Assembly: GCA_016184315.1 (NCBI GenBank)
Contig: JACPCU010000010.1
Coordinates: forward strand, 1-64,000
Source: Nitrososphaerota archaeon
Lineage (GTDB): Archaea; Thermoproteota; Nitrososphaeria; Nitrososphaerales; JACQRY01
Length of the DNA: 64,000 nt
Reading direction: 5' to 3'
This document shows positions 1 through 64,000 of the stretch, in pieces. How positions within the stretch are numbered: position 1 is the first letter of the stretch; every line of letters begins with the position of its first letter. The notes under the pieces are model-generated. The model made no database searches. It was given only the letters and a program-made list of their open reading frames with translations, and was not told the DNA's origin. Both the position numbers and the translations under genes were made by a program.

Positions 1-219
1 ATCTGAATGCCACGTCAACTCCTGTCCTTGGCGAGACGCTGAAGAAAGGTAGTCGTCGCCTTTCTTCAACTGTATTGTAATGGTTCGGGGTTGTAGGTCC
101 TTTTCGTGCTCCTTCATGTAGTGCATAGTCCGCTTCGTTCTTTCTACGACTTCCGCAGTGAATACAACCAAAGATTTTCGCTTCCACTTTAATAGATCGT
201 CCGTAACAAGGTTCTCCAA
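1..219 (-). CDS. partial hypothetical protein (runs off the left edge)
   Basis: Open frame on the minus strand from the window edge to about 285; first plausible start TTG at 217-219; translation LENLVTDDLLKWKRKSLVVFTAEVVERTKRTMHYMKEHEKDLQ... Confidence 0.3.
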   Translation of the reverse strand, partial: MENLVTDDLLKWKRKSLVVFTAEVVERTKRTMHYMKEHEKDLQPRTITIQLKKGDDYLSSASRQGQELTWHSD

Positions 220-353
220 ATGGGCTTTACTGCCTGTGGAATGTCTTTCATAAATAATCAGTAGCTCAACTTGGCAAGATAAGGCTTACCTTTAATCATT
301 CAACTTCCTCTTGGAGGACTTGGACAGCGCGGATTGATAACTTACCCTTAACA

Positions 354-1235
354 CTAGGTTACTGGGATCGATTTGCCGTAGGAAAGGGAAGGTCTTTCGC
401 AGACACCGTGCTCACAGGTCAGAAACAGGTCATAGACCTTATCCGGAACTCCTACTTTTACACTCAAACCCATTTCTTTGGCTAAGGCGGCGGTGATCGG
501 AGTGTCATGGGTTACATAGCCTCCCGTGAAGAGCTCAGCTAGTTTTTCCCGTCTTTCGCCTTGAATTTTATCTGTCAGTAGAGACTTGACAAAGCCTTTC
601 ATTTGACGCGTGGCTAACTCGGCAATCTCAGACATGATTATCGTCTGATCGCTCACTTGTTCTATTTTCTTCCTCCTTAACACATTCATCAAGGCCCCAG
701 AGGGTAAACCGCCTATCTGAGGGTCCACCGGACCGAGCACACTAAACTCTTCCATGATAATCTTATCCGCGGAAAGAGCTATCAGAGTGCCCCCAGACAT
801 TGCGTAGAAGGGCACTATAGCCGTAACCTTCGCCTTATGCTTTGATAACGCTGCGGCTATCATCTCAGCTGCCAACGCCAAGCCTCCCGGAGTGTGGATG
901 ATAATGTCTATAGGTTTATCAGATGCAGTATTACGGATTTCTCGTAAGATATGTTCGCTGTCCTCGATCTTGATATAGTCTGCGTCCCCTTCATTTGCCC
1001 AAGGTTCCTTCCTGTGAATCAGCGTTATGACCTTTGAGTTTCTCTCATGTTCGAGTGATTCAATGATTCGTCGTCTCTCTTGAAGAACCTCCGCTTTCAT
1101 CTCCTCTTTTCGAATTTTTTCCTCTTGAACAGGGTCTTTATTGGTATGAAAAGCTGGTTGACGATAGAGCAGTGCTAGTAGAGTTGCCGCCATGGCTAAT
1201 ATTGAGCCTGCAAGTACTAACTCCAGTTCAGTCAA
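354..1235 (-). CDS. membrane-anchored ClpP/crotonase-fold serine protease (SDH proteinase family)
   Basis: N-terminal TM; IDIIIHTPGGLALAAEMIAAAL and YAMSGGTLIALSADKIIMEEFSVLGPVDPQ motifs. Confidence 0.85.
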   Translation of the reverse strand: MTELELVLAGSILAMAATLLALLYRQPAFHTNKDPVQEEKIRKEEMKAEVLQERRRIIESLEHERNSKVITLIHRKEPWANEGDADYIKIEDSEHILREIRNTASDKPIDIIIHTPGGLALAAEMIAAALSKHKAKVTAIVPFYAMSGGTLIALSADKIIMEEFSVLGPVDPQIGGLPSGALMNVLRRKKIEQVSDQTIIMSEIAELATRQMKGFVKSLLTDKIQGERREKLAELFTGGYVTHDTPITAALAKEMGLSVKVGVPDKVYDLFLTCEHGVCERPSLSYGKSIPVT

Positions 1236-1575
1236 ACAAATCCATCTCGCATGTTCCTTCCTGTGACCATGTCTAACACGTTTAGTTGCCTGCTATTTGG
1301 TGTAGATAGATGGCAATGTCTCCATGATGAGGCATGAAGTACATCGTCTAAACCCAAGCGAAGAAGATTCTACGGTTTTGACAACGCGTTGCATACAACC
1401 CATTATGCAGTGGATTGTTCTTAAGATTTTGCCTTAACACTTAAGTTGTCTATTTAATTATTATATTGTCAGTCGGCTTAGACTTATTGCATACAGCCAC
1501 GTACACGCTGCAGCATCATGAAATGCTTTTTGTGTTTCAAAAAAGAGTCTACACCTAGTCTGACTTTTCAAATAA

Positions 1576-2283
1576 TTAGAATGGCTTTCTACTCATAGCC
1601 TTTGTGTAATCCTCTACAGCTTTCTGTCCAGCCCTTAAGTACACCCTACGTCTCAACTCCAAATCGTCTTCTGGAACATAGTGAAGCCTTTCAGAATAAG
1701 CAACTTTGTGCGGCCTACTCTCCTTTCTCGCCGCTTCCCAATTTAATAGATTCTCAAAGAATTGTCTTAGCTCTTCTGTATCAGCCCAATCCGATTTGTA
1801 TACTATGAGACCCTGTCTGCTGATGACATAAAGCATGTTCGGGCGAGAACCATATGAATTGTGAATATGCCCTTCGAGATCATCAACTATGATAGGCACA
1901 CCTACTTTCTCTTCCTTTTGCATCCTTTCTGCGTTGACCTTCTTCTGCTCATACGAAAGATGGTGAGATATTGCCTCTCCTGGGTGAGCCTCTCTAACAT
2001 AGACCAAGAAGAACTCGAATCCCTTATCCCTGTATTCTTCATAGAGTTTCTCCAAGGAGTTTTCCGCACTCTTCAAACAGCCTATGGATGGGGGACAAGT
2101 AATGCTCCCGAATACCAAGACAACGTTACTCTTGCCCCGAAGCTCTGAAAGTCTGATCATTCCGCCATTAAGCAGCTCTGCTTCAAAGTCGGGTGCTCGA
2201 TTACCGATCCGAATCTGCTCCCTAAAAGCAATGGAAGTATACTCATCTCTCGTGAAAGTATCATAGTTATACGAATCGTTCAT
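1576..2283 (-). CDS. thioredoxin-fold redoxin, iodothyronine-deiodinase-like
   Basis: APDFEAELLNGGMIRLSELRGKSNVVLVFGSITCPPS; the FGSxTCPP motif matches deiodinase-type proteins with Cys in place of Sec. Confidence 0.75.
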   Translation of the reverse strand: MNDSYNYDTFTRDEYTSIAFREQIRIGNRAPDFEAELLNGGMIRLSELRGKSNVVLVFGSITCPPSIGCLKSAENSLEKLYEEYRDKGFEFFLVYVREAHPGEAISHHLSYEQKKVNAERMQKEEKVGVPIIVDDLEGHIHNSYGSRPNMLYVISRQGLIVYKSDWADTEELRQFFENLLNWEAARKESRPHKVAYSERLHYVPEDDLELRRRVYLRAGQKAVEDYTKAMSRKPF

Positions 2284-2432
2284 TGTTGCCCATGTCTAAG
2301 ATAATAGCTGGGATTTATGCTTAGATCACGCAGCTTCAGTTCAATATTCGGGACATCTTCGCCTTACCCGCTTTATATAACCCCCCTAGACCAGCTCTAC
2401 ACGAGCGTGCGAGACCCAGCAAGTCCCGATGA

Positions 2433-2828
2433 TTGAACAGCACCGAAGAACGGAATTCTTTAAAGCTTGGAAATCTTTTAGGTCATTGGTTGAGCTCTAT
2501 TCCTGTGCCTGTCAATATTTGGCAGGATGGTGATGATGTTCTTAGAATCAAGTGGAGCGACGGTCATGATAGTGTCTACTCAACGGGTTTTCTTAGGAAG
2601 GTCTGTCCCTGTGCTGAGTGCGACGGGTTTAGGACGCAGAAGCCGGGGTTAAGGATCATCACTGGTCCAGTCGTTACGTCGGTTAAGGCTGTGAGCGCTA
2701 AGCAGGTGGGACGGTACGGCGTGGCTTTTGTTTGGAGTGACGGTCATTCACACGGCATATACAGCTATACATCTCTGAGGCAGTTTTGTCAGTGTGAGCG
2801 TTGCGTGGAGGGAAAGGAGGAAGGATAG
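2433..2828 (+). CDS. DUF971-type (gamma-butyrobetaine hydroxylase N-terminal-like) protein
   Basis: LRIKWSDGHDSVYSTGFLRKVCPCAEC ... VGRYGVAFVWSDGHSHGIYSYTSLRQFCQC. Confidence 0.8.
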   Translation: MNSTEERNSLKLGNLLGHWLSSIPVPVNIWQDGDDVLRIKWSDGHDSVYSTGFLRKVCPCAECDGFRTQKPGLRIITGPVVTSVKAVSAKQVGRYGVAFVWSDGHSHGIYSYTSLRQFCQCERCVEGKEEG

Positions 2829-2856
2829 GGTCTGCGGGACGTCGTCTTGGCTGGTA

Positions 2857-3300
2857 ATGGAGACGGTGGTGGAGACGCGCAGGTTTAGGGCTGTCAGCTG
2901 CGTCCTGTTCTTTGAAGGCAAGATCCTGATGCTGAAGAGAAATCTGAGCGTTAGGACTAACCCGGGGTTATGGAGTGTGGTAGCAGGGGAGATTGATGCC
3001 GGGGAAGAGCCTGTCGACACTGCTCATAGGGAGATAAGGGAGGAGGTCGGGTTGGCTCCCAGCGATGTTGAGCTACTTAGAAGGGGCGGCCCCTTTGAGG
3101 TTCAGCCTAAGCCGGGTTCAGTTACATCAGTCTACACTTTTCTGTTCCTAGCGTCTAGAAGCGATGTGAAGCTGAACGAGGAGCACACCGAGTATAGGTG
3201 GGCGTCAATAGGCGAAGCGTCAGCCTTGGATACGGTACCCAAGTTTGACGAAATGCTGAGAAGCCTAGGGCTGACTGGCTGTGGCCCCAGTAAACCATGA
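2857..3300 (+). CDS. NUDIX hydrolase
   Basis: Nudix box GEIDAGEEPVDTAHREIREEVGL; internal ATG at 2857 preferred over ORF start 2794. Confidence 0.85.
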   Translation: METVVETRRFRAVSCVLFFEGKILMLKRNLSVRTNPGLWSVVAGEIDAGEEPVDTAHREIREEVGLAPSDVELLRRGGPFEVQPKPGSVTSVYTFLFLASRSDVKLNEEHTEYRWASIGEASALDTVPKFDEMLRSLGLTGCGPSKP

Positions 3301-3367
3301 ACATGCAAGAAAACTGTCTTCACAGGAGACTGAGGCAGAGACCGAGCAAGGCAAAGTGATTTTGCTC

Positions 3368-4231
3368 CTATCTTCGAACCAGCACTTTCCAGAATCCGGC
3401 TGGAAGCTCCAGCACTACGAACTCTAATCCCTTAGATTTTAGCTTAGCAGGTATCTCATCATAAGCAGAGTCTTCCGAGTCAGTCAAAACCTCAAGTACG
3501 CCGCCTTTCCCGATCTCCTCGAGCTTCGCCACAGTATGTATGGTTGGATATGGACATACCATGCCCCTAGTATCCAGAGTCGCATAAGGCGCGGCGCTAA
3601 TTATCTGGCTTGCATCGTTTCCAGCCACAATTCTTCCCTCAATTCTCCCGTCAGGATCATCATAGCCGGAAACGAATTTCTTGACCGTCCTGTTAACAGG
3701 GTCATACTGATGCCTCTGCTTCATCCCCAGATCAGAGGCAAGGATGTGGATGCTCACCGACGGCTTACCCGTAGGATTCAGTATCCTGTGAATATCGTTC
3801 CTATGAACCTCGTCGAAGACCAAGCCTTCCTCCAAGATCTGTCCTTCCCGAAAATCAGTTGCTCCAGCCTCCTTGATCTCTGCGTAACCCTCATTGGATC
3901 CATCGTCCAGCCGCTCATAACGCTCCTCTCTTATCGCGTTCTGGTAGACCCCGATCAGACCCCATGACAAATGATCATGTATCGGGAATGCTTGTGTTGC
4001 ACCCCAAACCATCGAAATCACCGAATATGAACGGTCAGGCGGCCTGTGAACCAAGTAGGCTGCAGGTCTACGGGATATAGGTCTGAGGAATTTCTCGTCC
4101 ACCAGCCTAGTAGCAATCAACTCGTCGAGTAGGGGGCGTGTCTTGGCTATTGCCTTCTTGCTGTCCTTTTCCGTCTTTATGATCTCAGATAGCTCAGAGT
4201 AAATGAACCGTAAATCCCTGTTCATTTTCAC
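3368..4231 (-). CDS. cysteine/thiol dioxygenase-like cupin fused to a C-terminal TusA/SirA-like domain
   Basis: Cupin HDHLSWG...EVHRNDIHRILNPTGKPSVSIHIL; C-terminal LDTRGMVCPYPTIHTVAKLEEIGKGGVLEVLTDSEDSAYDEIPA is TusA-like (CPxP). Confidence 0.8.
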   Translation of the reverse strand: MKMNRDLRFIYSELSEIIKTEKDSKKAIAKTRPLLDELIATRLVDEKFLRPISRRPAAYLVHRPPDRSYSVISMVWGATQAFPIHDHLSWGLIGVYQNAIREERYERLDDGSNEGYAEIKEAGATDFREGQILEEGLVFDEVHRNDIHRILNPTGKPSVSIHILASDLGMKQRHQYDPVNRTVKKFVSGYDDPDGRIEGRIVAGNDASQIISAAPYATLDTRGMVCPYPTIHTVAKLEEIGKGGVLEVLTDSEDSAYDEIPAKLKSKGLEFVVLELPAGFWKVLVRR

Positions 4232-4354
4232 TGTCCTTGAAGATCATTGAGGATTCATTTTAAGCATGCCTGAAAACTTCCGCAAGAGACAGTTGACCAC
4301 CGAGAGTGGCGGCACACCTTAAAAGCCCACACCCTAAACCTCCCATGGCGACTG

Positions 4355-5503
4355 TTGCGGGCAGACCACGGCATATACCTCATAAGCGCTACCATATGGT
4401 CAGCAAACGGCATCATCGGCCTAGCTGTCCCCCTTTTCCTCAGGGAGAAAGGCGCAGGGCCAGTGGAGATCGGGTTAGCTGTGGCACTCTTCACAGTTAC
4501 AAGCGCCTTGTCAGCGGTGCCCTTCGGATCGCTTTCAGACCGTTTAGGTAGATTGCCGCTGCTGGCAATAGGTATCTCATCGTTAATCATCTCTTCCCTG
4601 CTGCTTTCAGCCGCTAACGACACGATTCAAGTCTTCCTCTTGATGATTCTCCAAGGCTTAGGAATCGGGGCTTTCGATCCTAGCTCAAATGCTGCACTGG
4701 GAGATGTGGCTCGAAGAAACGAGTTGGGGAAGGCCTATGGAACATTAGGGTTCACTTCTCTATCAGGCTCAGCAACAGGACCAGCTGTGGGAGGAGTGTT
4801 GATATCCCTCTTCGGTTTCAGCAATACCTTCGTATTTGCAGCTCTTCCTATGATCTTGGTGTTACTCATTTCTCTTCGATCAGTACGTGGCCTGAAGGGA
4901 AGAGGCGAAAGAAAGAAGACGTTGAACATCAAAGTATCCGATTTCAGCAGGCTCCTTGTTATAGGCTGGTTAGGAATAGGTATCTCATTCCTAGCGTGGG
5001 GTGGATTAAGAGCCTTCTTTCCAGTCTACGCTGCGGAAGTAGGGATTGACGTGGTGTTCATCGGCCTATTGTTTTCAAGCATGATCGTGGTTGGAGGCTT
5101 CGCTAGAATTCCTCTAGGATACCTGATCGACCGCTACAAAAAGTCTCACAGATTCATAGCTTTAGGACTCTTCACCGCGGGGATAGTAGTGGCTCCAATA
5201 GGCTCGTTAACCAACCCCTTCTTACTTCTACTCTTGCTCGGCTCCACCGGTATATCCAGAGGCACAGCGAACTTGGCCTCAAACGTACTCATAGCGTCAG
5301 AGAGCAGCACGGAGAGCAAGGGAATGATGATGGGAATCACCAGCATGAGCAGAAACATCGGCTCCACCCTAGGACCAGCACTAGGCGGGGTCATCATATC
5401 AGTCGCGGGCTTCTCCACAGGATTCCTATTCCTAGGATTAGGCGAAATCTTAGGAGCAGTAACTATTTTACTGCTGGCTCATAGACACGTAGAAGAGAAG
5501 TAG
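4355..5503 (+). CDS. MFS transporter
   Basis: About 12 hydrophobic segments; FGSLSDRLGRLPLLAIG and PLGYLIDRYKKSHRF loops. Confidence 0.85.
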   Translation: MRADHGIYLISATIWSANGIIGLAVPLFLREKGAGPVEIGLAVALFTVTSALSAVPFGSLSDRLGRLPLLAIGISSLIISSLLLSAANDTIQVFLLMILQGLGIGAFDPSSNAALGDVARRNELGKAYGTLGFTSLSGSATGPAVGGVLISLFGFSNTFVFAALPMILVLLISLRSVRGLKGRGERKKTLNIKVSDFSRLLVIGWLGIGISFLAWGGLRAFFPVYAAEVGIDVVFIGLLFSSMIVVGGFARIPLGYLIDRYKKSHRFIALGLFTAGIVVAPIGSLTNPFLLLLLLGSTGISRGTANLASNVLIASESSTESKGMMMGITSMSRNIGSTLGPALGGVIISVAGFSTGFLFLGLGEILGAVTILLLAHRHVEEK

Positions 5504-5517
5504 CCTCCCTTACGACA

Positions 5518-5670
5518 TCAATTGTCGAAAAGGTCGCTGCCTCTCCCTGTCTTCTGGCCAACTAGGCTATGAGGCTCAACGGTTCCACATTTTGGGCAAG
5601 CGAGCTCATAGTCAACCATCGGGTTGATGTAATAGACCTCTCCGCACACTGGGCACTTGTGCTTACCCAC
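5518..5670 (-). CDS. 50-aa zinc-ribbon microprotein
   Basis: GTG-initiated minus-strand ORF: (V)GKHKCPVCGEVYYINPMVDYELACPKCGTVEPHSLVGQKTGRGSDLFDN*; two CPxC knuckles; below the ORF-track size cutoff. Confidence 0.6.
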   Translation of the reverse strand: MGKHKCPVCGEVYYINPMVDYELACPKCGTVEPHSLVGQKTGRGSDLFDN

Positions 5671-5782
5671 CAGCCGTTACCGAGAAATCTATGTGCAGCC
5701 CTGACCTATATGTGTAAAGCAGACTACCAACCACAGCTCTCTAACATCATCTAGCATCAAAGGTCAACAGTTAAATATACAC

Positions 5783-5803
5783 ATGACAAAAACGTCATAT
5801 GAC
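5783..5803 (+). promoter_or_regulatory. candidate operator for the ArsR-family regulator
   Basis: Perfect dyad ATGAC-N6-GTCAT (5783-5798) followed by overlapping palindrome GTCATATGAC (5794-5803), just downstream of TATA-like TTAAATATAC and overlapping the start codon. Confidence 0.55.
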
Positions 5804-6128
5804 ATCGCAGTCAACTGAATGGAGCACATCCCACTCACTCTTCTTTAAAGCATTAGCGAACCCGGCAAGAATGTCGATCATCAGCCTCTTACACACCAGC
5901 CAGAGGAGTGTCACAGAGATCTCAGACGAACTTGGCTTCGAGCAGACGATGGTTTCACATCATCTCAGATGCCTCTCCTTCTGTGGATTCGTCAAATCCA
6001 AACGAAAAGGAAAGAACATGATATACGCCCTCAACAAAGAAACCATAGTGCCGATACTAAAGATAGTTGAAAAACACTTGGAGAAATACGCGTCGAACCT
6101 ATACAGCTGCGACGCTCTGGAGCGATGA
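5799..6128 (+). CDS. ArsR-family HTH regulator, likely mer regulator
   Basis: FKALANPARMSIISLLHTSQRSVTEISDELGFEQTMVSHHLRCLSFCGFVKSKRKGKNMIYAL; immediately upstream of merA. Confidence 0.85.
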   Translation: MTSQSTEWSTSHSLFFKALANPARMSIISLLHTSQRSVTEISDELGFEQTMVSHHLRCLSFCGFVKSKRKGKNMIYALNKETIVPILKIVEKHLEKYASNLYSCDALER

Positions 6129-6162
6129 ATACAGAAAACACGCATAGGATCAGTGTCAAGAA

Positions 6163-7563
6163 ATGAAGAACCAATATGATTTCATCGTAATAGGAGGAGG
6201 CTCAGCAGGCTTCGGATGCGCAATCAAGGCTTCTGAGCTAGGCGCTTCCGTAGCTCTGATAGAAGGCGGAACTATAGGTGGAACATGTGTCAATGTGGGC
6301 TGTGTTCCCAGCAAGAGGCTTCTGACAGTCGGCGACGTGTATTACTATAGAGATCATGGCTATCGAGGCGTAGACCTCGACGCTCGCCCCCTACACCTTA
6401 GCTCAGTAATAAGGGAAAAAGACAGTCTTGTTCAAGATCTGAGGAACAAGAAATACACGGATGTTATCAACAGTCTACCTGACGCGACTTTCATCAAAGG
6501 TTCAGCAAGATTCCTCTCCAGAAACGAAGTTAAAGTAGACGGTAAGAAGATCAGGGGAAAACACTTCCTTATCGCCACAGGCTCTTCACCTCACATTCCT
6601 CCGTTCAAAGGCATCAGAGAAGTCAACTATCTAACCAACGTTGAAGCCTTGAGTCCGAGACGACGCCCAGACAGCCTGCTGATCATTGGTGGCAGAGCCC
6701 AAGCATTGGAATTCGCTCAGATGTATACTCATTTCGGGGCAAAAGTCACTGTACTGCAAAGAAGCAGCAGGATAATACCGGAGGAAGAACCTGAAATCTC
6801 AGACGCATTAAGAAGATACCTCGAAGAAGAGGGCATAGAGATTCACACGGGTGTAGAAATTAAGGAGGTCAGCGAAAGAAACGGCCTGAAAACCGTCTTA
6901 ACCATCTGCTGCGGCGAGAAAAAGGTGTACAGCGGCGAAGAGCTTCTGATAGCCACGGGGCGGACGCCGAATACCAGTGAACTAGGCCTCGAACACATCG
7001 GTGTTAAACTCAGAGAAGACGGAGCGGTCATAGTAGACAGCCGGATGAGAACATCTGTCACACACATCTGGGCCGGCGGCGACGTGACCGGACAACCAAT
7101 GCTTGAAACCGTAGCAGCCAAAGAAGGCGCCATAGCAGCCTACAACGCCTTATCACAGTCAAAGAGGAAGATGGATTTCAACTCGGTTCCCCACGCCGTA
7201 TTCACCATGCCGCAGGTCGCCAGCGTAGGTTTAACAGACGCAGAAGCGAATCTAAGCGGATTTGCTTGTGCATGCAACTGGATACCTATGTCCAGCGTTC
7301 CGAAGGCAAGGATCCTGGGTGACACCCGTGGACTCGTCAAACTAGTCATAGATCACAAGTCGAAGCGTATACTGGGAGTACACATACTTTCACCCATCGC
7401 AGCAGAAATGATCCATGAAGGAGTACTGGCAGTGAAATTCAAACTCACCGTCGATGATTTGATCGACACGGTTCATGTCTTCCCAACGATGTCCGAAGCA
7501 ATCAAGCTGGCTGCTCAATCATTTTACAGAGACATAGACAAAATGAGCTGCTGCACAGAATAG
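6163..7563 (+). CDS. merA: mercuric reductase
   Basis: FAD pyridine nucleotide-disulfide oxidoreductase; GGTCVNVGCVPSK redox motif and C-terminal SCC (MSCCTE) vicinal cysteines; no N-terminal NmerA domain. Confidence 0.9.
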   Translation: MKNQYDFIVIGGGSAGFGCAIKASELGASVALIEGGTIGGTCVNVGCVPSKRLLTVGDVYYYRDHGYRGVDLDARPLHLSSVIREKDSLVQDLRNKKYTDVINSLPDATFIKGSARFLSRNEVKVDGKKIRGKHFLIATGSSPHIPPFKGIREVNYLTNVEALSPRRRPDSLLIIGGRAQALEFAQMYTHFGAKVTVLQRSSRIIPEEEPEISDALRRYLEEEGIEIHTGVEIKEVSERNGLKTVLTICCGEKKVYSGEELLIATGRTPNTSELGLEHIGVKLREDGAVIVDSRMRTSVTHIWAGGDVTGQPMLETVAAKEGAIAAYNALSQSKRKMDFNSVPHAVFTMPQVASVGLTDAEANLSGFACACNWIPMSSVPKARILGDTRGLVKLVIDHKSKRILGVHILSPIAAEMIHEGVLAVKFKLTVDDLIDTVHVFPTMSEAIKLAAQSFYRDIDKMSCCTE

Positions 7564-7880
7564 GCGAAAATCGGCCTCCCATATCCACAAATCCAGAAGT
7601 TTCTGTTCGAAGACTAGTAAACACGCCTCTAACAATAATGGATAAAGCAACCGCAGAAGCTATTACAGAGAATTTTACCAAGAATAGCAACGGCACAGAA
7701 GCAGAACCGATTACCAGCAAAAAGAAAAGGAAACTGAATGACATAAAAACCTCGTGGACTCAAATTCCTCGTTCTTCCAGTAGGAGTAGATGCACTTGTA
7801 GACGAAGCCCTTGAATAAATCCTGTAGAGAGAAAATTCTAAGCCTTTGCCATATCGCTTGATGCGAAGTTTTCTCTTGGG

Positions 7881-8480
7881 TTAAGCCGGTGGAGATGAGG
7901 GCGGTGGCGGTGGAGGGCTCGGAGACTGCTCAGGGAGAGCGAAGAAAGCTATTGTTAGAAAGATTGCAGCAACGAAGATTATGATGAAGCCGATTAGTAT
8001 TATGGTTAGTGCCGCGCCTATTAGGAAGAGCAGTCCAGCAGTGTGGAAGTGGCCTATGTTCAGGCGAGAGGCGATAGTGTTGAAGCTCTTTCTAAGGAAG
8101 ACAGCTGAAACCAATGTGAAGACCCAGACAACGACCAGTCCGACGATGATACCGGCCATCAAGCCCATAAGCCCGGGGCCGCTCAAGTCACTTGGTACGA
8201 AACCGCCGCTACCAAAGGGCATCATGCCGGATCCTCCTATGAAGGATAGAACGCTAGCTGCGCCAACTACTATGCCGGCAACTATGCCAACGATGCTCAG
8301 TACGATTGCTATGAGCGCGTTGTTGAATATCGATTTGTCTACGAGGCTGTCGGAGAGGTATTTGACCGCCACGAGTACAAGGATGAATCCCACGATGCTG
8401 ATGACTGGGATGAAAGTGCCGATAAGAAGTAGTATGGATCCTATTCCGCCTAAAGATTTGGCTTGAGATAAAGTTCCCAT
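7881..8480 (-). CDS. DUF996-type membrane protein
   Basis: MGTLSQAKSLGGIGSILLLIGTFIPVISIVGFILVLVAVKYLSD; several TM helices; internal ATG preferred over 8552. Confidence 0.7.
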   Translation of the reverse strand: MGTLSQAKSLGGIGSILLLIGTFIPVISIVGFILVLVAVKYLSDSLVDKSIFNNALIAIVLSIVGIVAGIVVGAASVLSFIGGSGMMPFGSGGFVPSDLSGPGLMGLMAGIIVGLVVVWVFTLVSAVFLRKSFNTIASRLNIGHFHTAGLLFLIGAALTIILIGFIIIFVAAIFLTIAFFALPEQSPSPPPPPPSSPPA

Positions 8481-8602
8481 GTTGGCGTAGTTACGGCCTC
8501 TACTAAATATTCTTAGTGATCGGCAACAGACGATATCTGTAAATTCTGGCATCGGATAAGCATAATTTTAATATGCTGTACTTTGACACAAAAGTTTAGG
8601 TC

Positions 8603-8962
8603 ATGAAAGGTAGAATCTTTCTAATTCATTGGAATCAATCGGAGGCGGATGAATTCGCTGAGAAACTACGCTCAGAAGGATGGAAAGTCGACATCGAAGC
8701 CGAGGACGGTGCCCGAGCAGGCAAGATGATAAGAGCAGATCCACCAGATGCAGTTGTAATTTATCTGACTCGCCTGCCTTCGCATGGACGTGAAACCGCA
8801 GATTACCTGCGATCAGTGAAGACGACACGAAACATACCTATAGTCTTCGTGGATGGAAGGGAAGATGCTCTGGAAAAGACGAAGGTGAAGGTGGCTGACG
8901 CAGTATTTACCACATCGACGGAGCTGAAAAATGTCTTGGCAAATATTTCAAAACTTAGTTGA
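8603..8962 (+). CDS. stand-alone receiver-like protein lacking the canonical phosphoacceptor Asp
   Basis: CheY-like pattern IFLIHWNQSEADEFAEKLRSEGWKV...PDAVVIYLTRLPSHG; Tyr at the usual Asp position. Confidence 0.55.
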   Translation: MKGRIFLIHWNQSEADEFAEKLRSEGWKVDIEAEDGARAGKMIRADPPDAVVIYLTRLPSHGRETADYLRSVKTTRNIPIVFVDGREDALEKTKVKVADAVFTTSTELKNVLANISKLS

Positions 8963-9117
8963 TGAGGCGAACCATTCTTGACGCAGCGACTCCTACTGCG
9001 TCTAGGCGCAGTCCCAAGATAAGTTCTTCATAACGATATCAGTGTTTTTCCGGGAAATGTAAGCATAGGTTGTGTGCGATGTCTGACATGGTTTGCATAA
9101 GTACGTGATTCTTCTGT

Positions 9118-9175
9118 AAGTATACATGTTATGAATATACTTTCAATCATGAAAACAGAAATACAGGTTTTCTGT
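9118..9175 (+). promoter_or_regulatory. candidate rdhA regulatory region with two inverted repeats
   Basis: AAGTATA(9118-9124)-N11-TATACTT(9136-9142) and ACAGAAA(9155-9161)-N7-TTTCTGT(9169-9175). Confidence 0.45.
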
Positions 9176-9195
9176 ATACATATCATGTCTTCAGA

Positions 9196-10515
9196 TTGAC
9201 GGCGTCAAAAGGGTTGTCTCAGCAAGGTACCAAGAGGCGCGGCTTGCTGAAGGATTTGGTTCTAGGCGGTGCCTTAGCAGCGGTAGGAGCTTTTACCTTG
9301 CGTTCTGTAGTGGATGATAGACCAGTGCGAGCTAAGGCTCTGAGCACTACGGCGGCGGAGCTCTTCAAGGTTAAGCCCAACTTTAAGAGATTCGACCCTC
9401 GTAATACTGTTTTCAACAGGTCGTTCTGGGACAGCTCGTCAGCGGCTTACGGGGCTACGGCCAAACTGGACAGGGTCAAGCAAGAGAGGACGACGAGGAA
9501 AGATCCGGGCTACAGCCTGAGGGACTATGCGCTTACTAGGGCTATGATGCTTGTTCAGCAAGAGACAGATTCAGGAAAAGGGAATGCAAGGAGGGGTTTC
9601 TACTCTTGGGATCCGCTGTGGCCTGTGGACAGGATGAGCATGTACGAAACCAACCCCGAGAATGCTGCTAGAACTGTGAAGAGGGCTGCGAAGTACTTGG
9701 GTGCTGACCTCGTAGGAGTCTGCCAACTGGACAAACGGTGGGTTTACTCACATACCGAGGATGGTCGGCCCATCATGTTCGAGGATGTGGAGCAGTGGTA
9801 CGAGACTGAGAAGAAGTTGGTGATCCCTGAGAGCCACAAGTTTGTTGTGGTGATGGCGACTCGGATGTCTGCGGATTTGATGAAGTATTCTCCTCTTCTT
9901 CTTGAGGACGCGGAGGTCCAGTACGGTTATGAGAAGATGGCCGTGGTCGCAGGCAGGATGGCTGAGTTCATCAGGCAGCTCGGATACAATGCTCTCCCCA
10001 TGGGGAACGATACAGCGTTAAGCGTACCTTTGGCCATCGACGCAGGACTTGGCCAGTACGGGAGGATCACTAGGTTGGTGACACCGGAGTTTGGGCCTAG
10101 TATAAGGTTGGCCAAGATCTTCACAGATCTCCCTATGGAGACAGATAAGCCAATAGAATTTGGATTGACGGAGTTCTGCAATGCGTGCATGAAGTGTGTT
10201 GATGCCTGCCCCGTTCAAGCCCTACCCAAAGGTCCTCCGACGTGGGAAGGCCCCAGTAAGTCGAATATCTCAGGCGTATTGAAGTGGCAGCAGGATCCTG
10301 ACAAGTGTCTGGCATGGTGGAGCGTTGTGGGCACCGGGTGTGCCATCTGTATCAGATCCTGTCCGTGGAGCAACGGGATCATAAGGCACTCAACTATTGC
10401 GAGATTGGCCGTCCAGCGAGGCATTGCTCTTAACAACGCTATGCGTCCCGTAGATGATGTTCTTGGGTATGGAGTTTTGAAGGATCCTGAAGAGTTCTGG
10501 AGAGAGGAGTATTAG
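9196..10515 (+). CDS. rdhA: reductive dehalogenase catalytic subunit
   Basis: Twin-arginine leader KRRGLLKDLVLGGALAAVGAF; LVTPEFGPSIRLAKIFTDLPMETDKP; ferredoxin motifs CNACMKCVDACP and CAICIRSCPW; TTG start. Confidence 0.88.
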   Translation: MTASKGLSQQGTKRRGLLKDLVLGGALAAVGAFTLRSVVDDRPVRAKALSTTAAELFKVKPNFKRFDPRNTVFNRSFWDSSSAAYGATAKLDRVKQERTTRKDPGYSLRDYALTRAMMLVQQETDSGKGNARRGFYSWDPLWPVDRMSMYETNPENAARTVKRAAKYLGADLVGVCQLDKRWVYSHTEDGRPIMFEDVEQWYETEKKLVIPESHKFVVVMATRMSADLMKYSPLLLEDAEVQYGYEKMAVVAGRMAEFIRQLGYNALPMGNDTALSVPLAIDAGLGQYGRITRLVTPEFGPSIRLAKIFTDLPMETDKPIEFGLTEFCNACMKCVDACPVQALPKGPPTWEGPSKSNISGVLKWQQDPDKCLAWWSVVGTGCAICIRSCPWSNGIIRHSTIARLAVQRGIALNNAMRPVDDVLGYGVLKDPEEFWREEY

Positions 10516-10517
10516 AG

Positions 10518-10760
10518 TTGGGGCATTCCTCAGTAATGGCTTCTCTGCATTGGGTCGTGCATGAGACATGGGTAGTCATACTCTTACTTGTAGCCGGATT
10601 CAGCTGGCTGAATTTTCTAGAGCACGAGTACAGGGCGAGCCTGATCACTTTCATATCCGTCGTCTTTCTGATTCAAGGATGTATTGGGGGTCATCTCGTT
10701 TGGAGACGACTTCGCAAGAAGTTGCAGCATCTCCCTACTGTAACTGATTCGGAGGGATAA
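10518..10760 (+). CDS. rdhB: small membrane protein, putative reductive-dehalogenase anchor
   Basis: 80 aa, two TM segments, starts 3 nt after rdhA stop. Confidence 0.6.
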   Translation: MGHSSVMASLHWVVHETWVVILLLVAGFSWLNFLEHEYRASLITFISVVFLIQGCIGGHLVWRRLRKKLQHLPTVTDSEG

Positions 10761-10766
10761 GGATAG

Positions 10767-11942
10767 ATGAGGCGACACACTGGAAAGATCTTCGTTACCG
10801 TCTTCGTGGCAACTGTTTTTGCTTCAGCCTTTGCGACATCCTACACCGAGCATTGGTGGCGATACTCCCTATCGACTAGAGAGGTAGAGTTGAAGGCATC
10901 TGCCCCAGAGCCGATCAGGCTGACCAATTCTCCAATTAGGAAGATAGAGGCTGTGTGGAGCCCTGACGAGAGACGCATAGCATACGTGTCGGAGGAGCCT
11001 GAAGGGTCGAGCATTTGGGTGATGAATGGCGACCGAACACAAAAGAAGCAGCTGACACCTGCGAAGATGAATGCCCACTGGCCAAGATGGAGGCCAGACG
11101 GAGGAATGATAGCTTTCATGTCATATGCGGACAAGGCGCCAGACCTTTGGGTGATGTACAGTGATGGCCATGGGAAGACGAATCTAGCGAATGACACCTC
11201 TTCAGACAGTCCACCAGAATGGAGCCCCGATGGCTCCTTGATCACATATGAATCAAACAAAGCAGGGAACTGGGATGTATGGAGTGTATCAGTCGGCGGT
11301 GCTCACAGGAATCAGTTGACCACAAACCCAGCTGATGACCGGTATCCAACATGGAGCCCGGATGGGAAGAAGATTACGTTCGCATCTAACCGCTCTGGCA
11401 ACTTTGACATCTGGATCATGGATACTGATGGAAGTGGACAGAAACGGATCACCTCAGATCCTAGGGACGACATCAGGCCTAGGATAAGCCCCTTTGGAAA
11501 CCGCGTTGCGTATTTGTCCAATCAATCCGCGTATTGGCCGCAATACACTTTGGAGTATGGTGCGATCGAGGGAAGAACATGGTCCGTCCAAGTCGTTGAC
11601 CTGCAAGCTAAAGTGAAGGCATTTGACTATGTGCACAGCTGGCTGCTCCGGGACAGTGATTGGATAAGCTGGTCTCCTAACGGGAAAATCATCTTTCCCT
11701 CCTACGAAATCGCCATACAGTACGGCATATACATCAACATCATGTATCCTGCAATATTCATGTTGGATGTTGGTGATAAACCAGGCTTGGCTCGCGTTAG
11801 CCCGGCTGGTTGGGCCATCTTCGCCGTCAATTTGGGTTCACATGGTGTATTATTCATCTCCGAAGATAGACATGGATACAGAGACGTATATGTCTCGACA
11901 GTGGTATCAGCTCCCACGATCTCAGGCGCAGCTGGCTATTGA
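10767..11942 (+). CDS. secreted/anchored TolB-like beta-propeller (PD40 repeats)
   Basis: N-terminal TM then repeated xSPDGxxIxFxSNxxGxxDIWxM motifs. Confidence 0.8.
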   Translation: MRRHTGKIFVTVFVATVFASAFATSYTEHWWRYSLSTREVELKASAPEPIRLTNSPIRKIEAVWSPDERRIAYVSEEPEGSSIWVMNGDRTQKKQLTPAKMNAHWPRWRPDGGMIAFMSYADKAPDLWVMYSDGHGKTNLANDTSSDSPPEWSPDGSLITYESNKAGNWDVWSVSVGGAHRNQLTTNPADDRYPTWSPDGKKITFASNRSGNFDIWIMDTDGSGQKRITSDPRDDIRPRISPFGNRVAYLSNQSAYWPQYTLEYGAIEGRTWSVQVVDLQAKVKAFDYVHSWLLRDSDWISWSPNGKIIFPSYEIAIQYGIYINIMYPAIFMLDVGDKPGLARVSPAGWAIFAVNLGSHGVLFISEDRHGYRDVYVSTVVSAPTISGAAGY

Positions 11943-12042
11943 GCAGCTAAGGCAAGTACACTATCAAAGGCGAGGCTAAAGACTCCCTTCCTTATCATCC
12001 GACAGACTCAAGAAAAAAGGAGGAGGGGGGAATCGGCGACCT

Positions 12043-12801
12043 CTATGTGCTTGGAGTAGGAGGCGGAGCCAATCCCCTAGCAACATGCTCGACCATTGCG
12101 TTCGCTCCTATGAACAGAGCTACCAGTGCTAGGGCGATGCACAATAGCCCCGCCAGTCGCTTAGCCCAAGGCGTCCGAACATAAGATTGGGCTAAGACTC
12201 CCACTCCTGCTAGGGTGCCTGCGAGGAAGATGTACACATAGCTGTCTCTTTGGAACATGAATGCTGAAATGTAGGTGTTCACCGCTGTCAGAACTGTCGT
12301 TATTCCAGCGAATATGCTAGCCGGCTCCAAGCTCCACCCCATGGTTATGGCGAAGCCGCCAGCTATCAGAAGAAACGCGTACAGAGCGAAGGCTACGCCG
12401 AAGAACTCGTTGTATGGTGCCCTGAACGGGTCTCCAATCATCATGGAGAAAGCTACTATCGCTGAGAATATTCCGGTTGCTCCTATGGTAAGTCCATATG
12501 ACTGCTCCAGTGAGAGTGAGTGAAGCTGTTTGGTCTGCATGAGCAGTGATCTGCCCCCGGATGCGACTTCTTGCTCCTTTACGTTCTCTTTGGTCCTCCT
12601 TCCGATGCCTAGGAAGTAGATGCCGGTCGTGATTCCTCCTATTCCGACCCCAAATAAGGCCAAGACCAAGGGATTTGTCGTCATGGTACCGTCGATTATT
12701 TCTTGTGCAAATGAACCTAAAGAGTTCATCTGTACAAGTGACCATGGTTGTACATACGGTCCGCGTCTCATCTTGGGAGCTAAGTAAATAGGTGGAGCCA
12801 T
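12043..12801 (-). CDS. polytopic membrane protein (possibly DUF981)
   Basis: About 6-7 hydrophobic segments. Confidence 0.6.
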   Translation of the reverse strand: MAPPIYLAPKMRRGPYVQPWSLVQMNSLGSFAQEIIDGTMTTNPLVLALFGVGIGGITTGIYFLGIGRRTKENVKEQEVASGGRSLLMQTKQLHSLSLEQSYGLTIGATGIFSAIVAFSMMIGDPFRAPYNEFFGVAFALYAFLLIAGGFAITMGWSLEPASIFAGITTVLTAVNTYISAFMFQRDSYVYIFLAGTLAGVGVLAQSYVRTPWAKRLAGLLCIALALVALFIGANAMVEHVARGLAPPPTPST

Positions 12802-12815
12802 AGAATGAGAAGATC

Positions 12816-13394
12816 ATGGTGAGGGTGAATATCGCGGTCGATGACCGCGTGGCAGATAGACTATCAACCCAAGCTTCTTCAAGGAAAATGACTCTATATG
12901 CAATGGCTAACGTGTGCCTAGAAGCCGTTCTTAACGTCCTTGAGCAGGGTAGCTCCGTCGAAGAGCTCGCAATGGTGTTGAACACACACAGGATTCTGCG
13001 GCAGGTGGACGCGATTATTCTCCCCGCTGATTTAGTTGACCATCTGATTTCAAGGCTGATGTTCTTCGAGAAGCAGCCCACCTTGGAGCAGTTCCGTCAG
13101 CTCGGCTTCACCCTTGCCAACCTTCTGAGGATACGATCACCAAAGCTTACTGAGCTGTCTGATGTGGCGACAGATTTCTTGGTGATGGTCCCCCTCAAGA
13201 GAATTGAGATCAAGGAGGCTGAGGGAGGAGTAGAAGTGAATGTCGTCGGTGCCGGTAGAAGGATGGAGTCAACAGAATGCACTCTAAGCCTGTTGGAGGG
13301 GCTTCTAGCAGGCTACGGTTACCGCGTACTGGAAAAGAATGTCACCGTGGGCGTGATCAGACTGAAAGCTATCGAGCCCGCACAGATTGAGTAA
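12816..13394 (+). CDS. hypothetical protein
   Basis: Coherent ORF divergent from 12801; no recognised domain. Confidence 0.55.
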   Translation: MVRVNIAVDDRVADRLSTQASSRKMTLYAMANVCLEAVLNVLEQGSSVEELAMVLNTHRILRQVDAIILPADLVDHLISRLMFFEKQPTLEQFRQLGFTLANLLRIRSPKLTELSDVATDFLVMVPLKRIEIKEAEGGVEVNVVGAGRRMESTECTLSLLEGLLAGYGYRVLEKNVTVGVIRLKAIEPAQIE

Positions 13395-13460
13395 CAGAAT
13401 CCAGACTGTTATCTTCTGCTCATCCTTTGTGCCAAGAAAGAAGATGCGACAGAATCTAGT

Positions 13461-14570
13461 CTATGATTTCCCATAAACAGAAGCTGGGCCAAGTAATTCT
13501 TCTCTGATCTCAACTCCCAATCCAGGTGCATTCTTATCAGTAAGACTCGCCACTCCCTTCGATACAATTATGCCGCCTTTTGCGACCAAATCTTCCTTTT
13601 GACGCATAAACTGCACGTATCCTGACGCGATTTCTCTGCCGCTAGCCATAGACAAGTGAAGGCTGGCGGTGCTGGCAAGTCTAGTTTGAGGCCTACTGTC
13701 AAACCTGTAACCTAAGCCTGCCGACTCTGCTATAGCTATCGCTTTTTGGGCTTTGTAGAAGCCCCCGAATTTGAGGAGTTTTATGTTAATTGCATCCGCA
13801 GCGTTTCTTCGAATTATCTCTTGGACATCATCAGGAGTGCGACAGATCTCGTCTGCAATTATCGGCGCGGAAACCGAGCTGCGAACCCGAGCAAGGCCTT
13901 CAAGGGTTTTAGTTGGTTGTTCCACGTATACATCGTGTTTCTCTATCTGTTTGATGGCATTAATGGATGAAGCGGGACTCCAACCGGTATTTGGATCAAC
14001 AATCAGTATGACATCGTCGCCAACAGCATCCCTGATTCTCTTGACGCGTTCGACATCATCTTCAATTATGCCTCCACCTACTTTGACTTCCAGCGCCCTG
14101 TAACCCTCTTCAATCTTTGCAGCTGCGTCCGCGGCCATTTCTTCAGGGCTTTTGATACCCAATGTATAATGCATAGGCACTTCTTCCTTGTATGCTCCTC
14201 CCAGAAGTCGGTAGACAGGTGTCTTGGTGAACTTCCCCTGCAAATCATATAAAGCGAGATCGATGGCAGATCTTACGCTAGGATTCCCATCCATCGAACG
14301 GTCTAACATCTGATGTATCTTACCAATGTTAAAGGCAAATTCGTCAATCAATTTCGGTGCTATTACACCCAATATGTCGATCACCGAGCGTTGTGTATCA
14401 CCTGTAGTGGGAAGATAGGGAGCTCCTTCACCATATCCCACCAGACCATTGTCGGTGTGAATCTTTACCAGCACACTTCCAGGCGAAACTTCTCCATATG
14501 AAGCTGTCAACGCATGTCCGCTGCGAAAACTAATGTTGACGGGCGAAACTTCTATTCTCTTGATTCTCAT
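13461..14570 (-). CDS. enolase-superfamily enzyme (mandelate racemase/muconate lactonizing type)
   Basis: GYGEGAP; ALEVKVGGG...VDPNTGWSPA; YVEQPTKTLEGLARVRSSVSAPIIADE; INIKLLKFGG. Confidence 0.85.
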   Translation of the reverse strand: MRIKRIEVSPVNISFRSGHALTASYGEVSPGSVLVKIHTDNGLVGYGEGAPYLPTTGDTQRSVIDILGVIAPKLIDEFAFNIGKIHQMLDRSMDGNPSVRSAIDLALYDLQGKFTKTPVYRLLGGAYKEEVPMHYTLGIKSPEEMAADAAAKIEEGYRALEVKVGGGIIEDDVERVKRIRDAVGDDVILIVDPNTGWSPASSINAIKQIEKHDVYVEQPTKTLEGLARVRSSVSAPIIADEICRTPDDVQEIIRRNAADAINIKLLKFGGFYKAQKAIAIAESAGLGYRFDSRPQTRLASTASLHLSMASGREIASGYVQFMRQKEDLVAKGGIIVSKGVASLTDKNAPGLGVEIREELLGPASVYGKS

Positions 14571-14654
14571 CTTACATCCCTCTTAGCAACGAAAAAACAT
14601 CGAAGGAATTTATCGGTATTGGTATAAGCGCGGGTTGCGAAAAGCACGCTTACA

Positions 14655-15959
14655 ATGCGAGAATTGAAGAGTTCAGGCTTGATAGAAACAGATAAACATA
14701 TGCACGCCAGTAGCAGATTTCTGTTGACTAACGTAGTAACGGTTGTATCACTACTTGCGCTTATCCTCGCTGCAACATCAATGGGCTATGCAAGCCTAAC
14801 GGTCAGTCAAGAAACAAATCAGCTGAGGGAGGAAATCAAAACGGCTGATCGAAACCTATCATCGTTGAAAAAAGACGTCAGCGACCTCAGCGGAGGACTT
14901 CAAAGCGCTCTGCAAGAAGCTAAGAGACAGGTAGATGAAAGAGAGGCTCTTCTAAAACAGATAACACCTTTCGACCCACAACTAGTTTCAGCGGCCATAA
15001 AAGAAGGCTCTCTAACAATTTACTCAAACAGGGACCAGAACGACCTTGTTATCCTAGCTCAAGAGTTTCAAAAGAAATTCCCCGGAATAAAAGTAAGTTT
15101 TCTCACAGCAACCACAACAGAGCTGATAAGTAAAGCCAGCACCGAGATGAAAGCAAGCCAAAGCATTTGGGATATCCTTGACCTTACCGCTTCATCGTTA
15201 GCTGTCGTTGTCGAGGCCGGGGCAACCCAACCATACAAATCAAGCCAATACACCAAAGAGAATTTCCCCTTCATTGACCCAAAGGGCCACATCTTCTTCC
15301 ACGGCTCGACCATCAACGCCGTGATTTACAACCCTAATCTAGTCAAACGGAGCGACCTAGAAGGAGTAAAGACTTGGGAAGACCTTCCAAGTTTAGCAGC
15401 AAAGTACCCAGGCAAGATACTGGTGCACCATCCGTCCCGAGCCGGACCGGGTACCTTGATTCTGGCGGAGCTTAAGGCATATTGGAACGACGACGCGAAG
15501 TGGAACAAGTATCTGGATCAGATCAAAGCCCTTAATCCGCGAATGTTTAGGAGTACCGGTGAGATAGGACGCCTTGTCATTTCAGAGGAAGGAGCCATTG
15601 GAATCCCTGGTCTACTCCACGATGTTCTGCAAGCAAAGGAGAATAAGGTTCCTCTAGAATATATTCCCCTCACACCACTGATTCTTAATCCCAGCGGATC
15701 CGTAATCTCCAAGAACGCCCCTCACCCTAACGCTGCCAAACTGTTAATCGAGTATATGCTCAGCCCTGACGGTCAGGAGCTTTTCTCCAGGGCTTATCGC
15801 AGTCCACTCAGACTCGGATTCGTCTCAAAATCTTCTCTTAACGTCCTCTTCCCCGGCGTAACGCCAGACAAGATGATAGGCATATCAAACCAAGATTTCC
15901 TGTCGAAACCAAGCGAATTCGTCAAAAAATATCTTGAACCCGTCTTTGGGCCATCTTGA
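14655..15959 (+). CDS. membrane-anchored extracellular solute-binding protein (ABC type, iron/spermidine-like fold)
   Basis: N-terminal TM plus coiled coil, then EGSLTIYSNRDQNDLVILAQEFQKKFPGIKVSFLTATTTEL. Confidence 0.8.
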   Translation: MRELKSSGLIETDKHMHASSRFLLTNVVTVVSLLALILAATSMGYASLTVSQETNQLREEIKTADRNLSSLKKDVSDLSGGLQSALQEAKRQVDEREALLKQITPFDPQLVSAAIKEGSLTIYSNRDQNDLVILAQEFQKKFPGIKVSFLTATTTELISKASTEMKASQSIWDILDLTASSLAVVVEAGATQPYKSSQYTKENFPFIDPKGHIFFHGSTINAVIYNPNLVKRSDLEGVKTWEDLPSLAAKYPGKILVHHPSRAGPGTLILAELKAYWNDDAKWNKYLDQIKALNPRMFRSTGEIGRLVISEEGAIGIPGLLHDVLQAKENKVPLEYIPLTPLILNPSGSVISKNAPHPNAAKLLIEYMLSPDGQELFSRAYRSPLRLGFVSKSSLNVLFPGVTPDKMIGISNQDFLSKPSEFVKKYLEPVFGPS

Positions 15960-16030
15960 AAAACGGATTCATAACTTGCAGCTGAACTGTAAGTGGATAC
16001 CTGTTCAGCCCAGATAGAGGAAGCATTTCA

Positions 16031-17035
16031 ATGAATCTTGAATTCGGAATTAGGCTACCAGTTTCAGGCCCATTTGCGGGGATCGAAAATATCCTCAGAG
16101 TGGCACAGCAAGCCGAGATCTTGGGTTATGATTCGGTTTGGGTTCATGATCATATTATTTGGTCATCAGAATCGCACAGGAAACATGTTGCATCCGGTTC
16201 CGTCGAAGCTGTAACTGACAGTCAGGAACCGGTTTTTCTGGAAGCGTTAACCTCCCTGTCATATCTGGCCGCCTTAACCACGAAAGTGAAGCTAGGCACA
16301 GCAGTGCTGATACTCCCATCACGGAATCCTATCATAGTAGCCAAGGAAATAGCGAATATTGATGTACTTTCACGGGGACGCATGATCTTGGGAGTTGGGG
16401 TCGGCGGTCGCTCATCTACCCGTGGGCAGCTTGAAACATTAGGCGTCCCATTAAGGGCTAGAGGCGGATTAACCGACGAGTATATTCACGCGATGAGAGA
16501 ATTATGGGCATCTCCCGTATCATCATTCCAAGGAAAATACGTGAAATTCACCGACATCGAAATGTTCCCCAAGCCTATACAAAACACTGGTCCGCCAATA
16601 TGGATTGGAGGAACAAGCCGAGCAGCAGTGACCAGAGCAGCACGGCTAGGCGATGGGTGGATCCCCGATCTTCTTTCTCCATCCGAAACAATTGAAAAAT
16701 CAATCCTTCTAAGAGACATGATGACTCAGTTCGGCAGAGGAAACAAGAAGTTCGTCCTTGCCAGCGACATCTACACCAGTATTGCAGCGAAACCTGAAGA
16801 GGCAAGAAAAACGGCATCGGAAACCATCTTGACTCGTCTACATGGTCGGGGATCATTCCAAGAACTTGAACCCAAGTTTCTGGTAGGTTCACCTGACGAG
16901 TTAATCACCAAGATCGGAGAATATGCCGATGCAGGGGTTACTCACTTCGACCTGAAGTTCATCTACCCTAGCGTGGATAAACTTGTGCAAATGATGGAAT
17001 TGTTTAGCGATCAGGTAGCACCATCATTCAGATGA
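16031..17035 (+). CDS. LLM-class (F420/flavin-dependent) oxidoreductase
   Basis: AEILGYDSVWVHDHI; VKLGTAVLILPSRNPIIVAKEIANIDVLSRGRMILGVGVG; PPIWIGGTSRAAVTRAARLGDGW. Confidence 0.88.
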   Translation: MNLEFGIRLPVSGPFAGIENILRVAQQAEILGYDSVWVHDHIIWSSESHRKHVASGSVEAVTDSQEPVFLEALTSLSYLAALTTKVKLGTAVLILPSRNPIIVAKEIANIDVLSRGRMILGVGVGGRSSTRGQLETLGVPLRARGGLTDEYIHAMRELWASPVSSFQGKYVKFTDIEMFPKPIQNTGPPIWIGGTSRAAVTRAARLGDGWIPDLLSPSETIEKSILLRDMMTQFGRGNKKFVLASDIYTSIAAKPEEARKTASETILTRLHGRGSFQELEPKFLVGSPDELITKIGEYADAGVTHFDLKFIYPSVDKLVQMMELFSDQVAPSFR

Positions 17036-17088
17036 ACAAACCTTAAGCCAACCCACATTCAACTGCACTGTAGGAGAGAACACTAACC

Positions 17089-18069
17089 TTGCCCATACTT
17101 GTAACCGGTGGCACTGGCGCAATGGGTTCATGGGTTACCCGTAGGCTCGTGGAACAAGGCTTCAGACCAGTATGTTACGACTGGGCTCCATCTATTCGCC
17201 TCTTGGATGACATCAAGGACAGATTCGACCTTGTTAAGGGTGACGTACGCGACCTACCACTTCTGTTGGCTACAGTCAAGAAGTTCAGCGTAGACAGAAT
17301 CGTACACATGGCTTACCTGATAACAGAGTCGGAGTCCAATCCCTATCTTGCCCAACAGGTGAACATAGGTGGAATGGTCAACGTCTTGGAGGCCGCACGT
17401 CTTATGGCTGTGAACAAAGTCGTGTTCACAAGTTCCAAAGGCGTCTACGGCGATATCACCGGAGAACACGGCTATCCTACATACAAGCCTATCAACGAGG
17501 ATTACCCGAAGAACCCTGACCGGGTGTATGGTGTTACCAAGCTGGCTTGCGAAGGATTCGGGGAGTATTATGCTAAGACTTATGGGCTGAGTTTCGTGGC
17601 TCTTAGGTTCGCCAACACCTTCGGCCCCGGGAAGACGGTTGACCGGCACGCGACGTTCGCAGCTGTGGGGAGCATGTTGGAGCAGTCTCTGATAGGCAAG
17701 CCGGTGAGGATCCCACAGGGCGGTGATTCGAAGGACGATCTGCTCTACTACAAAGATGTCGCCAAGTCGGTGGTTCATGCCTGCCTAGCAGAGGGCCTTA
17801 AACACAGGGCTTTCAACATCGGGATGGGGCAGCCGTTTAGTCTCCGTGATGTGGCTGATGTTGTGAGAAGACTTGTTCCAAATGCAGAGATAGAGATCGG
17901 GTCTGGATTAGACTACAAGTACGGTGGACAGAAACCCTACAGTGGATACTGTGTCTTCGACTGCAAAAGAGCCAAAGAGGATCTTGGTTTCACTCCGGAT
18001 TACGGGTTGGAAACGGGTTTCAGAGATTATGCTGCTGAGTTGAAGCGTTTGGACCTGCTACGACATTGA
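17089..18069 (+). CDS. NAD-dependent epimerase/dehydratase
   Basis: VTGGTGAMGSWV Rossmann motif; SSKGVYG and YGVTKLACEGF (YxxxK). Confidence 0.87.
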   Translation: MPILVTGGTGAMGSWVTRRLVEQGFRPVCYDWAPSIRLLDDIKDRFDLVKGDVRDLPLLLATVKKFSVDRIVHMAYLITESESNPYLAQQVNIGGMVNVLEAARLMAVNKVVFTSSKGVYGDITGEHGYPTYKPINEDYPKNPDRVYGVTKLACEGFGEYYAKTYGLSFVALRFANTFGPGKTVDRHATFAAVGSMLEQSLIGKPVRIPQGGDSKDDLLYYKDVAKSVVHACLAEGLKHRAFNIGMGQPFSLRDVADVVRRLVPNAEIEIGSGLDYKYGGQKPYSGYCVFDCKRAKEDLGFTPDYGLETGFRDYAAELKRLDLLRH

Positions 18070-18184
18070 AATATCTGGATTGTCTACTGGACTTTCTCTT
18101 CCTGTTTTCACGCAGCCCGGTTCACATAGGCAAGAATTAAATGGCTTAAGCATGTTCAACACATAAGGGTAGGGTGTCATCAGA

Positions 18185-20410
18185 ATGGCGATTATCGGCA
18201 CACGTGTGGCAAGAGTAGACGGTTACGAACGTGTCTCCGGAAAAGCCCTCTACACCGCTGATTGGAAGCAACCCCGAATGCTTTACGCCGAAGTCGTATC
18301 CTCAACGCGTCCCCACGCCGAAGTTGTCTCCGTTGACACCTCAGAAGCTCTCAGAGTACCGGGCGTGGAAGCGATCGTTGACTGCAAGGAAACAGGGATC
18401 ACATGGAGCGAAGGTGAACCGGCTCGAAGCAGGATGCTTCTGGACGAGCATATCAGGTTTGTAGGAGAGATAGTTGCAGCAGTAGCAGCAAAGACTCGTT
18501 ATGCTGCTCACGAAGCCGCCGAGAAAGTTAGAGTGGTGTACAACGATCTGCCAGCAGTATATGATCCTGAGGAGGCTTTGAAAAAAGAGGCTCCTCAGAT
18601 CTGGACCTCAGGGAATCTGAGGCAGATTCAGCGTTATGAGAGAGGATTCGTGGAAAAAGGTTTCCAAGAAGCAGACTTGATCTTCGAAGACACTTTCCGG
18701 ACCTCAAGATTCCATAATGCTGCCATGGAGACAGGCGCTTCCTTGGCTTGGTGGACTGGAGGCAATCTCACAGTGATAGCCTCAACCCAGAGCGTTACTG
18801 GCGCAAGAGCAGGCTTGGCTAAAGACCTTCAAATTCCTCTGAGCAAGGTGAGAGTCATTGCCCTATACAAGGGCGGGGGGTTTGGGAATAGAAGTAACGC
18901 CGTCAACCACGATCTGCTGGCAGCCATCTTGGCGAAGAAGACCGGGAAACCGGTGCTACTGGAGTTCAGCAGGTACGATGAGTTCTTGGGTTCGCACGGC
19001 CGCTGGCCTACAGTACAGCACTACAGGATCGGAGTCAAGAAGGACGGGGAGGTTACGGCTCTCCAGCTAAGAGCCTACGCGGACATGGGTGCGTATCACC
19101 GCAGAAGCCCCGAGATCCCGTACATACGCGGACCACCAGAATTCTACCGGTGCCCCAACATGAAGCTGGAGGTGTACGCTGCCTACACTAATACTCCTTT
19201 CACGGGAAGCATGAGGGCTCCCCCAGCGGTAGCAGGATGTTTCGGCTCGGAAAGCCTTATGGATCACGTCGCGAACCAGATGAAGATAGACCCGGTGGAA
19301 TTCAGGCTCAAGAACCACATCATCAAAGCCGACAACAAAGATGAATACACGAGTAATGGAATAACAGAATGCATTCGGAAAGGCGCAGAGATCATTGATT
19401 GGAAACGGGTGTGGCATCCTCCAAGCCAAGGTCCAACTTATGGTTCCCTCAACCACGGTGTCGGCATGGCTATTGGCGGATGGATGGCGCGCCTAGTTTC
19501 AGCCTCAGCTATCATGAAGGTGAACAGGGATGGCTCAGCCCACTTGGTGGTCGGCGTCACTGACATTGGCGGCGGTGCAAAAACGGTGTTGTCCATGATC
19601 GCCGCGGACACCCTTGGGATACCTTTGCAGGACGTGAAGGTCACTTGGGGAGACACTGATGTATGTCCCTTTGCACCGGGTGAAACCGGGAGCAGAACAA
19701 CCACCAACGTGGGGCTTGCCGTCAAGGTTGCGGCGGAGGATGCAAAGAGTCAGCTTCTGGCTAAGGCCTCTCAGATGCTGGATGTAGACCCACATGGGCT
19801 AGATGTTGCGGACGGCACGATCTTTCGCCGCGACGAACCTGCAACAAGGATCCCGTTATCCAAGGTAGCTGAAACGATGCCTGACGCCATCATAGGTAAA
19901 GCAACTACAGATCCGAAGCTTCCCTCTGGAAAAGCTCGGTTCAGCTTTGCAGCCCACTTCGCCGAGGTCTTGGTAGACAAAGAGGTGGGAAAGATCATTG
20001 TTAAACGCTACGTTGCTGTCCACGACTCAGGGCGCATCGTCAACCCGTTGACGGCGGAGAATCAGGTTCAGGGCGGAGTAACCATGGGTCTAGGCCTAGC
20101 CTTAACCGAGGAGCAGATAGTGAACAAGTCGACCGGATACTTGGAGAATCCTTCTCTCTGGACCTATAGGTTGCCCATGCATTTGGATGTGCCGAAGATT
20201 GAGGTACATTTTGTCGAAACAGATGATCCTTATGGCCCGAAGTCTCTGGGTGAGCCGCCCGTCGTCCCCGTATGCGCAGCTATTGCAAACGCTGTGTATA
20301 ACGCAGTAGGAGCAAGGGTCAAAGAGATCCCGCTTACGCCTGAACGCGTCCTAAGAGCCATGAACACAACACAGACAATACCATCGGACGTAAACAGAAG
20401 ACACTCCTAA
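18185..20410 (+). CDS. xanthine dehydrogenase/CO dehydrogenase-type molybdopterin-binding large subunit
   Basis: VARVDGYERVSGKALYTADW; YKGGGFGNR; GETGSRTT; QGGVTMGLGLALTEEQ; KSLGEPPVVPVCAAIANAV. Confidence 0.88.
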   Translation: MAIIGTRVARVDGYERVSGKALYTADWKQPRMLYAEVVSSTRPHAEVVSVDTSEALRVPGVEAIVDCKETGITWSEGEPARSRMLLDEHIRFVGEIVAAVAAKTRYAAHEAAEKVRVVYNDLPAVYDPEEALKKEAPQIWTSGNLRQIQRYERGFVEKGFQEADLIFEDTFRTSRFHNAAMETGASLAWWTGGNLTVIASTQSVTGARAGLAKDLQIPLSKVRVIALYKGGGFGNRSNAVNHDLLAAILAKKTGKPVLLEFSRYDEFLGSHGRWPTVQHYRIGVKKDGEVTALQLRAYADMGAYHRRSPEIPYIRGPPEFYRCPNMKLEVYAAYTNTPFTGSMRAPPAVAGCFGSESLMDHVANQMKIDPVEFRLKNHIIKADNKDEYTSNGITECIRKGAEIIDWKRVWHPPSQGPTYGSLNHGVGMAIGGWMARLVSASAIMKVNRDGSAHLVVGVTDIGGGAKTVLSMIAADTLGIPLQDVKVTWGDTDVCPFAPGETGSRTTTNVGLAVKVAAEDAKSQLLAKASQMLDVDPHGLDVADGTIFRRDEPATRIPLSKVAETMPDAIIGKATTDPKLPSGKARFSFAAHFAEVLVDKEVGKIIVKRYVAVHDSGRIVNPLTAENQVQGGVTMGLGLALTEEQIVNKSTGYLENPSLWTYRLPMHLDVPKIEVHFVETDDPYGPKSLGEPPVVPVCAAIANAVYNAVGARVKEIPLTPERVLRAMNTTQTIPSDVNRRHS

Positions 20411-20456
20411 GCTTGAACAGATCAGTTGAAAGGAGAATCATCTATACTCGAATAAG

Positions 20457-20545
20457 TGGACCGGGGGGGATTTGAACCCCCGACCTCCCGCGTGCGAGGC
20501 GGGCGTCTGTACTTGACGTGAATCGTACCGCTGAACTACCGGCCC
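20457..20545 (-). tRNA. tRNA-Ala (anticodon CGC) containing a 16-nt intron in the D-arm
   Basis: Cloverleaf after intron removal: GGGCCGG TA GTTC AGCGGTAC GAAC G CCCGC CTCGCAC GCGGG AGGTC GGGGG TTCAAAT CCCCC CCGGTCC A (73 nt); G3:U70 Ala identity pair; CCA not encoded. Confidence 0.93.
20507..20522 (-). other. non-canonical tRNA intron (TTCACGTCAAGTACAG)
   Basis: Bulge-helix-bulge: outer GCG/CGC, central GTAC/GTAC, 3-nt bulges GA^T and AG^A; excision restores D-stem GTTC/GAAC. Confidence 0.85.
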
Positions 20546-20613
20546 TAGAATGCCGCTTCTCGACAAACGATTTAAGCCTTCTATGATTCACACTTATCAT
20601 CAGAGCATAAGAC

Positions 20614-21393
20614 ATGGTAGAATCTTTGTCAACCAAATCACGTCTAGCTACATGGCCGCTCACTGCATTAGCTCTGTTTATGATACTGTCAGATCTGTTC
20701 AGCGTCTGGGTCAAGGTTGACATACCGCTACTCTTCCGCACAATTTCAGTGCTACTTATCCCCGCGATGGCCATCTACGTGGCTTCGTTATACGGTTGGA
20801 GTTTTACGTCAAGAAGCTTCTTGGTTCTCTTTCTAGGTGGACTAGGAGTAGAGGTTCTGGGCACAAGAACAGGCATACCCTTCGGGGAATACTTCTACAC
20901 CGAAAGATTTCAACCGCAGATCCTCAATGTGCCCGTACAGATACCGTTAGCGTGGTTCACTCTGGGTTTGATGTGTTATTCTCTGGCGAGCCTCAATTCT
21001 AATAGAAGACTCCTCAAAGTCAGCTTGGCCTCAATTCTCATGGTTTCATGGGACATTCTCTACGACCCAGCGTTCTCAGCCATGGGGAGCTGGGTTTGGA
21101 TGCAAGGAGAATACTTCGGAGTCCCTTTAACCAACTTCCTAGGCTGGCTTCTAGCATCCCTAATCTTCTTCCTGATCATTGAAGCCTTTGCCAACCGAAA
21201 CCCCGAGCCCATTGACTACCGAGCCAAGCTGCCTCCCCTGACTCTCTACGCTGCCTATATGGTTGACGGTCTAATGCTAAACGTCACGCTAGAACAGCCA
21301 ATCGCCGCCGTCATAGGAGTATTAGCCATGGCATCGACTCTAACCCTGACCCATATTCCACGCCTATTCAGTATCAAAGCGAAGAACACTTGA
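20614..21393 (+). CDS. carotenoid biosynthesis membrane protein (DUF422/CruF-like)
   Basis: GTRTGIPFGEYFYTERFQPQILNVPVQIPLAWF; SWDILYDPAFSAMGSWVW...YFGVPLTNFLGW. Confidence 0.8.
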   Translation: MVESLSTKSRLATWPLTALALFMILSDLFSVWVKVDIPLLFRTISVLLIPAMAIYVASLYGWSFTSRSFLVLFLGGLGVEVLGTRTGIPFGEYFYTERFQPQILNVPVQIPLAWFTLGLMCYSLASLNSNRRLLKVSLASILMVSWDILYDPAFSAMGSWVWMQGEYFGVPLTNFLGWLLASLIFFLIIEAFANRNPEPIDYRAKLPPLTLYAAYMVDGLMLNVTLEQPIAAVIGVLAMASTLTLTHIPRLFSIKAKNT

Positions 21394-21446
21394 ATTACAC
21401 GTGACTTAGAAACGCTTATTTCGAAAACCCTCCTTTTCAATGATCC

Positions 21447-22142
21447 ATGCCCTCCCGCATCTCTGAAAACATCTCTATACAATCCAACGGCGGAAAAATA
21501 GCTGCATATCTAAGCCGACCCTCATCACAAGAAAAACATCCTGCCATCATAATCATTCATGAATGGTGGGGACTGGTGTCTCACATTAAAGACGTCACAG
21601 ACCGATACGCATCAGAAGGATACGTGGCTCTTGCACCCGATCTCTTCAACGGAGCCATAGCTAACAGTCGAGAAGAAGCTTCGAAGCTATCATCAAGTGT
21701 CAACACGCAAACATCAAACCGCATACTAGAAGAAGCACTACACTACCTGAGAAACAAGCCTTACGTGAGACCTGACAGAATAGGGATCACAGGCTTCTGC
21801 TTCGGCGGAACACACAGCCTCCACTTCACCTGCGTATCAAACAAGATAGCTGCAGGCGCCATCTACTATGCTACACGCCTACCCAGCGAAGACCTGCTGG
21901 CAAAGATCACCGCTCCCCTACTCATAATCTACGGTGACCAAGACCCCTCAGTAAAACCTGAACAGGCAAGACAACTAGAATCCACGCTCAAAAACCTCGG
22001 CAAACCAGCTCAACTACTCATGTACCCAAACTGTCCACACGCCTTCTTCAACGACCAAAACCCTCAAACCTATAGACCGGAAGCCGCCAAAGACGCATGG
22101 AATAAGACCCTGACCTTCTTCGAAAACCACCTTAAAACATAA
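21447..22142 (+). CDS. dienelactone hydrolase family protein
   Basis: IIIHEWWGLVSHIKDVTDRYASEGYVALAPDLF; ITGFCFGG nucleophile elbow; CPHAFFND. Confidence 0.9.
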   Translation: MPSRISENISIQSNGGKIAAYLSRPSSQEKHPAIIIIHEWWGLVSHIKDVTDRYASEGYVALAPDLFNGAIANSREEASKLSSSVNTQTSNRILEEALHYLRNKPYVRPDRIGITGFCFGGTHSLHFTCVSNKIAAGAIYYATRLPSEDLLAKITAPLLIIYGDQDPSVKPEQARQLESTLKNLGKPAQLLMYPNCPHAFFNDQNPQTYRPEAAKDAWNKTLTFFENHLKT

Positions 22143-22265
22143 CACTATCTCCGACTTCCCCAGATAACACCCTAGACCTATATATGACACAAACAAACCC
22201 CACCCTTACTTTACCGAAGACTTAGGCAACAGAACCAAGAGCAAAAACAACTACCGATTCACCGG

Positions 22266-22309
22266 AACTTGAAATTTATATTGTAAGGGGGGTCTCACAG
22301 CTCCACAAC
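22266..22309 (+). repeat. dispersed intergenic element, copy 1
   Basis: AACTTGAAATTTATATTGTAAGGGGGGTCTCACAGCTCCACAAC; 39/44 identical to the 62524-62567 copy (minus). Confidence 0.7.
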
Positions 22310-22370
22310 AAAGCTATCATCCAAACCGAGGAGAAAAACCTATTCTGCAGCACAACACAACCCCGATCCT

Positions 22371-22893
22371 ATGGACGCATACCAATGCATAGCAACAAAA
22401 CTGGATCAACGAGAATTCACTTCAAGAACAGTGCCCACCGAAGTGAAATTGAAGGTCTTGGAATCTGCAAGGCTCACAGGAAGCGGCATGAACAGCCAAC
22501 ACTGGCGATTCATACTCATACAGAACCATAGTAACCTAAGAAGACTAGCTGAGGCAAGCACCACCGGAACATGGGTAGAAAACTGCAGTTTCGCCGTCAT
22601 AGTGTTAACCAACCCGAAACATGGTTTCCACATGATTGATGCAGGGAGAGTAGCGCAAGACATGCAGATCGCAGCATGGAACTATGGTGTAACATCCTGC
22701 GTGTTCACAGGAATAAGAGAGGAAAGATTCCGAAAAGACTTCAACATACCTAAGGATCTGAATATCTCCATCATAGTGGGCTTCGGATACCCCGACCGCA
22801 AACTATCTGGGAAGAAGAACCGTAAAGCCTCCCAAAGAACTTGTCTTCCTAGAAACCTACGGAAACATATTTGATACCAGTAGTCTAAGCTAA
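22371..22893 (+). CDS. nitroreductase family protein with apparent 1-nt frameshift near the 3' end
   Basis: Nitroreductase pattern in the first ~150 aa; predicted frame ends at 22874, but a +1 shift near 22828 restores KPPKELVFLETYGNIFDTSSLS*. Confidence 0.7.
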
Positions 22894-22964
22894 CCTGCAC
22901 CCATTCAACTGGTTAACAGAAGATAGCAGTAACGTTATAGCGCAAGTAGACTTACACACGACAC

Positions 22965-23726
22965 ATGCGTCTCAGGGAAAAGGTGGCTTTAGTAACAGGA
23001 GGAGGCTCAGGAATAGGCCGGGCTACGTCAACCCTATTCGCCGGTGAAGGCGCGAAGGTTGTTGTGGCAGACTCTGTGGTGGATGGGGCTAGGGAAACAG
23101 TTCAGACGATCAAGGAGAATGGAGGAGAAGCGATCAGTGTTCAAGGCGACGTTTCGCAAGCTGCTGATGCTGAACGCATGGTGCAAGAAACAGTCAATAC
23201 ATACGGCAAACTAGATGTCCTCTTCAACAACGCAGGCTACAACGTGTACGGCTCGGTCCACGAATTGTCCGAACAGGACTGGGATAAGCTCATGTCAGTG
23301 AATCTCAAAGGAGTCTTCCTTGTGTCGAAATACGCCGTCAAACATATGATGAAGACAGGCGGAGGCTCAATAGTCAACAACGCCTCCAGCTTCGGAATCA
23401 TCGCTTATCCCCGTGACCCAGTCTACTGCGCCTCCAAAGGAGGAATCATCTCGCTCACCCGCCAAATGGCCCTAGACTACGCATCCTACAACATCAGAGT
23501 GAACTGCATCTGCCCAGGCCCAACCCTTACACCCAGAATCGAAAGAGCCATCAAAGCTGCTCCGGACCCAGAGGAACGCCGGAAACAATCAATCAAGAAT
23601 GTTCTGCTCGGGAGATTCGCCAAACCAGAGGAGATAGCATACCCAGTTCTCTTCCTAGCCTCAGATGAAGCATCATTCATCACAGGCATAGCTCTTCAAG
23701 CAGACGGGGGGCAAACCATCCACTAA
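22965..23726 (+). CDS. SDR-family oxidoreductase
   Basis: VTGGGSGIGRATSTLF; NNAG; YCASKGG; ITGIALQADGG. Confidence 0.93.
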   Translation: MRLREKVALVTGGGSGIGRATSTLFAGEGAKVVVADSVVDGARETVQTIKENGGEAISVQGDVSQAADAERMVQETVNTYGKLDVLFNNAGYNVYGSVHELSEQDWDKLMSVNLKGVFLVSKYAVKHMMKTGGGSIVNNASSFGIIAYPRDPVYCASKGGIISLTRQMALDYASYNIRVNCICPGPTLTPRIERAIKAAPDPEERRKQSIKNVLLGRFAKPEEIAYPVLFLASDEASFITGIALQADGGQTIH

Positions 23727-23764
23727 CAAAATGCGGCCAAAACAATCCCTTTGCGCCCCGAAGA

Positions 23765-24946
23765 TTACCTGCTGTTCAACGCCAGATCTTTTCTTAAGAG
23801 GATGATCGACAGAAAGCCCACCACGCCCAAGACAATAGGGAAGATGAAGCCAACCCTGTATCCGAACCCTTGCGCCAAAGCCCCTATTATTGCGGGCGTT
23901 ACCCCCGCACCCGTAGTAGAACCCAGCGCAGTCACGACCCCAATATGGCTGCTCACATTACTCCGAGGAGCATGATCTGAGACCGCCGCGAAGATCACTG
24001 GGTAAAACATTGCGCAGACGCTGGTTAGAGCAAAGAGTAAGGCGATTATTGCTGCGCTTGACGCTACTGTTGCGATCGCTAATCCCAGAGTCATACTTGT
24101 GACCGATGTAAAGAGTATGACTGGCAGCCTGCCAAACCTGTCTGAAGCTATTCCGGCAATAATCTTCGTGACCATTCCAAATACTCGTGACGCGCCGAAA
24201 ACTAGAGCCACATACACCGCGTCCAGTCTAAACACATCAGTCAAATACAGAGGTATGATCGACACAAGACCCAGATCTATGGCAGTTACTCCCATAAACG
24301 CAGCCGCAGCAAGGACTATTCCCCTTCTACCCCAATTCTTTGCTTCAACAGAATCTTCGCCTGCAAGCCGCTGCTGAGTCCGACTGGAAGACTTGGTGAG
24401 CCGCAATAATAATGGCAAAATGATGATTCCGAACAAACCCAAGAATAAGAGGGGTCCTCTCCAGTCGAACCGTGAAAGAATTATGCCTGCGGCGACTGGT
24501 CCCATAACCATTCCAAGAGACGCAGCAGACTCATGAATACCGAAGACCAGCCCTCTCACGTCAGTTGGGTGAGAAGAGGATAGCAAGCTTACACCTGCGG
24601 GCAGGTAGCCACCTAATCCAGCTCCGGCCAAGAAGAAGAACAGACCAGTGGAATACAGATTATTCGTCAAGGCCGACGCAAGAAGAGCTGTTGCCGTAAG
24701 CGAAACGGCGAAGAAAACCACGTTTCGATCACCAAATCTGCGAGCAGCCAGACCACTTGGAATATACGAGAGTCCTATGCCCAAAGTCAACATGCTGATC
24801 AGTAAGCTGATCTCAGCCGTGGAATAACCAAATGATTGTTTGATTATTGGGCTAATGGCAGGTATAGCAAGCCTAGAAGCGAAGTTCCAGAACCATGCGA
24901 GGGAACACGCTAAGAGAACGGCGGACACATAGGTTCGCAACGGCAA
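23765..24946 (-). CDS. MFS transporter
   Basis: 12-TM pattern; GLAARRFGDRNVVFF and GIASDRFGRLPVILF. Confidence 0.85.
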   Translation of the reverse strand: MPLRTYVSAVLLACSLAWFWNFASRLAIPAISPIIKQSFGYSTAEISLLISMLTLGIGLSYIPSGLAARRFGDRNVVFFAVSLTATALLASALTNNLYSTGLFFFLAGAGLGGYLPAGVSLLSSSHPTDVRGLVFGIHESAASLGMVMGPVAAGIILSRFDWRGPLLFLGLFGIIILPLLLRLTKSSSRTQQRLAGEDSVEAKNWGRRGIVLAAAAFMGVTAIDLGLVSIIPLYLTDVFRLDAVYVALVFGASRVFGMVTKIIAGIASDRFGRLPVILFTSVTSMTLGLAIATVASSAAIIALLFALTSVCAMFYPVIFAAVSDHAPRSNVSSHIGVVTALGSTTGAGVTPAIIGALAQGFGYRVGFIFPIVLGVVGFLSIILLRKDLALNSR

Positions 24947-24987
24947 ACTCCTCTTATCTTAGGAGCCTCTTTCACGTAAAGTCAATG

Positions 24988-25383
24988 TTAAGCCTCTTTT
25001 AGATTACTCGAGCCTTCGCAACCAAGTTTCACGGCAAAATCATCCTCTTCCATGAGAACAGTTCCTCCAACGATGGTTGGAACAGGCATCTTGCACTTCC
25101 CAGCCTTCATACGGAGTCCACCCTCCTTGTTGCAAATCTAGTCGCGTGTTATGGTCTTCCTTTTCCCCGTATCGTCAATCATGGTGAACCCACCTGCATC
25201 TGTGACTTGCGTACCGGTGGTGAAACCTTCTCTGTAAGTGTATCCAAGCTCCCTGAGATGCACAGGAGTATCGATCATTACGGGCAAGATAATCTTCCCG
25301 TTATTGACTGGAACGCTAAGATTAACACAACCAAACGGCGTAGAGACAATACCACCATCAATGAGCAGATCTGTGTTTACCAT
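24988..25383 (-). pseudogene. degraded cyclic amidohydrolase (dihydroorotase/allantoinase/hydantoinase-like)
   Basis: N-terminal remnant VNTDLLIDGGIV...MIDTPVHLRELGYTYREGFTTGTQVTDAGGFTMIDD joined to C-terminal remnant WTPYEGWEVQ / MPVPTIVGGTVLMEEDDFAVKLG with a frame change; catalytic middle missing. Confidence 0.8.
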
Positions 25384-25502
25384 GGCCATACAGGGTTCAA
25401 GCAATTGACGTCTTAAACAGATCGAGGAAGGACCGCCTGCGGAGTTGAGGCTGTACCCTCCAGTTTTCATGAAGATGGTGCAGAATTAGGGCCGTCGCCA
25501 AT

Positions 25503-26324
25503 TTGTGGCACTGCGGATGCCCATTTATAACGGAGGGGAATGCTACTTCAGCAAGCGGTGGCTCATTGTCTGACGTCTCGGTTGCCAAAGCATTGTCATC
25601 CGATCTGAGTTGGCATATCCTAGACCTGCTAATGTCCAGTGAACTGTCAGCGCTGGAAATCGCCAATGCTCTGAGTGCAAAACCTTCTCTCGTTAAGCTT
25701 CATCTCAGAAAACTTGTTGAAGCAGGCATAGTAGTCTCCAAGGAAAATGCTCTTCCTGACGGCAAGACCATATGCATCTATAGACCAACCAACGATGCCA
25801 AGGCAGTCGGATTTCCCCCGAGGAACTATCAATTCTTGAGTGACGCACTAATTGAGGGACTGATACGCTCGCTCGGGGAAGACGCAGCAAGAACTATCCT
25901 CCGCGACATCGGAGAGCGCGCAGGAGAAGACACTGCTCACCTCCTTGTGTCAAAAACCGAAGTAACGAAATGGGATGCCAAGACATACGCAGAGCATTTC
26001 GTCAAGAACTTCATGTCGCAAATGAAGACCTACCCTAGGATAATTGAATTAGGTAATCATCACATAGTATACGAGCAGGCAAACTGCGTTTTCCTTGAAT
26101 TGGGGATCAAACGCCCAGGTTTAGTATGTGATGTTCTCGACCAGGCAGTTAGAGAAAGTATCGACAGAAAGCTCGGTGCTAACGAGTCCATACGGTTGTC
26201 CTGTATGGGTCACGGAGATCCCACATGCAAATACATGATAAAATGGAACTCTGAGCCAAACAAATCAGTCTCCAACCAAAGTTCACAGGTAAAGCGATAT
26301 GCTGAAAAACGCTCTAAGTTGTAG
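25503..26324 (+). CDS. ArsR-like HTH regulator with C-terminal V4R/ATC-hydrolase-like sensor domain
   Basis: Winged helix followed by SCMGHGDPTCKYMIKW; paralog of 37325-38029. Confidence 0.7.
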   Translation: MWHCGCPFITEGNATSASGGSLSDVSVAKALSSDLSWHILDLLMSSELSALEIANALSAKPSLVKLHLRKLVEAGIVVSKENALPDGKTICIYRPTNDAKAVGFPPRNYQFLSDALIEGLIRSLGEDAARTILRDIGERAGEDTAHLLVSKTEVTKWDAKTYAEHFVKNFMSQMKTYPRIIELGNHHIVYEQANCVFLELGIKRPGLVCDVLDQAVRESIDRKLGANESIRLSCMGHGDPTCKYMIKWNSEPNKSVSNQSSQVKRYAEKRSKL

Positions 26325-26341
26325 CTATCAAGGCAACAGCA

Positions 26342-26701
26342 TTACGGCCTGCCCATATAGCTCCAGAACCTCATAAACCGCCCCAGAATACCTTCATTAG
26401 GGATCAAGTCAACCTCCAGAATATCCCCCTCATATCTTACTGTGATAGACTTTACCATGCTCCTGTAGAACATGCGTTTGCCTCCGCTATCTATGACACC
26501 TGCGTGCTCCACTGTTAGGAGCCCCAAGTCGAGAAGTTCCTCTACATATCGGTAGATGCTCCTCATCGGCAATGCAAGTTCCTCCGATAGCTCAACTGCA
26601 GACTTGGCTTTGTCGAGCGTAGATGCAATTATTTTGCGGCTATGCGAGTCTGATGTGCAATCGGCCAACTTCTCCGCCATGATTCGATCATTGACTCGCA
26701 T
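26342..26701 (-). CDS. HTH transcriptional regulator
   Basis: AKSAVELSEELALPMRSIYRYVEELLDLGLLTVE; homologous remnant at 38467-38755. Confidence 0.7.
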   Translation of the reverse strand: MRVNDRIMAEKLADCTSDSHSRKIIASTLDKAKSAVELSEELALPMRSIYRYVEELLDLGLLTVEHAGVIDSGGKRMFYRSMVKSITVRYEGDILEVDLIPNEGILGRFMRFWSYMGRP

Positions 26702-26773
26702 GTCGGGATTGCGCCAAATTTTGGCATACTCCTTCCTGTCTTATTAGATTGGCGTTGGCCCCTGTCGAATACT

Positions 26774-27583
26774 TTGGCCTCCAGATTGTCTAGGCGACGG
26801 TTCCTGCAGGGTGCAGCGGCCACAGGAGCAGCGGTGGTACTAGGGGGCATGGCAACAGGTGCCTTACCCGTCCCAAATCTACCTTTACCAGCGGATGGAC
26901 GGGATAAACGGGGTGTGCCGAACCGAAAGTGGGTCATGGCAATTGACTTAGAGCGATGCGACGGTTGCAAGAAGTGCACTGAGGCTTGTGTCGCGGAGCA
27001 CTTTGTTCCGCCAGGCCAAGAGTGGATCAGAGTGCTTGATGAACAATCTAGTCCTCAGGGCGGTGAACTGTACCTTCCGCGTCCTTGTATGCAGTGTGAA
27101 AATCCTCCTTGTGTGAAGGTTTGTCCAGTCGAGGCGACTTATCGCCGTGAGGATGGCGTAGTTCTCATAGATCATACTCGTTGCATAGGTTGCCGATTCT
27201 GTATGGCTGCTTGCCCTTACAACGCACGGTCATTCAACTGGTCTGAGCCTCCTCACAGTCCTGGTGAAAGGCTGATCAAATATTCCCCTGAATACCCTGT
27301 CCCCCACAGAGTGGGAACAGTTGAGAAATGCATGTTCTGCGCCCACCGAGTGAGCATGGGAAGGCTGCCGGCATGCGTAGAGGCCTGCACGAACGAGGGC
27401 ATGGGGGCCATCTTCTTTGGCGATAGGAATGAAGACGTTGTGACGAACGGCAAGGAGACTGTGAAATTCTCAGAGATGATTGAAAAGAGGCATGGTTACA
27501 GGTACAAGGAAGAATTCGGAACTCATCCGCGAGTTCTCTATCTTCCAGCAGGGCCAGCCCATGTCCATAAAAAGAGAGCGTGA
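26774..27583 (+). CDS. Tat-exported 4Fe-4S protein (TtrB/PsrB/DmsB-like)
   Basis: SRRRFLQGAAATGAAVVLGG Tat leader; CDGCKKCTEAC, CMQCENPPCVKVCP, CIGCRFCMAACPYNAR, CMFC...C motifs. Confidence 0.9.
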   Translation: MASRLSRRRFLQGAAATGAAVVLGGMATGALPVPNLPLPADGRDKRGVPNRKWVMAIDLERCDGCKKCTEACVAEHFVPPGQEWIRVLDEQSSPQGGELYLPRPCMQCENPPCVKVCPVEATYRREDGVVLIDHTRCIGCRFCMAACPYNARSFNWSEPPHSPGERLIKYSPEYPVPHRVGTVEKCMFCAHRVSMGRLPACVEACTNEGMGAIFFGDRNEDVVTNGKETVKFSEMIEKRHGYRYKEEFGTHPRVLYLPAGPAHVHKKRA

Positions 27584-28917
27584 GTTTGGTAATGAAACAT
27601 TCTTCTGATCAGTTAAGCGATCCACTGATGCTTCCGCTCCAGAAGACAGGCGTTAACTTCTACCTGTTTGTAGCAGCGCTTGCAGCAATAGTGGGGTGGG
27701 GCCTCTACGCATACTCAACCCAGCTCAAAGACGGTTTAGCAACCACAGGAATGAGGGATCTCGTAAGCTGGGGAGTCTACATCTCCAATTTCGTCTTCTT
27801 CATAGGAATAAGCCATGCGGGCACTCTCATCTCAGCCATTCTCAGGGTTACGAATGCCGATTGGAGAAGGCCTGTAACACGAATGGCTGAAGCAATCACA
27901 GTCATGGCTCTAATGATAGGAGCACTATTCCCCATAATTGATCTGGGCAGACCAGAAAGGATGCTCAATCTTCTCATGTATGGAAGAATAGACTCACCCA
28001 TAGTCTGGGATCTGATCTCTATCTCGACATACTTGACTGGAAGCATGATCTACCTTTACCTTCCTCTAATCCCAGACATAGCACATTACCGAGACAACCT
28101 CCAGAACACTTCTTGGTGGCGTAAGCGTCTCTACCGTATTCTCTCCTTGGGTTGGAAGGGAACCGAGGAGCAGAAGAAGAATTTGGAGCGGGGAATCAGC
28201 GTCATGGCTATCATAATTATACCTGTCGCAGTCTCTGTGCACACAGTCGTCTCATGGATCTTCGGAATGACGCTAAGGGTGGGATGGAGAAGCAGCATCT
28301 TCGGACCATACTTCGTAGTCGGCGCCATCTTCACAGGAATAGCTTCAATCATCGTGGCTATGGCCGCCTTCAGAAAGATCTACCACCTAGAATCCTACAT
28401 CACATACCAACACTTCAAGAACCTAGGGTTATTGCTGCTTGTCCTTGACATAGCATACATCTACTTCACCATCAACGAGTATCTGACAGCTCTCTACAAC
28501 GCCACTGATTCGGAGCTGCATCTTCTCTCTGCTCTAATATTCGGCCCATACTCACTCGATTTCTGGTTCTTCGCGGTAGGAGGCCTAATCATCCCTGCGG
28601 TTATCATTGCTGTGCCTGCTACAAGAACAATAGGAGGCTTGGTCATTGCATCCATCCTAGTCAACATCGCTCTATGGTTTAAGCGCTATGTAATAGTAAT
28701 CCCTACCATGGCGAATCCTCAGCTACCAATAGGATGGGGGCAGTATGCACCCACATGGGTCGAATGGTCCATAACAGCAGCCTCCATCGCCGGCTTCATC
28801 CTACTATTCACCGTGTTCTCAAAGGTCTTCACAATAGTCTCCATCTGGGAGGTCAGCGAAGGGGCTGAAGGGCAACCGAACGCCGTCGGCAAGGGCCATA
28901 AAGGAGGGAACGCGTAA
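27580..28917 (+). CDS. NrfD/PsrC-family membrane protein
   Basis: Polytopic; WGVYISNFVFFIGISHAGTLISAILRV and PIIDLGRPERMLNLLMYGR motifs. Confidence 0.9.
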   Translation: MSLVMKHSSDQLSDPLMLPLQKTGVNFYLFVAALAAIVGWGLYAYSTQLKDGLATTGMRDLVSWGVYISNFVFFIGISHAGTLISAILRVTNADWRRPVTRMAEAITVMALMIGALFPIIDLGRPERMLNLLMYGRIDSPIVWDLISISTYLTGSMIYLYLPLIPDIAHYRDNLQNTSWWRKRLYRILSLGWKGTEEQKKNLERGISVMAIIIIPVAVSVHTVVSWIFGMTLRVGWRSSIFGPYFVVGAIFTGIASIIVAMAAFRKIYHLESYITYQHFKNLGLLLLVLDIAYIYFTINEYLTALYNATDSELHLLSALIFGPYSLDFWFFAVGGLIIPAVIIAVPATRTIGGLVIASILVNIALWFKRYVIVIPTMANPQLPIGWGQYAPTWVEWSITAASIAGFILLFTVFSKVFTIVSIWEVSEGAEGQPNAVGKGHKGGNA

Positions 28918-29942
28918 TGAGTCGAGCCACCAGAACACTCTTGTTATTCATTCTAGCTTCCTCACTAACACTTGGCTCAAGCCAGCTGCAACTGGTCAAC
29001 CCGATGCTGCCTATGGCAGAAGCCCAAGCAGCCACTCAAGCAAAGAACCTCGTCTTCCTAGTCTCCGCAGAAGGATTCAACAAAACAAAGGACCTATCAA
29101 TAACGGTGAACGAAGGTGACCTTGTCCAAATAAAACTTGTCTACGATGACGACTATATAGGAGACAACCCCCACACAATAAGGGTCCAAGGCTACGGCGT
29201 TGAAGGAACAGTTGGCCCCAAACAGAGAGAAGTCACGCTAACCTTCAGAGCAACCGAAACAGGCTCATTCAAGGTAGTCTGCGGAAATGAAACATGCGAA
29301 GGTCATGAAAACCTCCAAGGATTTGTCATCGAAGTTAAGGCGCCAGACAAACCCACAGGAGCAAAACCTGAACCAGGAGCACCCGAATTACAGAAACCAG
29401 CTGTGCGTCCCAATCTCGCCTTCTCCGTTTCATTTCCGAAAATAATACGCCAAGGCTACGCTCTTGCAATTCAAGCAAAGATGCTGGATTCAGAAGGGAC
29501 ACCCATAGCCGGGTTTCCAATCACCTTCTACACCAACAGCACTTGGGGGCCAGTTAAGATCGGCAGCGCATACGCTAACGCTTCCGGTGTAGCAGTACTA
29601 GCCTATACGCCTGCTAGGGAAGGAGTATTTCAATTCGCAGCACGTTTTGAAGGTGCAAAAGGATTCGAAGCTGCATCAGCTGAACCCGTGATCAAGATTC
29701 TTCCCTCGCTCACAACCCTGCCAGACAACGAGCCGATACTAGGAATCAAAGGATCAGTAGTCGCAATGGTCGGGTTGGTCATAGCATCCGTTTGGGCAAC
29801 CTACGCCTACGTTCTAAGCAGACTGTTTCGGATAGCTACGGCCAAGACAACACCAACTCAACACGGAGAATCTGGTAAGCCTAGCGAGGGCAGGACAACC
29901 GTGCCCGGGATAAGAGCTGGACGCCTAGAAGAAGCCTCCTGA
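28917..29942 (+). CDS. cupredoxin domain plus Ig-like domain, C-terminal TM
   Basis: NPHTIRVQGYG ... FKVVCGNETCEGHENLQGFVIEV; C-terminal hydrophobic anchor. Confidence 0.75.
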   Translation: MSRATRTLLLFILASSLTLGSSQLQLVNPMLPMAEAQAATQAKNLVFLVSAEGFNKTKDLSITVNEGDLVQIKLVYDDDYIGDNPHTIRVQGYGVEGTVGPKQREVTLTFRATETGSFKVVCGNETCEGHENLQGFVIEVKAPDKPTGAKPEPGAPELQKPAVRPNLAFSVSFPKIIRQGYALAIQAKMLDSEGTPIAGFPITFYTNSTWGPVKIGSAYANASGVAVLAYTPAREGVFQFAARFEGAKGFEAASAEPVIKILPSLTTLPDNEPILGIKGSVVAMVGLVIASVWATYAYVLSRLFRIATAKTTPTQHGESGKPSEGRTTVPGIRAGRLEEAS

Positions 29943-29949
29943 CGAGCCT

Positions 29950-31431
29950 GTGAAACTCAGGCGAAACGCCTACAGACGGCGTCGAGGCGAATATATAGTG
30001 AAAGTGTCGCCGAACACAGAAAGACTACCCGTCACACCATTCCTCATACTGGCGTTTCTGTTGATGTCAGCACTAGCAGCAGTGCCCAACGTGCTGGCAC
30101 AAGCCGCGCCCACACTAACTGTCGAAAAGCCGTTTGTTAATCTGGGCATGGAGACATCAATAATCGTCAAGGCACCCGCAGCAGGAACATACACCGTAGT
30201 TATCACCAAGCCCGATGGCAAGACCCAAGTCCAAGCAGACTACAGCTTTGCTCAAGCAGGAGAGGCAAAGCAGATTTATGGAAATGCAACGCTTGGCTTC
30301 AAGAGCATAATCGACAAGACAGGGACATACAAAGTCTCCTTACAGAGCCAAAGTAAACAGGTCGCAGAAACAACCCTCTTCGCAACGGACAAGCTAGATC
30401 TCGATGTCACAGTGGCTAATGCTGGAACAACCGATAACGTCTGCTACCTATCAAACCAGTTCACTAGGGGCACAAGTATAATCCCGCGTATCTACATAAG
30501 ATACGCATCGACAGGTGAATACGTCACAGCCAAGAACGCACCCAACACGGTAGCAACCTTCAACATGCCCAACGGTACCAAGATGGTTGCCCGTTTCGCA
30601 GCATATCTACCGCCTGAAGGAGCTTGGAGAAACTGCTTCAGGCCCAACTGGAACGACTACGCAGGTGTGTGGAACATAGTTGCAGAGGCACAAGACGGAA
30701 AGGGCAACTACGGCAAATACGAAAGCTACCCTCAGATAAAATCAGGAGCAAACGTACTGAGATTCGGATTCGAAGTAATACCTGCTCCGCTGACAGTCAC
30801 CCCTCAGATCATTGATGCAGCCACAGGGAAGCCTGCTACAACAGCTCTCAAAAGCGGGCAGAACCTACGGATCGAAGCCAAAGTAACATACGATCATCCC
30901 CTTGGGCCACTAGGCAGAGAGACTGCTGTCGGATACATAGGACTACTCAATGCTTCACGAGGAGGAGTTGTCATTGCCAAGCTGGGATGGGGCTTCTATA
31001 ACCAAACCAGCAAGAGCTTCGGAGGATCCAACCAAGCAAAGAATCCTGGTGGACTAATAGCCAATGTCCCGTTGTCTTACGACCAGGCATCAGGACGGTG
31101 GACAGGCACATACGCAGCAACAGGCTCAGAACCAAAAGGTGACTACCTGTTGATCGTAGACTCCAGAGACAGCGCGAGTCCGCCAAACACAGGAATAGGC
31201 ACGGCAAAGCTAGCACCACCTGTTGAAACCGTGGAGAAAGTTGTAGAGAAGACCACTACAACAACGGTCGAGAAGACTGCTACAGCAACGGTGGAGAAAC
31301 CAGTGGATAGGTTCGTAGAAAAACCCGTACAGATCACCAGTGAAATCATACCTCTATGGGCATATGGCGTGATGGGAGCATTACTCGTAGTAGGGGTCGT
31401 CGTAGGCAGAGTTGTTTGGAGGAAGAAGTAA
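29950..31431 (+). CDS. surface protein, type A (Ig-like, C-terminal stalk and TM)
   Basis: Signal peptide, beta-rich body, VEK-rich stalk, C-terminal TM + RKK; paralog of 33222-34190. Confidence 0.7.
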   Translation: MKLRRNAYRRRRGEYIVKVSPNTERLPVTPFLILAFLLMSALAAVPNVLAQAAPTLTVEKPFVNLGMETSIIVKAPAAGTYTVVITKPDGKTQVQADYSFAQAGEAKQIYGNATLGFKSIIDKTGTYKVSLQSQSKQVAETTLFATDKLDLDVTVANAGTTDNVCYLSNQFTRGTSIIPRIYIRYASTGEYVTAKNAPNTVATFNMPNGTKMVARFAAYLPPEGAWRNCFRPNWNDYAGVWNIVAEAQDGKGNYGKYESYPQIKSGANVLRFGFEVIPAPLTVTPQIIDAATGKPATTALKSGQNLRIEAKVTYDHPLGPLGRETAVGYIGLLNASRGGVVIAKLGWGFYNQTSKSFGGSNQAKNPGGLIANVPLSYDQASGRWTGTYAATGSEPKGDYLLIVDSRDSASPPNTGIGTAKLAPPVETVEKVVEKTTTTTVEKTATATVEKPVDRFVEKPVQITSEIIPLWAYGVMGALLVVGVVVGRVVWRKK

Positions 31432-33235
31432 GATGATGACCCCCACTATTTTTTCTCGCAGTAGGGCTCTAGAACAGGGCAAAATAGTCGCACTCAGCGT
31501 TCTGTCAGTGATTCTCCTAGCTTACGCAACTCTGGGACAAGCTTATGGAGCTAGCACCAGTGAGCCAGCTCAGACCATATCTCTGACTCCTAATGAAGGC
31601 ATCCCCGGCACAGACCTAACCGTCGCCGGCAAAGGCTTCAAGCCGCTGTCAAACATTGAACTTGTTTGGACGGGTGTAAAAGGAGAATTCAAGGTAAAAG
31701 AGGAAAAATTCCAGGGAAGGGTCTTTACTCCTGACAACCAAGTACTCAAATCCGTCACTGCAGACAATTCAGGAGTATTCACCGCAAACATTCAGGCTCC
31801 CCGTGATCACGGCGGTCTTCACAATGTAGAAGCCAAAGTAGTGGGAGAAAACATCAAAGCCGTTGGAAGCTTCAAAATACTACCAACCTTTGAGATCACA
31901 CCTCTAAAGGGCAAGTCGAATACAAAGATCACCATAACCGGACACGGCTTACCCAACGGGGAATTCACCAGCACTTGGACCGTCCTCTACGATAATGTGC
32001 TGGTAGGATACGGAACCGGAATAACCACGAAGGGCGATGTCATAATGGAGATATGGGGTTCAGGTGAACCCGGCGTTCACCGCATCGAAATCATACAGGG
32101 ATTCACAGGAACTCCCTACCTCAATCCTCAACAGTCAAGGAACCAAAACCCCATCTTCCGATTCGACTTCACAGTCGAAGGAGACGGAGTACCAGACATA
32201 CTCAAGAACCCCGCATCATATGCAGTCACCGGCATCGCGTTAGCCTCAGTAGCAGCAGTAGTGCAAGTGTCGTCTAACGGAAAGCAAGAGAAGATCAAAC
32301 GAGGTCGCATACTCAAGGCCAGCACAGCAATAGCAATCATACTCTCATTACTCGGAGCTGCATTCACACTGCTCCCAATCTCAGCCGAAGCCCAAGACAA
32401 AGACATACAGATTCCACAAGTAACTCTACCAACATCAAAAGGCGTCTCAGCAGTCCCTCAGCCCTCAAGCTCCAAAACAGGACCCATACTATCCGTCACA
32501 CCAGAAAAAGGCGTAGTAGGTTCAGTAGCTGAAATCACCGGAAAAGGCTTCCAGCCTAACACAAAGGTGGACTTACTCTGGTTCAGAATGGTCGGTGACA
32601 GAACCGTCACAAGAGGATGGTCAGAGAAGAGTATACCAGTAGGCTCAGTCGTCACCACGCCTGAAGGCACCCTTACATCAAGCTTCACAATACCATATGA
32701 TCTAGGAGGTCCCCCACACCGAGTATCAGCAGTCACGGGCAAGCAGACCCTCGCCAACGCAACATACACCATCGAAAGGAACGCCGTCATGACACCCACA
32801 AGAGGTCCACCTGGCACCTTAGTGAAACTTGAGATCACAGGAATAGGCTGGACTGAATACGACAACATAGTCACCTTGAACTATGACAACGCTCACCTAG
32901 GCTATGCATGTGGCTTCCAAAGTCAAGGCAACGTAACCATATACTTCAGGGCAACCGGGAACCCCGGAACACACAAAGTTGACCTCTACCCTGCCATCTA
33001 CGATGGTCCATACGGAGGAATCGCAGCACCTTACCGACTGACACTCCTGAGCATCAATGACCATCCGACACCGTTCCCAGTGCTCCACTTCGAGTTCACA
33101 GTAACCGAGGGAAAAGACAACCTCGCCTACAACCCTAGCCTCTACAGTCTCCTAGGTTTCTCGACTTCAGTACTCGCCGTGGGAATGACGCTGGTAGGAA
33201 ATGGAAAAACAGTGAGGAGGCATGCGCCAGACTGA
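31412..33235 (+). CDS. surface protein, type B (two IPT/TIG-like halves separated by TM segments)
   Basis: Two repeats with TPxxGxPGTxxxxxGxGF and LYDNxxVGYxxG; paralog of 34187-36055. Confidence 0.7.
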   Translation: MFGGRSKMMTPTIFSRSRALEQGKIVALSVLSVILLAYATLGQAYGASTSEPAQTISLTPNEGIPGTDLTVAGKGFKPLSNIELVWTGVKGEFKVKEEKFQGRVFTPDNQVLKSVTADNSGVFTANIQAPRDHGGLHNVEAKVVGENIKAVGSFKILPTFEITPLKGKSNTKITITGHGLPNGEFTSTWTVLYDNVLVGYGTGITTKGDVIMEIWGSGEPGVHRIEIIQGFTGTPYLNPQQSRNQNPIFRFDFTVEGDGVPDILKNPASYAVTGIALASVAAVVQVSSNGKQEKIKRGRILKASTAIAIILSLLGAAFTLLPISAEAQDKDIQIPQVTLPTSKGVSAVPQPSSSKTGPILSVTPEKGVVGSVAEITGKGFQPNTKVDLLWFRMVGDRTVTRGWSEKSIPVGSVVTTPEGTLTSSFTIPYDLGGPPHRVSAVTGKQTLANATYTIERNAVMTPTRGPPGTLVKLEITGIGWTEYDNIVTLNYDNAHLGYACGFQSQGNVTIYFRATGNPGTHKVDLYPAIYDGPYGGIAAPYRLTLLSINDHPTPFPVLHFEFTVTEGKDNLAYNPSLYSLLGFSTSVLAVGMTLVGNGKTVRRHAPD

Positions 33236-34190
33236 CCTAGCGGTCCTCCTCGCATTATTTATCATCATGGCAACAGCCACATTTGAAAGGACGGCTGACG
33301 CTGTCGAGCAGCAAACAGGGAAAAGCTCCAGTGACGAGCTTGTAATTTCTGTTGATGCTGCAAGCTACATAGGAAGATGCATCCGCACCACAGAGTTCTC
33401 CAGAGGAGACACTATTGTCTTCAGGATCAACATCACTTACGCGTCTACAAATGCCAGAATGGAAGAGGGGCGGGTGAACATCCACCTCTCCAACGGGGAA
33501 ACATTACAAGCTTCCTTCGTACAGAAAGGCTGGATTACCAATCACCCACTCTGGAAGTATTGCTATAATATCTCATGGGACGCAACTGGCGGAGTACTCA
33601 GATACTATGTTACCGCGCAGGATAACAAAGGGAACTTCGCAGTCTGGAAGCCTTCCTCTGTAGATCAATCCGAACTCGGAATAAGGCCGGTGAAACTGCT
33701 TGTTCAAGCGTCTCTGAGTGATTATGCGACGGGAAACCCCATAACAAGCTCGGCGCAAACCGGGCAAGGCATAGCGATCAGAGCGAGAGCCCAATACCCA
33801 GACATAAACGACTTGAACGGAACAAAAACTCTTCCAAGCATTCTAACCAGCAGAGAAGGTGGAGCAGTCACCGCATCTCTGTATCCATCGTCCGATGCTT
33901 CAAAGCCTAGTCTATCACCCGTGACCACCGCGAAGCTTGACTATTCACCAGATGAAGGAGACTGGAGAGGCACCCTTAACCTCCCTGACAAGATGCAATC
34001 CGGCAACTACACCATCTCTATTGAAGCCTCAGATGGAGCAGGCTCTCCTAACAAAGGTCTTATCGCCATAAAAGACATCAGGATAGATTCTGCACCTAAC
34101 GGTCCCATCATAGGCCTTGAGGGTGTCTATCTTGCCGTCTTGGGACTCATCGTCGCCGGAGCGGTTATCAAGGTTGGTGGAAAGAAATGA
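33222..34190 (+). CDS. surface protein, type A paralog
   Basis: ITYAST..., NGETLQASFVQ..., VTAQDNKGNFAVWK; C-terminal TM VYLAVLGLIVAGAVIKVGGKK. Confidence 0.68.
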   Translation: MRQTDLAVLLALFIIMATATFERTADAVEQQTGKSSSDELVISVDAASYIGRCIRTTEFSRGDTIVFRINITYASTNARMEEGRVNIHLSNGETLQASFVQKGWITNHPLWKYCYNISWDATGGVLRYYVTAQDNKGNFAVWKPSSVDQSELGIRPVKLLVQASLSDYATGNPITSSAQTGQGIAIRARAQYPDINDLNGTKTLPSILTSREGGAVTASLYPSSDASKPSLSPVTTAKLDYSPDEGDWRGTLNLPDKMQSGNYTISIEASDGAGSPNKGLIAIKDIRIDSAPNGPIIGLEGVYLAVLGLIVAGAVIKVGGKK

Positions 34191-36055
34191 GAGTGAATCC
34201 ATCATTTGCCGCTACATTAGCTCTCCTTTTGGCACTAATCTACGTAGGGTCAGTAATCCCAGCTGACGCCCAAACCAGTTCTCAGATTCTCACCTCTCCA
34301 GATTCAGGTCCCGTGGGAACCCCGATAACGATGACTGGTCAAGGTTTCCCCCCATCTACGACCCTCAACATTTACTGGGAGACATTAAAGGGAGAATGGG
34401 TATTACCACGTCCCCAAGCAGAGTCGGATCCATCGATAGGACACGAACATGAACAGGATATGTTCCCCGGTGAAGCCCTTATCTTCCACGGCCACGACTT
34501 TCTCGGTTCCTCCTTTACCCTGCACAGATACGTAATCGCATCCATCAAATCCGATGCTTCAGGCTCGTTCAGTTTCAGTTTGAAGGCACCCTACGATTTC
34601 GGTGGACGCCACTGGATGATCGTGACAGACAAAGATAACAGTGCCGAACTCTCAAAAGCAGTCTTCACGATTCTCCCATCCTTCAGCGTTTCCCCGAACG
34701 AGGGTTCTCCCGGCACGGCGATAACCATACGGGCCTCAGGTTTGGGTTACGGCATTTACTCCACCAACTACCATGTGTTATGGGACAACAAGTATGTAGG
34801 ATATGCTAGCGCAGTTACCACCCAAGGCAACGCTACCTTCACGATCTACGCAGCTGGCGACTTGGGAAAACACTTCATCGATATCTACGAGGGCTACCCA
34901 GGTCCAGCATACCTTAACATCCAAGAGGCACCACAGAACCCACTGTATTATAACCCACCCTACATCCCGTTCCACACAGAGTTTACGATAACACCATCAA
35001 GAAACGTAGAAGGCAACAAGACTGCTGAGACGCTTTCTCTCGTTTCGCTGGGGACTCTTATGGCCGGGCTACTGATAGCACCATTAGCACAGAGACGACA
35101 CGGTCAGACCTCTAGGAGATCGATAATACCCACAATAATCATCATAACCGCATTGATACTGGCTGGAACCACGCTCTCAGCCATGAATACCATATCAGTA
35201 TCAGCCCAACCTCAACCCAAGTCCTCTGAACTCCGACCCCAATTCAACCTTTCCGCACAAGTAACATCAAACAGTTCAGTGACTGGTGGCTCCGCCATCC
35301 TGTCAGTGAACCCCGTAGTCGCAACCGTAGGAAGCAGCATTACAATCACAGGTTCAGGGCTCCCATCGGCAGCGAACATGGATTTACTCTGGTCGACCAA
35401 GAAGGGCAGCTATCTGAGAGGCTGGGATGACGTAGTCTTACCACTAGGATCAGTGACGACCGATTCCAACGGTAAATTCTCCTTCAACATGAAGGTTCCG
35501 CACGACTTGGAAGGAATGCATGAGATTAGCGTCAAATCAAAAGACGTCGGATCGAATGTTAAGAACACAGGCATCTACATTACAAGGAGTGCAACGATCA
35601 GCCCCAACAAAGGGCCATCAGGAACAAATATTGAAGTAAAGATGACGGGTGTAGGATGGACATTCGTTACTAACATAGTCACTGTCCTATATGACAACAC
35701 GTTTGTAGGCTATGCATGCGGATTCAACAGTCTCGGCAACGTAACCCTATCGATTAAGGCTGTTGGGAAACCCGGTATACACACCATAGACATTTACCCG
35801 TCGATATACGATGGACCACCTCAAGGCAAGGCCAACAGCATTTACAGGTATCCTCTTCTCACGCCTCAAGACCATCCTGTTCGTAGCCCCGCGTTTCACT
35901 TCGAGTTTATCATAACCGAATCGGATCAACAATCTGGGGACAACACCGTACTCACCCCGCAGAGCCTAAGCATAGGCATCATAGCCGTCGGTGTAGTCTC
36001 ACTGATCATGCATAACAGATCTACTCTGCAAACTAGCCAAAGGAGGTCTATATGA
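34187..36055 (+). CDS. surface protein, type B paralog with His-rich insertion
   Basis: Same two-half architecture as 31412-33235; GHEHEQDMFPGEALIFHGHD insertion in the first half. Confidence 0.7.
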   Translation: MRVNPSFAATLALLLALIYVGSVIPADAQTSSQILTSPDSGPVGTPITMTGQGFPPSTTLNIYWETLKGEWVLPRPQAESDPSIGHEHEQDMFPGEALIFHGHDFLGSSFTLHRYVIASIKSDASGSFSFSLKAPYDFGGRHWMIVTDKDNSAELSKAVFTILPSFSVSPNEGSPGTAITIRASGLGYGIYSTNYHVLWDNKYVGYASAVTTQGNATFTIYAAGDLGKHFIDIYEGYPGPAYLNIQEAPQNPLYYNPPYIPFHTEFTITPSRNVEGNKTAETLSLVSLGTLMAGLLIAPLAQRRHGQTSRRSIIPTIIIITALILAGTTLSAMNTISVSAQPQPKSSELRPQFNLSAQVTSNSSVTGGSAILSVNPVVATVGSSITITGSGLPSAANMDLLWSTKKGSYLRGWDDVVLPLGSVTTDSNGKFSFNMKVPHDLEGMHEISVKSKDVGSNVKNTGIYITRSATISPNKGPSGTNIEVKMTGVGWTFVTNIVTVLYDNTFVGYACGFNSLGNVTLSIKAVGKPGIHTIDIYPSIYDGPPQGKANSIYRYPLLTPQDHPVRSPAFHFEFIITESDQQSGDNTVLTPQSLSIGIIAVGVVSLIMHNRSTLQTSQRRSI

Positions 36056-36630
36056 CTGGTGTAATATCGCAGCGAAGAAGGTTCATCTACCTTGTTTTCC
36101 TCATAGCTTTAAGCACAGGTCTCTTCGCGTCCAACTCCCAATTCTTCCTCAGATCCAGCTTCAACCCCATTCTAGCAGTGAATTGGATACCGTTTGGCGC
36201 GGCTACAGAGGAAAAGATCCGTGCCCCTAACTTCTGCCTCACCGACATAGAAGGATCCCAATTCTGTTTGGAGGAATTCAGGGGAAGGGTGGTCTTGATC
36301 GACTTGATGGCCACATGGTGTATAGCGTGCGAGGATCAAGCGTTGCAGCTGAAGGATGTGTATGAGAAGTATAGTAGCAAAGGAGTGGTGTTCATATCGG
36401 TTAGTGTTGACGTAGGCGAATATCCTAGAGATGTAAAAGGATTCAGAGACTATATAGGCGCAGAATGGAGGTTCGCCATAGATACTCTTACAACCAGAGT
36501 CGGCCTCAAATATGAATCAAAATATCTGCCGACGTTATACTTGGTCGACAAGAACGGCTTCATAGTTTGGAGTGAAAAGGGGGTTACAGATGCAGCCACA
36601 TTGAGCAAACTCCTCGACAAATATGTGTGA
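36052..36630 (+). CDS. TlpA/ResA-like thioredoxin-fold protein
   Basis: N-terminal TM; CLEEFRGRVVLIDLMATWCIACEDQALQLKDVYEKYSSKGVVFISVSVD; LPTLYLVDKNGFIVW. Confidence 0.88.
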   Translation: MTGVISQRRRFIYLVFLIALSTGLFASNSQFFLRSSFNPILAVNWIPFGAATEEKIRAPNFCLTDIEGSQFCLEEFRGRVVLIDLMATWCIACEDQALQLKDVYEKYSSKGVVFISVSVDVGEYPRDVKGFRDYIGAEWRFAIDTLTTRVGLKYESKYLPTLYLVDKNGFIVWSEKGVTDAATLSKLLDKYV

Positions 36631-36636
36631 AGAACC

Positions 36637-37320
36637 TTGGATCCCACACTCGCTTACCTAGCACTTGGCGCCGGAGTACTTTCAATGCTTTCTCCCTGCA
36701 ACATAGCCATGATTCCATCCTACATCTCAGCTGGTGTAGTGTCAAGTGAAAAGCATGGAGAAACATCTAGCCGCAGAACTGCTGTAACAAGTCTTGTTGA
36801 TAGTGGAGCTGCTACGCTCGGTCTCATGTCAATAATTGCTCCTCTTGGGCTGGTATTAGCTCTATCCTTTAGAGCAATCATTAATCTCCTTCCAATAACT
36901 TCTATCGCCATCAGTTTGGGGCTTCTATTTATGGGCGGTCTGATGATTCTCGATATACCCAATCCTTTGATGAGGACTTTACCCTTGAGGTTGCCACACG
37001 GTGGAGGACCGTTGCAATTCTATCTCCTAGGAGCTGCACTTGGAACGCTTTCGCTGAGCTGCACGCTGCCCGTTTTCCTCATGGTCATGAGTTATGCAGC
37101 TGTAGTGGGCAGCTTGGGTGAAGCAGCGTTTGCATTAGCTATGTATGCTGTCGGGATTGCTCTGGTGCTTATCATATTATCAGTGGCAGCTAACAGCTCA
37201 AGATCATTCACAGTAGGGATTCGCAGGAATCTTGCTCCCTATCTCAATATTTTGGCTGGCAGCCTAGTCACCATAATCGCGATATACATGCTGATGTACC
37301 AGCTTTATCATCTGGTCTGA
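36637..37320 (+). CDS. CcdA/DsbD-like transmembrane thiol-disulfide interchange protein
   Basis: GVLSMLSPCNIAMIPSYIS and GTLSLSCTLPVFLMVMSYA; 6 TM. Confidence 0.85.
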   Translation: MDPTLAYLALGAGVLSMLSPCNIAMIPSYISAGVVSSEKHGETSSRRTAVTSLVDSGAATLGLMSIIAPLGLVLALSFRAIINLLPITSIAISLGLLFMGGLMILDIPNPLMRTLPLRLPHGGGPLQFYLLGAALGTLSLSCTLPVFLMVMSYAAVVGSLGEAAFALAMYAVGIALVLIILSVAANSSRSFTVGIRRNLAPYLNILAGSLVTIIAIYMLMYQLYHLV

Positions 37321-37324
37321 GAAG

Positions 37325-38029
37325 CTACTTCACGCTATCTTTCCGTGGCCAGTTTACGTGAAACTTGCACACAGGGTCTCCGTGGGCTCTACACTTGAGT
37401 CGGACAGTCTTCATCCCGCCGAGCTTCTTGTCCAGACCTTCGTGAACCGCTTCATCTAGGACATCGCACATCAACGTCGGGTACTTGACTGAAAGCTCTT
37501 CGAAGGGGCAGTTCTTTTGCTGGTAAATGACTCTGTCTTCTTCTACTTTGATAACTTTGGGATATGTCTGCATATCCACAAGAAGACCCTTTATGACAAC
37601 ATCGGCATAGTTCCTTGGAGCCCACTCAGTGAAACTAGTCTTGGAGCGCAAGCTATGGCCAATATCTTCGACTATACGAATTCCCATGTCGCGGAGCACT
37701 GTTTTGGCAGCATCATCCCCCAGAGATACCGTCAGATAGTTGATCAATGCGTCACACAAGAACAAGTAGTTCCGCGGTGGAACTTCAATGGATTTGTGAG
37801 TGCTGGCTAGGCCGTAAAGAGTTGTTTCCTTGCCATTTGGAAGTGTTTTTTCTTTTGCGACTAATATGCCTGACTCGATGAGTTTCCTGAGGTGGAGCTT
37901 GACAAGAGCAGGGGGAAAACCGACATGGCTAATGATTTCTTTCTCTTCCAGCTCTTTACGCATAAGGATTTCCAGAATCTTCCAACTGATCTCAGATGAC
38001 AGCGCCTTAGCCATCGCTACCTTGGACAA
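37325..38029 (-). CDS. ArsR-like HTH regulator with V4R/ATC-hydrolase-like sensor domain
   Basis: SKVAMAKALSSEISWKILEILMRKE...CRAHGDPVCKFHVNW; paralog of 25503-26324. Confidence 0.7.
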   Translation of the reverse strand: MSKVAMAKALSSEISWKILEILMRKELEEKEIISHVGFPPALVKLHLRKLIESGILVAKEKTLPNGKETTLYGLASTHKSIEVPPRNYLFLCDALINYLTVSLGDDAAKTVLRDMGIRIVEDIGHSLRSKTSFTEWAPRNYADVVIKGLLVDMQTYPKVIKVEEDRVIYQQKNCPFEELSVKYPTLMCDVLDEAVHEGLDKKLGGMKTVRLKCRAHGDPVCKFHVNWPRKDSVK

Positions 38030-38185
38030 TAGACTCCGTTTTCCTAGGACTGATACGTATTAATAAGTCGACTAGCGGCTTGTCATCATCTGTCAAGGGC
38101 AAGATCATTTACCCTCCTGTCAGTCTTGCCGCCCTGCTCGGACTATGGAGTTCCTATTCTCTGCGTCTCACTGTCTTCTATGTCT

Positions 38186-38467
38186 CTAACCAGTCTTGTG
38201 AATAGAGTACAGAAGGATGACTAGACCCATTGCGGTAATAGTGGATCTGAATGCATGTGCACCTTCTAACGACAGTCCACCTGCCTCAAAAAGTATGCCT
38301 TCAAGTAATGAGGCTCCGCCGAGCATTCCGAATCCTAGGGCGCCTGACAGCAATGCCCTACTTTTGCTCTTTTTGTATCCGCCGTAGGCTAGCGCCACTA
38401 GGACGGATGAAACGACTAGGGAGAGTACTTCGACAAACCTGATGTACCAAATGATCTCTAACGCCAT
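38186..38467 (-). CDS. small membrane protein
   Basis: 93 aa, about 3 TM helices. Confidence 0.5.
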   Translation of the reverse strand: MALEIIWYIRFVEVLSLVVSSVLVALAYGGYKKSKSRALLSGALGFGMLGGASLLEGILFEAGGLSLEGAHAFRSTITAMGLVILLYSIHKTG

Positions 38468-38755
38468 TATCGCCGCCCGCCCATGTAGCTCCAGAACCTC
38501 ATGAATCTCCCAAGAATTCCTTCGTTGGGTAACAAATCGACTTCAAACACATTGCCCTCATATTTTATCATGACGGTCTTAACCATACTCCTGTACAACA
38601 TGAACTTTCCCCCACACCCTCTATCAAAGCTGAAGTCTCACCTACTACAAGTCCAAGCCCGTCCAACTCCTCTATGAGCCGGTAGGCGGTTCTCAAGGGT
38701 ATTCCTAGCTCTTCGGAAATGTCAGCGACGGAGTTGGCTACGGACTTCTGGCCGG
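38467..38755 (-). pseudogene. frameshifted/truncated paralog of the 26342-26701 HTH regulator
   Basis: VADISEELGIPLRTAYRLIEELDGLGLVVGETSALIEG then frame change to GGKFMLYRSMVKTVMIKYEGNVFEVDLLPNEGILGRFMRFWSYMGGRR*. Confidence 0.75.
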
Positions 38756-38811
38756 AGCAGTTATCATTACAATAGGTCTAATCATAAAGAAGACTCTGCT
38801 CTATCGATGAG

Positions 38812-39222
38812 CTAACCGTAGATTAGACCGTAGAAAAGCTCGTACGCCGCCTTGAGCTCTTTTTCGATATATAGTCGGACCTTCTCCGATTCGAATATGG
38901 CTTTGTTTTCAGGATAGTATTCACCCATCTTTTTAATGACTCTGTCTGGATTGCCCAGATAGTGCTGTATGAGAGACCAATGTTTTCTCACAAGTATTTT
39001 GAAGACAGGTCTAATCAAAGGGTGCTCGAAGTAGAGTTTGCGCGTCGTATCCGGGATAAGGCGGACGTCTTTCGTAACCCAGTATTCAAGGACTTCAGGC
39101 GTGGCTGATCTGAAGGATCTTTCTACAAAGTCTTCAACAGCTCTGCTCGAGTTCAGCATAGTTTTCAGGAAGACGAGGATCTTTGTTGTCGATTCGCTGC
39201 TTATTGTATACTGAGGCTCCAT
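38812..39222 (-). CDS. hypothetical protein
   Basis: 136-aa ORF in tandem with the downstream DUF411 gene. Confidence 0.5.
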   Translation of the reverse strand: MEPQYTISSESTTKILVFLKTMLNSSRAVEDFVERSFRSATPEVLEYWVTKDVRLIPDTTRKLYFEHPLIRPVFKILVRKHWSLIQHYLGNPDRVIKKMGEYYPENKAIFESEKVRLYIEKELKAAYELFYGLIYG

Positions 39223-39238
39223 AGATTACCATGTTTCC

Positions 39239-39697
39239 TCAGACGGCCGTGAATAGTGTTGATCTACCTTCTCTTAACATGTAGATCTTGAAGGGCTCGA
39301 CTTTGACGCCGGGCATTCCGGGTGCGCCGGGAGGCATGTGGGGAAGTGTGATTCCGTCGATGCTGGGCTTCTCGGCTAAGAGTTTCTTTATGGCTTCGAC
39401 TGGGACATGTCCTTCAACAAAGTAGTTTCCTATGGTTGAAGTGTGGCAGCTTTGAGATGACTGCGGGATTCGGTAGCTCTCTTTTATGGGCTGTAGGTCT
39501 TGGACGATTACGACTTTGACTTTGAATCCTTGTTGCTCCAAGTAACGGGCGTATGATGAGCAGCAGTCGCAGGTCGGTTCTTTGATCAAAGTTATGTCTA
39601 GGTCAGTCTTCGGAGCAGCTGATCCAGCTGTCAGTGCGAGGACCGTTATTAGCAGGGAAACGAAACCTAATCCTATGACAATGTTCTTCTGTTTCAA
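39239..39697 (-). CDS. DUF411-family (metal/copper-associated) protein
   Basis: Signal peptide; LIKEPTCDCCSSYARYLEQQGFKVKVV; SCHTSTIGNYFVEGHVPVEAIKKLL. Confidence 0.88.
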   Translation of the reverse strand: MKQKNIVIGLGFVSLLITVLALTAGSAAPKTDLDITLIKEPTCDCCSSYARYLEQQGFKVKVVIVQDLQPIKESYRIPQSSQSCHTSTIGNYFVEGHVPVEAIKKLLAEKPSIDGITLPHMPPGAPGMPGVKVEPFKIYMLREGRSTLFTAV

Positions 39698-39835
39698 CTG
39701 ACTCCTCTCCCTCGCGAGATAATGGGGTTCGGGGTATATGCGCCTTACGGTAAAACGGTTATGTTGAGGCTCAGGTCTGGGTCTTATGAGCGTGCTTACG
39801 TAAGTGATGCGTAGGGAGATGCAATATAAAGACGG

Positions 39836-40753
39836 GTGAGGATGGAGTGCTGGTTTAGGTTGGTTCGTTACCCAAACAAGATGGTTTTACCTACGCCTGA
39901 AGGAGTTGATCTAAGGGCTATCAACTACCGTGCGTCCGACGGGTTGCTACTGGATGGTTTTCTTGCCTATCCTTCGGGTAAGAGACCTACGTCTGAAACT
40001 GGTGTAGTGTTTGTTCATGGGACTAGGGGTAACGCCTTGGTGGGTGCAGGTTTTCTGGGTCAGAACCTCGCGCGCTATGGCTACACCACTCTTTCTATCA
40101 ATATGCGTAGCAGCGGGATCAGCTATGAGGTCTCCGTCTTCGAGGACGTGTCCAAGGATTTGGCTGGCGTAGTGAAATACTTAAGCAGTCTCGGTGTTAG
40201 AAAGATTGTTCTATTGGGCCACAGCCTTGGATCCACGGATGTAGTCTATTATGCGACTACGGAGAATGATCCATTAGTCAAGGCTCTTATCTTATCAGGA
40301 GCGCCTGCTGACATTAAGGGAAGAGCTGTAGACGACTTCAAAACTGTTGACCCCAAGGCTCCACGGAAAGAATACAATAGTTTCGTAGCTAAGGCTAAGC
40401 TGCTGGTTAAGCAGGGAAAAGGAGAGACGCTCCTCATAGCACCTACTAGTGGCGGCCACGGCCAGATGCCTATTTCAGCTGAGTCCTTCCTAAGCTACCG
40501 TGGTCCAGATAGCAAGTGCAGCGGATTAGCTTGGATAGCCACTGTCAAGGTGCCACTCTTCTTCCTGATTCACGGACGTCCAGATAGAGGTGTAACACCT
40601 CAGGATAGTGAAGCATTGATCAGGGAGGCTAAGGCTGCGTCTAGAGTAGACAAGCATGTAATCAAGGACGCTGATCACTTCTATACGGGCCATGAGGAAG
40701 AAGCTTCGAAGGCTGTTGCAGACTGGTTGAGCCGTGTCGGGTTGAATCCCTAA
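39836..40753 (+). CDS. alpha/beta hydrolase
   Basis: VVFVHGTRGNA; LLGHSLGSTDVV; DADHFYTG. Confidence 0.85.
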   Translation: MRMECWFRLVRYPNKMVLPTPEGVDLRAINYRASDGLLLDGFLAYPSGKRPTSETGVVFVHGTRGNALVGAGFLGQNLARYGYTTLSINMRSSGISYEVSVFEDVSKDLAGVVKYLSSLGVRKIVLLGHSLGSTDVVYYATTENDPLVKALILSGAPADIKGRAVDDFKTVDPKAPRKEYNSFVAKAKLLVKQGKGETLLIAPTSGGHGQMPISAESFLSYRGPDSKCSGLAWIATVKVPLFFLIHGRPDRGVTPQDSEALIREAKAASRVDKHVIKDADHFYTGHEEEASKAVADWLSRVGLNP

Positions 40754-40768
40754 AGGTTTACCTTGTTT

Positions 40769-41266
40769 CTATGGGGATGGGCGGAAAAGAGCTTTGATTT
40801 TCGGCCGTGTCAGATAGAATAGGGTTACCGCGTTGATGATGAGGCCTATTAGGCCTGACGGAAGCAGAAGGATGTTGTGGATCAAGCCGAGTACGCTGAA
40901 GATCATAGTTGTGCTCCAAGCCCAGTTCCTGCGCTTCCATAGTCCATAGGCTAAGATGAATGAGATGATTCCTATTCCAATTATGAGCATGCCTGCTGAG
41001 ACTAATGCTCCTCCTACAAAGAGTGGAATAGTTGCTTCTATCAGTCCTCCGATAGCTAAGACATCTATTCCGCCGAATATGAAGAGGATTCCTGAGATAA
41101 CTTCGAGGATGGATATGACTGTGACTCCCGTTATGAACTGAATGAGTTTAGAGGGTCGCGCCTTCTGGGGGGTTAGGGGTATTGACGCTGATATTTTTGT
41201 TCCGCAGGTAGGACAAAAAGATACTCCTTCAGCAACCTCAGTCCCACAATTCGGGCAAAACGGCAA
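40769..41266 (-). CDS. zinc-ribbon membrane protein
   Basis: MPFCPNCGTEVAEGVSFCPTCGTKI followed by about 4 TM. Confidence 0.75.
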   Translation of the reverse strand: MPFCPNCGTEVAEGVSFCPTCGTKISASIPLTPQKARPSKLIQFITGVTVISILEVISGILFIFGGIDVLAIGGLIEATIPLFVGGALVSAGMLIIGIGIISFILAYGLWKRRNWAWSTTMIFSVLGLIHNILLLPSGLIGLIINAVTLFYLTRPKIKALFRPSP

Positions 41267-41331
41267 CTCTTCATAGTATACTGTGGTTTCTAAATATAAG
41301 CGTTAAAGCAACAGGATAGGAGTGAGGAGAG

Positions 41332-42741
41332 ATGAGCACTAGATACTTTACGTCCCGCCGTCTAGTGGGGCTAATACTCTTACTAATCTTGCCTCCATTA
41401 GTCTGGTTCGCCCCCACTCCTGAAGGTCTCTCCACCGTAGGGCAGAGGACTATCGCGGTAACACTCGTAGCAGTAATCTTGTGGCTTTCAGAGCTGATCA
41501 GACCTGAAATGACGGGTCTACTGGTCATGGTGCTCTTCCCCACTCTTGGCTTGGCACCACCGGAGAAGAGTTTCGGAGGATTCTTGACCAGCTCCGTTTG
41601 GCTAGCGTTCTCAGGGTTCGTCATCGGAGCAGGGGTTCTAAAATCAGGGTTAGGCGAAAGAATCTCAAAGATGGTCATCAAGCTCTTCGGAGCATCCTAC
41701 GTGTCGAACGTAGTGGGTCTCTCTGCTATGGGCTGCCTACTCATCTTTGCGATGCCTACTGGAGTAGCAAGAGTCTCAATCATGATACCCGTCGCTATAA
41801 CCGTGGGGAGAGCCATGGGGTATCCACCTTACTCAAGAGGCATGGCAGGTCTAACTCTGTCAGCGATCTTTTCAACCACCTATACGGGTCTGGCCATGTT
41901 AACAGGCGGTCTCCCTGCGATAACGCTTCTCGGTGTCATCGAATCGCTGTTGAAGATACATATCTCTTGGGCAGAGTATCTTTTCTGGATGTTCCCAGCC
42001 TTCGGCCTAACCATACTGCTCAGCGTCATCATCTCTACAATAGTTCTCTTCAAACCTAAGGATCAGTTGGAGCAGAAACGCAGAGAACCAGTGCAGCAAC
42101 CTTTCAGCTCCATGACGATTGATGAAAAGAAGATGCTACTGTATTTAGTTGCGGCTCTTGTTCTCTGGGCCACAGACTTTCTGCACGGAGTCAGAGCGGC
42201 GTGGGTAGGCCTCTTGGTGGCAATAATAATGATCTTTCCAAGAATAGGCGTCCTAAAATTTGAAGAATTGAACTCGAAGGTCAACTTCCTCTCCTTGTTC
42301 TACATAGCTGGAGCCATAGGTCTGGGAAGTGTCTTGGAGTTTGCAGGTTTCTCTTCTTGGGCAGTGAAACTCCTCTTCCAGAACTTTCATCTGGCAGGGT
42401 TGGGGCCATTTGAACGTGCCTTTGCGGTGACGGTTCTGTCATTTGCATCTCTGTTCCTTACTGCCAGTGTTCTTGGAGCAGTTGCCGTGATGAGCCCCAT
42501 ACTTATCGGGGAAGCCTCAGCAGGGGGTTTGAATCCGCTGGGTCTTCTGTTACTCCAGATGCCTGTTGCCAACATGTCGTTGTTTCCATATCAAGTCATA
42601 CCTGTAACCATAGGCTACGGTTACAATGTGTTCACCACAGGTCAAGCGATGAAGACAATGCTGATGATAGCAGCCCTGACGCTGATACTAGTGATTCCTG
42701 CAACCGTCTTCTACTGGATCATGATAGGCCTATGGTCTTAA
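41332..42741 (+). CDS. DASS/SLC13-family anion (dicarboxylate/sulfate) transporter
   Basis: GQRTIAVTLVAVILWLSELIRPEMTGLLVMVLFPTLG; FIGAG; polytopic. Confidence 0.82.
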   Translation: MSTRYFTSRRLVGLILLLILPPLVWFAPTPEGLSTVGQRTIAVTLVAVILWLSELIRPEMTGLLVMVLFPTLGLAPPEKSFGGFLTSSVWLAFSGFVIGAGVLKSGLGERISKMVIKLFGASYVSNVVGLSAMGCLLIFAMPTGVARVSIMIPVAITVGRAMGYPPYSRGMAGLTLSAIFSTTYTGLAMLTGGLPAITLLGVIESLLKIHISWAEYLFWMFPAFGLTILLSVIISTIVLFKPKDQLEQKRREPVQQPFSSMTIDEKKMLLYLVAALVLWATDFLHGVRAAWVGLLVAIIMIFPRIGVLKFEELNSKVNFLSLFYIAGAIGLGSVLEFAGFSSWAVKLLFQNFHLAGLGPFERAFAVTVLSFASLFLTASVLGAVAVMSPILIGEASAGGLNPLGLLLLQMPVANMSLFPYQVIPVTIGYGYNVFTTGQAMKTMLMIAALTLILVIPATVFYWIMIGLWS

Positions 42742-42783
42742 TCTGAATAAGGCCACACTCTGGTCAAAGAGATCAAGTTACTC

Positions 42784-43062
42784 CTACCCGAACACTGGAT
42801 AGTCGAGGGGACTGATCTTGCCACCCTTGGACTTAGCCGTCTTAGGCATCTCAGCCTCCACATACCCCTTAGAGCTTGTTATGATCTCCTGTATCTTCTT
42901 GCGGAGGGATTCATCTCTAGGGTTACGTATCCTGACAATGAGCGTATGGTTCCCCACCACCTTGTAAGCCACATCTTGAAGGCTCTTCAAACTCTCTACC
43001 GCTTGCTCTATTGAGTATAAGCTTCCGAATGTTCCTATGACTACTGATTTCTCTATGCTCAT
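42784..43062 (-). CDS. hypothetical protein
   Basis: 92-aa ORF, compact alpha/beta pattern. Confidence 0.5.
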   Translation of the reverse strand: MSIEKSVVIGTFGSLYSIEQAVESLKSLQDVAYKVVGNHTLIVRIRNPRDESLRKKIQEIITSSKGYVEAEMPKTAKSKGGKISPLDYPVFG

Positions 43063-43139
43063 TCCAGTGAGATCAGAAGCATCACCATGGGATTAAAGAG
43101 CCTTTCCATAAGAGGCCCATAAGTATGAGGGTGTGACAT

Positions 43140-43170
43140 CTTGAAATTTATATTGCAAGGGGGATCTACA
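43140..43170 (+). repeat. dispersed intergenic element, copy 2 (shorter)
   Basis: CTTGAAATTTATATTGCAAGGGGGATCTACA. Confidence 0.65.
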
Positions 43171-43291
43171 AACATACACTGAAAGAGAGATCAGAAGCTC
43201 ATAAGAAGCTCTATCCATTAAAAGTGTTCTACAAACTAGACACAATGTTCTACACAGCAAGATAATACCAGTCGCAGCTGCCTGTAGAACC

Positions 43292-43849
43292 ATGGTGCAA
43301 ATGGTCAATGGGAAAATGCTAGGTGTTACCGCAGCTCTTGCGGCGATCGTCATTATGCTGGCTGCTTCCCCAATTATCGCCCAGTCAATAGTCTCTTCTG
43401 GAGCAGGCGCAGTCCAAGGAAGTAAAGTCGCACAAACAGCTCCAGCAACAGTCTACTACCCCACCTCAAGAACCATCACCATGAGAAGCACGATACCTAC
43501 CGTGGAGATCACAGGATTCACAATACTCTCAAGCAAAGAGATCAAAGTTTCGGTCAGACAACTAGGCGCACAAAAGACTCCGCAAGTCACATTGGTAGTG
43601 TCAACAGAATGGATACTCATGCCAAGAGCATTAGCTGAAACAGCGGTTCCAGTACAGCCAGACATGGGTGCAGACACCACGGCTGAATACTATCCGAGAC
43701 CGTTTCCACAGCAAAACCTAGTCGGAAGCACAGTCTTAACGGGAGATTGGGGCCCATCAACAGAAGTAAAGCTGAGCTTGATGGGAACAGGGTCAGCCTA
43801 CGACTCCAACATACAAATCCTTGCTATACCGTACACAGGCAGCTCATAA
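43292..43849 (+). CDS. secreted hypothetical protein
   Basis: N-terminal hydrophobic signal; downstream of repeat copy 2. Confidence 0.55.
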   Translation: MVQMVNGKMLGVTAALAAIVIMLAASPIIAQSIVSSGAGAVQGSKVAQTAPATVYYPTSRTITMRSTIPTVEITGFTILSSKEIKVSVRQLGAQKTPQVTLVVSTEWILMPRALAETAVPVQPDMGADTTAEYYPRPFPQQNLVGSTVLTGDWGPSTEVKLSLMGTGSAYDSNIQILAIPYTGSS

Positions 43850-43852
43850 GCT

Positions 43853-44275
43853 CTAGAGGATTTCGCTTATCACTTGGGCAGCCGAGCGGCGCCAAGGAGA
43901 AGCGAGCTTAAGCCTGACGCGTACAGGGTCTCTCTCAGCGAACCCTATTCTCCCATCCAGCAGCTTCTGTTTGTCTATACGGAGATAGACGACTCCATGC
44001 TCGTCGATGTGTTCTGGAAGAGTTTTTTTCAGTAGGATTCGATCTGAAGAGTCAAATGCCTCAAAGAGTCCTTCGGCGAAGCGGCTCGCTACTTCTCCGT
44101 GTATAGATGCGACGCATTGGGTTATAGGGTTACCGAAGTGCCCTGTCATCCTCCTGATTTCGAATGAATCCTTGGAGATGGAGAGTTTCTTAGCCACAAT
44201 GTCAACTAAGAGTAATTCGTCTTCAGTGGCGTGAATAAGGAAGGATACTTCAGCAGAGGAGAGTCTGATGGACAT
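43853..44275 (-). CDS. archaeal exosome-associated RNA-binding protein (COG1325-like)
   Basis: FLIHATEDELLLVDIVAKKLSI; GHFGNPI; VYLRIDKQKLLDGRIGFAERDPVRVRLKL. Confidence 0.75.
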   Translation of the reverse strand: MSIRLSSAEVSFLIHATEDELLLVDIVAKKLSISKDSFEIRRMTGHFGNPITQCVASIHGEVASRFAEGLFEAFDSSDRILLKKTLPEHIDEHGVVYLRIDKQKLLDGRIGFAERDPVRVRLKLASPWRRSAAQVISEIL

Positions 44276-44397
44276 CTGTTATTTCTGCCTGACATTGAAC
44301 ATAGATAGATATTGCTGTTGAAACAATGGGCAAGTTTCAATAATATAAACAAACCATTGATAAAGAAGACCCCTTTACCGCAAAGACAGAGAGCACA

Positions 44398-44943
44398 TTG
44401 AAAAGTAAGGCCAAAAGTGCCGCCAAACCCAAGGTAGAAGATGTCCTAGCCGAAGAACTGAAGCGAGAGATGTTCGTAACCTCAGGCCTCAAATTCCGCT
44501 ACATGGACGACTGGGACACCGTGATGCACTCCATCTATGAGCTTCCCATAGAATACGACGGATACGTAAAGAAAGTCGGAGAAATGAAAACGCTCAAAGA
44601 AATAGTCGACATTCTCTCAAAAGGCGATTTCGACGACGTGAAGCGCTCCGAGAGTAGGCGGAAACAGATGAAGGAATTCGTCAAAACCATGCACATGTAC
44701 TACAACCTGATCTTCACCAAGGGAAGCGACAAAACAGGATACGGTGCCCTCATACACTTCCCCCAGCTCAAAGACAAGGATCCCGACAGAAGCAGCGGAA
44801 TAGTCCTCATGGCCAAATACGTGTTAAAAGGAGGGAAGGGATTCCTCACCTTCGAGAAGGCCCGCTTCGATGACTTCCTCCTCGAAGTAAGACCCTTCAT
44901 CGAGATGCTTGGAAACCTTTATCGCAAAACCAGAAAACCCTAG
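44398..44943 (+). CDS. hypothetical protein
   Basis: TTG-start 181-aa ORF upstream of kae1. Confidence 0.55.
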   Translation: MKSKAKSAAKPKVEDVLAEELKREMFVTSGLKFRYMDDWDTVMHSIYELPIEYDGYVKKVGEMKTLKEIVDILSKGDFDDVKRSESRRKQMKEFVKTMHMYYNLIFTKGSDKTGYGALIHFPQLKDKDPDRSSGIVLMAKYVLKGGKGFLTFEKARFDDFLLEVRPFIEMLGNLYRKTRKP

Positions 44944-44967
44944 CATAATTCACAAACAGAAAAAGCA

Positions 44968-45987
44968 GTGGAGCAATCTGTGAGCACCAACGATTCAAAC
45001 ATCATCGGCATAGGAATAGAGTCTACAGCCCACACCCTTGGAGCATCAATAGTAGATTCAACCAAAATCCTCTCAGATGTCAAAGACGTCTACAAAGCCC
45101 CCGAGGGCGCAGGCATCCATCCCCGTGAAGCATCACGCCACCACACCGAGAAAGCATCTGAAATAGTAAAACAAGCCCTCAACAAGGCCAGGGTCAAACC
45201 CAAAGAGCTAAGATTCGTCGCATACTCTATGGGTCCAGGGTTGGGGCCATGTCTCAGAGTCGGGGCCGTGGTAGCGAGAACACTATCATCATACTTGAAG
45301 CTACCATTGATCCCAGTAAACCACGCAGTCGGACACATCGAAATAGGCGCCATGCTCACTGGAGCAACAGACCCTGTAGCGCTCCTAGTTTCCGGGGGAC
45401 ATACAGTGATCTGCGCGTTTGAATCTGGAAGGTGGAGGATCTTCGGCGAAACACTAGATCTGTCGATTGGTCAGCTTTTAGATCAATTCGGCAGGGAAGT
45501 AGGGTTCGCCTCTCCCTGTGGCGCAAGAATAGAGCAGCACGCCCTGAAGTCTTCTAACCTTCTATCTCTACCCTACTCCGTGAAGGGCCAAGATGTCTCA
45601 TACTCAGGCATGCTCACAGCGGCGAAAAAGATGATTCACTCAGGACAGAGATTCGAAGACATCTGCTACTCGCTGCAGGAAACTGGTTTCGCCATGCTGG
45701 TGGAGGTCGCTGAACGGGCAATAGCCTTCACAGAGAAGAAGCAGCTCCTTGTAGTCGGAGGAGTAGCAGCCAACAAACGGCTGTCAGAGATGCTGAAAGA
45801 GGTTTCAACACGACACAGTGCAAGCCTACATGTAGTTCCATTGCTTTACAGCGGGGACTGCGGCGCTCAGATTGCTTGGACAGGTCTACAAGCCTACAAA
45901 GCGGGCGTACAAATACCGGTTGAAAAGAGCATTGTGCGTCAGTCTTGGAGGCTGGATCAGGTGGATGTGCCTTGGAGAAACTTCTGA
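44968..45987 (+). CDS. kae1: KEOPS tRNA threonylcarbamoyladenosine synthase Kae1
   Basis: GIGIESTAHTLGASI; HHTEKASEIV; GPGLGPCLRVG; NHAVGHIEIG; VVGGVAANKRL. Confidence 0.95.
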   Translation: MEQSVSTNDSNIIGIGIESTAHTLGASIVDSTKILSDVKDVYKAPEGAGIHPREASRHHTEKASEIVKQALNKARVKPKELRFVAYSMGPGLGPCLRVGAVVARTLSSYLKLPLIPVNHAVGHIEIGAMLTGATDPVALLVSGGHTVICAFESGRWRIFGETLDLSIGQLLDQFGREVGFASPCGARIEQHALKSSNLLSLPYSVKGQDVSYSGMLTAAKKMIHSGQRFEDICYSLQETGFAMLVEVAERAIAFTEKKQLLVVGGVAANKRLSEMLKEVSTRHSASLHVVPLLYSGDCGAQIAWTGLQAYKAGVQIPVEKSIVRQSWRLDQVDVPWRNF

Positions 45988-46607
45988 AGAAAGGCGCGGA
46001 AGCAGATATCTATGTCACCGAATGGTTCGGGGAAGAAGTTGTCACTAAGCTCCGTAAGCCGAAGACCTTCATGCATCCTAAGTTGGACGCTGAGCTGCGC
46101 AGGCACAGGACTATTCGGGAGGCATCTTTTCTCTCTGAGGCGAAGGAAGCTGGAGTGTTAACGCCCTTCATACACTACGTGGACCCTTCTAAGGGGGAGA
46201 TAGTTATGGAGTATGTGAAAGGGACACGTTTCAAGGACGCTTTGCTCACAGGACCCTTTGACAGGATTGCTCCGCTCTGTGTAGAGCTGGGAAGATGCAT
46301 AGCTAAGCTTCACGGCAAGAATATTGTTCACGGCGATCTATCCACGTCAAACTTCATCATCACCGATCAAACATTGACCTTCATTGACTTCGGTCTCTCC
46401 TCAAGCTCCCAGAGGCTTGAAGACAAATCTGTCGATCTCCACCTAGTGAAACAGATTTTGAAGAGCGCCCACGGCAAGATATGGGAGAAGGTCTTCCAGC
46501 TCCTGCTGCAAGGCTACGGGGAGACAGCCGGCAGCAAACAGGTCGATGCTTTGCAAGCCAAGATCAAGGAGATTGAGAGAAGAGGACGATATGCAAGAGT
46601 CGAGTAG
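45972..46607 (+). CDS. bud32: KEOPS kinase Bud32
   Basis: GAEADIYVTEW...RKPKTFMHPKLD; IVHGDLSTSNFI; FIDFGLSS; likely TTG start at 45972. Confidence 0.93.
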   Translation: MEKLLKKGAEADIYVTEWFGEEVVTKLRKPKTFMHPKLDAELRRHRTIREASFLSEAKEAGVLTPFIHYVDPSKGEIVMEYVKGTRFKDALLTGPFDRIAPLCVELGRCIAKLHGKNIVHGDLSTSNFIITDQTLTFIDFGLSSSSQRLEDKSVDLHLVKQILKSAHGKIWEKVFQLLLQGYGETAGSKQVDALQAKIKEIERRGRYARVE

Positions 46608-47178
46608 GAAGCAGATAATCAGGGTTGCCACCAGTAACAGAGGCAAGTTCGACGAGATAAGGTCTCTCCTGAAGAGATACGGCCTTGATGCTGATATGGT
46701 GGAGGGGAAGACTTTGGAGATCCAGCATGACGAGCTCAAAGCCATTGCTGAAACAGCACTAAGAGAAGCTTTGAGCATAGGGAAGGGACCACTCTTGCTG
46801 GAAGACGCTGGTCTCTTCATAGATGCTTTGAAAGGCTTTCCGGGGCCCTACTCCGCCTATGTCTACCGCACCATAGGTGTAGAAGGTATCCTCCGCCTGA
46901 TGAAAGGCGTTGAGAACAGGATTGCGGAATTCAGATCGGTAGCAGCCTACGGCGAAACTGTTGATTCAATCAAACTATTCGAGGGCTCTTCTAAGGGAAG
47001 AATAGCTGAAGCACCTAAAGGAAGAGGGGGCTTCGGATTCGACCCCATCTTCACGCCCCTAGGTTACTTGAAGACCTTCGCGGAAATACCTATTGAAAAG
47101 AAGAATCAGCTTTCACATCGGGCTGAAGCAGTCAGAAGATTCGCTGAATGGTATGTTAGGAATCGGATAAAGTCCTAG
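46591..47178 (+). CDS. XTP/dITP pyrophosphatase (RdgB/HAM1)
   Basis: RVATSNRGKFDEI; LLEDAGLFIDALKGFPGPYSAYV; RGGFGFDPIF; internal ATG 46591. Confidence 0.92.
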   Translation: MQESSRKQIIRVATSNRGKFDEIRSLLKRYGLDADMVEGKTLEIQHDELKAIAETALREALSIGKGPLLLEDAGLFIDALKGFPGPYSAYVYRTIGVEGILRLMKGVENRIAEFRSVAAYGETVDSIKLFEGSSKGRIAEAPKGRGGFGFDPIFTPLGYLKTFAEIPIEKKNQLSHRAEAVRRFAEWYVRNRIKS

Positions 47179-47299
47179 TCCATGAGCGTCCAGAAGACCG
47201 GTGGTATCAATAGGAATTGTACGCTCCAAATACTAACTGTGTCATTACACCCGTAAGCTTTATGTTGCCTACTTCTGGGGAAGCAGGCTGGATGGTTAA

Positions 47300-47749
47300 A
47301 TGGGGCGTATTCACTCCCACCGCAAAGGAAAGTCGCACTCACGTAGACCTGCATCTAAGAGGTCACCTTCTTGGACAACCTACAGCCCCGACGAGATCGT
47401 AACCATGATCGTCAAGATGGTCAAAGAGGGCTTGACGGCAAGCCAGATCGGTGTCAAACTCAGGGATGAGCACGGTATCCCTCTGGTGAAACCCATTTTG
47501 GGTAAATCCATATCCGAAATCATGGTTGAAAACAAGCTTGCTCCTGATACACCTCCGGATGTAAGCAAGCTCCTTCAAAGAGCCAAGAAACTGCAAGAGC
47601 ACCTCAAAGCTCATCCTGGTGATCGTAAGAATGTGCGTTCCCTTGAGCTTCTAGAAGCGAAGATTCACAGGCTTTCGAAGTATTACAAGAGCCTTGGCAA
47701 GCTCCCAGCTAAATGGAAGTTCGCTACAGTGGTGGCGCAGCTCGAGTAA
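47300..47749 (+). CDS. rpsO: ribosomal protein S15
   Basis: MGRIHSHRKGKSHSRRPASKRSPSW; LSKYYKSLGKLPAKWKF. Confidence 0.95.
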   Translation: MGRIHSHRKGKSHSRRPASKRSPSWTTYSPDEIVTMIVKMVKEGLTASQIGVKLRDEHGIPLVKPILGKSISEIMVENKLAPDTPPDVSKLLQRAKKLQEHLKAHPGDRKNVRSLELLEAKIHRLSKYYKSLGKLPAKWKFATVVAQLE

Positions 47750-49173
47750 GCGGGGATTTGACAGGCGACCTTCAGGGGCTCATCAAGAAAGCCGAGAAGG
47801 CTGGGCAAAGCTTAGCTAAGGCTGCTCGAAGTAGGGCCAATATTCTTCTGGTGGCTCAGTGCACGGCTGATGGCATCTTATGTTCAAGTATAGTGGCTGA
47901 AGCGATCCTCAGGAAAGAAGGAAGGTTCGTTGTAAGGAGCCTCGACGAGTCTAGTTCCGATACTTTTGAATCCTTGAGTAAGGAGAATTTCGACATCTAC
48001 GTCTTCTGCAGCACTTCATACAACACCAAAGACTTGGATGAAACTTTCAAAGCCAAATGGCTGTCGTTCCAAGACAATTATGCTTCAGGACCCCTCCATG
48101 AACAGGCGTTGAATCCATGGGATTTCAATTTCCAAGGGGGAGGAGAGACGACTGCCTCAGGAATGGCGTATCTTACTGCAAAGAGCTTAGATGAGTCTTT
48201 GATCGGCGCGGCGTGGATGCCTGTGACGGCATGTTTGTCAGAGGGGCTTGACGGTTCTTCAAGGAGGCTCAGCGGCTTGGGGAAAATGTTTGTCAACGAT
48301 GCTATTGAATCCCATTGCCTGTCTCTTAGTGAGGGGCTTATTCTCTACGGGGCTGAGTCTAAACCTCTGCACTTAGCTCTTGCTTCTACCACTAGGCCCT
48401 TCATACCTATCTTGGTGGGGAGCAGGGATGGATGCCTAGCTACTCTTAACTCGACTGGCGTCAGACTGAAAGATGATTCTATTTGGAGAGCATTGAAAGA
48501 TTTCTCTAAAGAAGAAGTTGAAGCTATGACTAATGTGTTGCAGCCTCTTCTCGTAACGGAGTCTTCTTCGCTCGCGGTAAGCAGTTTCTTTGCAGGTGAG
48601 ATCTATGTTTTGCCCAGCGAGGAGAAGGGTTCAAGTCTCAGAGATGCTCGTGAATACGCGGATCTTCTTCAAGCCTGTTGTTGCACCCGGAGGCTGGCTG
48701 AAGCTGTCTCCATCTGTTTAGGGGAGAGGGGCGGTATGTTGGCTGACGCTGAACGCGTCCTAGTTAAGCATAGAGAGCGGCTGAAGACCATTGCCCAGAG
48801 GATATTGAAGGCTGAGCCCGAAGCGGTTGAAGGCGCAGTGTTCGTGGGGGACTTGGACGTGGATGCGCGCTTCCTGAGGGCTCTGGTCGGAGCTATGGCT
48901 GCTGTCCCCAAATTATATGGTAAAGTAGTTCTCTTAGGCTCTGTGCCTAGAGATGGAAAAGTAGCGATCCATGTGAAAGCCTCTTTGGACGCAGATCTAT
49001 TGAGTATTCGAATCGGAGAAGCTATGCGTGAAGCTGTTAACCAAGTTGAGGCTCAGGGAAGTGGGAATGTGAGTGGCGGCTGGGCTGTTGTAGAAGAGTC
49101 TAAGGTTCAAGGCTTCGTCAAGGCTTTCAGAAAGGGGTTGAGGGGTCAAGATGAAGGTAGGAGTGCAGGTTAG
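47713..49173 (+). CDS. archaeal RecJ-like DHH-family protein
   Basis: LLVAQCTADGILCSSIVAEAILRKEGRFVVRSLD; DVDARFLRALVGAMAA; HVKASL; start may be TTG 47758. Confidence 0.75.
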   Translation: MEVRYSGGAARVSGDLTGDLQGLIKKAEKAGQSLAKAARSRANILLVAQCTADGILCSSIVAEAILRKEGRFVVRSLDESSSDTFESLSKENFDIYVFCSTSYNTKDLDETFKAKWLSFQDNYASGPLHEQALNPWDFNFQGGGETTASGMAYLTAKSLDESLIGAAWMPVTACLSEGLDGSSRRLSGLGKMFVNDAIESHCLSLSEGLILYGAESKPLHLALASTTRPFIPILVGSRDGCLATLNSTGVRLKDDSIWRALKDFSKEEVEAMTNVLQPLLVTESSSLAVSSFFAGEIYVLPSEEKGSSLRDAREYADLLQACCCTRRLAEAVSICLGERGGMLADAERVLVKHRERLKTIAQRILKAEPEAVEGAVFVGDLDVDARFLRALVGAMAAVPKLYGKVVLLGSVPRDGKVAIHVKASLDADLLSIRIGEAMREAVNQVEAQGSGNVSGGWAVVEESKVQGFVKAFRKGLRGQDEGRSAG

Positions 49174-49399
49174 AGTCGTTTTTGAGTCAGCTGCAGCTGC
49201 CAAGGCAGCGTATTTGGCGCTTGAGCCTGACAACGAGGGGATACCACAAGACTTGCAGATAGGTATGGCGAGTCGCGGTAAAGTTTTGGATGTAAGGGTT
49301 GACTCTGAAGACGGGATGAAGACTCTTATTTCTACTGTTGACGAGATCCTTGAGAAGCTCCAAGTGTCCCAGGAAGTCGTGGGTGAAGTGAAGGAGTAG
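49151..49399 (+). CDS. pcc1: KEOPS subunit Pcc1
   Basis: 82 aa; LALEPDNEGIPQDLQIGMASRGKVLDVRVDSEDGMKTLISTVDEILE; overlaps the recJ-like 3' end. Confidence 0.85.
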   Translation: MKVGVQVRVVFESAAAAKAAYLALEPDNEGIPQDLQIGMASRGKVLDVRVDSEDGMKTLISTVDEILEKLQVSQEVVGEVKE

Positions 49400-49409
49400 C
49401 GCGAAAAGG

Positions 49410-50699
49410 ATGCTTGACGTTAAGCTGGTGCGGGAGAAGCCTGACGCTGTGAGAGAGATGCTGAGGTTAAGGAAGGTGAGTTTCCACTTGGACGAATTGC
49501 TGGATCTAGATGTGAAGAGGAGGAATTTGATCACCGAGGCCCAGCAGTTGAAGACTAGGCGGAACCGTGTCTCAGAGGAGATAGCTTCCCTTAGAAAACA
49601 GGGTAAGGATAACGCATCCCAAATAGAGGAGATGAGGCAGATAGGAGACAGGATCAATCAGATCGACGGTGAGACGAAGACTGTGGAGAACTGTTTCCAA
49701 GAATTGATGTCTGCTCTACCTAATTTCATTGATACTTCCGTTCCCATTGGCGAAGGGGAGCAGGATAACGTTGAGCTGAGAAAATGGGGTGAACCCAGAG
49801 CCTTCGACTTTGAGGTTAAGGATCACATCGCTCTTGGTGAGAAGCTAGATCTGATAGATGTGGAGAGGGCTGGTAAAGTAGCTGGAGCCAGATTCTACTA
49901 TCTTAAGGGAGACCTTGTGAAGCTGAACTATGCTTTAGTCAACTTCGCCTTGGACTTCATCCGTTCAAAAGGCTACATCCTGATTCAGCCTCCATACATG
50001 TTGAGAAGGGAAGCCATTGCAGGTGCAGTGATGTTCTCAGACTTTGAGGATGTCATCTACAAAGTTGAAGGTGAGGATTTATACCTGATCGGGACTGCTG
50101 AACATGCTATAGCAGCTATGCACATGGATGAAGTTTTTTCGGCTAGTGCTCTTCCTCTTCGCTACGCTGGCGTAAGCCCCTGCTTCAGGAAGGAGGCTGG
50201 AGCTCATGGGAGGGATACTAAGGGAATCTTCAGAGTGCACCAGTTCGAAAAGGTGGAGCAGTTCATCTTCTGTAAACCTGAAGAATCATGGAAAGAACAT
50301 GAATCCCTGCTCAAAAACGCGGAGGAATTCTTCCAGGCTCTTGGGTTGCCTCATCGGGTTATGCTTCTCTGCTCCGCTGATCTTGGGAAGATTTCGGCGA
50401 AGACTTATGATCTTGAGGTTTGGCTTCCGGGGCAGGGCAAATATCGTGAAGCAGTGTCGTGCAGCAACTGCACAGATTACCAAGCGAGGAGACTTCGAGT
50501 CAAAGTGAGGGATAAGCCTCATGATGAGGCTAAGCTTACCCACACTTTGAACAGTACTCTTGTAGCAACGGAGAGAGCGTTAATAGCTATTATGGAGAAT
50601 TATCAGCAGAGGGATGGCAGCATAGATGTTCCCAGCGTATTGCAACCGTACATTGGAGACATAAAGACGATACGCGGCGAGGGAAAACATACTGCTTAA
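49410..50699 (+). CDS. serS: seryl-tRNA synthetase
   Basis: MLDVKLVREKPDAVREMLRLR; ACFRKEAGAHGRDTKGIFRVHQF-type motif 2; class II core. Confidence 0.97.
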   Translation: MLDVKLVREKPDAVREMLRLRKVSFHLDELLDLDVKRRNLITEAQQLKTRRNRVSEEIASLRKQGKDNASQIEEMRQIGDRINQIDGETKTVENCFQELMSALPNFIDTSVPIGEGEQDNVELRKWGEPRAFDFEVKDHIALGEKLDLIDVERAGKVAGARFYYLKGDLVKLNYALVNFALDFIRSKGYILIQPPYMLRREAIAGAVMFSDFEDVIYKVEGEDLYLIGTAEHAIAAMHMDEVFSASALPLRYAGVSPCFRKEAGAHGRDTKGIFRVHQFEKVEQFIFCKPEESWKEHESLLKNAEEFFQALGLPHRVMLLCSADLGKISAKTYDLEVWLPGQGKYREAVSCSNCTDYQARRLRVKVRDKPHDEAKLTHTLNSTLVATERALIAIMENYQQRDGSIDVPSVLQPYIGDIKTIRGEGKHTA

Positions 50700-50732
50700 A
50701 TTGCCCATGTATTTTTTACGGTGCGTCAAACA

Positions 50733-51437
50733 ATGCCCGCAAGGAGCACTAAGGTCAGGGATCGGTGGCGAGAAAAGGCTTGGGTAGTGGTGGAAGCGCC
50801 ATCCGTGTTCAACAGGATGCCTGTAGCATACATACCCGTCACCGACAAGGATCGTGCAGCTGGAAGAGTAATTGAGACGACTCTGTTCGACATTATGAAG
50901 CAGGATCCTCAGCAAATAGCCCAGAAGCTCTACTTCCAAGTAGCTGGGATTGAGGGCAATACTGCCAAGACTGTTCTCAAAAGCTACGAGTATTCCCGTG
51001 AGTATCTGAGGAGCCTTGTGCGCAGAGGCAGTAGCATGGTGAACTACATTAACGATTACACCACCAAAGATGGTTGCGTGGTCAGGATTTACACAGTGGT
51101 TCTAACCGTGGGCAGGCTCAACTCTTCTAGGAAGCATGCTGTCAGAATGGCTGTTGACCATGTTCTCAAAGAGAAGGCTTCAAACCTAACGTACCAGTAT
51201 TTCGCGCATGAAGTCATCTTGGGGAAGACTGCTTCAGAGATCTATGATGAGGCTAAGAAGGTTGTTCAGCTCAGACATGCAGGAGTGAGGAAGACGAAGC
51301 TGATCAAGCTGGGCGAATCCGTGTCAGATGAACCTATGGAGCTCCCAGCTGCAGTCGAAGAGGAAGCAGCTGGAGAAGGAGATGAAGAACTGGAAGACAC
51401 GGATGAAGAGAAGGAAGCAGCTCCAGCTGCAGCCTAG
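50733..51437 (+). CDS. rps3ae: ribosomal protein S3Ae
   Basis: KVRDRWREKAWVVVEAPSVFN; TTKDGCVVRIYTVVLTVGR. Confidence 0.95.
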   Translation: MPARSTKVRDRWREKAWVVVEAPSVFNRMPVAYIPVTDKDRAAGRVIETTLFDIMKQDPQQIAQKLYFQVAGIEGNTAKTVLKSYEYSREYLRSLVRRGSSMVNYINDYTTKDGCVVRIYTVVLTVGRLNSSRKHAVRMAVDHVLKEKASNLTYQYFAHEVILGKTASEIYDEAKKVVQLRHAGVRKTKLIKLGESVSDEPMELPAAVEEEAAGEGDEELEDTDEEKEAAPAAA

Positions 51438-52636
51438 CCTCTCCTACCCGTGGCCACAATCTTCACAACATCAGAGTCCTGCATCTCATAGTCAGCCCCT
51501 AGTCTTACACCTGTCTTAGCGTTGAGAGCGTAGAGGAAGGTTCTTCCGAGCTCGCTGTGAACCTTAGACGCCAAATCCTTGGCTGTGCTACCTTTCTTCA
51601 CCACATATGCGTCAGGAAGTACATTACCCTTCCTGTCCGAAAGCTTGTTTTCATCCTCCACAGGGTAAACCACTATGCCTCCCCACAAATCTAAGTACGC
51701 CGAGTTGATAGCCTGTTGAACCCCCGTTGAGCCCCAAGAATTCAAGACCTTTTCCGAGACCAGATCCAAGGCTTTCCGTTGCTCAGTCTTCAAACCAGCC
51801 TCATCGTTGACGGTGAAGGAGGAATCACCAGGCAGATACTTGATCAAGCCTCTCTGAGAAGCTCTTCTGAGTAGAAGTTCAGCTTCAGCAGCGCAGGGAA
51901 TGACCTTTCTAACAGCCTTCAGCCTTCCAATATTCTTGAGAGATGAAGGCAGATCAGCCTTGTTCGCAGCTATGAGCGCAGGCTTGGACGCCTCCCTCAA
52001 ACTCTGAGAGAAGTTGGATAGATCTTCATTACTCCAGCCTGTAGGTCTATCCGCCTTCAACCCCATCTTTTGAATCACGCCAAGAATATCGTTCTCGCCT
52101 ATCGATAAGCCAGACAGACGCTCAGTAAGGATCGTTATCAGCTTACCTGCCCTAGACTCAGCTGTTCTAGCGATGCGAGCCCAATCCTTCTGCAATATGC
52201 TTTGAAGCCACAAGTCGAACTCTCTTTCAACAAACTCTATGTCCTGCATAGGGTCAGAGTCCCCTGAAGGACAGGGCCTACCCTCTTGATCTGTCAACCC
52301 TGATGCGTCAACCACATGGATCAAAACATCTGCCTGCCTGAGATCGTCGAGAAACTTGTTTCCCAAACCCCTTCCCTCCGAAGCGCCGGGGACGAGTCCT
52401 GCAACATCTACAAGCTTGACAGGTATGAGCCTGTTATGATCGATGCACAGAGAGTTGACGGGATTGTCTTTCACATCAAGGGTCTTGCAGACACATGGCA
52501 CTCTGAGGTATGCCACGCCAAAATTAGGCTCGACAGTGGTGAAAGGGTAGTTGGCCATAGGGGCGCTGAGGAGTGTTGCAGCGTTGAAGAAGGTGGACTT
52601 CCCGGTGTTGGGTTTGCCGATTATCCCTGTGATCAT
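51434..52636 (-). CDS. ychF: OBG/YchF-type GTPase
   Basis: [67 protein letters not shown]-terminal TGS-like domain. Confidence 0.93.
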
Positions 52637-52730
52637 CCAAGCCGTGATCAGAAGATTCCCCGCTATAAAGCCAACACGCAAATCTGAGCCTATCTCAAAA
52701 CATACCTGCCTTACACGCGTAGAAAGGAGC

Positions 52731-52911
52731 CCCCACCCCTACACCACCGCAAACAACCCAGCAAACACCACCCCGTCAAACCACCCCGCAGCAACCAGAA
52801 AACACCCCCAACAAAACAAAAACAGCCGAAACCAAACCCCGAACCAATAAAAACCCCCCTAGGAGACAACCCCCAACACACACGCACAAGCCACCCAGCA
52901 AAAACAAAAGT
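52731..52911. other. strongly A+C-biased intergenic tract
   Basis: Plus strand almost entirely A and C across the divergent ychF/serA spacer. Confidence 0.8.
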
Positions 52912-52966
52912 CTTGAGATAGATTCTCTGCGGGGAACCGTTATAACCACGTCGCCAAATGCTCTGA

Positions 52967-53905
52967 GTGAGAAAGGAGTTGGGCTTCAAAGCACTGGTCT
53001 GCGACACCGTTGCGGAAACAGGTTTGAAAGCGTTAAAGGAAGCAGGTTTCGAAGTCAACTACAAGCCAGAGATCTCAGAGCAGGACTTAGCGGAGACTGT
53101 AGGTGACTACGATGTTTTAGTGGTTAGAAGCAGAACACGAGTCACGAAGGAAATCATTGATACAGCGAAGAAGCTGAAGGCTGTTGGGAGAGCAGGCTCG
53201 GGGGTTGACAACATTGATGTGAAGGCTGCTCAGGCTAAGGGAATAGCGGTGGTGAATTCTCCAGAGGCTCTTACAAACGGCGTAGCAGAACTGGTCATCG
53301 GGCTTATGATTTCAGCGGCGAGAGGGATTCCGAAGGCCGATGCAGCTGTTAGGAGAGGTGAGTGGCCCAAGCAAGGCATAATGGGCACAGAGCTCAGAGG
53401 TAAGACTCTTGGAATAGTCGGGATGGGTAAGATAGGTCTTAGATTAGCGAAGTTCGCCAACGTTTTCGACATGAAGATCTTGGGTTATGACGTTGTTAAG
53501 ATCGATGAAAAGATTCTTGCAGAGGTAGGCGCCAAGATCGTTGATTTAGACTCTCTTCTTAGAGAATCAGATTTCGTTTCGATACATGTGCCCCTGCTCA
53601 CTGAGACACGGCAGATGATCAACGCTTACAAGATAGGGTTAATGAAGAGCTCAGCCTTCCTCATCAACACCTCTCGAGGAAAAGTCATCGATGAAAATGC
53701 TCTATACGAAACGTTGAGCCAGAAGAAGATCCGGGGAGCGGCTCTTGACGTGTTTGAAAGTGAGCCTCCCGTCGGAAGCAAGATAATCACCTTGCCCAAC
53801 GTGATCTGCACGCCACACATAGGCTCACAGACCGTTGAATCTCAAGACTTGACGACTACTTTGCTGGCGGAGAAACTTATTGACGCTCTGAAAAGACATG
53901 GATAA
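52967..53905 (+). CDS. serA: D-3-phosphoglycerate dehydrogenase
   Basis: GRAGSGVDNIDVKAAQAKGIAVVNSPEALTNGVAEL; GKTLGIVGMGKIG; INTSRGKVIDE; CTPHIGSQT. Confidence 0.9.
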   Translation: MRKELGFKALVCDTVAETGLKALKEAGFEVNYKPEISEQDLAETVGDYDVLVVRSRTRVTKEIIDTAKKLKAVGRAGSGVDNIDVKAAQAKGIAVVNSPEALTNGVAELVIGLMISAARGIPKADAAVRRGEWPKQGIMGTELRGKTLGIVGMGKIGLRLAKFANVFDMKILGYDVVKIDEKILAEVGAKIVDLDSLLRESDFVSIHVPLLTETRQMINAYKIGLMKSSAFLINTSRGKVIDENALYETLSQKKIRGAALDVFESEPPVGSKIITLPNVICTPHIGSQTVESQDLTTTLLAEKLIDALKRHG

Positions 53906-53940
53906 CTTTAAGAAGCATACTTCATAGGAAGTGCGATCCC

Positions 53941-54399
53941 ATGTACCGATACATCAACGAAGCTTGGAGGAAGCAGTGGAATGACAACGCTGCACAAACA
54001 AGAAACAGATTAGTATCCTGGCGCCGAGGCCCCACCATTGTCCGTGAAGAAAGACCCATGAGGCTTGATAGGGCAAGGGCCGTAGGCTACAAGGCTAAGC
54101 AGGGATTCGTCGCCGTAAGAATCAGGGTTTCAAGGGGAGGCATGAGGAGAGAGAGACCACGCTCAGGTCGAAGACCCAAGCATATGGGTGTACTGAGGAT
54201 CAAGTCTTCTGTGAATACTAGGATAGTAGCTGAGAACAGGGTGGCGAAGAGATACCCGAATCTGAAGGCTTTGAACTCATACGTGCTTTACCGGGACGGG
54301 AAATACGCGTGGTACGAAGTTATACTGGTGGATCCGCAGCATCCAGCCATCCAGAGTGACAAAGATCTTAGGTGGCTCACGGCAAGCGTCGCTGCGTAA
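53941..54399 (+). CDS. rpl15e: ribosomal protein L15e
   Basis: MYRYINEAWRKQWNDN; GRRPKHMGVLRIKSSVNTRIVAENR; YEVILVDPQHPAI. Confidence 0.96.
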   Translation: MYRYINEAWRKQWNDNAAQTRNRLVSWRRGPTIVREERPMRLDRARAVGYKAKQGFVAVRIRVSRGGMRRERPRSGRRPKHMGVLRIKSSVNTRIVAENRVAKRYPNLKALNSYVLYRDGKYAWYEVILVDPQHPAIQSDKDLRWLTASVAA

Positions 54400-54400
54400 C

Positions 54401-55411
54401 CTAGAAACGTTTCTCGCTGCTGTGTCCGGGAAAGACCTGTGACTTGGGGTCAACGTAGTTTTTCGCTCGGTTGACAGCTATAGTGGCCTGAGCAAAGCCC
54501 GTAGCGATAAGGTTAAGCTTAGTTGTCCCGGTCTGAACAGCTATGTCTCCTGCGGCAAATATGCCTTGCACCCCAGTCTCCATTAGACCGTTGATCTTGA
54601 TCATGTTGTTCTCGAAGGGAAGCCCCCAGTTGGCTACGGGTGAAAGATCTGCAGTTACTCCTATTCCTATCAGAACAGTATCAGCTGGTATTGTTTCCTC
54701 TTCGCTGGTCTTGTTGTTGAAGACTTTGACTGCTTGGACACTGTTTTCGCCTGCCACTTCTCTGAGCTCGCAGGGAATCTTGACCTCCACATTTGAGTGG
54801 AAGAGCTCTATGAGGCTGCTCTCCTTGGCGCGGAAGGTGCCGCTTCTATGAATCAGTGTTACTTTGCTGGCCCAGTCTTTCAATGTGAGTGCCCAGCTCA
54901 CTGCGGTGTCCCCTCCACCTACTATGATGACTCTTTTTCCTCGGAAGTCGCCTTCGTGTTCCACATGGTAGTGGACCCCTCTGCCCTCCAGCCGGTTCGC
55001 GCTGGGGATGTCGAGTTTGTTGATGGAGATAGCTCCAGCTCCTATGCATATTACGACTGACTTAGATATGTGCACCGCGTTATCAGTCTCCAGCCGCATC
55101 AAGGAGTCTTGGCGAGTCAAGCCTATGACTTTCTCGTTCATGACCATCTTAGGCTTGAACTGTGACGCCTGCTCCACAAGATGCTTAACCAGTTCCTTGG
55201 CGAGGAGCCTCGGGTAGCCGGGTATGTCGTAGATGAACATGTCCGGGTAGAGCACACTGAGCTGCCCTCCGGGCTCGCTTCTAGCGTCTATGATCTTGGT
55301 CTTCATGTTTCGGATTCCGGCGTAGAAGGCGCCGAAGAGGCCTGCGGGACCAGCGCCGATGATCGTAATGTCGTAGACATCGTTGTCGACGGGTTTCTGC
55401 GAACTCTCCAT
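54401..55411 (-). CDS. ferredoxin/thioredoxin-type NAD(P)H flavin reductase
   Basis: ITIIGAGPAGLFGAFYAG; VIIVGGGDTAVSWAL; GIFAAGDIA; no CxxC, consistent with the TrxR-like ferredoxin-NADP reductase group. Confidence 0.88.
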   Translation of the reverse strand: MESSQKPVDNDVYDITIIGAGPAGLFGAFYAGIRNMKTKIIDARSEPGGQLSVLYPDMFIYDIPGYPRLLAKELVKHLVEQASQFKPKMVMNEKVIGLTRQDSLMRLETDNAVHISKSVVICIGAGAISINKLDIPSANRLEGRGVHYHVEHEGDFRGKRVIIVGGGDTAVSWALTLKDWASKVTLIHRSGTFRAKESSLIELFHSNVEVKIPCELREVAGENSVQAVKVFNNKTSEEETIPADTVLIGIGVTADLSPVANWGLPFENNMIKINGLMETGVQGIFAAGDIAVQTGTTKLNLIATGFAQATIAVNRAKNYVDPKSQVFPGHSSEKRF

Positions 55412-55497
55412 CTACCTCTGACCACTCGCTCTAAAAGAAGCGTGATTGCTACGGTATAAACCTGACTAGGTGAAGCGTAGAATGGCTCCTCATCCGG

Positions 55498-55860
55498 TTA
55501 AAGCAGCTTCAGGTCCCCTGTCAACGGGTCGAGCTCATCTGAAGGAGCAGGGCCGATGCCCATGCAGGTAACCGTGGAAGGAGGGAGCTGAGTAAGACCA
55601 CGATCCTCTATGAGCGCAACGGGAAGCCTTTTCTGTTCAGCTCTGCGTTTCAGCTCCAATAACTCTTCAAGGGAGCTGACTTTCACAGCTATCTTAGCTT
55701 GACCTTCTTGGAGCCATCGGTCAAACCACTCTCTCTTCCTACTTCTAGCCTCTTCAGCTGCAGCCAAAGCTGCATGGGCTACTTGGACAGCAGTCTTGCC
55801 TCTACCCATCTTGAGGTCACCTCTGACGACGATTACCTGTTTGAACCTGAACTCGGACAT
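55498..55860 (-). CDS. pth2: peptidyl-tRNA hydrolase 2
   Basis: QVIVVRGDLKMGRGKTAVQVAHAALAA; IEDRGLTQLPPSTVTCMGIGPAP. Confidence 0.96.
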   Translation of the reverse strand: MSEFRFKQVIVVRGDLKMGRGKTAVQVAHAALAAAEEARSRKREWFDRWLQEGQAKIAVKVSSLEELLELKRRAEQKRLPVALIEDRGLTQLPPSTVTCMGIGPAPSDELDPLTGDLKLL

Positions 55861-55925
55861 CTCCTAGAGCAATAGTGTTAAATCTACATCTTGAATAAGT
55901 CTTCCGCCTTCCATTTCAGTAAGCG

Positions 55926-57101
55926 GTGCCCATAGCCATGCAGCCGGATCTCGATGTCATCATAATAGGGGGAGGAGTCTCAGGACTAATCTCTGCGAGA
56001 GAACTCTCTAAACGAGGCTACTCAGTCAAACTGTTTGAGGAAGACTTGGAGATCGGTGTCCCCGAACATTGCGACGGTATGGTCAGCGCCAAAGGACTGA
56101 GTGAACTGGGCGTCATACCGAGCAGTAGAAGCCTAGAAAACGAGATACGGCGAGCAATTCTACACTCACCTAGTGGTTTTACACTGGAGATCAACGCGGA
56201 TAAACAGGGAACAGTAGTGTTGGATCGCAGCGTCTTCGATCGAGAGTTAGCCGTCTACGCGTCTAGATCTGGGACGGACATCCAGCTGGGGAAGAGGGTG
56301 GAAACAGTGAAAGAGGAGGAAAGCATTGTTCGAGCAGCAGTAAACAGCGGGACGTTGACTGCAAGATACGTTGTCGACGCCAGGGGATGCGCAGCGTCAG
56401 CAAACCGGTGGAGGGGCAGACTGCTGCAGGCAGCAAAGTATGAGGTTCAGGGCAAATGGTTTGATAGAGATGCTGTTGAACTCTTCTTCGATCAGAATGT
56501 TTCCCCTGGGTTCTTCACTTGGGTCATTCCTATTGGTGATGATCAGGCGAAGGTGGGGGTGGCAGGGTCAACTATCAATCCATTCAAAGTCTTGGATAAG
56601 TTTCTTGAGAAAAGGTCGTCTAAGGTGTTGAAGAAGGTTGCTGCGCCAATAGTGGTGGGAGGACCCGCGCCACACTTTTCCTTATCAAGGGTTGTTTCTG
56701 TGGGTGATGCAGCTGGGCAGGCCAAGCCTACTACGGGAGGGGGTATCTACACTGGGGGCATGGGTGGTCTTTTAGCTGGGAAAGCTTTGGCGGATTGCCT
56801 TGACGCTGGTGACGGTAGGCGTCTAGAGAAGTATGAAGAGACTTGGGTGAAGATGTTCGGTAAGGAGTTCAAAGCGATGGTGAGAGTTAGGAGGATGCTT
56901 GGAGGGTTGAGCAACAAGCGTGTGGATGAGCTGTTCAAGGCTGTTGGTGGATCAGGTCTATTGGAGAAAGTGTCTCCTCAGGGGGACTTCGACTTTCACT
57001 CAAGGGCTATTTTGAAGGCTTTGGGGTTTGAGGGGGCGTTGAAGATTGTGGGAGAAGCTGCTGTGTCAGAGTTGCGGAGCCTTTTTTCTGGAAAAATCTG
57101 A
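55926..57101 (+). CDS. geranylgeranyl reductase family flavoprotein
   Basis: VIIIGGGVSGLISARELSKRGYSVKLFEE; CDGMVSAKGL; VGDAAGQAKPTTGGGIYTGGMGG. Confidence 0.92.
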   Translation: MPIAMQPDLDVIIIGGGVSGLISARELSKRGYSVKLFEEDLEIGVPEHCDGMVSAKGLSELGVIPSSRSLENEIRRAILHSPSGFTLEINADKQGTVVLDRSVFDRELAVYASRSGTDIQLGKRVETVKEEESIVRAAVNSGTLTARYVVDARGCAASANRWRGRLLQAAKYEVQGKWFDRDAVELFFDQNVSPGFFTWVIPIGDDQAKVGVAGSTINPFKVLDKFLEKRSSKVLKKVAAPIVVGGPAPHFSLSRVVSVGDAAGQAKPTTGGGIYTGGMGGLLAGKALADCLDAGDGRRLEKYEETWVKMFGKEFKAMVRVRRMLGGLSNKRVDELFKAVGGSGLLEKVSPQGDFDFHSRAILKALGFEGALKIVGEAAVSELRSLFSGKI

Positions 57102-57225
57102 TGCTAGCTTTGCAGTCAAAGCAGTTTTGCTGCGCTAGTTCAGGATATCTGAACCGAGGTTCTGTGTAAGACAGTGAACAAAACGGTTTATATGTTTCAT
57201 GATGAGTTAGGGGTGGTAGGCTACA

Positions 57226-58272
57226 TTGGCCTTCGGCGTCGAGCTGACTGAGCTTATTCTCTTGACTATGACCATAACTACTGCGATAGTAGCCATCGGT
57301 ATCCTTCTTGACGTCTCATCTAGGAAGCACAGAAGTAGGTATGGTCGCGCGGTGAAATACCTATTTGCCGTTGGCGCCATTCTTGGAGTAGCATTACCTT
57401 GGAATGAACAGGTCGGGTTAGTGGCCTCCCTAGTTGTCAGTGTGCTTCTACTGTTCCTGTCATTCGGCTATTATCTGATTGGAGGTAGGGTCAACACCTT
57501 CAAGTTTCTTTATTCAGCGTGGACTCCTCGTGACCGCATCCGAGACTGGTTTCTTTACTTCTCTATTGTCACTGGTGTCATAGGAATAGTTTCAACGGTG
57601 CTCTCTGTGGTGATTCCGCCTTTTCTTTCCTTTGCAATGAGTCCGTTTATCCCAGTGGCTTTTGACTCTGTTTCTGTTCTATCCGCCCTGATGGAGTTCA
57701 CCATCTATGTTCCGCCCCATCATAATATACTTGCCTTGGTCTACAACTTTGTCTTGCATTCCAATATGTCTCTGAACAGGGGAGAACCTTATGTTGAAGA
57801 CCTCGATTTTCGAGCTCTAACTGAGGGCACCACTTTCACTAGTTTTGATGTTAGGGACGTGATGGAGGTCTTGGTGACTAGAGGTTTCGCGTCGAAGATT
57901 TCGCCAACGCCTCTAGGCAAAGTGGGTTTCAGTTTGAATGAGCAGGGAATGAAGTATCTGCAGGCAGTTTGGAGTGAAACATACTCGTTGTTTGTCAGGG
58001 AAAAGGATGGGATCGAGTCTGAAATCACGTATTTGTATGAGAGATTAAGGTTGTCACCAGAGATTGGCAAGGACGTGTCGAAGTCGGCAAATCAGAAGAT
58101 CGAAGCGCTTCGCAGGCGTATTCTTCAGTTAACCGATGATTACGGTCTTATGGCTGAACAGTCTTGGCAGGATCGTCTAAACCAGAGACTGTCAGAATTG
58201 GAGCTGAGCTTGTCTAACAAGGCAGAGACTGTCGAGCGGGTGGATTCCGGATCATTGAAGCAAAATCAATGA
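57226..58272 (+). CDS. membrane protein with C-terminal winged-helix/coiled-coil-like region
   Basis: About 5 N-terminal TM; DVRDVMEVLVTRGFASKISPTPLGKVGFSLNEQGMKYL. Confidence 0.6.
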   Translation: MAFGVELTELILLTMTITTAIVAIGILLDVSSRKHRSRYGRAVKYLFAVGAILGVALPWNEQVGLVASLVVSVLLLFLSFGYYLIGGRVNTFKFLYSAWTPRDRIRDWFLYFSIVTGVIGIVSTVLSVVIPPFLSFAMSPFIPVAFDSVSVLSALMEFTIYVPPHHNILALVYNFVLHSNMSLNRGEPYVEDLDFRALTEGTTFTSFDVRDVMEVLVTRGFASKISPTPLGKVGFSLNEQGMKYLQAVWSETYSLFVREKDGIESEITYLYERLRLSPEIGKDVSKSANQKIEALRRRILQLTDDYGLMAEQSWQDRLNQRLSELELSLSNKAETVERVDSGSLKQNQ

Positions 58273-58399
58273 AGACTGATCTCGATCGTGCACGCTTCTG
58301 TCAAGATGTTCCGCTAAAAGTTCTCCTTTGTGTAGCTGCATAGGGTTGACTGTCGGGATGTTTCCGCGAGCTTTAAGAGCTATTGGCAGTTGAGTTTCT

Positions 58400-59251
58400 G
58401 TGGGAATGAGTCCTCTGGTCTTCCTTTTGCTTGTTTTTTTGGTTTCGATAGCGGCGGGGTTCCTCGGCTCACTTTTGGGTCTCGGCGGGGGAGTGATCGT
58501 AATACCTGTGTTGACACTGTTGTTTGATGTGGATATTCGCTTAGCTATTGGAGCAAGCATAGTCTCGGTCATAGCTACGTCTAGTGGAGCAGCTGCAGCA
58601 TATGTGAGGGAGAAGATTACTAACATAAGGATCGGAATGTTTCTTGAGATAGCTACCACTATAGGCGCTGTTACGGGAGCCGTATTGGCTGCTTTAGTTC
58701 ATGCAGAAATGCTCTTCACAGTGTTCGGTGTTATTCTGGTTCTTTCTGTGATACCGTTGCTTAGGAAGATAAGTGGAGAACAAAACGTCAACACTGTTGG
58801 AGATCGCTGGGCTCAGAGTCTTGGGCTTGCAGGTCGTTATTACGATCAATCTCTTGGAAAAGAGGTCGAGTACAGAGCAGATAGAACTCCTTTAGGGTTT
58901 GGAATGATGTATGTTGCTGGCCTCATTTCCGGGTTGCTGGGAATAGGCAGTGGCCCCTTCAAGGTTCTTGCCATGGATTTAGGTATGCGTCTACCGGTGA
59001 AGGTTTCGAGTGCGACGAGCAACTTCATGATCGGTGTTACCGCGGCTGCAAGTGCGGGAATCTACTTTCTGAGAGGAGATGTGAATCCCTTTGTAGCTGC
59101 TCCGGTTGCACTCGGAGTTTTGTTGGGAGCCTCTGTGGGTGCACGTTGGCTTCCGAGGGTGAGGAATAACCTGATCAGAGGAGTATTCGCAGTGGTTTTG
59201 GTTGCGGTGGCTCTTCAGATGATTATACGGGGTGCTGGGGTGGGAGTCTAG
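58400..59251 (+). CDS. TauE/SafE-family permease
   Basis: AAGFLGSLLGLGGGVIVIPVLTLLF; AGLISGLLGIGSGPFKVLAM. Confidence 0.9.
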   Translation: MGMSPLVFLLLVFLVSIAAGFLGSLLGLGGGVIVIPVLTLLFDVDIRLAIGASIVSVIATSSGAAAAYVREKITNIRIGMFLEIATTIGAVTGAVLAALVHAEMLFTVFGVILVLSVIPLLRKISGEQNVNTVGDRWAQSLGLAGRYYDQSLGKEVEYRADRTPLGFGMMYVAGLISGLLGIGSGPFKVLAMDLGMRLPVKVSSATSNFMIGVTAAASAGIYFLRGDVNPFVAAPVALGVLLGASVGARWLPRVRNNLIRGVFAVVLVAVALQMIIRGAGVGV

Positions 59252-59253
59252 GA

Positions 59254-59667
59254 ATGAATAATGGCCGTAAGAAAAGGTCTGCTGGTAGAAGCGAGTTAGC
59301 TCTTAGCCTTGTCTTGCGGTGGGGCGTCATATCGAGTGCAGCTGTGATTGTTCTGGGTGTCCTGCTGATGATATTTACGGGGAACAGTGGATACGGTGCT
59401 GGTCTGGACATGGGCAGGTTGCTGTTTTATGATGAGAGTAATTTGCCTCATCGGTTTTACCCAACAGATCTTCAGACGATTCTGTCTGGTCTTCTCTCCC
59501 TGAAGCCCTTTGCAGTCATAGACCTTGGTTTAGTAATGCTTGTTGGGACACCTGTAATGAGAGTTGGAATCTCAATACTGCTCTTTGGTTTGGAGGGGGA
59601 TAGAAAGTATGTTGCCATTACAACCTTGGTCTTCCTTATTCTGATAATTGGCGTAGTCGCCTCTTAG
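59254..59667 (+). CDS. DUF1634-type membrane protein
   Basis: RWGVISSAAVIVLGVLLMIF; GLVMLVGTPVMRVGISILLF; partner of TauE gene. Confidence 0.82.
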   Translation: MNNGRKKRSAGRSELALSLVLRWGVISSAAVIVLGVLLMIFTGNSGYGAGLDMGRLLFYDESNLPHRFYPTDLQTILSGLLSLKPFAVIDLGLVMLVGTPVMRVGISILLFGLEGDRKYVAITTLVFLILIIGVVAS

Positions 59668-59769
59668 CTGGCATATCGTTTAAGCTCGAGTTTTCTAATA
59701 TCGGTTGATGTAACAGCTCACGGTTAGAAAGACATATTACATTAATGTTTGAAGGTCGGTTTGACTGGT

Positions 59770-59952
59770 ATGTCTCAGGGTCAACTTCAGTTCCCCGCAT
59801 GTACGTCTTGCAATAGGCCGATTACTCCCGGAGAGAAAGCTGTCAAGTTTTACTGCCCCGAGTGCGGGGAAGTATTGATATGGCGCTGCGAGAAGTGCAG
59901 GAAGTTTTCTAGGAGCTTTAAGTGTATCAACTGCGGCTTCGAAGGGCCTTAA
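59770..59952 (+). CDS. small zinc-finger (DUF1610-like) protein
   Basis: CTSCNRPI...FYCPECGEVLIWRCEKCRKF...FKCINCGFEGP. Confidence 0.88.
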   Translation: MSQGQLQFPACTSCNRPITPGEKAVKFYCPECGEVLIWRCEKCRKFSRSFKCINCGFEGP

Positions 59953-59968
59953 GGAGTGGTAACCTTCC

Positions 59969-60256
59969 TTGGGTTCCCTTGTCTTCCGTATGAAGGTCTT
60001 GCCGTCGGACACAGGAATAGACTTGGATGCTCTTGTGAAGACTGTTCAGTCTAAGCTTCCATCAGAGATGCAGGTGCGGAGTAGTAGAAGGGAGCCTATT
60101 GCCTTCGGCTTGGAGGCATTACTGCTAGATATTACTGCTCCTGACGAGGAGGGCATGGGTGATAAGCTTGAGAAGGCTTTGGGCGGCATCGATTCTGTCG
60201 GCAATGTGGAGATGGTTGGTGTCAGCAGGCTCTCCACGAGTGTCAAGATTAAGTAA
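59969..60256 (+). CDS. ef1b: elongation factor 1-beta (aEF-1beta)
   Basis: VFRMKVLPSDTGIDLDALV; EPIAFGLEALLLDITAPDEEG. Confidence 0.92.
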   Translation: MGSLVFRMKVLPSDTGIDLDALVKTVQSKLPSEMQVRSSRREPIAFGLEALLLDITAPDEEGMGDKLEKALGGIDSVGNVEMVGVSRLSTSVKIK

Positions 60257-60309
60257 CGTTTTTACCTGAAAAATGCTTCTACTTGGTTGTCTGCTGTGCG
60301 TGAGCTGAG

Positions 60310-62508
60310 ATGAGTAGACAGAAGAAGACGGTAGCGATTCAGCTCAAGGTCTCCGAGGCTCAGCAGAGGGATGTAGGGAAGGGGAGGGCTAGACTTGATA
60401 TTGATACTATGAATGCTCTTGAGCTGAGAACTGGAAGCATCGTTGAGCTGATCGGGAAGCAGGTTACTGCTGCGGTTGCTTGGCCTGCGGATCAGGAGGA
60501 TCGTGGCAGGAGTATTGTCAGGATTGATGGGCAGACCCGTAAGAACGCCAGTGTTTCTGTGAATGAGTATGTGACTGTTAAGAAGAGTGACGCTAGGGCT
60601 GCTAAGAGTGTCAGCCTTGCTCCGATGGGTGGTAAACTGGTGGTTGACAAGGAGTTTGCTGAGTTTGTGAAGAACCGTTTGAAAGGTTTTCCGTTGGTGG
60701 AGGGTGATGATATTTCCGTGACTATTCTGGGCACGGTTATTCAGTTTAGGGTTCACAGGGTTAGGCCGAAGACTGTTGCTAGGATAGAGCAGTCTACTCG
60801 TGTGTCGATTCTCCCTGAGCCTGTGGCTCAGAAGAAGGTCGGTCTGAGAGTTACGTATGAGGAGATCGGTGGGTTGAGGGAGCAGATCAATCGGCTTAGG
60901 GAGATTGTGGATCTTCCTTTGAGGCATCCGGAGGTGTTCAAGCGTCTTGGTATAGATGCTCCTAGCGGGATTCTTCTTTATGGTCCTCCTGGCTGCGGTA
61001 AGACTATGTTGGCTAGGGCCTTGGCTAATGAGACTGAGGCTAATTTCTACGCGATTAACGGTCCTGAGATCATGAACAAGTATTATGGTGAGACGGAGTC
61101 TAAGCTGAGGGAGTTCTTCAAGGAGGCTAAGGAGAATGCTCCCAGCATAGTTTTCATTGATGAGATTGATGCTATTGCTCCGAAGAGGGAGGAGGTCTTC
61201 GGGGATGTTGAGAAGAGGGTTGTTGCTCAGCTGTTGGCTTTGATGGATGGTTTGTCGGAGAGGGGTAGTGTCATTGTGATGGGTGCGACTAATAGGCCTG
61301 AGGGGTTGGATCCTGCTTTGAGGAGGCCTGGTAGGTTTGACCGGGAGGTGGAGATCGGGGTGCCTAATGCTGATGGGCGATACGAGATTCTGCAGATTCA
61401 TACTAGGGGTATGCCTCTGGCGAAGGATGTGGATGTTAGGAGGCTTGCCGATGAGTTGCATGGGTATACTGGTGCGGACATTAGGGCTCTTTGCAGGGAA
61501 GCGGCGCTGCGGGCTTTGAGGAGTTTTCTGCCTGACTTGGATATTGAGGGGGAGAGTATTCCGCCTGAGATCTTGGAGAAGATGACTATTTCGCTGCAGG
61601 ATTTCAGGGAGAGCTTCAAGGAGGTTGTTCCGACTGCTCTTAGGGAGTTTTACACGGAGAAGCCTAATGTTAGGTGGAGTGATATTGGTGGCCTTGACGA
61701 TGTGAAGAGGGTTCTTCAGGAGAATGTTATTAGGGCTCTTAAGAGTCCGGGTGACTTTTCTAAGATGGGGATTAAGCCTCCGAGGGGGATTCTTCTTTAT
61801 GGTCCTCCTGGCTGCGGTAAGACTATGTTGGCCAGGGCTATTGCCTGTGAGAGTGGGGGTAACTGTATTACTGTTCGGGGGCCTGAGGTTGTTTCGAAGT
61901 GGGTGGGTGAGTCTGAGAGGGCGATTAGGGATATTTTCAGGAAGGCTAAGACTTCTGTGCCGTGCATAGTTTTCTTTGATGAGATTGATTCTTTGGCTAA
62001 GAGCCGTGCTTTGGGTTACGATGATTCGGGGGTTGGTGACCGTGTGCTGAGTCAGCTTTTGACTGAGATTGACAGTGTGTATACTGTTGGTGAGTTGTTT
62101 GCGATTGGGGCTACGAATAGGCCTGATTTGATGGATTTCAGTCTGCTGAGGCCTGGTAGGCTGGATTTGCAGGTGTATGTTCCTCCTCCTGACGATAAGG
62201 CTAGGCTTGAGATCCTTAGGATTGTGACTGCCGGTATGCCTTTGGATAGTTCTGTTTCACTGGAGAGTGTGGTGGCTGCTGCTAAAGGGTATTCTGGCGC
62301 TGATTTGGAGGCTTTGTGTAGGGCTGCTGGTGTTGCTGCGTTGAGGAGGGGTGGTGAGCAGACTGTTGTTAGGGCGGAGGATTTTGAGGAGGCGTTTAAG
62401 CAGGTTAAGCCTTCTATCAGTAAGGAGGCTGAGGCTTGGTACAGGTCTGTGTATCAGAGGGTTGCCAGCGGGGTGTATCAGGCTGGGGAGAAGGGTTTCT
62501 ATGGCTAG
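60310..62508 (+). CDS. cdc48: CDC48/VCP AAA+ ATPase
   Basis: N-domain plus two AAA modules, each with [13 protein letters not shown] and FIDEID/FFDEID. Confidence 0.97.
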
Positions 62509-62523
62509 ACTGATTATGTTTTA

Positions 62524-62567
62524 GTTGTGGAGCTGTAGGATCCCCCTTCAAATATAAATTTCAAGTT
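62524..62567 (-). repeat. dispersed intergenic element, copy 3
   Basis: Reverse complement AACTTGAAATTTATATTTGAAGGGGGATCCTACAGCTCCACAAC. Confidence 0.7.
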
Positions 62568-62708
62568 TCGGTTGGCTGAGGCTGCGTCGGTCGGCGGTGG
62601 ATGGTGTTTGGGGGTGAGGTGCTAGATATGTGCATCGGGGCAGAGATAAATACTGGTTCTGTGTATGGGTGAGTTACCTGTTTTCTGTATGCTGGCGTTT
62701 GATGGAAA

Positions 62709-62972
62709 TTGAAGGCTCCTTTGAAGAATACTGTGTATGAGAAGGTGAAGCAGGAGAAGAATATTGTGGATACTGATCTGCTGGCGGAGTTGAATAAGGA
62801 TGACCGTGAGATTACTTTTAAAGAGATGAACAAGGTGTTGTTTAAGCTGGAGATTCTGGGTCTTGTCACTGTGAGGTGGGTGGGGAAGGATAAGAGGCGG
62901 GTTGAAGTGGTGGAGAAGCCTGTGCCTGAAACTTTCCCTGAGCCGGAGCAGCAGAGTCTAGAGCAACATTAG
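62709..62972 (+). CDS. small winged-helix-like archaeal protein
   Basis: TTG start; LKNTVYEKVKQEKNIVDTDLLAELNKDDREITFKEMNKVLFKLEILGLVTVRWVGKDKRRVEVV. Confidence 0.7.
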   Translation: MKAPLKNTVYEKVKQEKNIVDTDLLAELNKDDREITFKEMNKVLFKLEILGLVTVRWVGKDKRRVEVVEKPVPETFPEPEQQSLEQH

Positions 62973-63001
62973 ATCATTATCCCAACGCTAGCTCATTAAT
63001 T

Positions 63002-63454
63002 CTAGTCATTTGGTTCAGCTGTTTTCCTTAGTTCTTCTAGTAGGGGTTCGCTTACGCCTAGGTGTAGCCTTATTGGGGATGAGGGTGAGACGGCGATGAT
63101 TACTCCGTCTATTTCGGCTAGGGCGAACTGGTGTTCTTTGATCATGGCGAGGTAGTGTTCTGCTTCTTTTTGAGGTAGGATGGTTGACAGGGGTTCGTTG
63201 GATGCGGAGAGGATGTGGATGCCGCTTTCAGCTAGTTGGAGGCGGAGTGCTTCTTTTTCGTTTGGCGGCAGTTTTCTGATGGTTTTTATGAGCTGGTAGA
63301 GTTGTTCGGGTGTTTGCTGTGGTTGTGGTGGTGGTTTGTTTATGTGGTAGGGTTTGATTTGTTTGGATCCGCATACGGGGCATTTTGAAGGGTGTTTGTG
63401 TTGGTCGTTGCTGAGGTGGGTGTAGTTGCAGCGGTTGCATTTCCAGTCCGTCAT
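63002..63454 (-). CDS. zinc-ribbon protein
   Basis: WKCNRCNYTHLSNDQHKHPSKCPVCGSKQI. Confidence 0.7.
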   Translation of the reverse strand: MTDWKCNRCNYTHLSNDQHKHPSKCPVCGSKQIKPYHINKPPPQPQQTPEQLYQLIKTIRKLPPNEKEALRLQLAESGIHILSASNEPLSTILPQKEAEHYLAMIKEHQFALAEIDGVIIAVSPSSPIRLHLGVSEPLLEELRKTAEPND

Positions 63455-63532
63455 TGCTTGGCCGTGTTTTTGGGGGTAAGTGTTAAAGCCTGTGTTCTGT
63501 GTTGAGTGGTTTAAGGGGGCTCGAATCCGAAG

Positions 63533-64000
63533 TTGGGTGTGGATCTTAAGGGGCTTGTGGAGCCGACTAAGTTGTCTTTGGAGAGGCTTTCAGGGAGGAT
63601 TCTTGCTGTTGACGCGTATAATGCGTTGTACCAGTTTTTGGCTGTGATTAGGGGTGAGACTGGTGAGCCACTTATGGATAGGAATAGTAGGATTACTAGT
63701 CATTTGAGCGGATTGTTTTACCGTAACATGAATCTGTTGTCTTTGAGTATTAAGCCGATTTACATTATTGACGGTAAACCTCCGAGTTTGAAGAAGGTTG
63801 AGATTGAACGTAGGAGAGTTGTGAAGGAGGCTGCTACTGTCCGGTATGCTGAGGCTCTTGCTAAGGGTGATTTTGAGGGTGCGAGGAAGTATGCTCAGGC
63901 TACTAGTGTAGTTAAGGATTACATGGTTGATGACACTAAGAGGATTTTGGATTTGCTGGGTGTTCCGTGGGTGTTGGCTCCTTCTGAGGGTGAGGCTACT
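63533..64000 (+). CDS. fen: flap endonuclease 1 (partial, runs off the window)
   Basis: TTG start; GVDLKGLVEPTKLSLERLSGRILAVDAYNALYQFLAVIRGETGEPLMDRNSRITSHLSGLFYRNMNLL...PIYIIDGKPPSLK. Confidence 0.93.
   Translation, partial: MGVDLKGLVEPTKLSLERLSGRILAVDAYNALYQFLAVIRGETGEPLMDRNSRITSHLSGLFYRNMNLLSLSIKPIYIIDGKPPSLKKVEIERRRVVKEAATVRYAEALAKGDFEGARKYAQATSVVKDYMVDDTKRILDLLGVPWVLAPSEGEAT

Follow-up and report, generated by a model that had tools for sequence, protein, structure and literature searches.

A conserved archaeal gene cluster combining exported FeS, ActC-like NrfD and cupredoxin proteins: a candidate molybdopterin-free quinone:cupredoxin oxidoreductase

Which electron-transfer system is encoded when an exported FeS protein and an NrfD protein stand beside a cupredoxin rather than a molybdopterin enzyme? 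This question is raised by a gene cluster in a 64,000-nucleotide stretch of Nitrososphaerota DNA, referred to here as the window. The cluster spans positions 26774–37320 and contains nine ORFs, designated A to I, all co-directional on the plus strand. In order, they encode a Tat-exported FeS protein, NrfD, a protein with cupredoxin, Ig-like and transmembrane parts (cupredoxin–Ig–TM), two pairs of Ig/IPT proteins, TlpA and CcdA. The junctions overlap by 1–20 bases, except for gaps at 29943–29949 and 36631–36636. A first-pass annotation had given the same extent and content; its count of eight ORFs was one too low, and its description of the ORFs as nearly all overlapping holds apart from the two small gaps. 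The gene order, which it had proposed comparing across genomes, is kept in other genomes, showing that the cluster is not a chance assembly.

The cluster is flanked on both sides by paralogous ArsR-type HTH regulators with a Cys-rich C-terminal domain. R1 (25503–26324, plus strand) lies upstream, and R2 (37325–38029, minus strand), which shares 50% identity with R1 over 227 aa and gives weak MetOD1/ATC_hydrolase and HTH_5 matches, closes the cluster. Relatives of R1 also occur near modules in loci L077, L093, L040 and L041 (L and G numbers denote loci and genomes). Positions 39239–39697 (minus strand) encode an exported 152 aa protein with CDCC and SCH motifs, which we take to resemble DUF411, a family often located near copper genes.

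The first two genes encode an FeS–NrfD pair. Protein A (26774–27583; 269 aa) consists of the FeS part only and carries a Tat motif (SRRRF) recognized by Pfam, along with 16 cysteines arranged in four 4Fe–4S sets that are invariant in six relatives. It scores 206 bits against the NCBIfam DsrO equivalog, narrowly above the cut-off of 200, and also matches the FeS domain of ActB from alternative complex III (ACIII). Protein B (27580–28917) belongs to the NrfD family (Pfam PF03916, E 6e-36). A profile constructed from six NrfD sequences of the same kind of cluster retrieved four distinct ActC sequences over their full length (E 5e-91, for 6f0k_C, to 5e-82) and ActF weakly, with no PsrC chain below 0.01, and the closest solved structure to B is ActC of ACIII. 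The PsrB/DmsB plus NrfD/PsrC-type assignment of the first-pass annotation was therefore replaced, as these profile matches make the NrfD ActC-like rather than Psr/Dms-like.

Residues have been proposed for the quinone site and gate of ActC (PMC8076601). S139, D144 and R369 of B correspond to ActC S164, D169 and R395: the Ser and one Asp of the proposed quinone site are retained, as is the TMH8 Arg. I227 occupies the position of ActC D253, so that one proposed quinone-site Asp is lost, and D121 occupies that of ActC H139, where QrcD, PsrC_W and DsrP also have Asp. Based on the NrfD, site-residue and FeS matches, the core looks like the FeS/ActC half of complex III from which the molybdopterin-like part is missing.

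Protein C (28917–29942) has a signal peptide, then a cupredoxin and an Ig-like domain, and at its C-terminus a TM anchor. Pfam gave weak cupredoxin and Big_1 matches, and NCBIfam gave a match to the NosZ CuA domain (E 2.6e-4). In the predicted structure, a cupredoxin domain (pLDDT about 63–89) precedes an Ig-like domain and a helix at the C-terminus, and the CuA domains of NosZ and COX2 are among the best fold matches (3.3–4.3 Å over about 100 residues). His86, Cys122, Cys127 and His130 are putative copper ligands, kept in most relatives. Their motif, C-x4-C-x2-H-x2-L-Q, does not match the strict CuA pattern C-x3-C-x3-H-x2-M, and its spacing is neither strict CuA nor standard type 1. NosZ/COX2 CuA provides the nearest NCBIfam match, but C has no Met, its axial residue being Leu or Gln, and it lacks the catalytic propeller of NosZ.

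To place the cluster among its relatives, genome contigs were scanned; the best 80 loci, distributed across many phyla, showed best-segment identities of 49–63%. Together with loci found earlier, they provided 84 close-scoring NrfD genes for classification. In 31, a molybdopterin-type gene (about 800 aa) lies near FeS–NrfD without an Ig–TM protein; in 49, an Ig–TM protein is present without a molybdopterin-type gene, as judged with an Ig–TM model built from these same classified loci; and 4 have neither partner, their loci being cut by contig ends. A locus from a genome outside that model (L173 of G188) has the same order and a cupredoxin-type C. Since the split requires only 2 changes on the tree, the mutual exclusion of the two partners is a clade-level pattern rather than 80 independent events. 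Loci of the Ig–TM type never include a PsrA/DmsA/TtrA-type gene, which is thus no consistent part of the orthologous clusters, in line with the first-pass proposal.

Loci of the Ig–TM type keep the Ig domain and the TM helix but differ in the N-terminal domain. It is a cupredoxin in the window, L029, L043, L031, L112, L075, L076 and L173; a monohaem cytochrome c in many Chloroflexi; a DOMON domain in L030, L032, L077, L079, L093 and L121; and a CxCH domain in L078 and L084. Pfam confirmed one cytochrome (CBB3, E 3e-12) and one DOMON domain (E 4e-17), the remaining carrier-domain assignments being made by motif and alignment. The carrier domain changed at least 8 times on the tree, and at least four loci (L094, L105, L106 and L130) have little or no carrier domain in C. 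In 8 loci, seven from Acidobacteria and one from Gemmatimonadetes, the Ig–TM part is fused to the C-terminus of NrfD, which argues for a physical complex. We read the Ig–TM part as an anchor presenting whichever electron carrier the lineage uses. There is roughly an even chance that these loci represent a widespread, undescribed family of archaeal and bacterial complexes, in which FeS, ActC-like NrfD and the Ig–TM anchor would be combined with a plug-in carrier (cupredoxin, cytochrome c, DOMON or CxCH) exchanged many times, and of which one type, shared by this archaeon and Chloroflexi, would add an outer Ig/IPT assembly.

The host genome contains another module of this type (L043; contig C24 of G000, 9075–14024). 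It has a small extra cupredoxin upstream, an NrfD frame extended to 654 aa, and a C protein with Met at the position of the second His of the others; its order equals that of the Calditenuaceae locus L112 and of L173. In two Thermoplasmata-type MAGs (L084 and L078, about 4600–11400), a cytochrome with eight CxxCH motifs and split cytochrome b genes precede the module.

Could the FeS–NrfD pair nevertheless serve a catalytic subunit encoded elsewhere? The first-pass annotation had pointed out that no molybdopterin subunit is present, and none was found among the cluster genes. The host genome (92% complete, with genome-wide checks resting on family searches) yields 14 molybdopterin-family matches (L046–L059), many near 850 aa in a genome of 2 Mb. 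With no type-A FeS gene detected close to any of the 14, A and B might supply such an unlinked molybdopterin or other catalytic subunit, and C and D–G would be unrelated surface proteins. We consider this very unlikely: a Tat signal is missing from all 14 but present in A (with the stated completeness of the genome in mind), the C-type protein is fused to NrfD in Acidobacteria, and a Moco gene and an Ig–TM protein never occur together among the relatives. The exclusivity pattern, together with the absence of an export signal from all Moco matches, also led us to reject a Psr/Dms-type complex with a missing catalytic gene. DsrOP, NrfCD and HybAB are known examples of FeS–NrfD pairs that lack a Moco subunit, so the absence in the window, although real, is not new on its own.

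The cluster was further compared with described systems. It shares with ACIII (ActABCDEF) the full-length ActC-like B, the ActB-like FeS domain of A, and a quinone-linked, outward-facing plan, but lacks the molybdopterin-like domain of ActB, the pentahaem ActA or other c-type haem subunits, and ActD, ActE and ActF; a cupredoxin–Ig–TM protein takes the carrier place. B is the only NrfD in the cluster, with no ActF, and the other NrfD matches of the genome lie on other contigs. DsrMKJOP likewise includes a Moco-free FeS–NrfD pair, and A passes the DsrO cut-off, whereas B reaches 125 bits against the DsrP cut-off of 350 and no DsrM, DsrK or DsrJ is found among the cluster genes. A DsrMKJOP identity was rejected given the failed DsrP cut-off and the lack of a dsrA (TIGR02064) match in the host genome. 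In QrcABCD, too, an exported FeS protein and NrfD mediate electron exchange between the quinone pool and a carrier protein on the outside, but the QrcC and QrcD models reach 142 and 59 bits against cut-offs of 400 and 570, and QrcA and QrcB were not seen. PsrABC, DmsABC and TtrABC follow the same FeS–NrfD two-subunit plan, but their defining molybdopterin catalytic subunit is lacking here, as is PsrC among the NrfD profile matches. No description of this layout was found in the literature searched, which covered NrfD in combination with cupredoxin, DOMON or blue copper proteins of archaea. We therefore regard the cluster as real, conserved and, as far as that literature shows, not yet described, representing a variant within the known NrfD complexes and not a new type of system.

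The next four genes encode two duplicated pairs of exported proteins. D (29950–31431), a TM-anchored Ig-like protein, and F (33222–34190) share 25% identity over 299 aa; E (31412–33235; TIG E 1e-5), a tandem IPT/TIG protein, and G (34187–36055; TIG E 5e-8) share 34% over 594 aa. Two Chloroflexi loci keep the order A, B, C (cupredoxin), D/F and E/G. In Chloroflexi, the slot of F is taken by lipoprotein-like relatives in L076 and L086, and relatives of G likewise fill the slot of G; in L086, the C gene is in pieces and A was not called as an intact ORF. Within the host phylum, the E/G family was found in the host genome only (1 of 398 genomes), and in G028 the downstream slot is filled by EB_dh and PQQ-type propeller proteins instead of D–G. 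Consequently, the E/G family is not part of the general module, and D–G are best viewed as an accessory layer. The rarity of E/G in the phylum and the order shared with Chloroflexi suggested horizontal transfer of the operon, but its composition is uniform and this explanation was set aside.

The first-pass annotation had also allowed for a new catalytic subunit hidden among the Ig-like proteins. No sign of one emerged: D–G showed no haem, FeS or copper motif, and the predicted structure of F gave Ig-like matches only, at modest-to-low confidence, so that a hidden enzyme in D/F was likewise rejected. These observations also bear on whether D–G carry electrons to outside acceptors, as parts of an extracellular electron transfer system. 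Their export, their conservation with the core in Chloroflexi and the EB_dh-type proteins in the G028 slot are compatible with such a role, to which we assign hardly any probability given the absence of visible redox motifs, the Ig-like model of F (modest in confidence) and the restriction of E/G to a single genome of the phylum. As an accessory layer, the D/F and E/G proteins would rather belong to the A–B–C complex as its outer Ig/IPT scaffold.

The last two genes encode a TlpA/ResA-like membrane thioredoxin with a WCIAC motif (H, 36052–36630; AhpC-TSA E 4e-16, ResA E 5e-22) and a CcdA-type membrane thiol transporter (I, 36637–37320; DsbD_TM E 9e-6, with 25.6 bits just below the cut-off of 27.1). 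In Bradyrhizobium, TlpA reduces the copper chaperone ScoI and COX II before metallation (PMC6696091). A CcmF/CcsA-type gene (PF01578) was not found in the host genome, G017 or G028, all of which have a cupredoxin-type C, a small sample that fits the carrier reading. In G004 and G030, relatives of the TlpA–CcdA pair adjoin a distant NrfD; on the same contig of G030, PF01578 genes are present as well. As no PF01578 gene was found, a function in cytochrome c maturation is unlikely here, and TlpA–CcdA probably keeps copper-site cysteines reduced for metallation.

How, then, might the core operate? We propose that A–B–C is probably a minimal complex that is related to the FeS/ActC part of ACIII, lacks molybdopterin and acts as a quinone:cupredoxin oxidoreductase, most likely from quinol to cupredoxin. 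The path from quinone through FeS to copper, already put forward in the first-pass annotation, remains the best reading of an ActC-like NrfD, an exported FeS protein and a cupredoxin-type C. The three proteins would be located on the outer side of the cytoplasmic membrane. Quinol or quinone would bind to NrfD close to the outer surface, and the exported FeS protein would provide the wiring from NrfD to the outside. There, the Ig-like domain and TM helix of C would keep its cupredoxin at the membrane, and this cupredoxin would accept or donate single electrons. Electrons would most likely pass from quinol to this cupredoxin and on to soluble cupredoxins serving a CuA oxidase. The host genome has a COX1/COX2 operon, Rieske, cytochrome b and cupredoxins, with the Rieske, COX2 and cupredoxin assignments read from sequence, and such an aerobic chain offers an acceptor for C.

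Several observations count against a quinol:cupredoxin function, including the odd copper motif, I227 and the carrier-poor C of at least four loci. Since the genome already has a Rieske–cytochrome b complex, a second quinol oxidase is not obviously needed, and the presence of these genes also ruled out replacement of a missing bc complex. Furthermore, the similarly built Qrc runs the opposite way, delivering electrons into the quinone pool (PMC13059093). The same complex could accordingly work in reverse, an outside donor reducing the cupredoxin and electrons passing through FeS and NrfD to the quinone pool. D121 of B agrees with this direction, as QrcD, PsrC_W and DsrP share the Asp where ActC has His, and the EB_dh and PQQ-type propeller proteins of G028 could be donors. 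However, B resembles ActC much more strongly than it does the QrcD model, and the cupredoxin-using aerobic chain of the host could accept electrons, so we regard reverse flow as possible, though rather unlikely.

A quinol:cupredoxin function would extend what is known of ACIII. The relatives suggest that its quinone-reactive FeS/NrfD module works without the molybdopterin-like subunit and that its outward carrier is modular. The exchange of carriers may provide a natural experiment for studying electron hand-over by ACIII. The cluster itself may encode a second quinol:copper-protein oxidoreductase, in archaea that seemingly lack cytochrome c.
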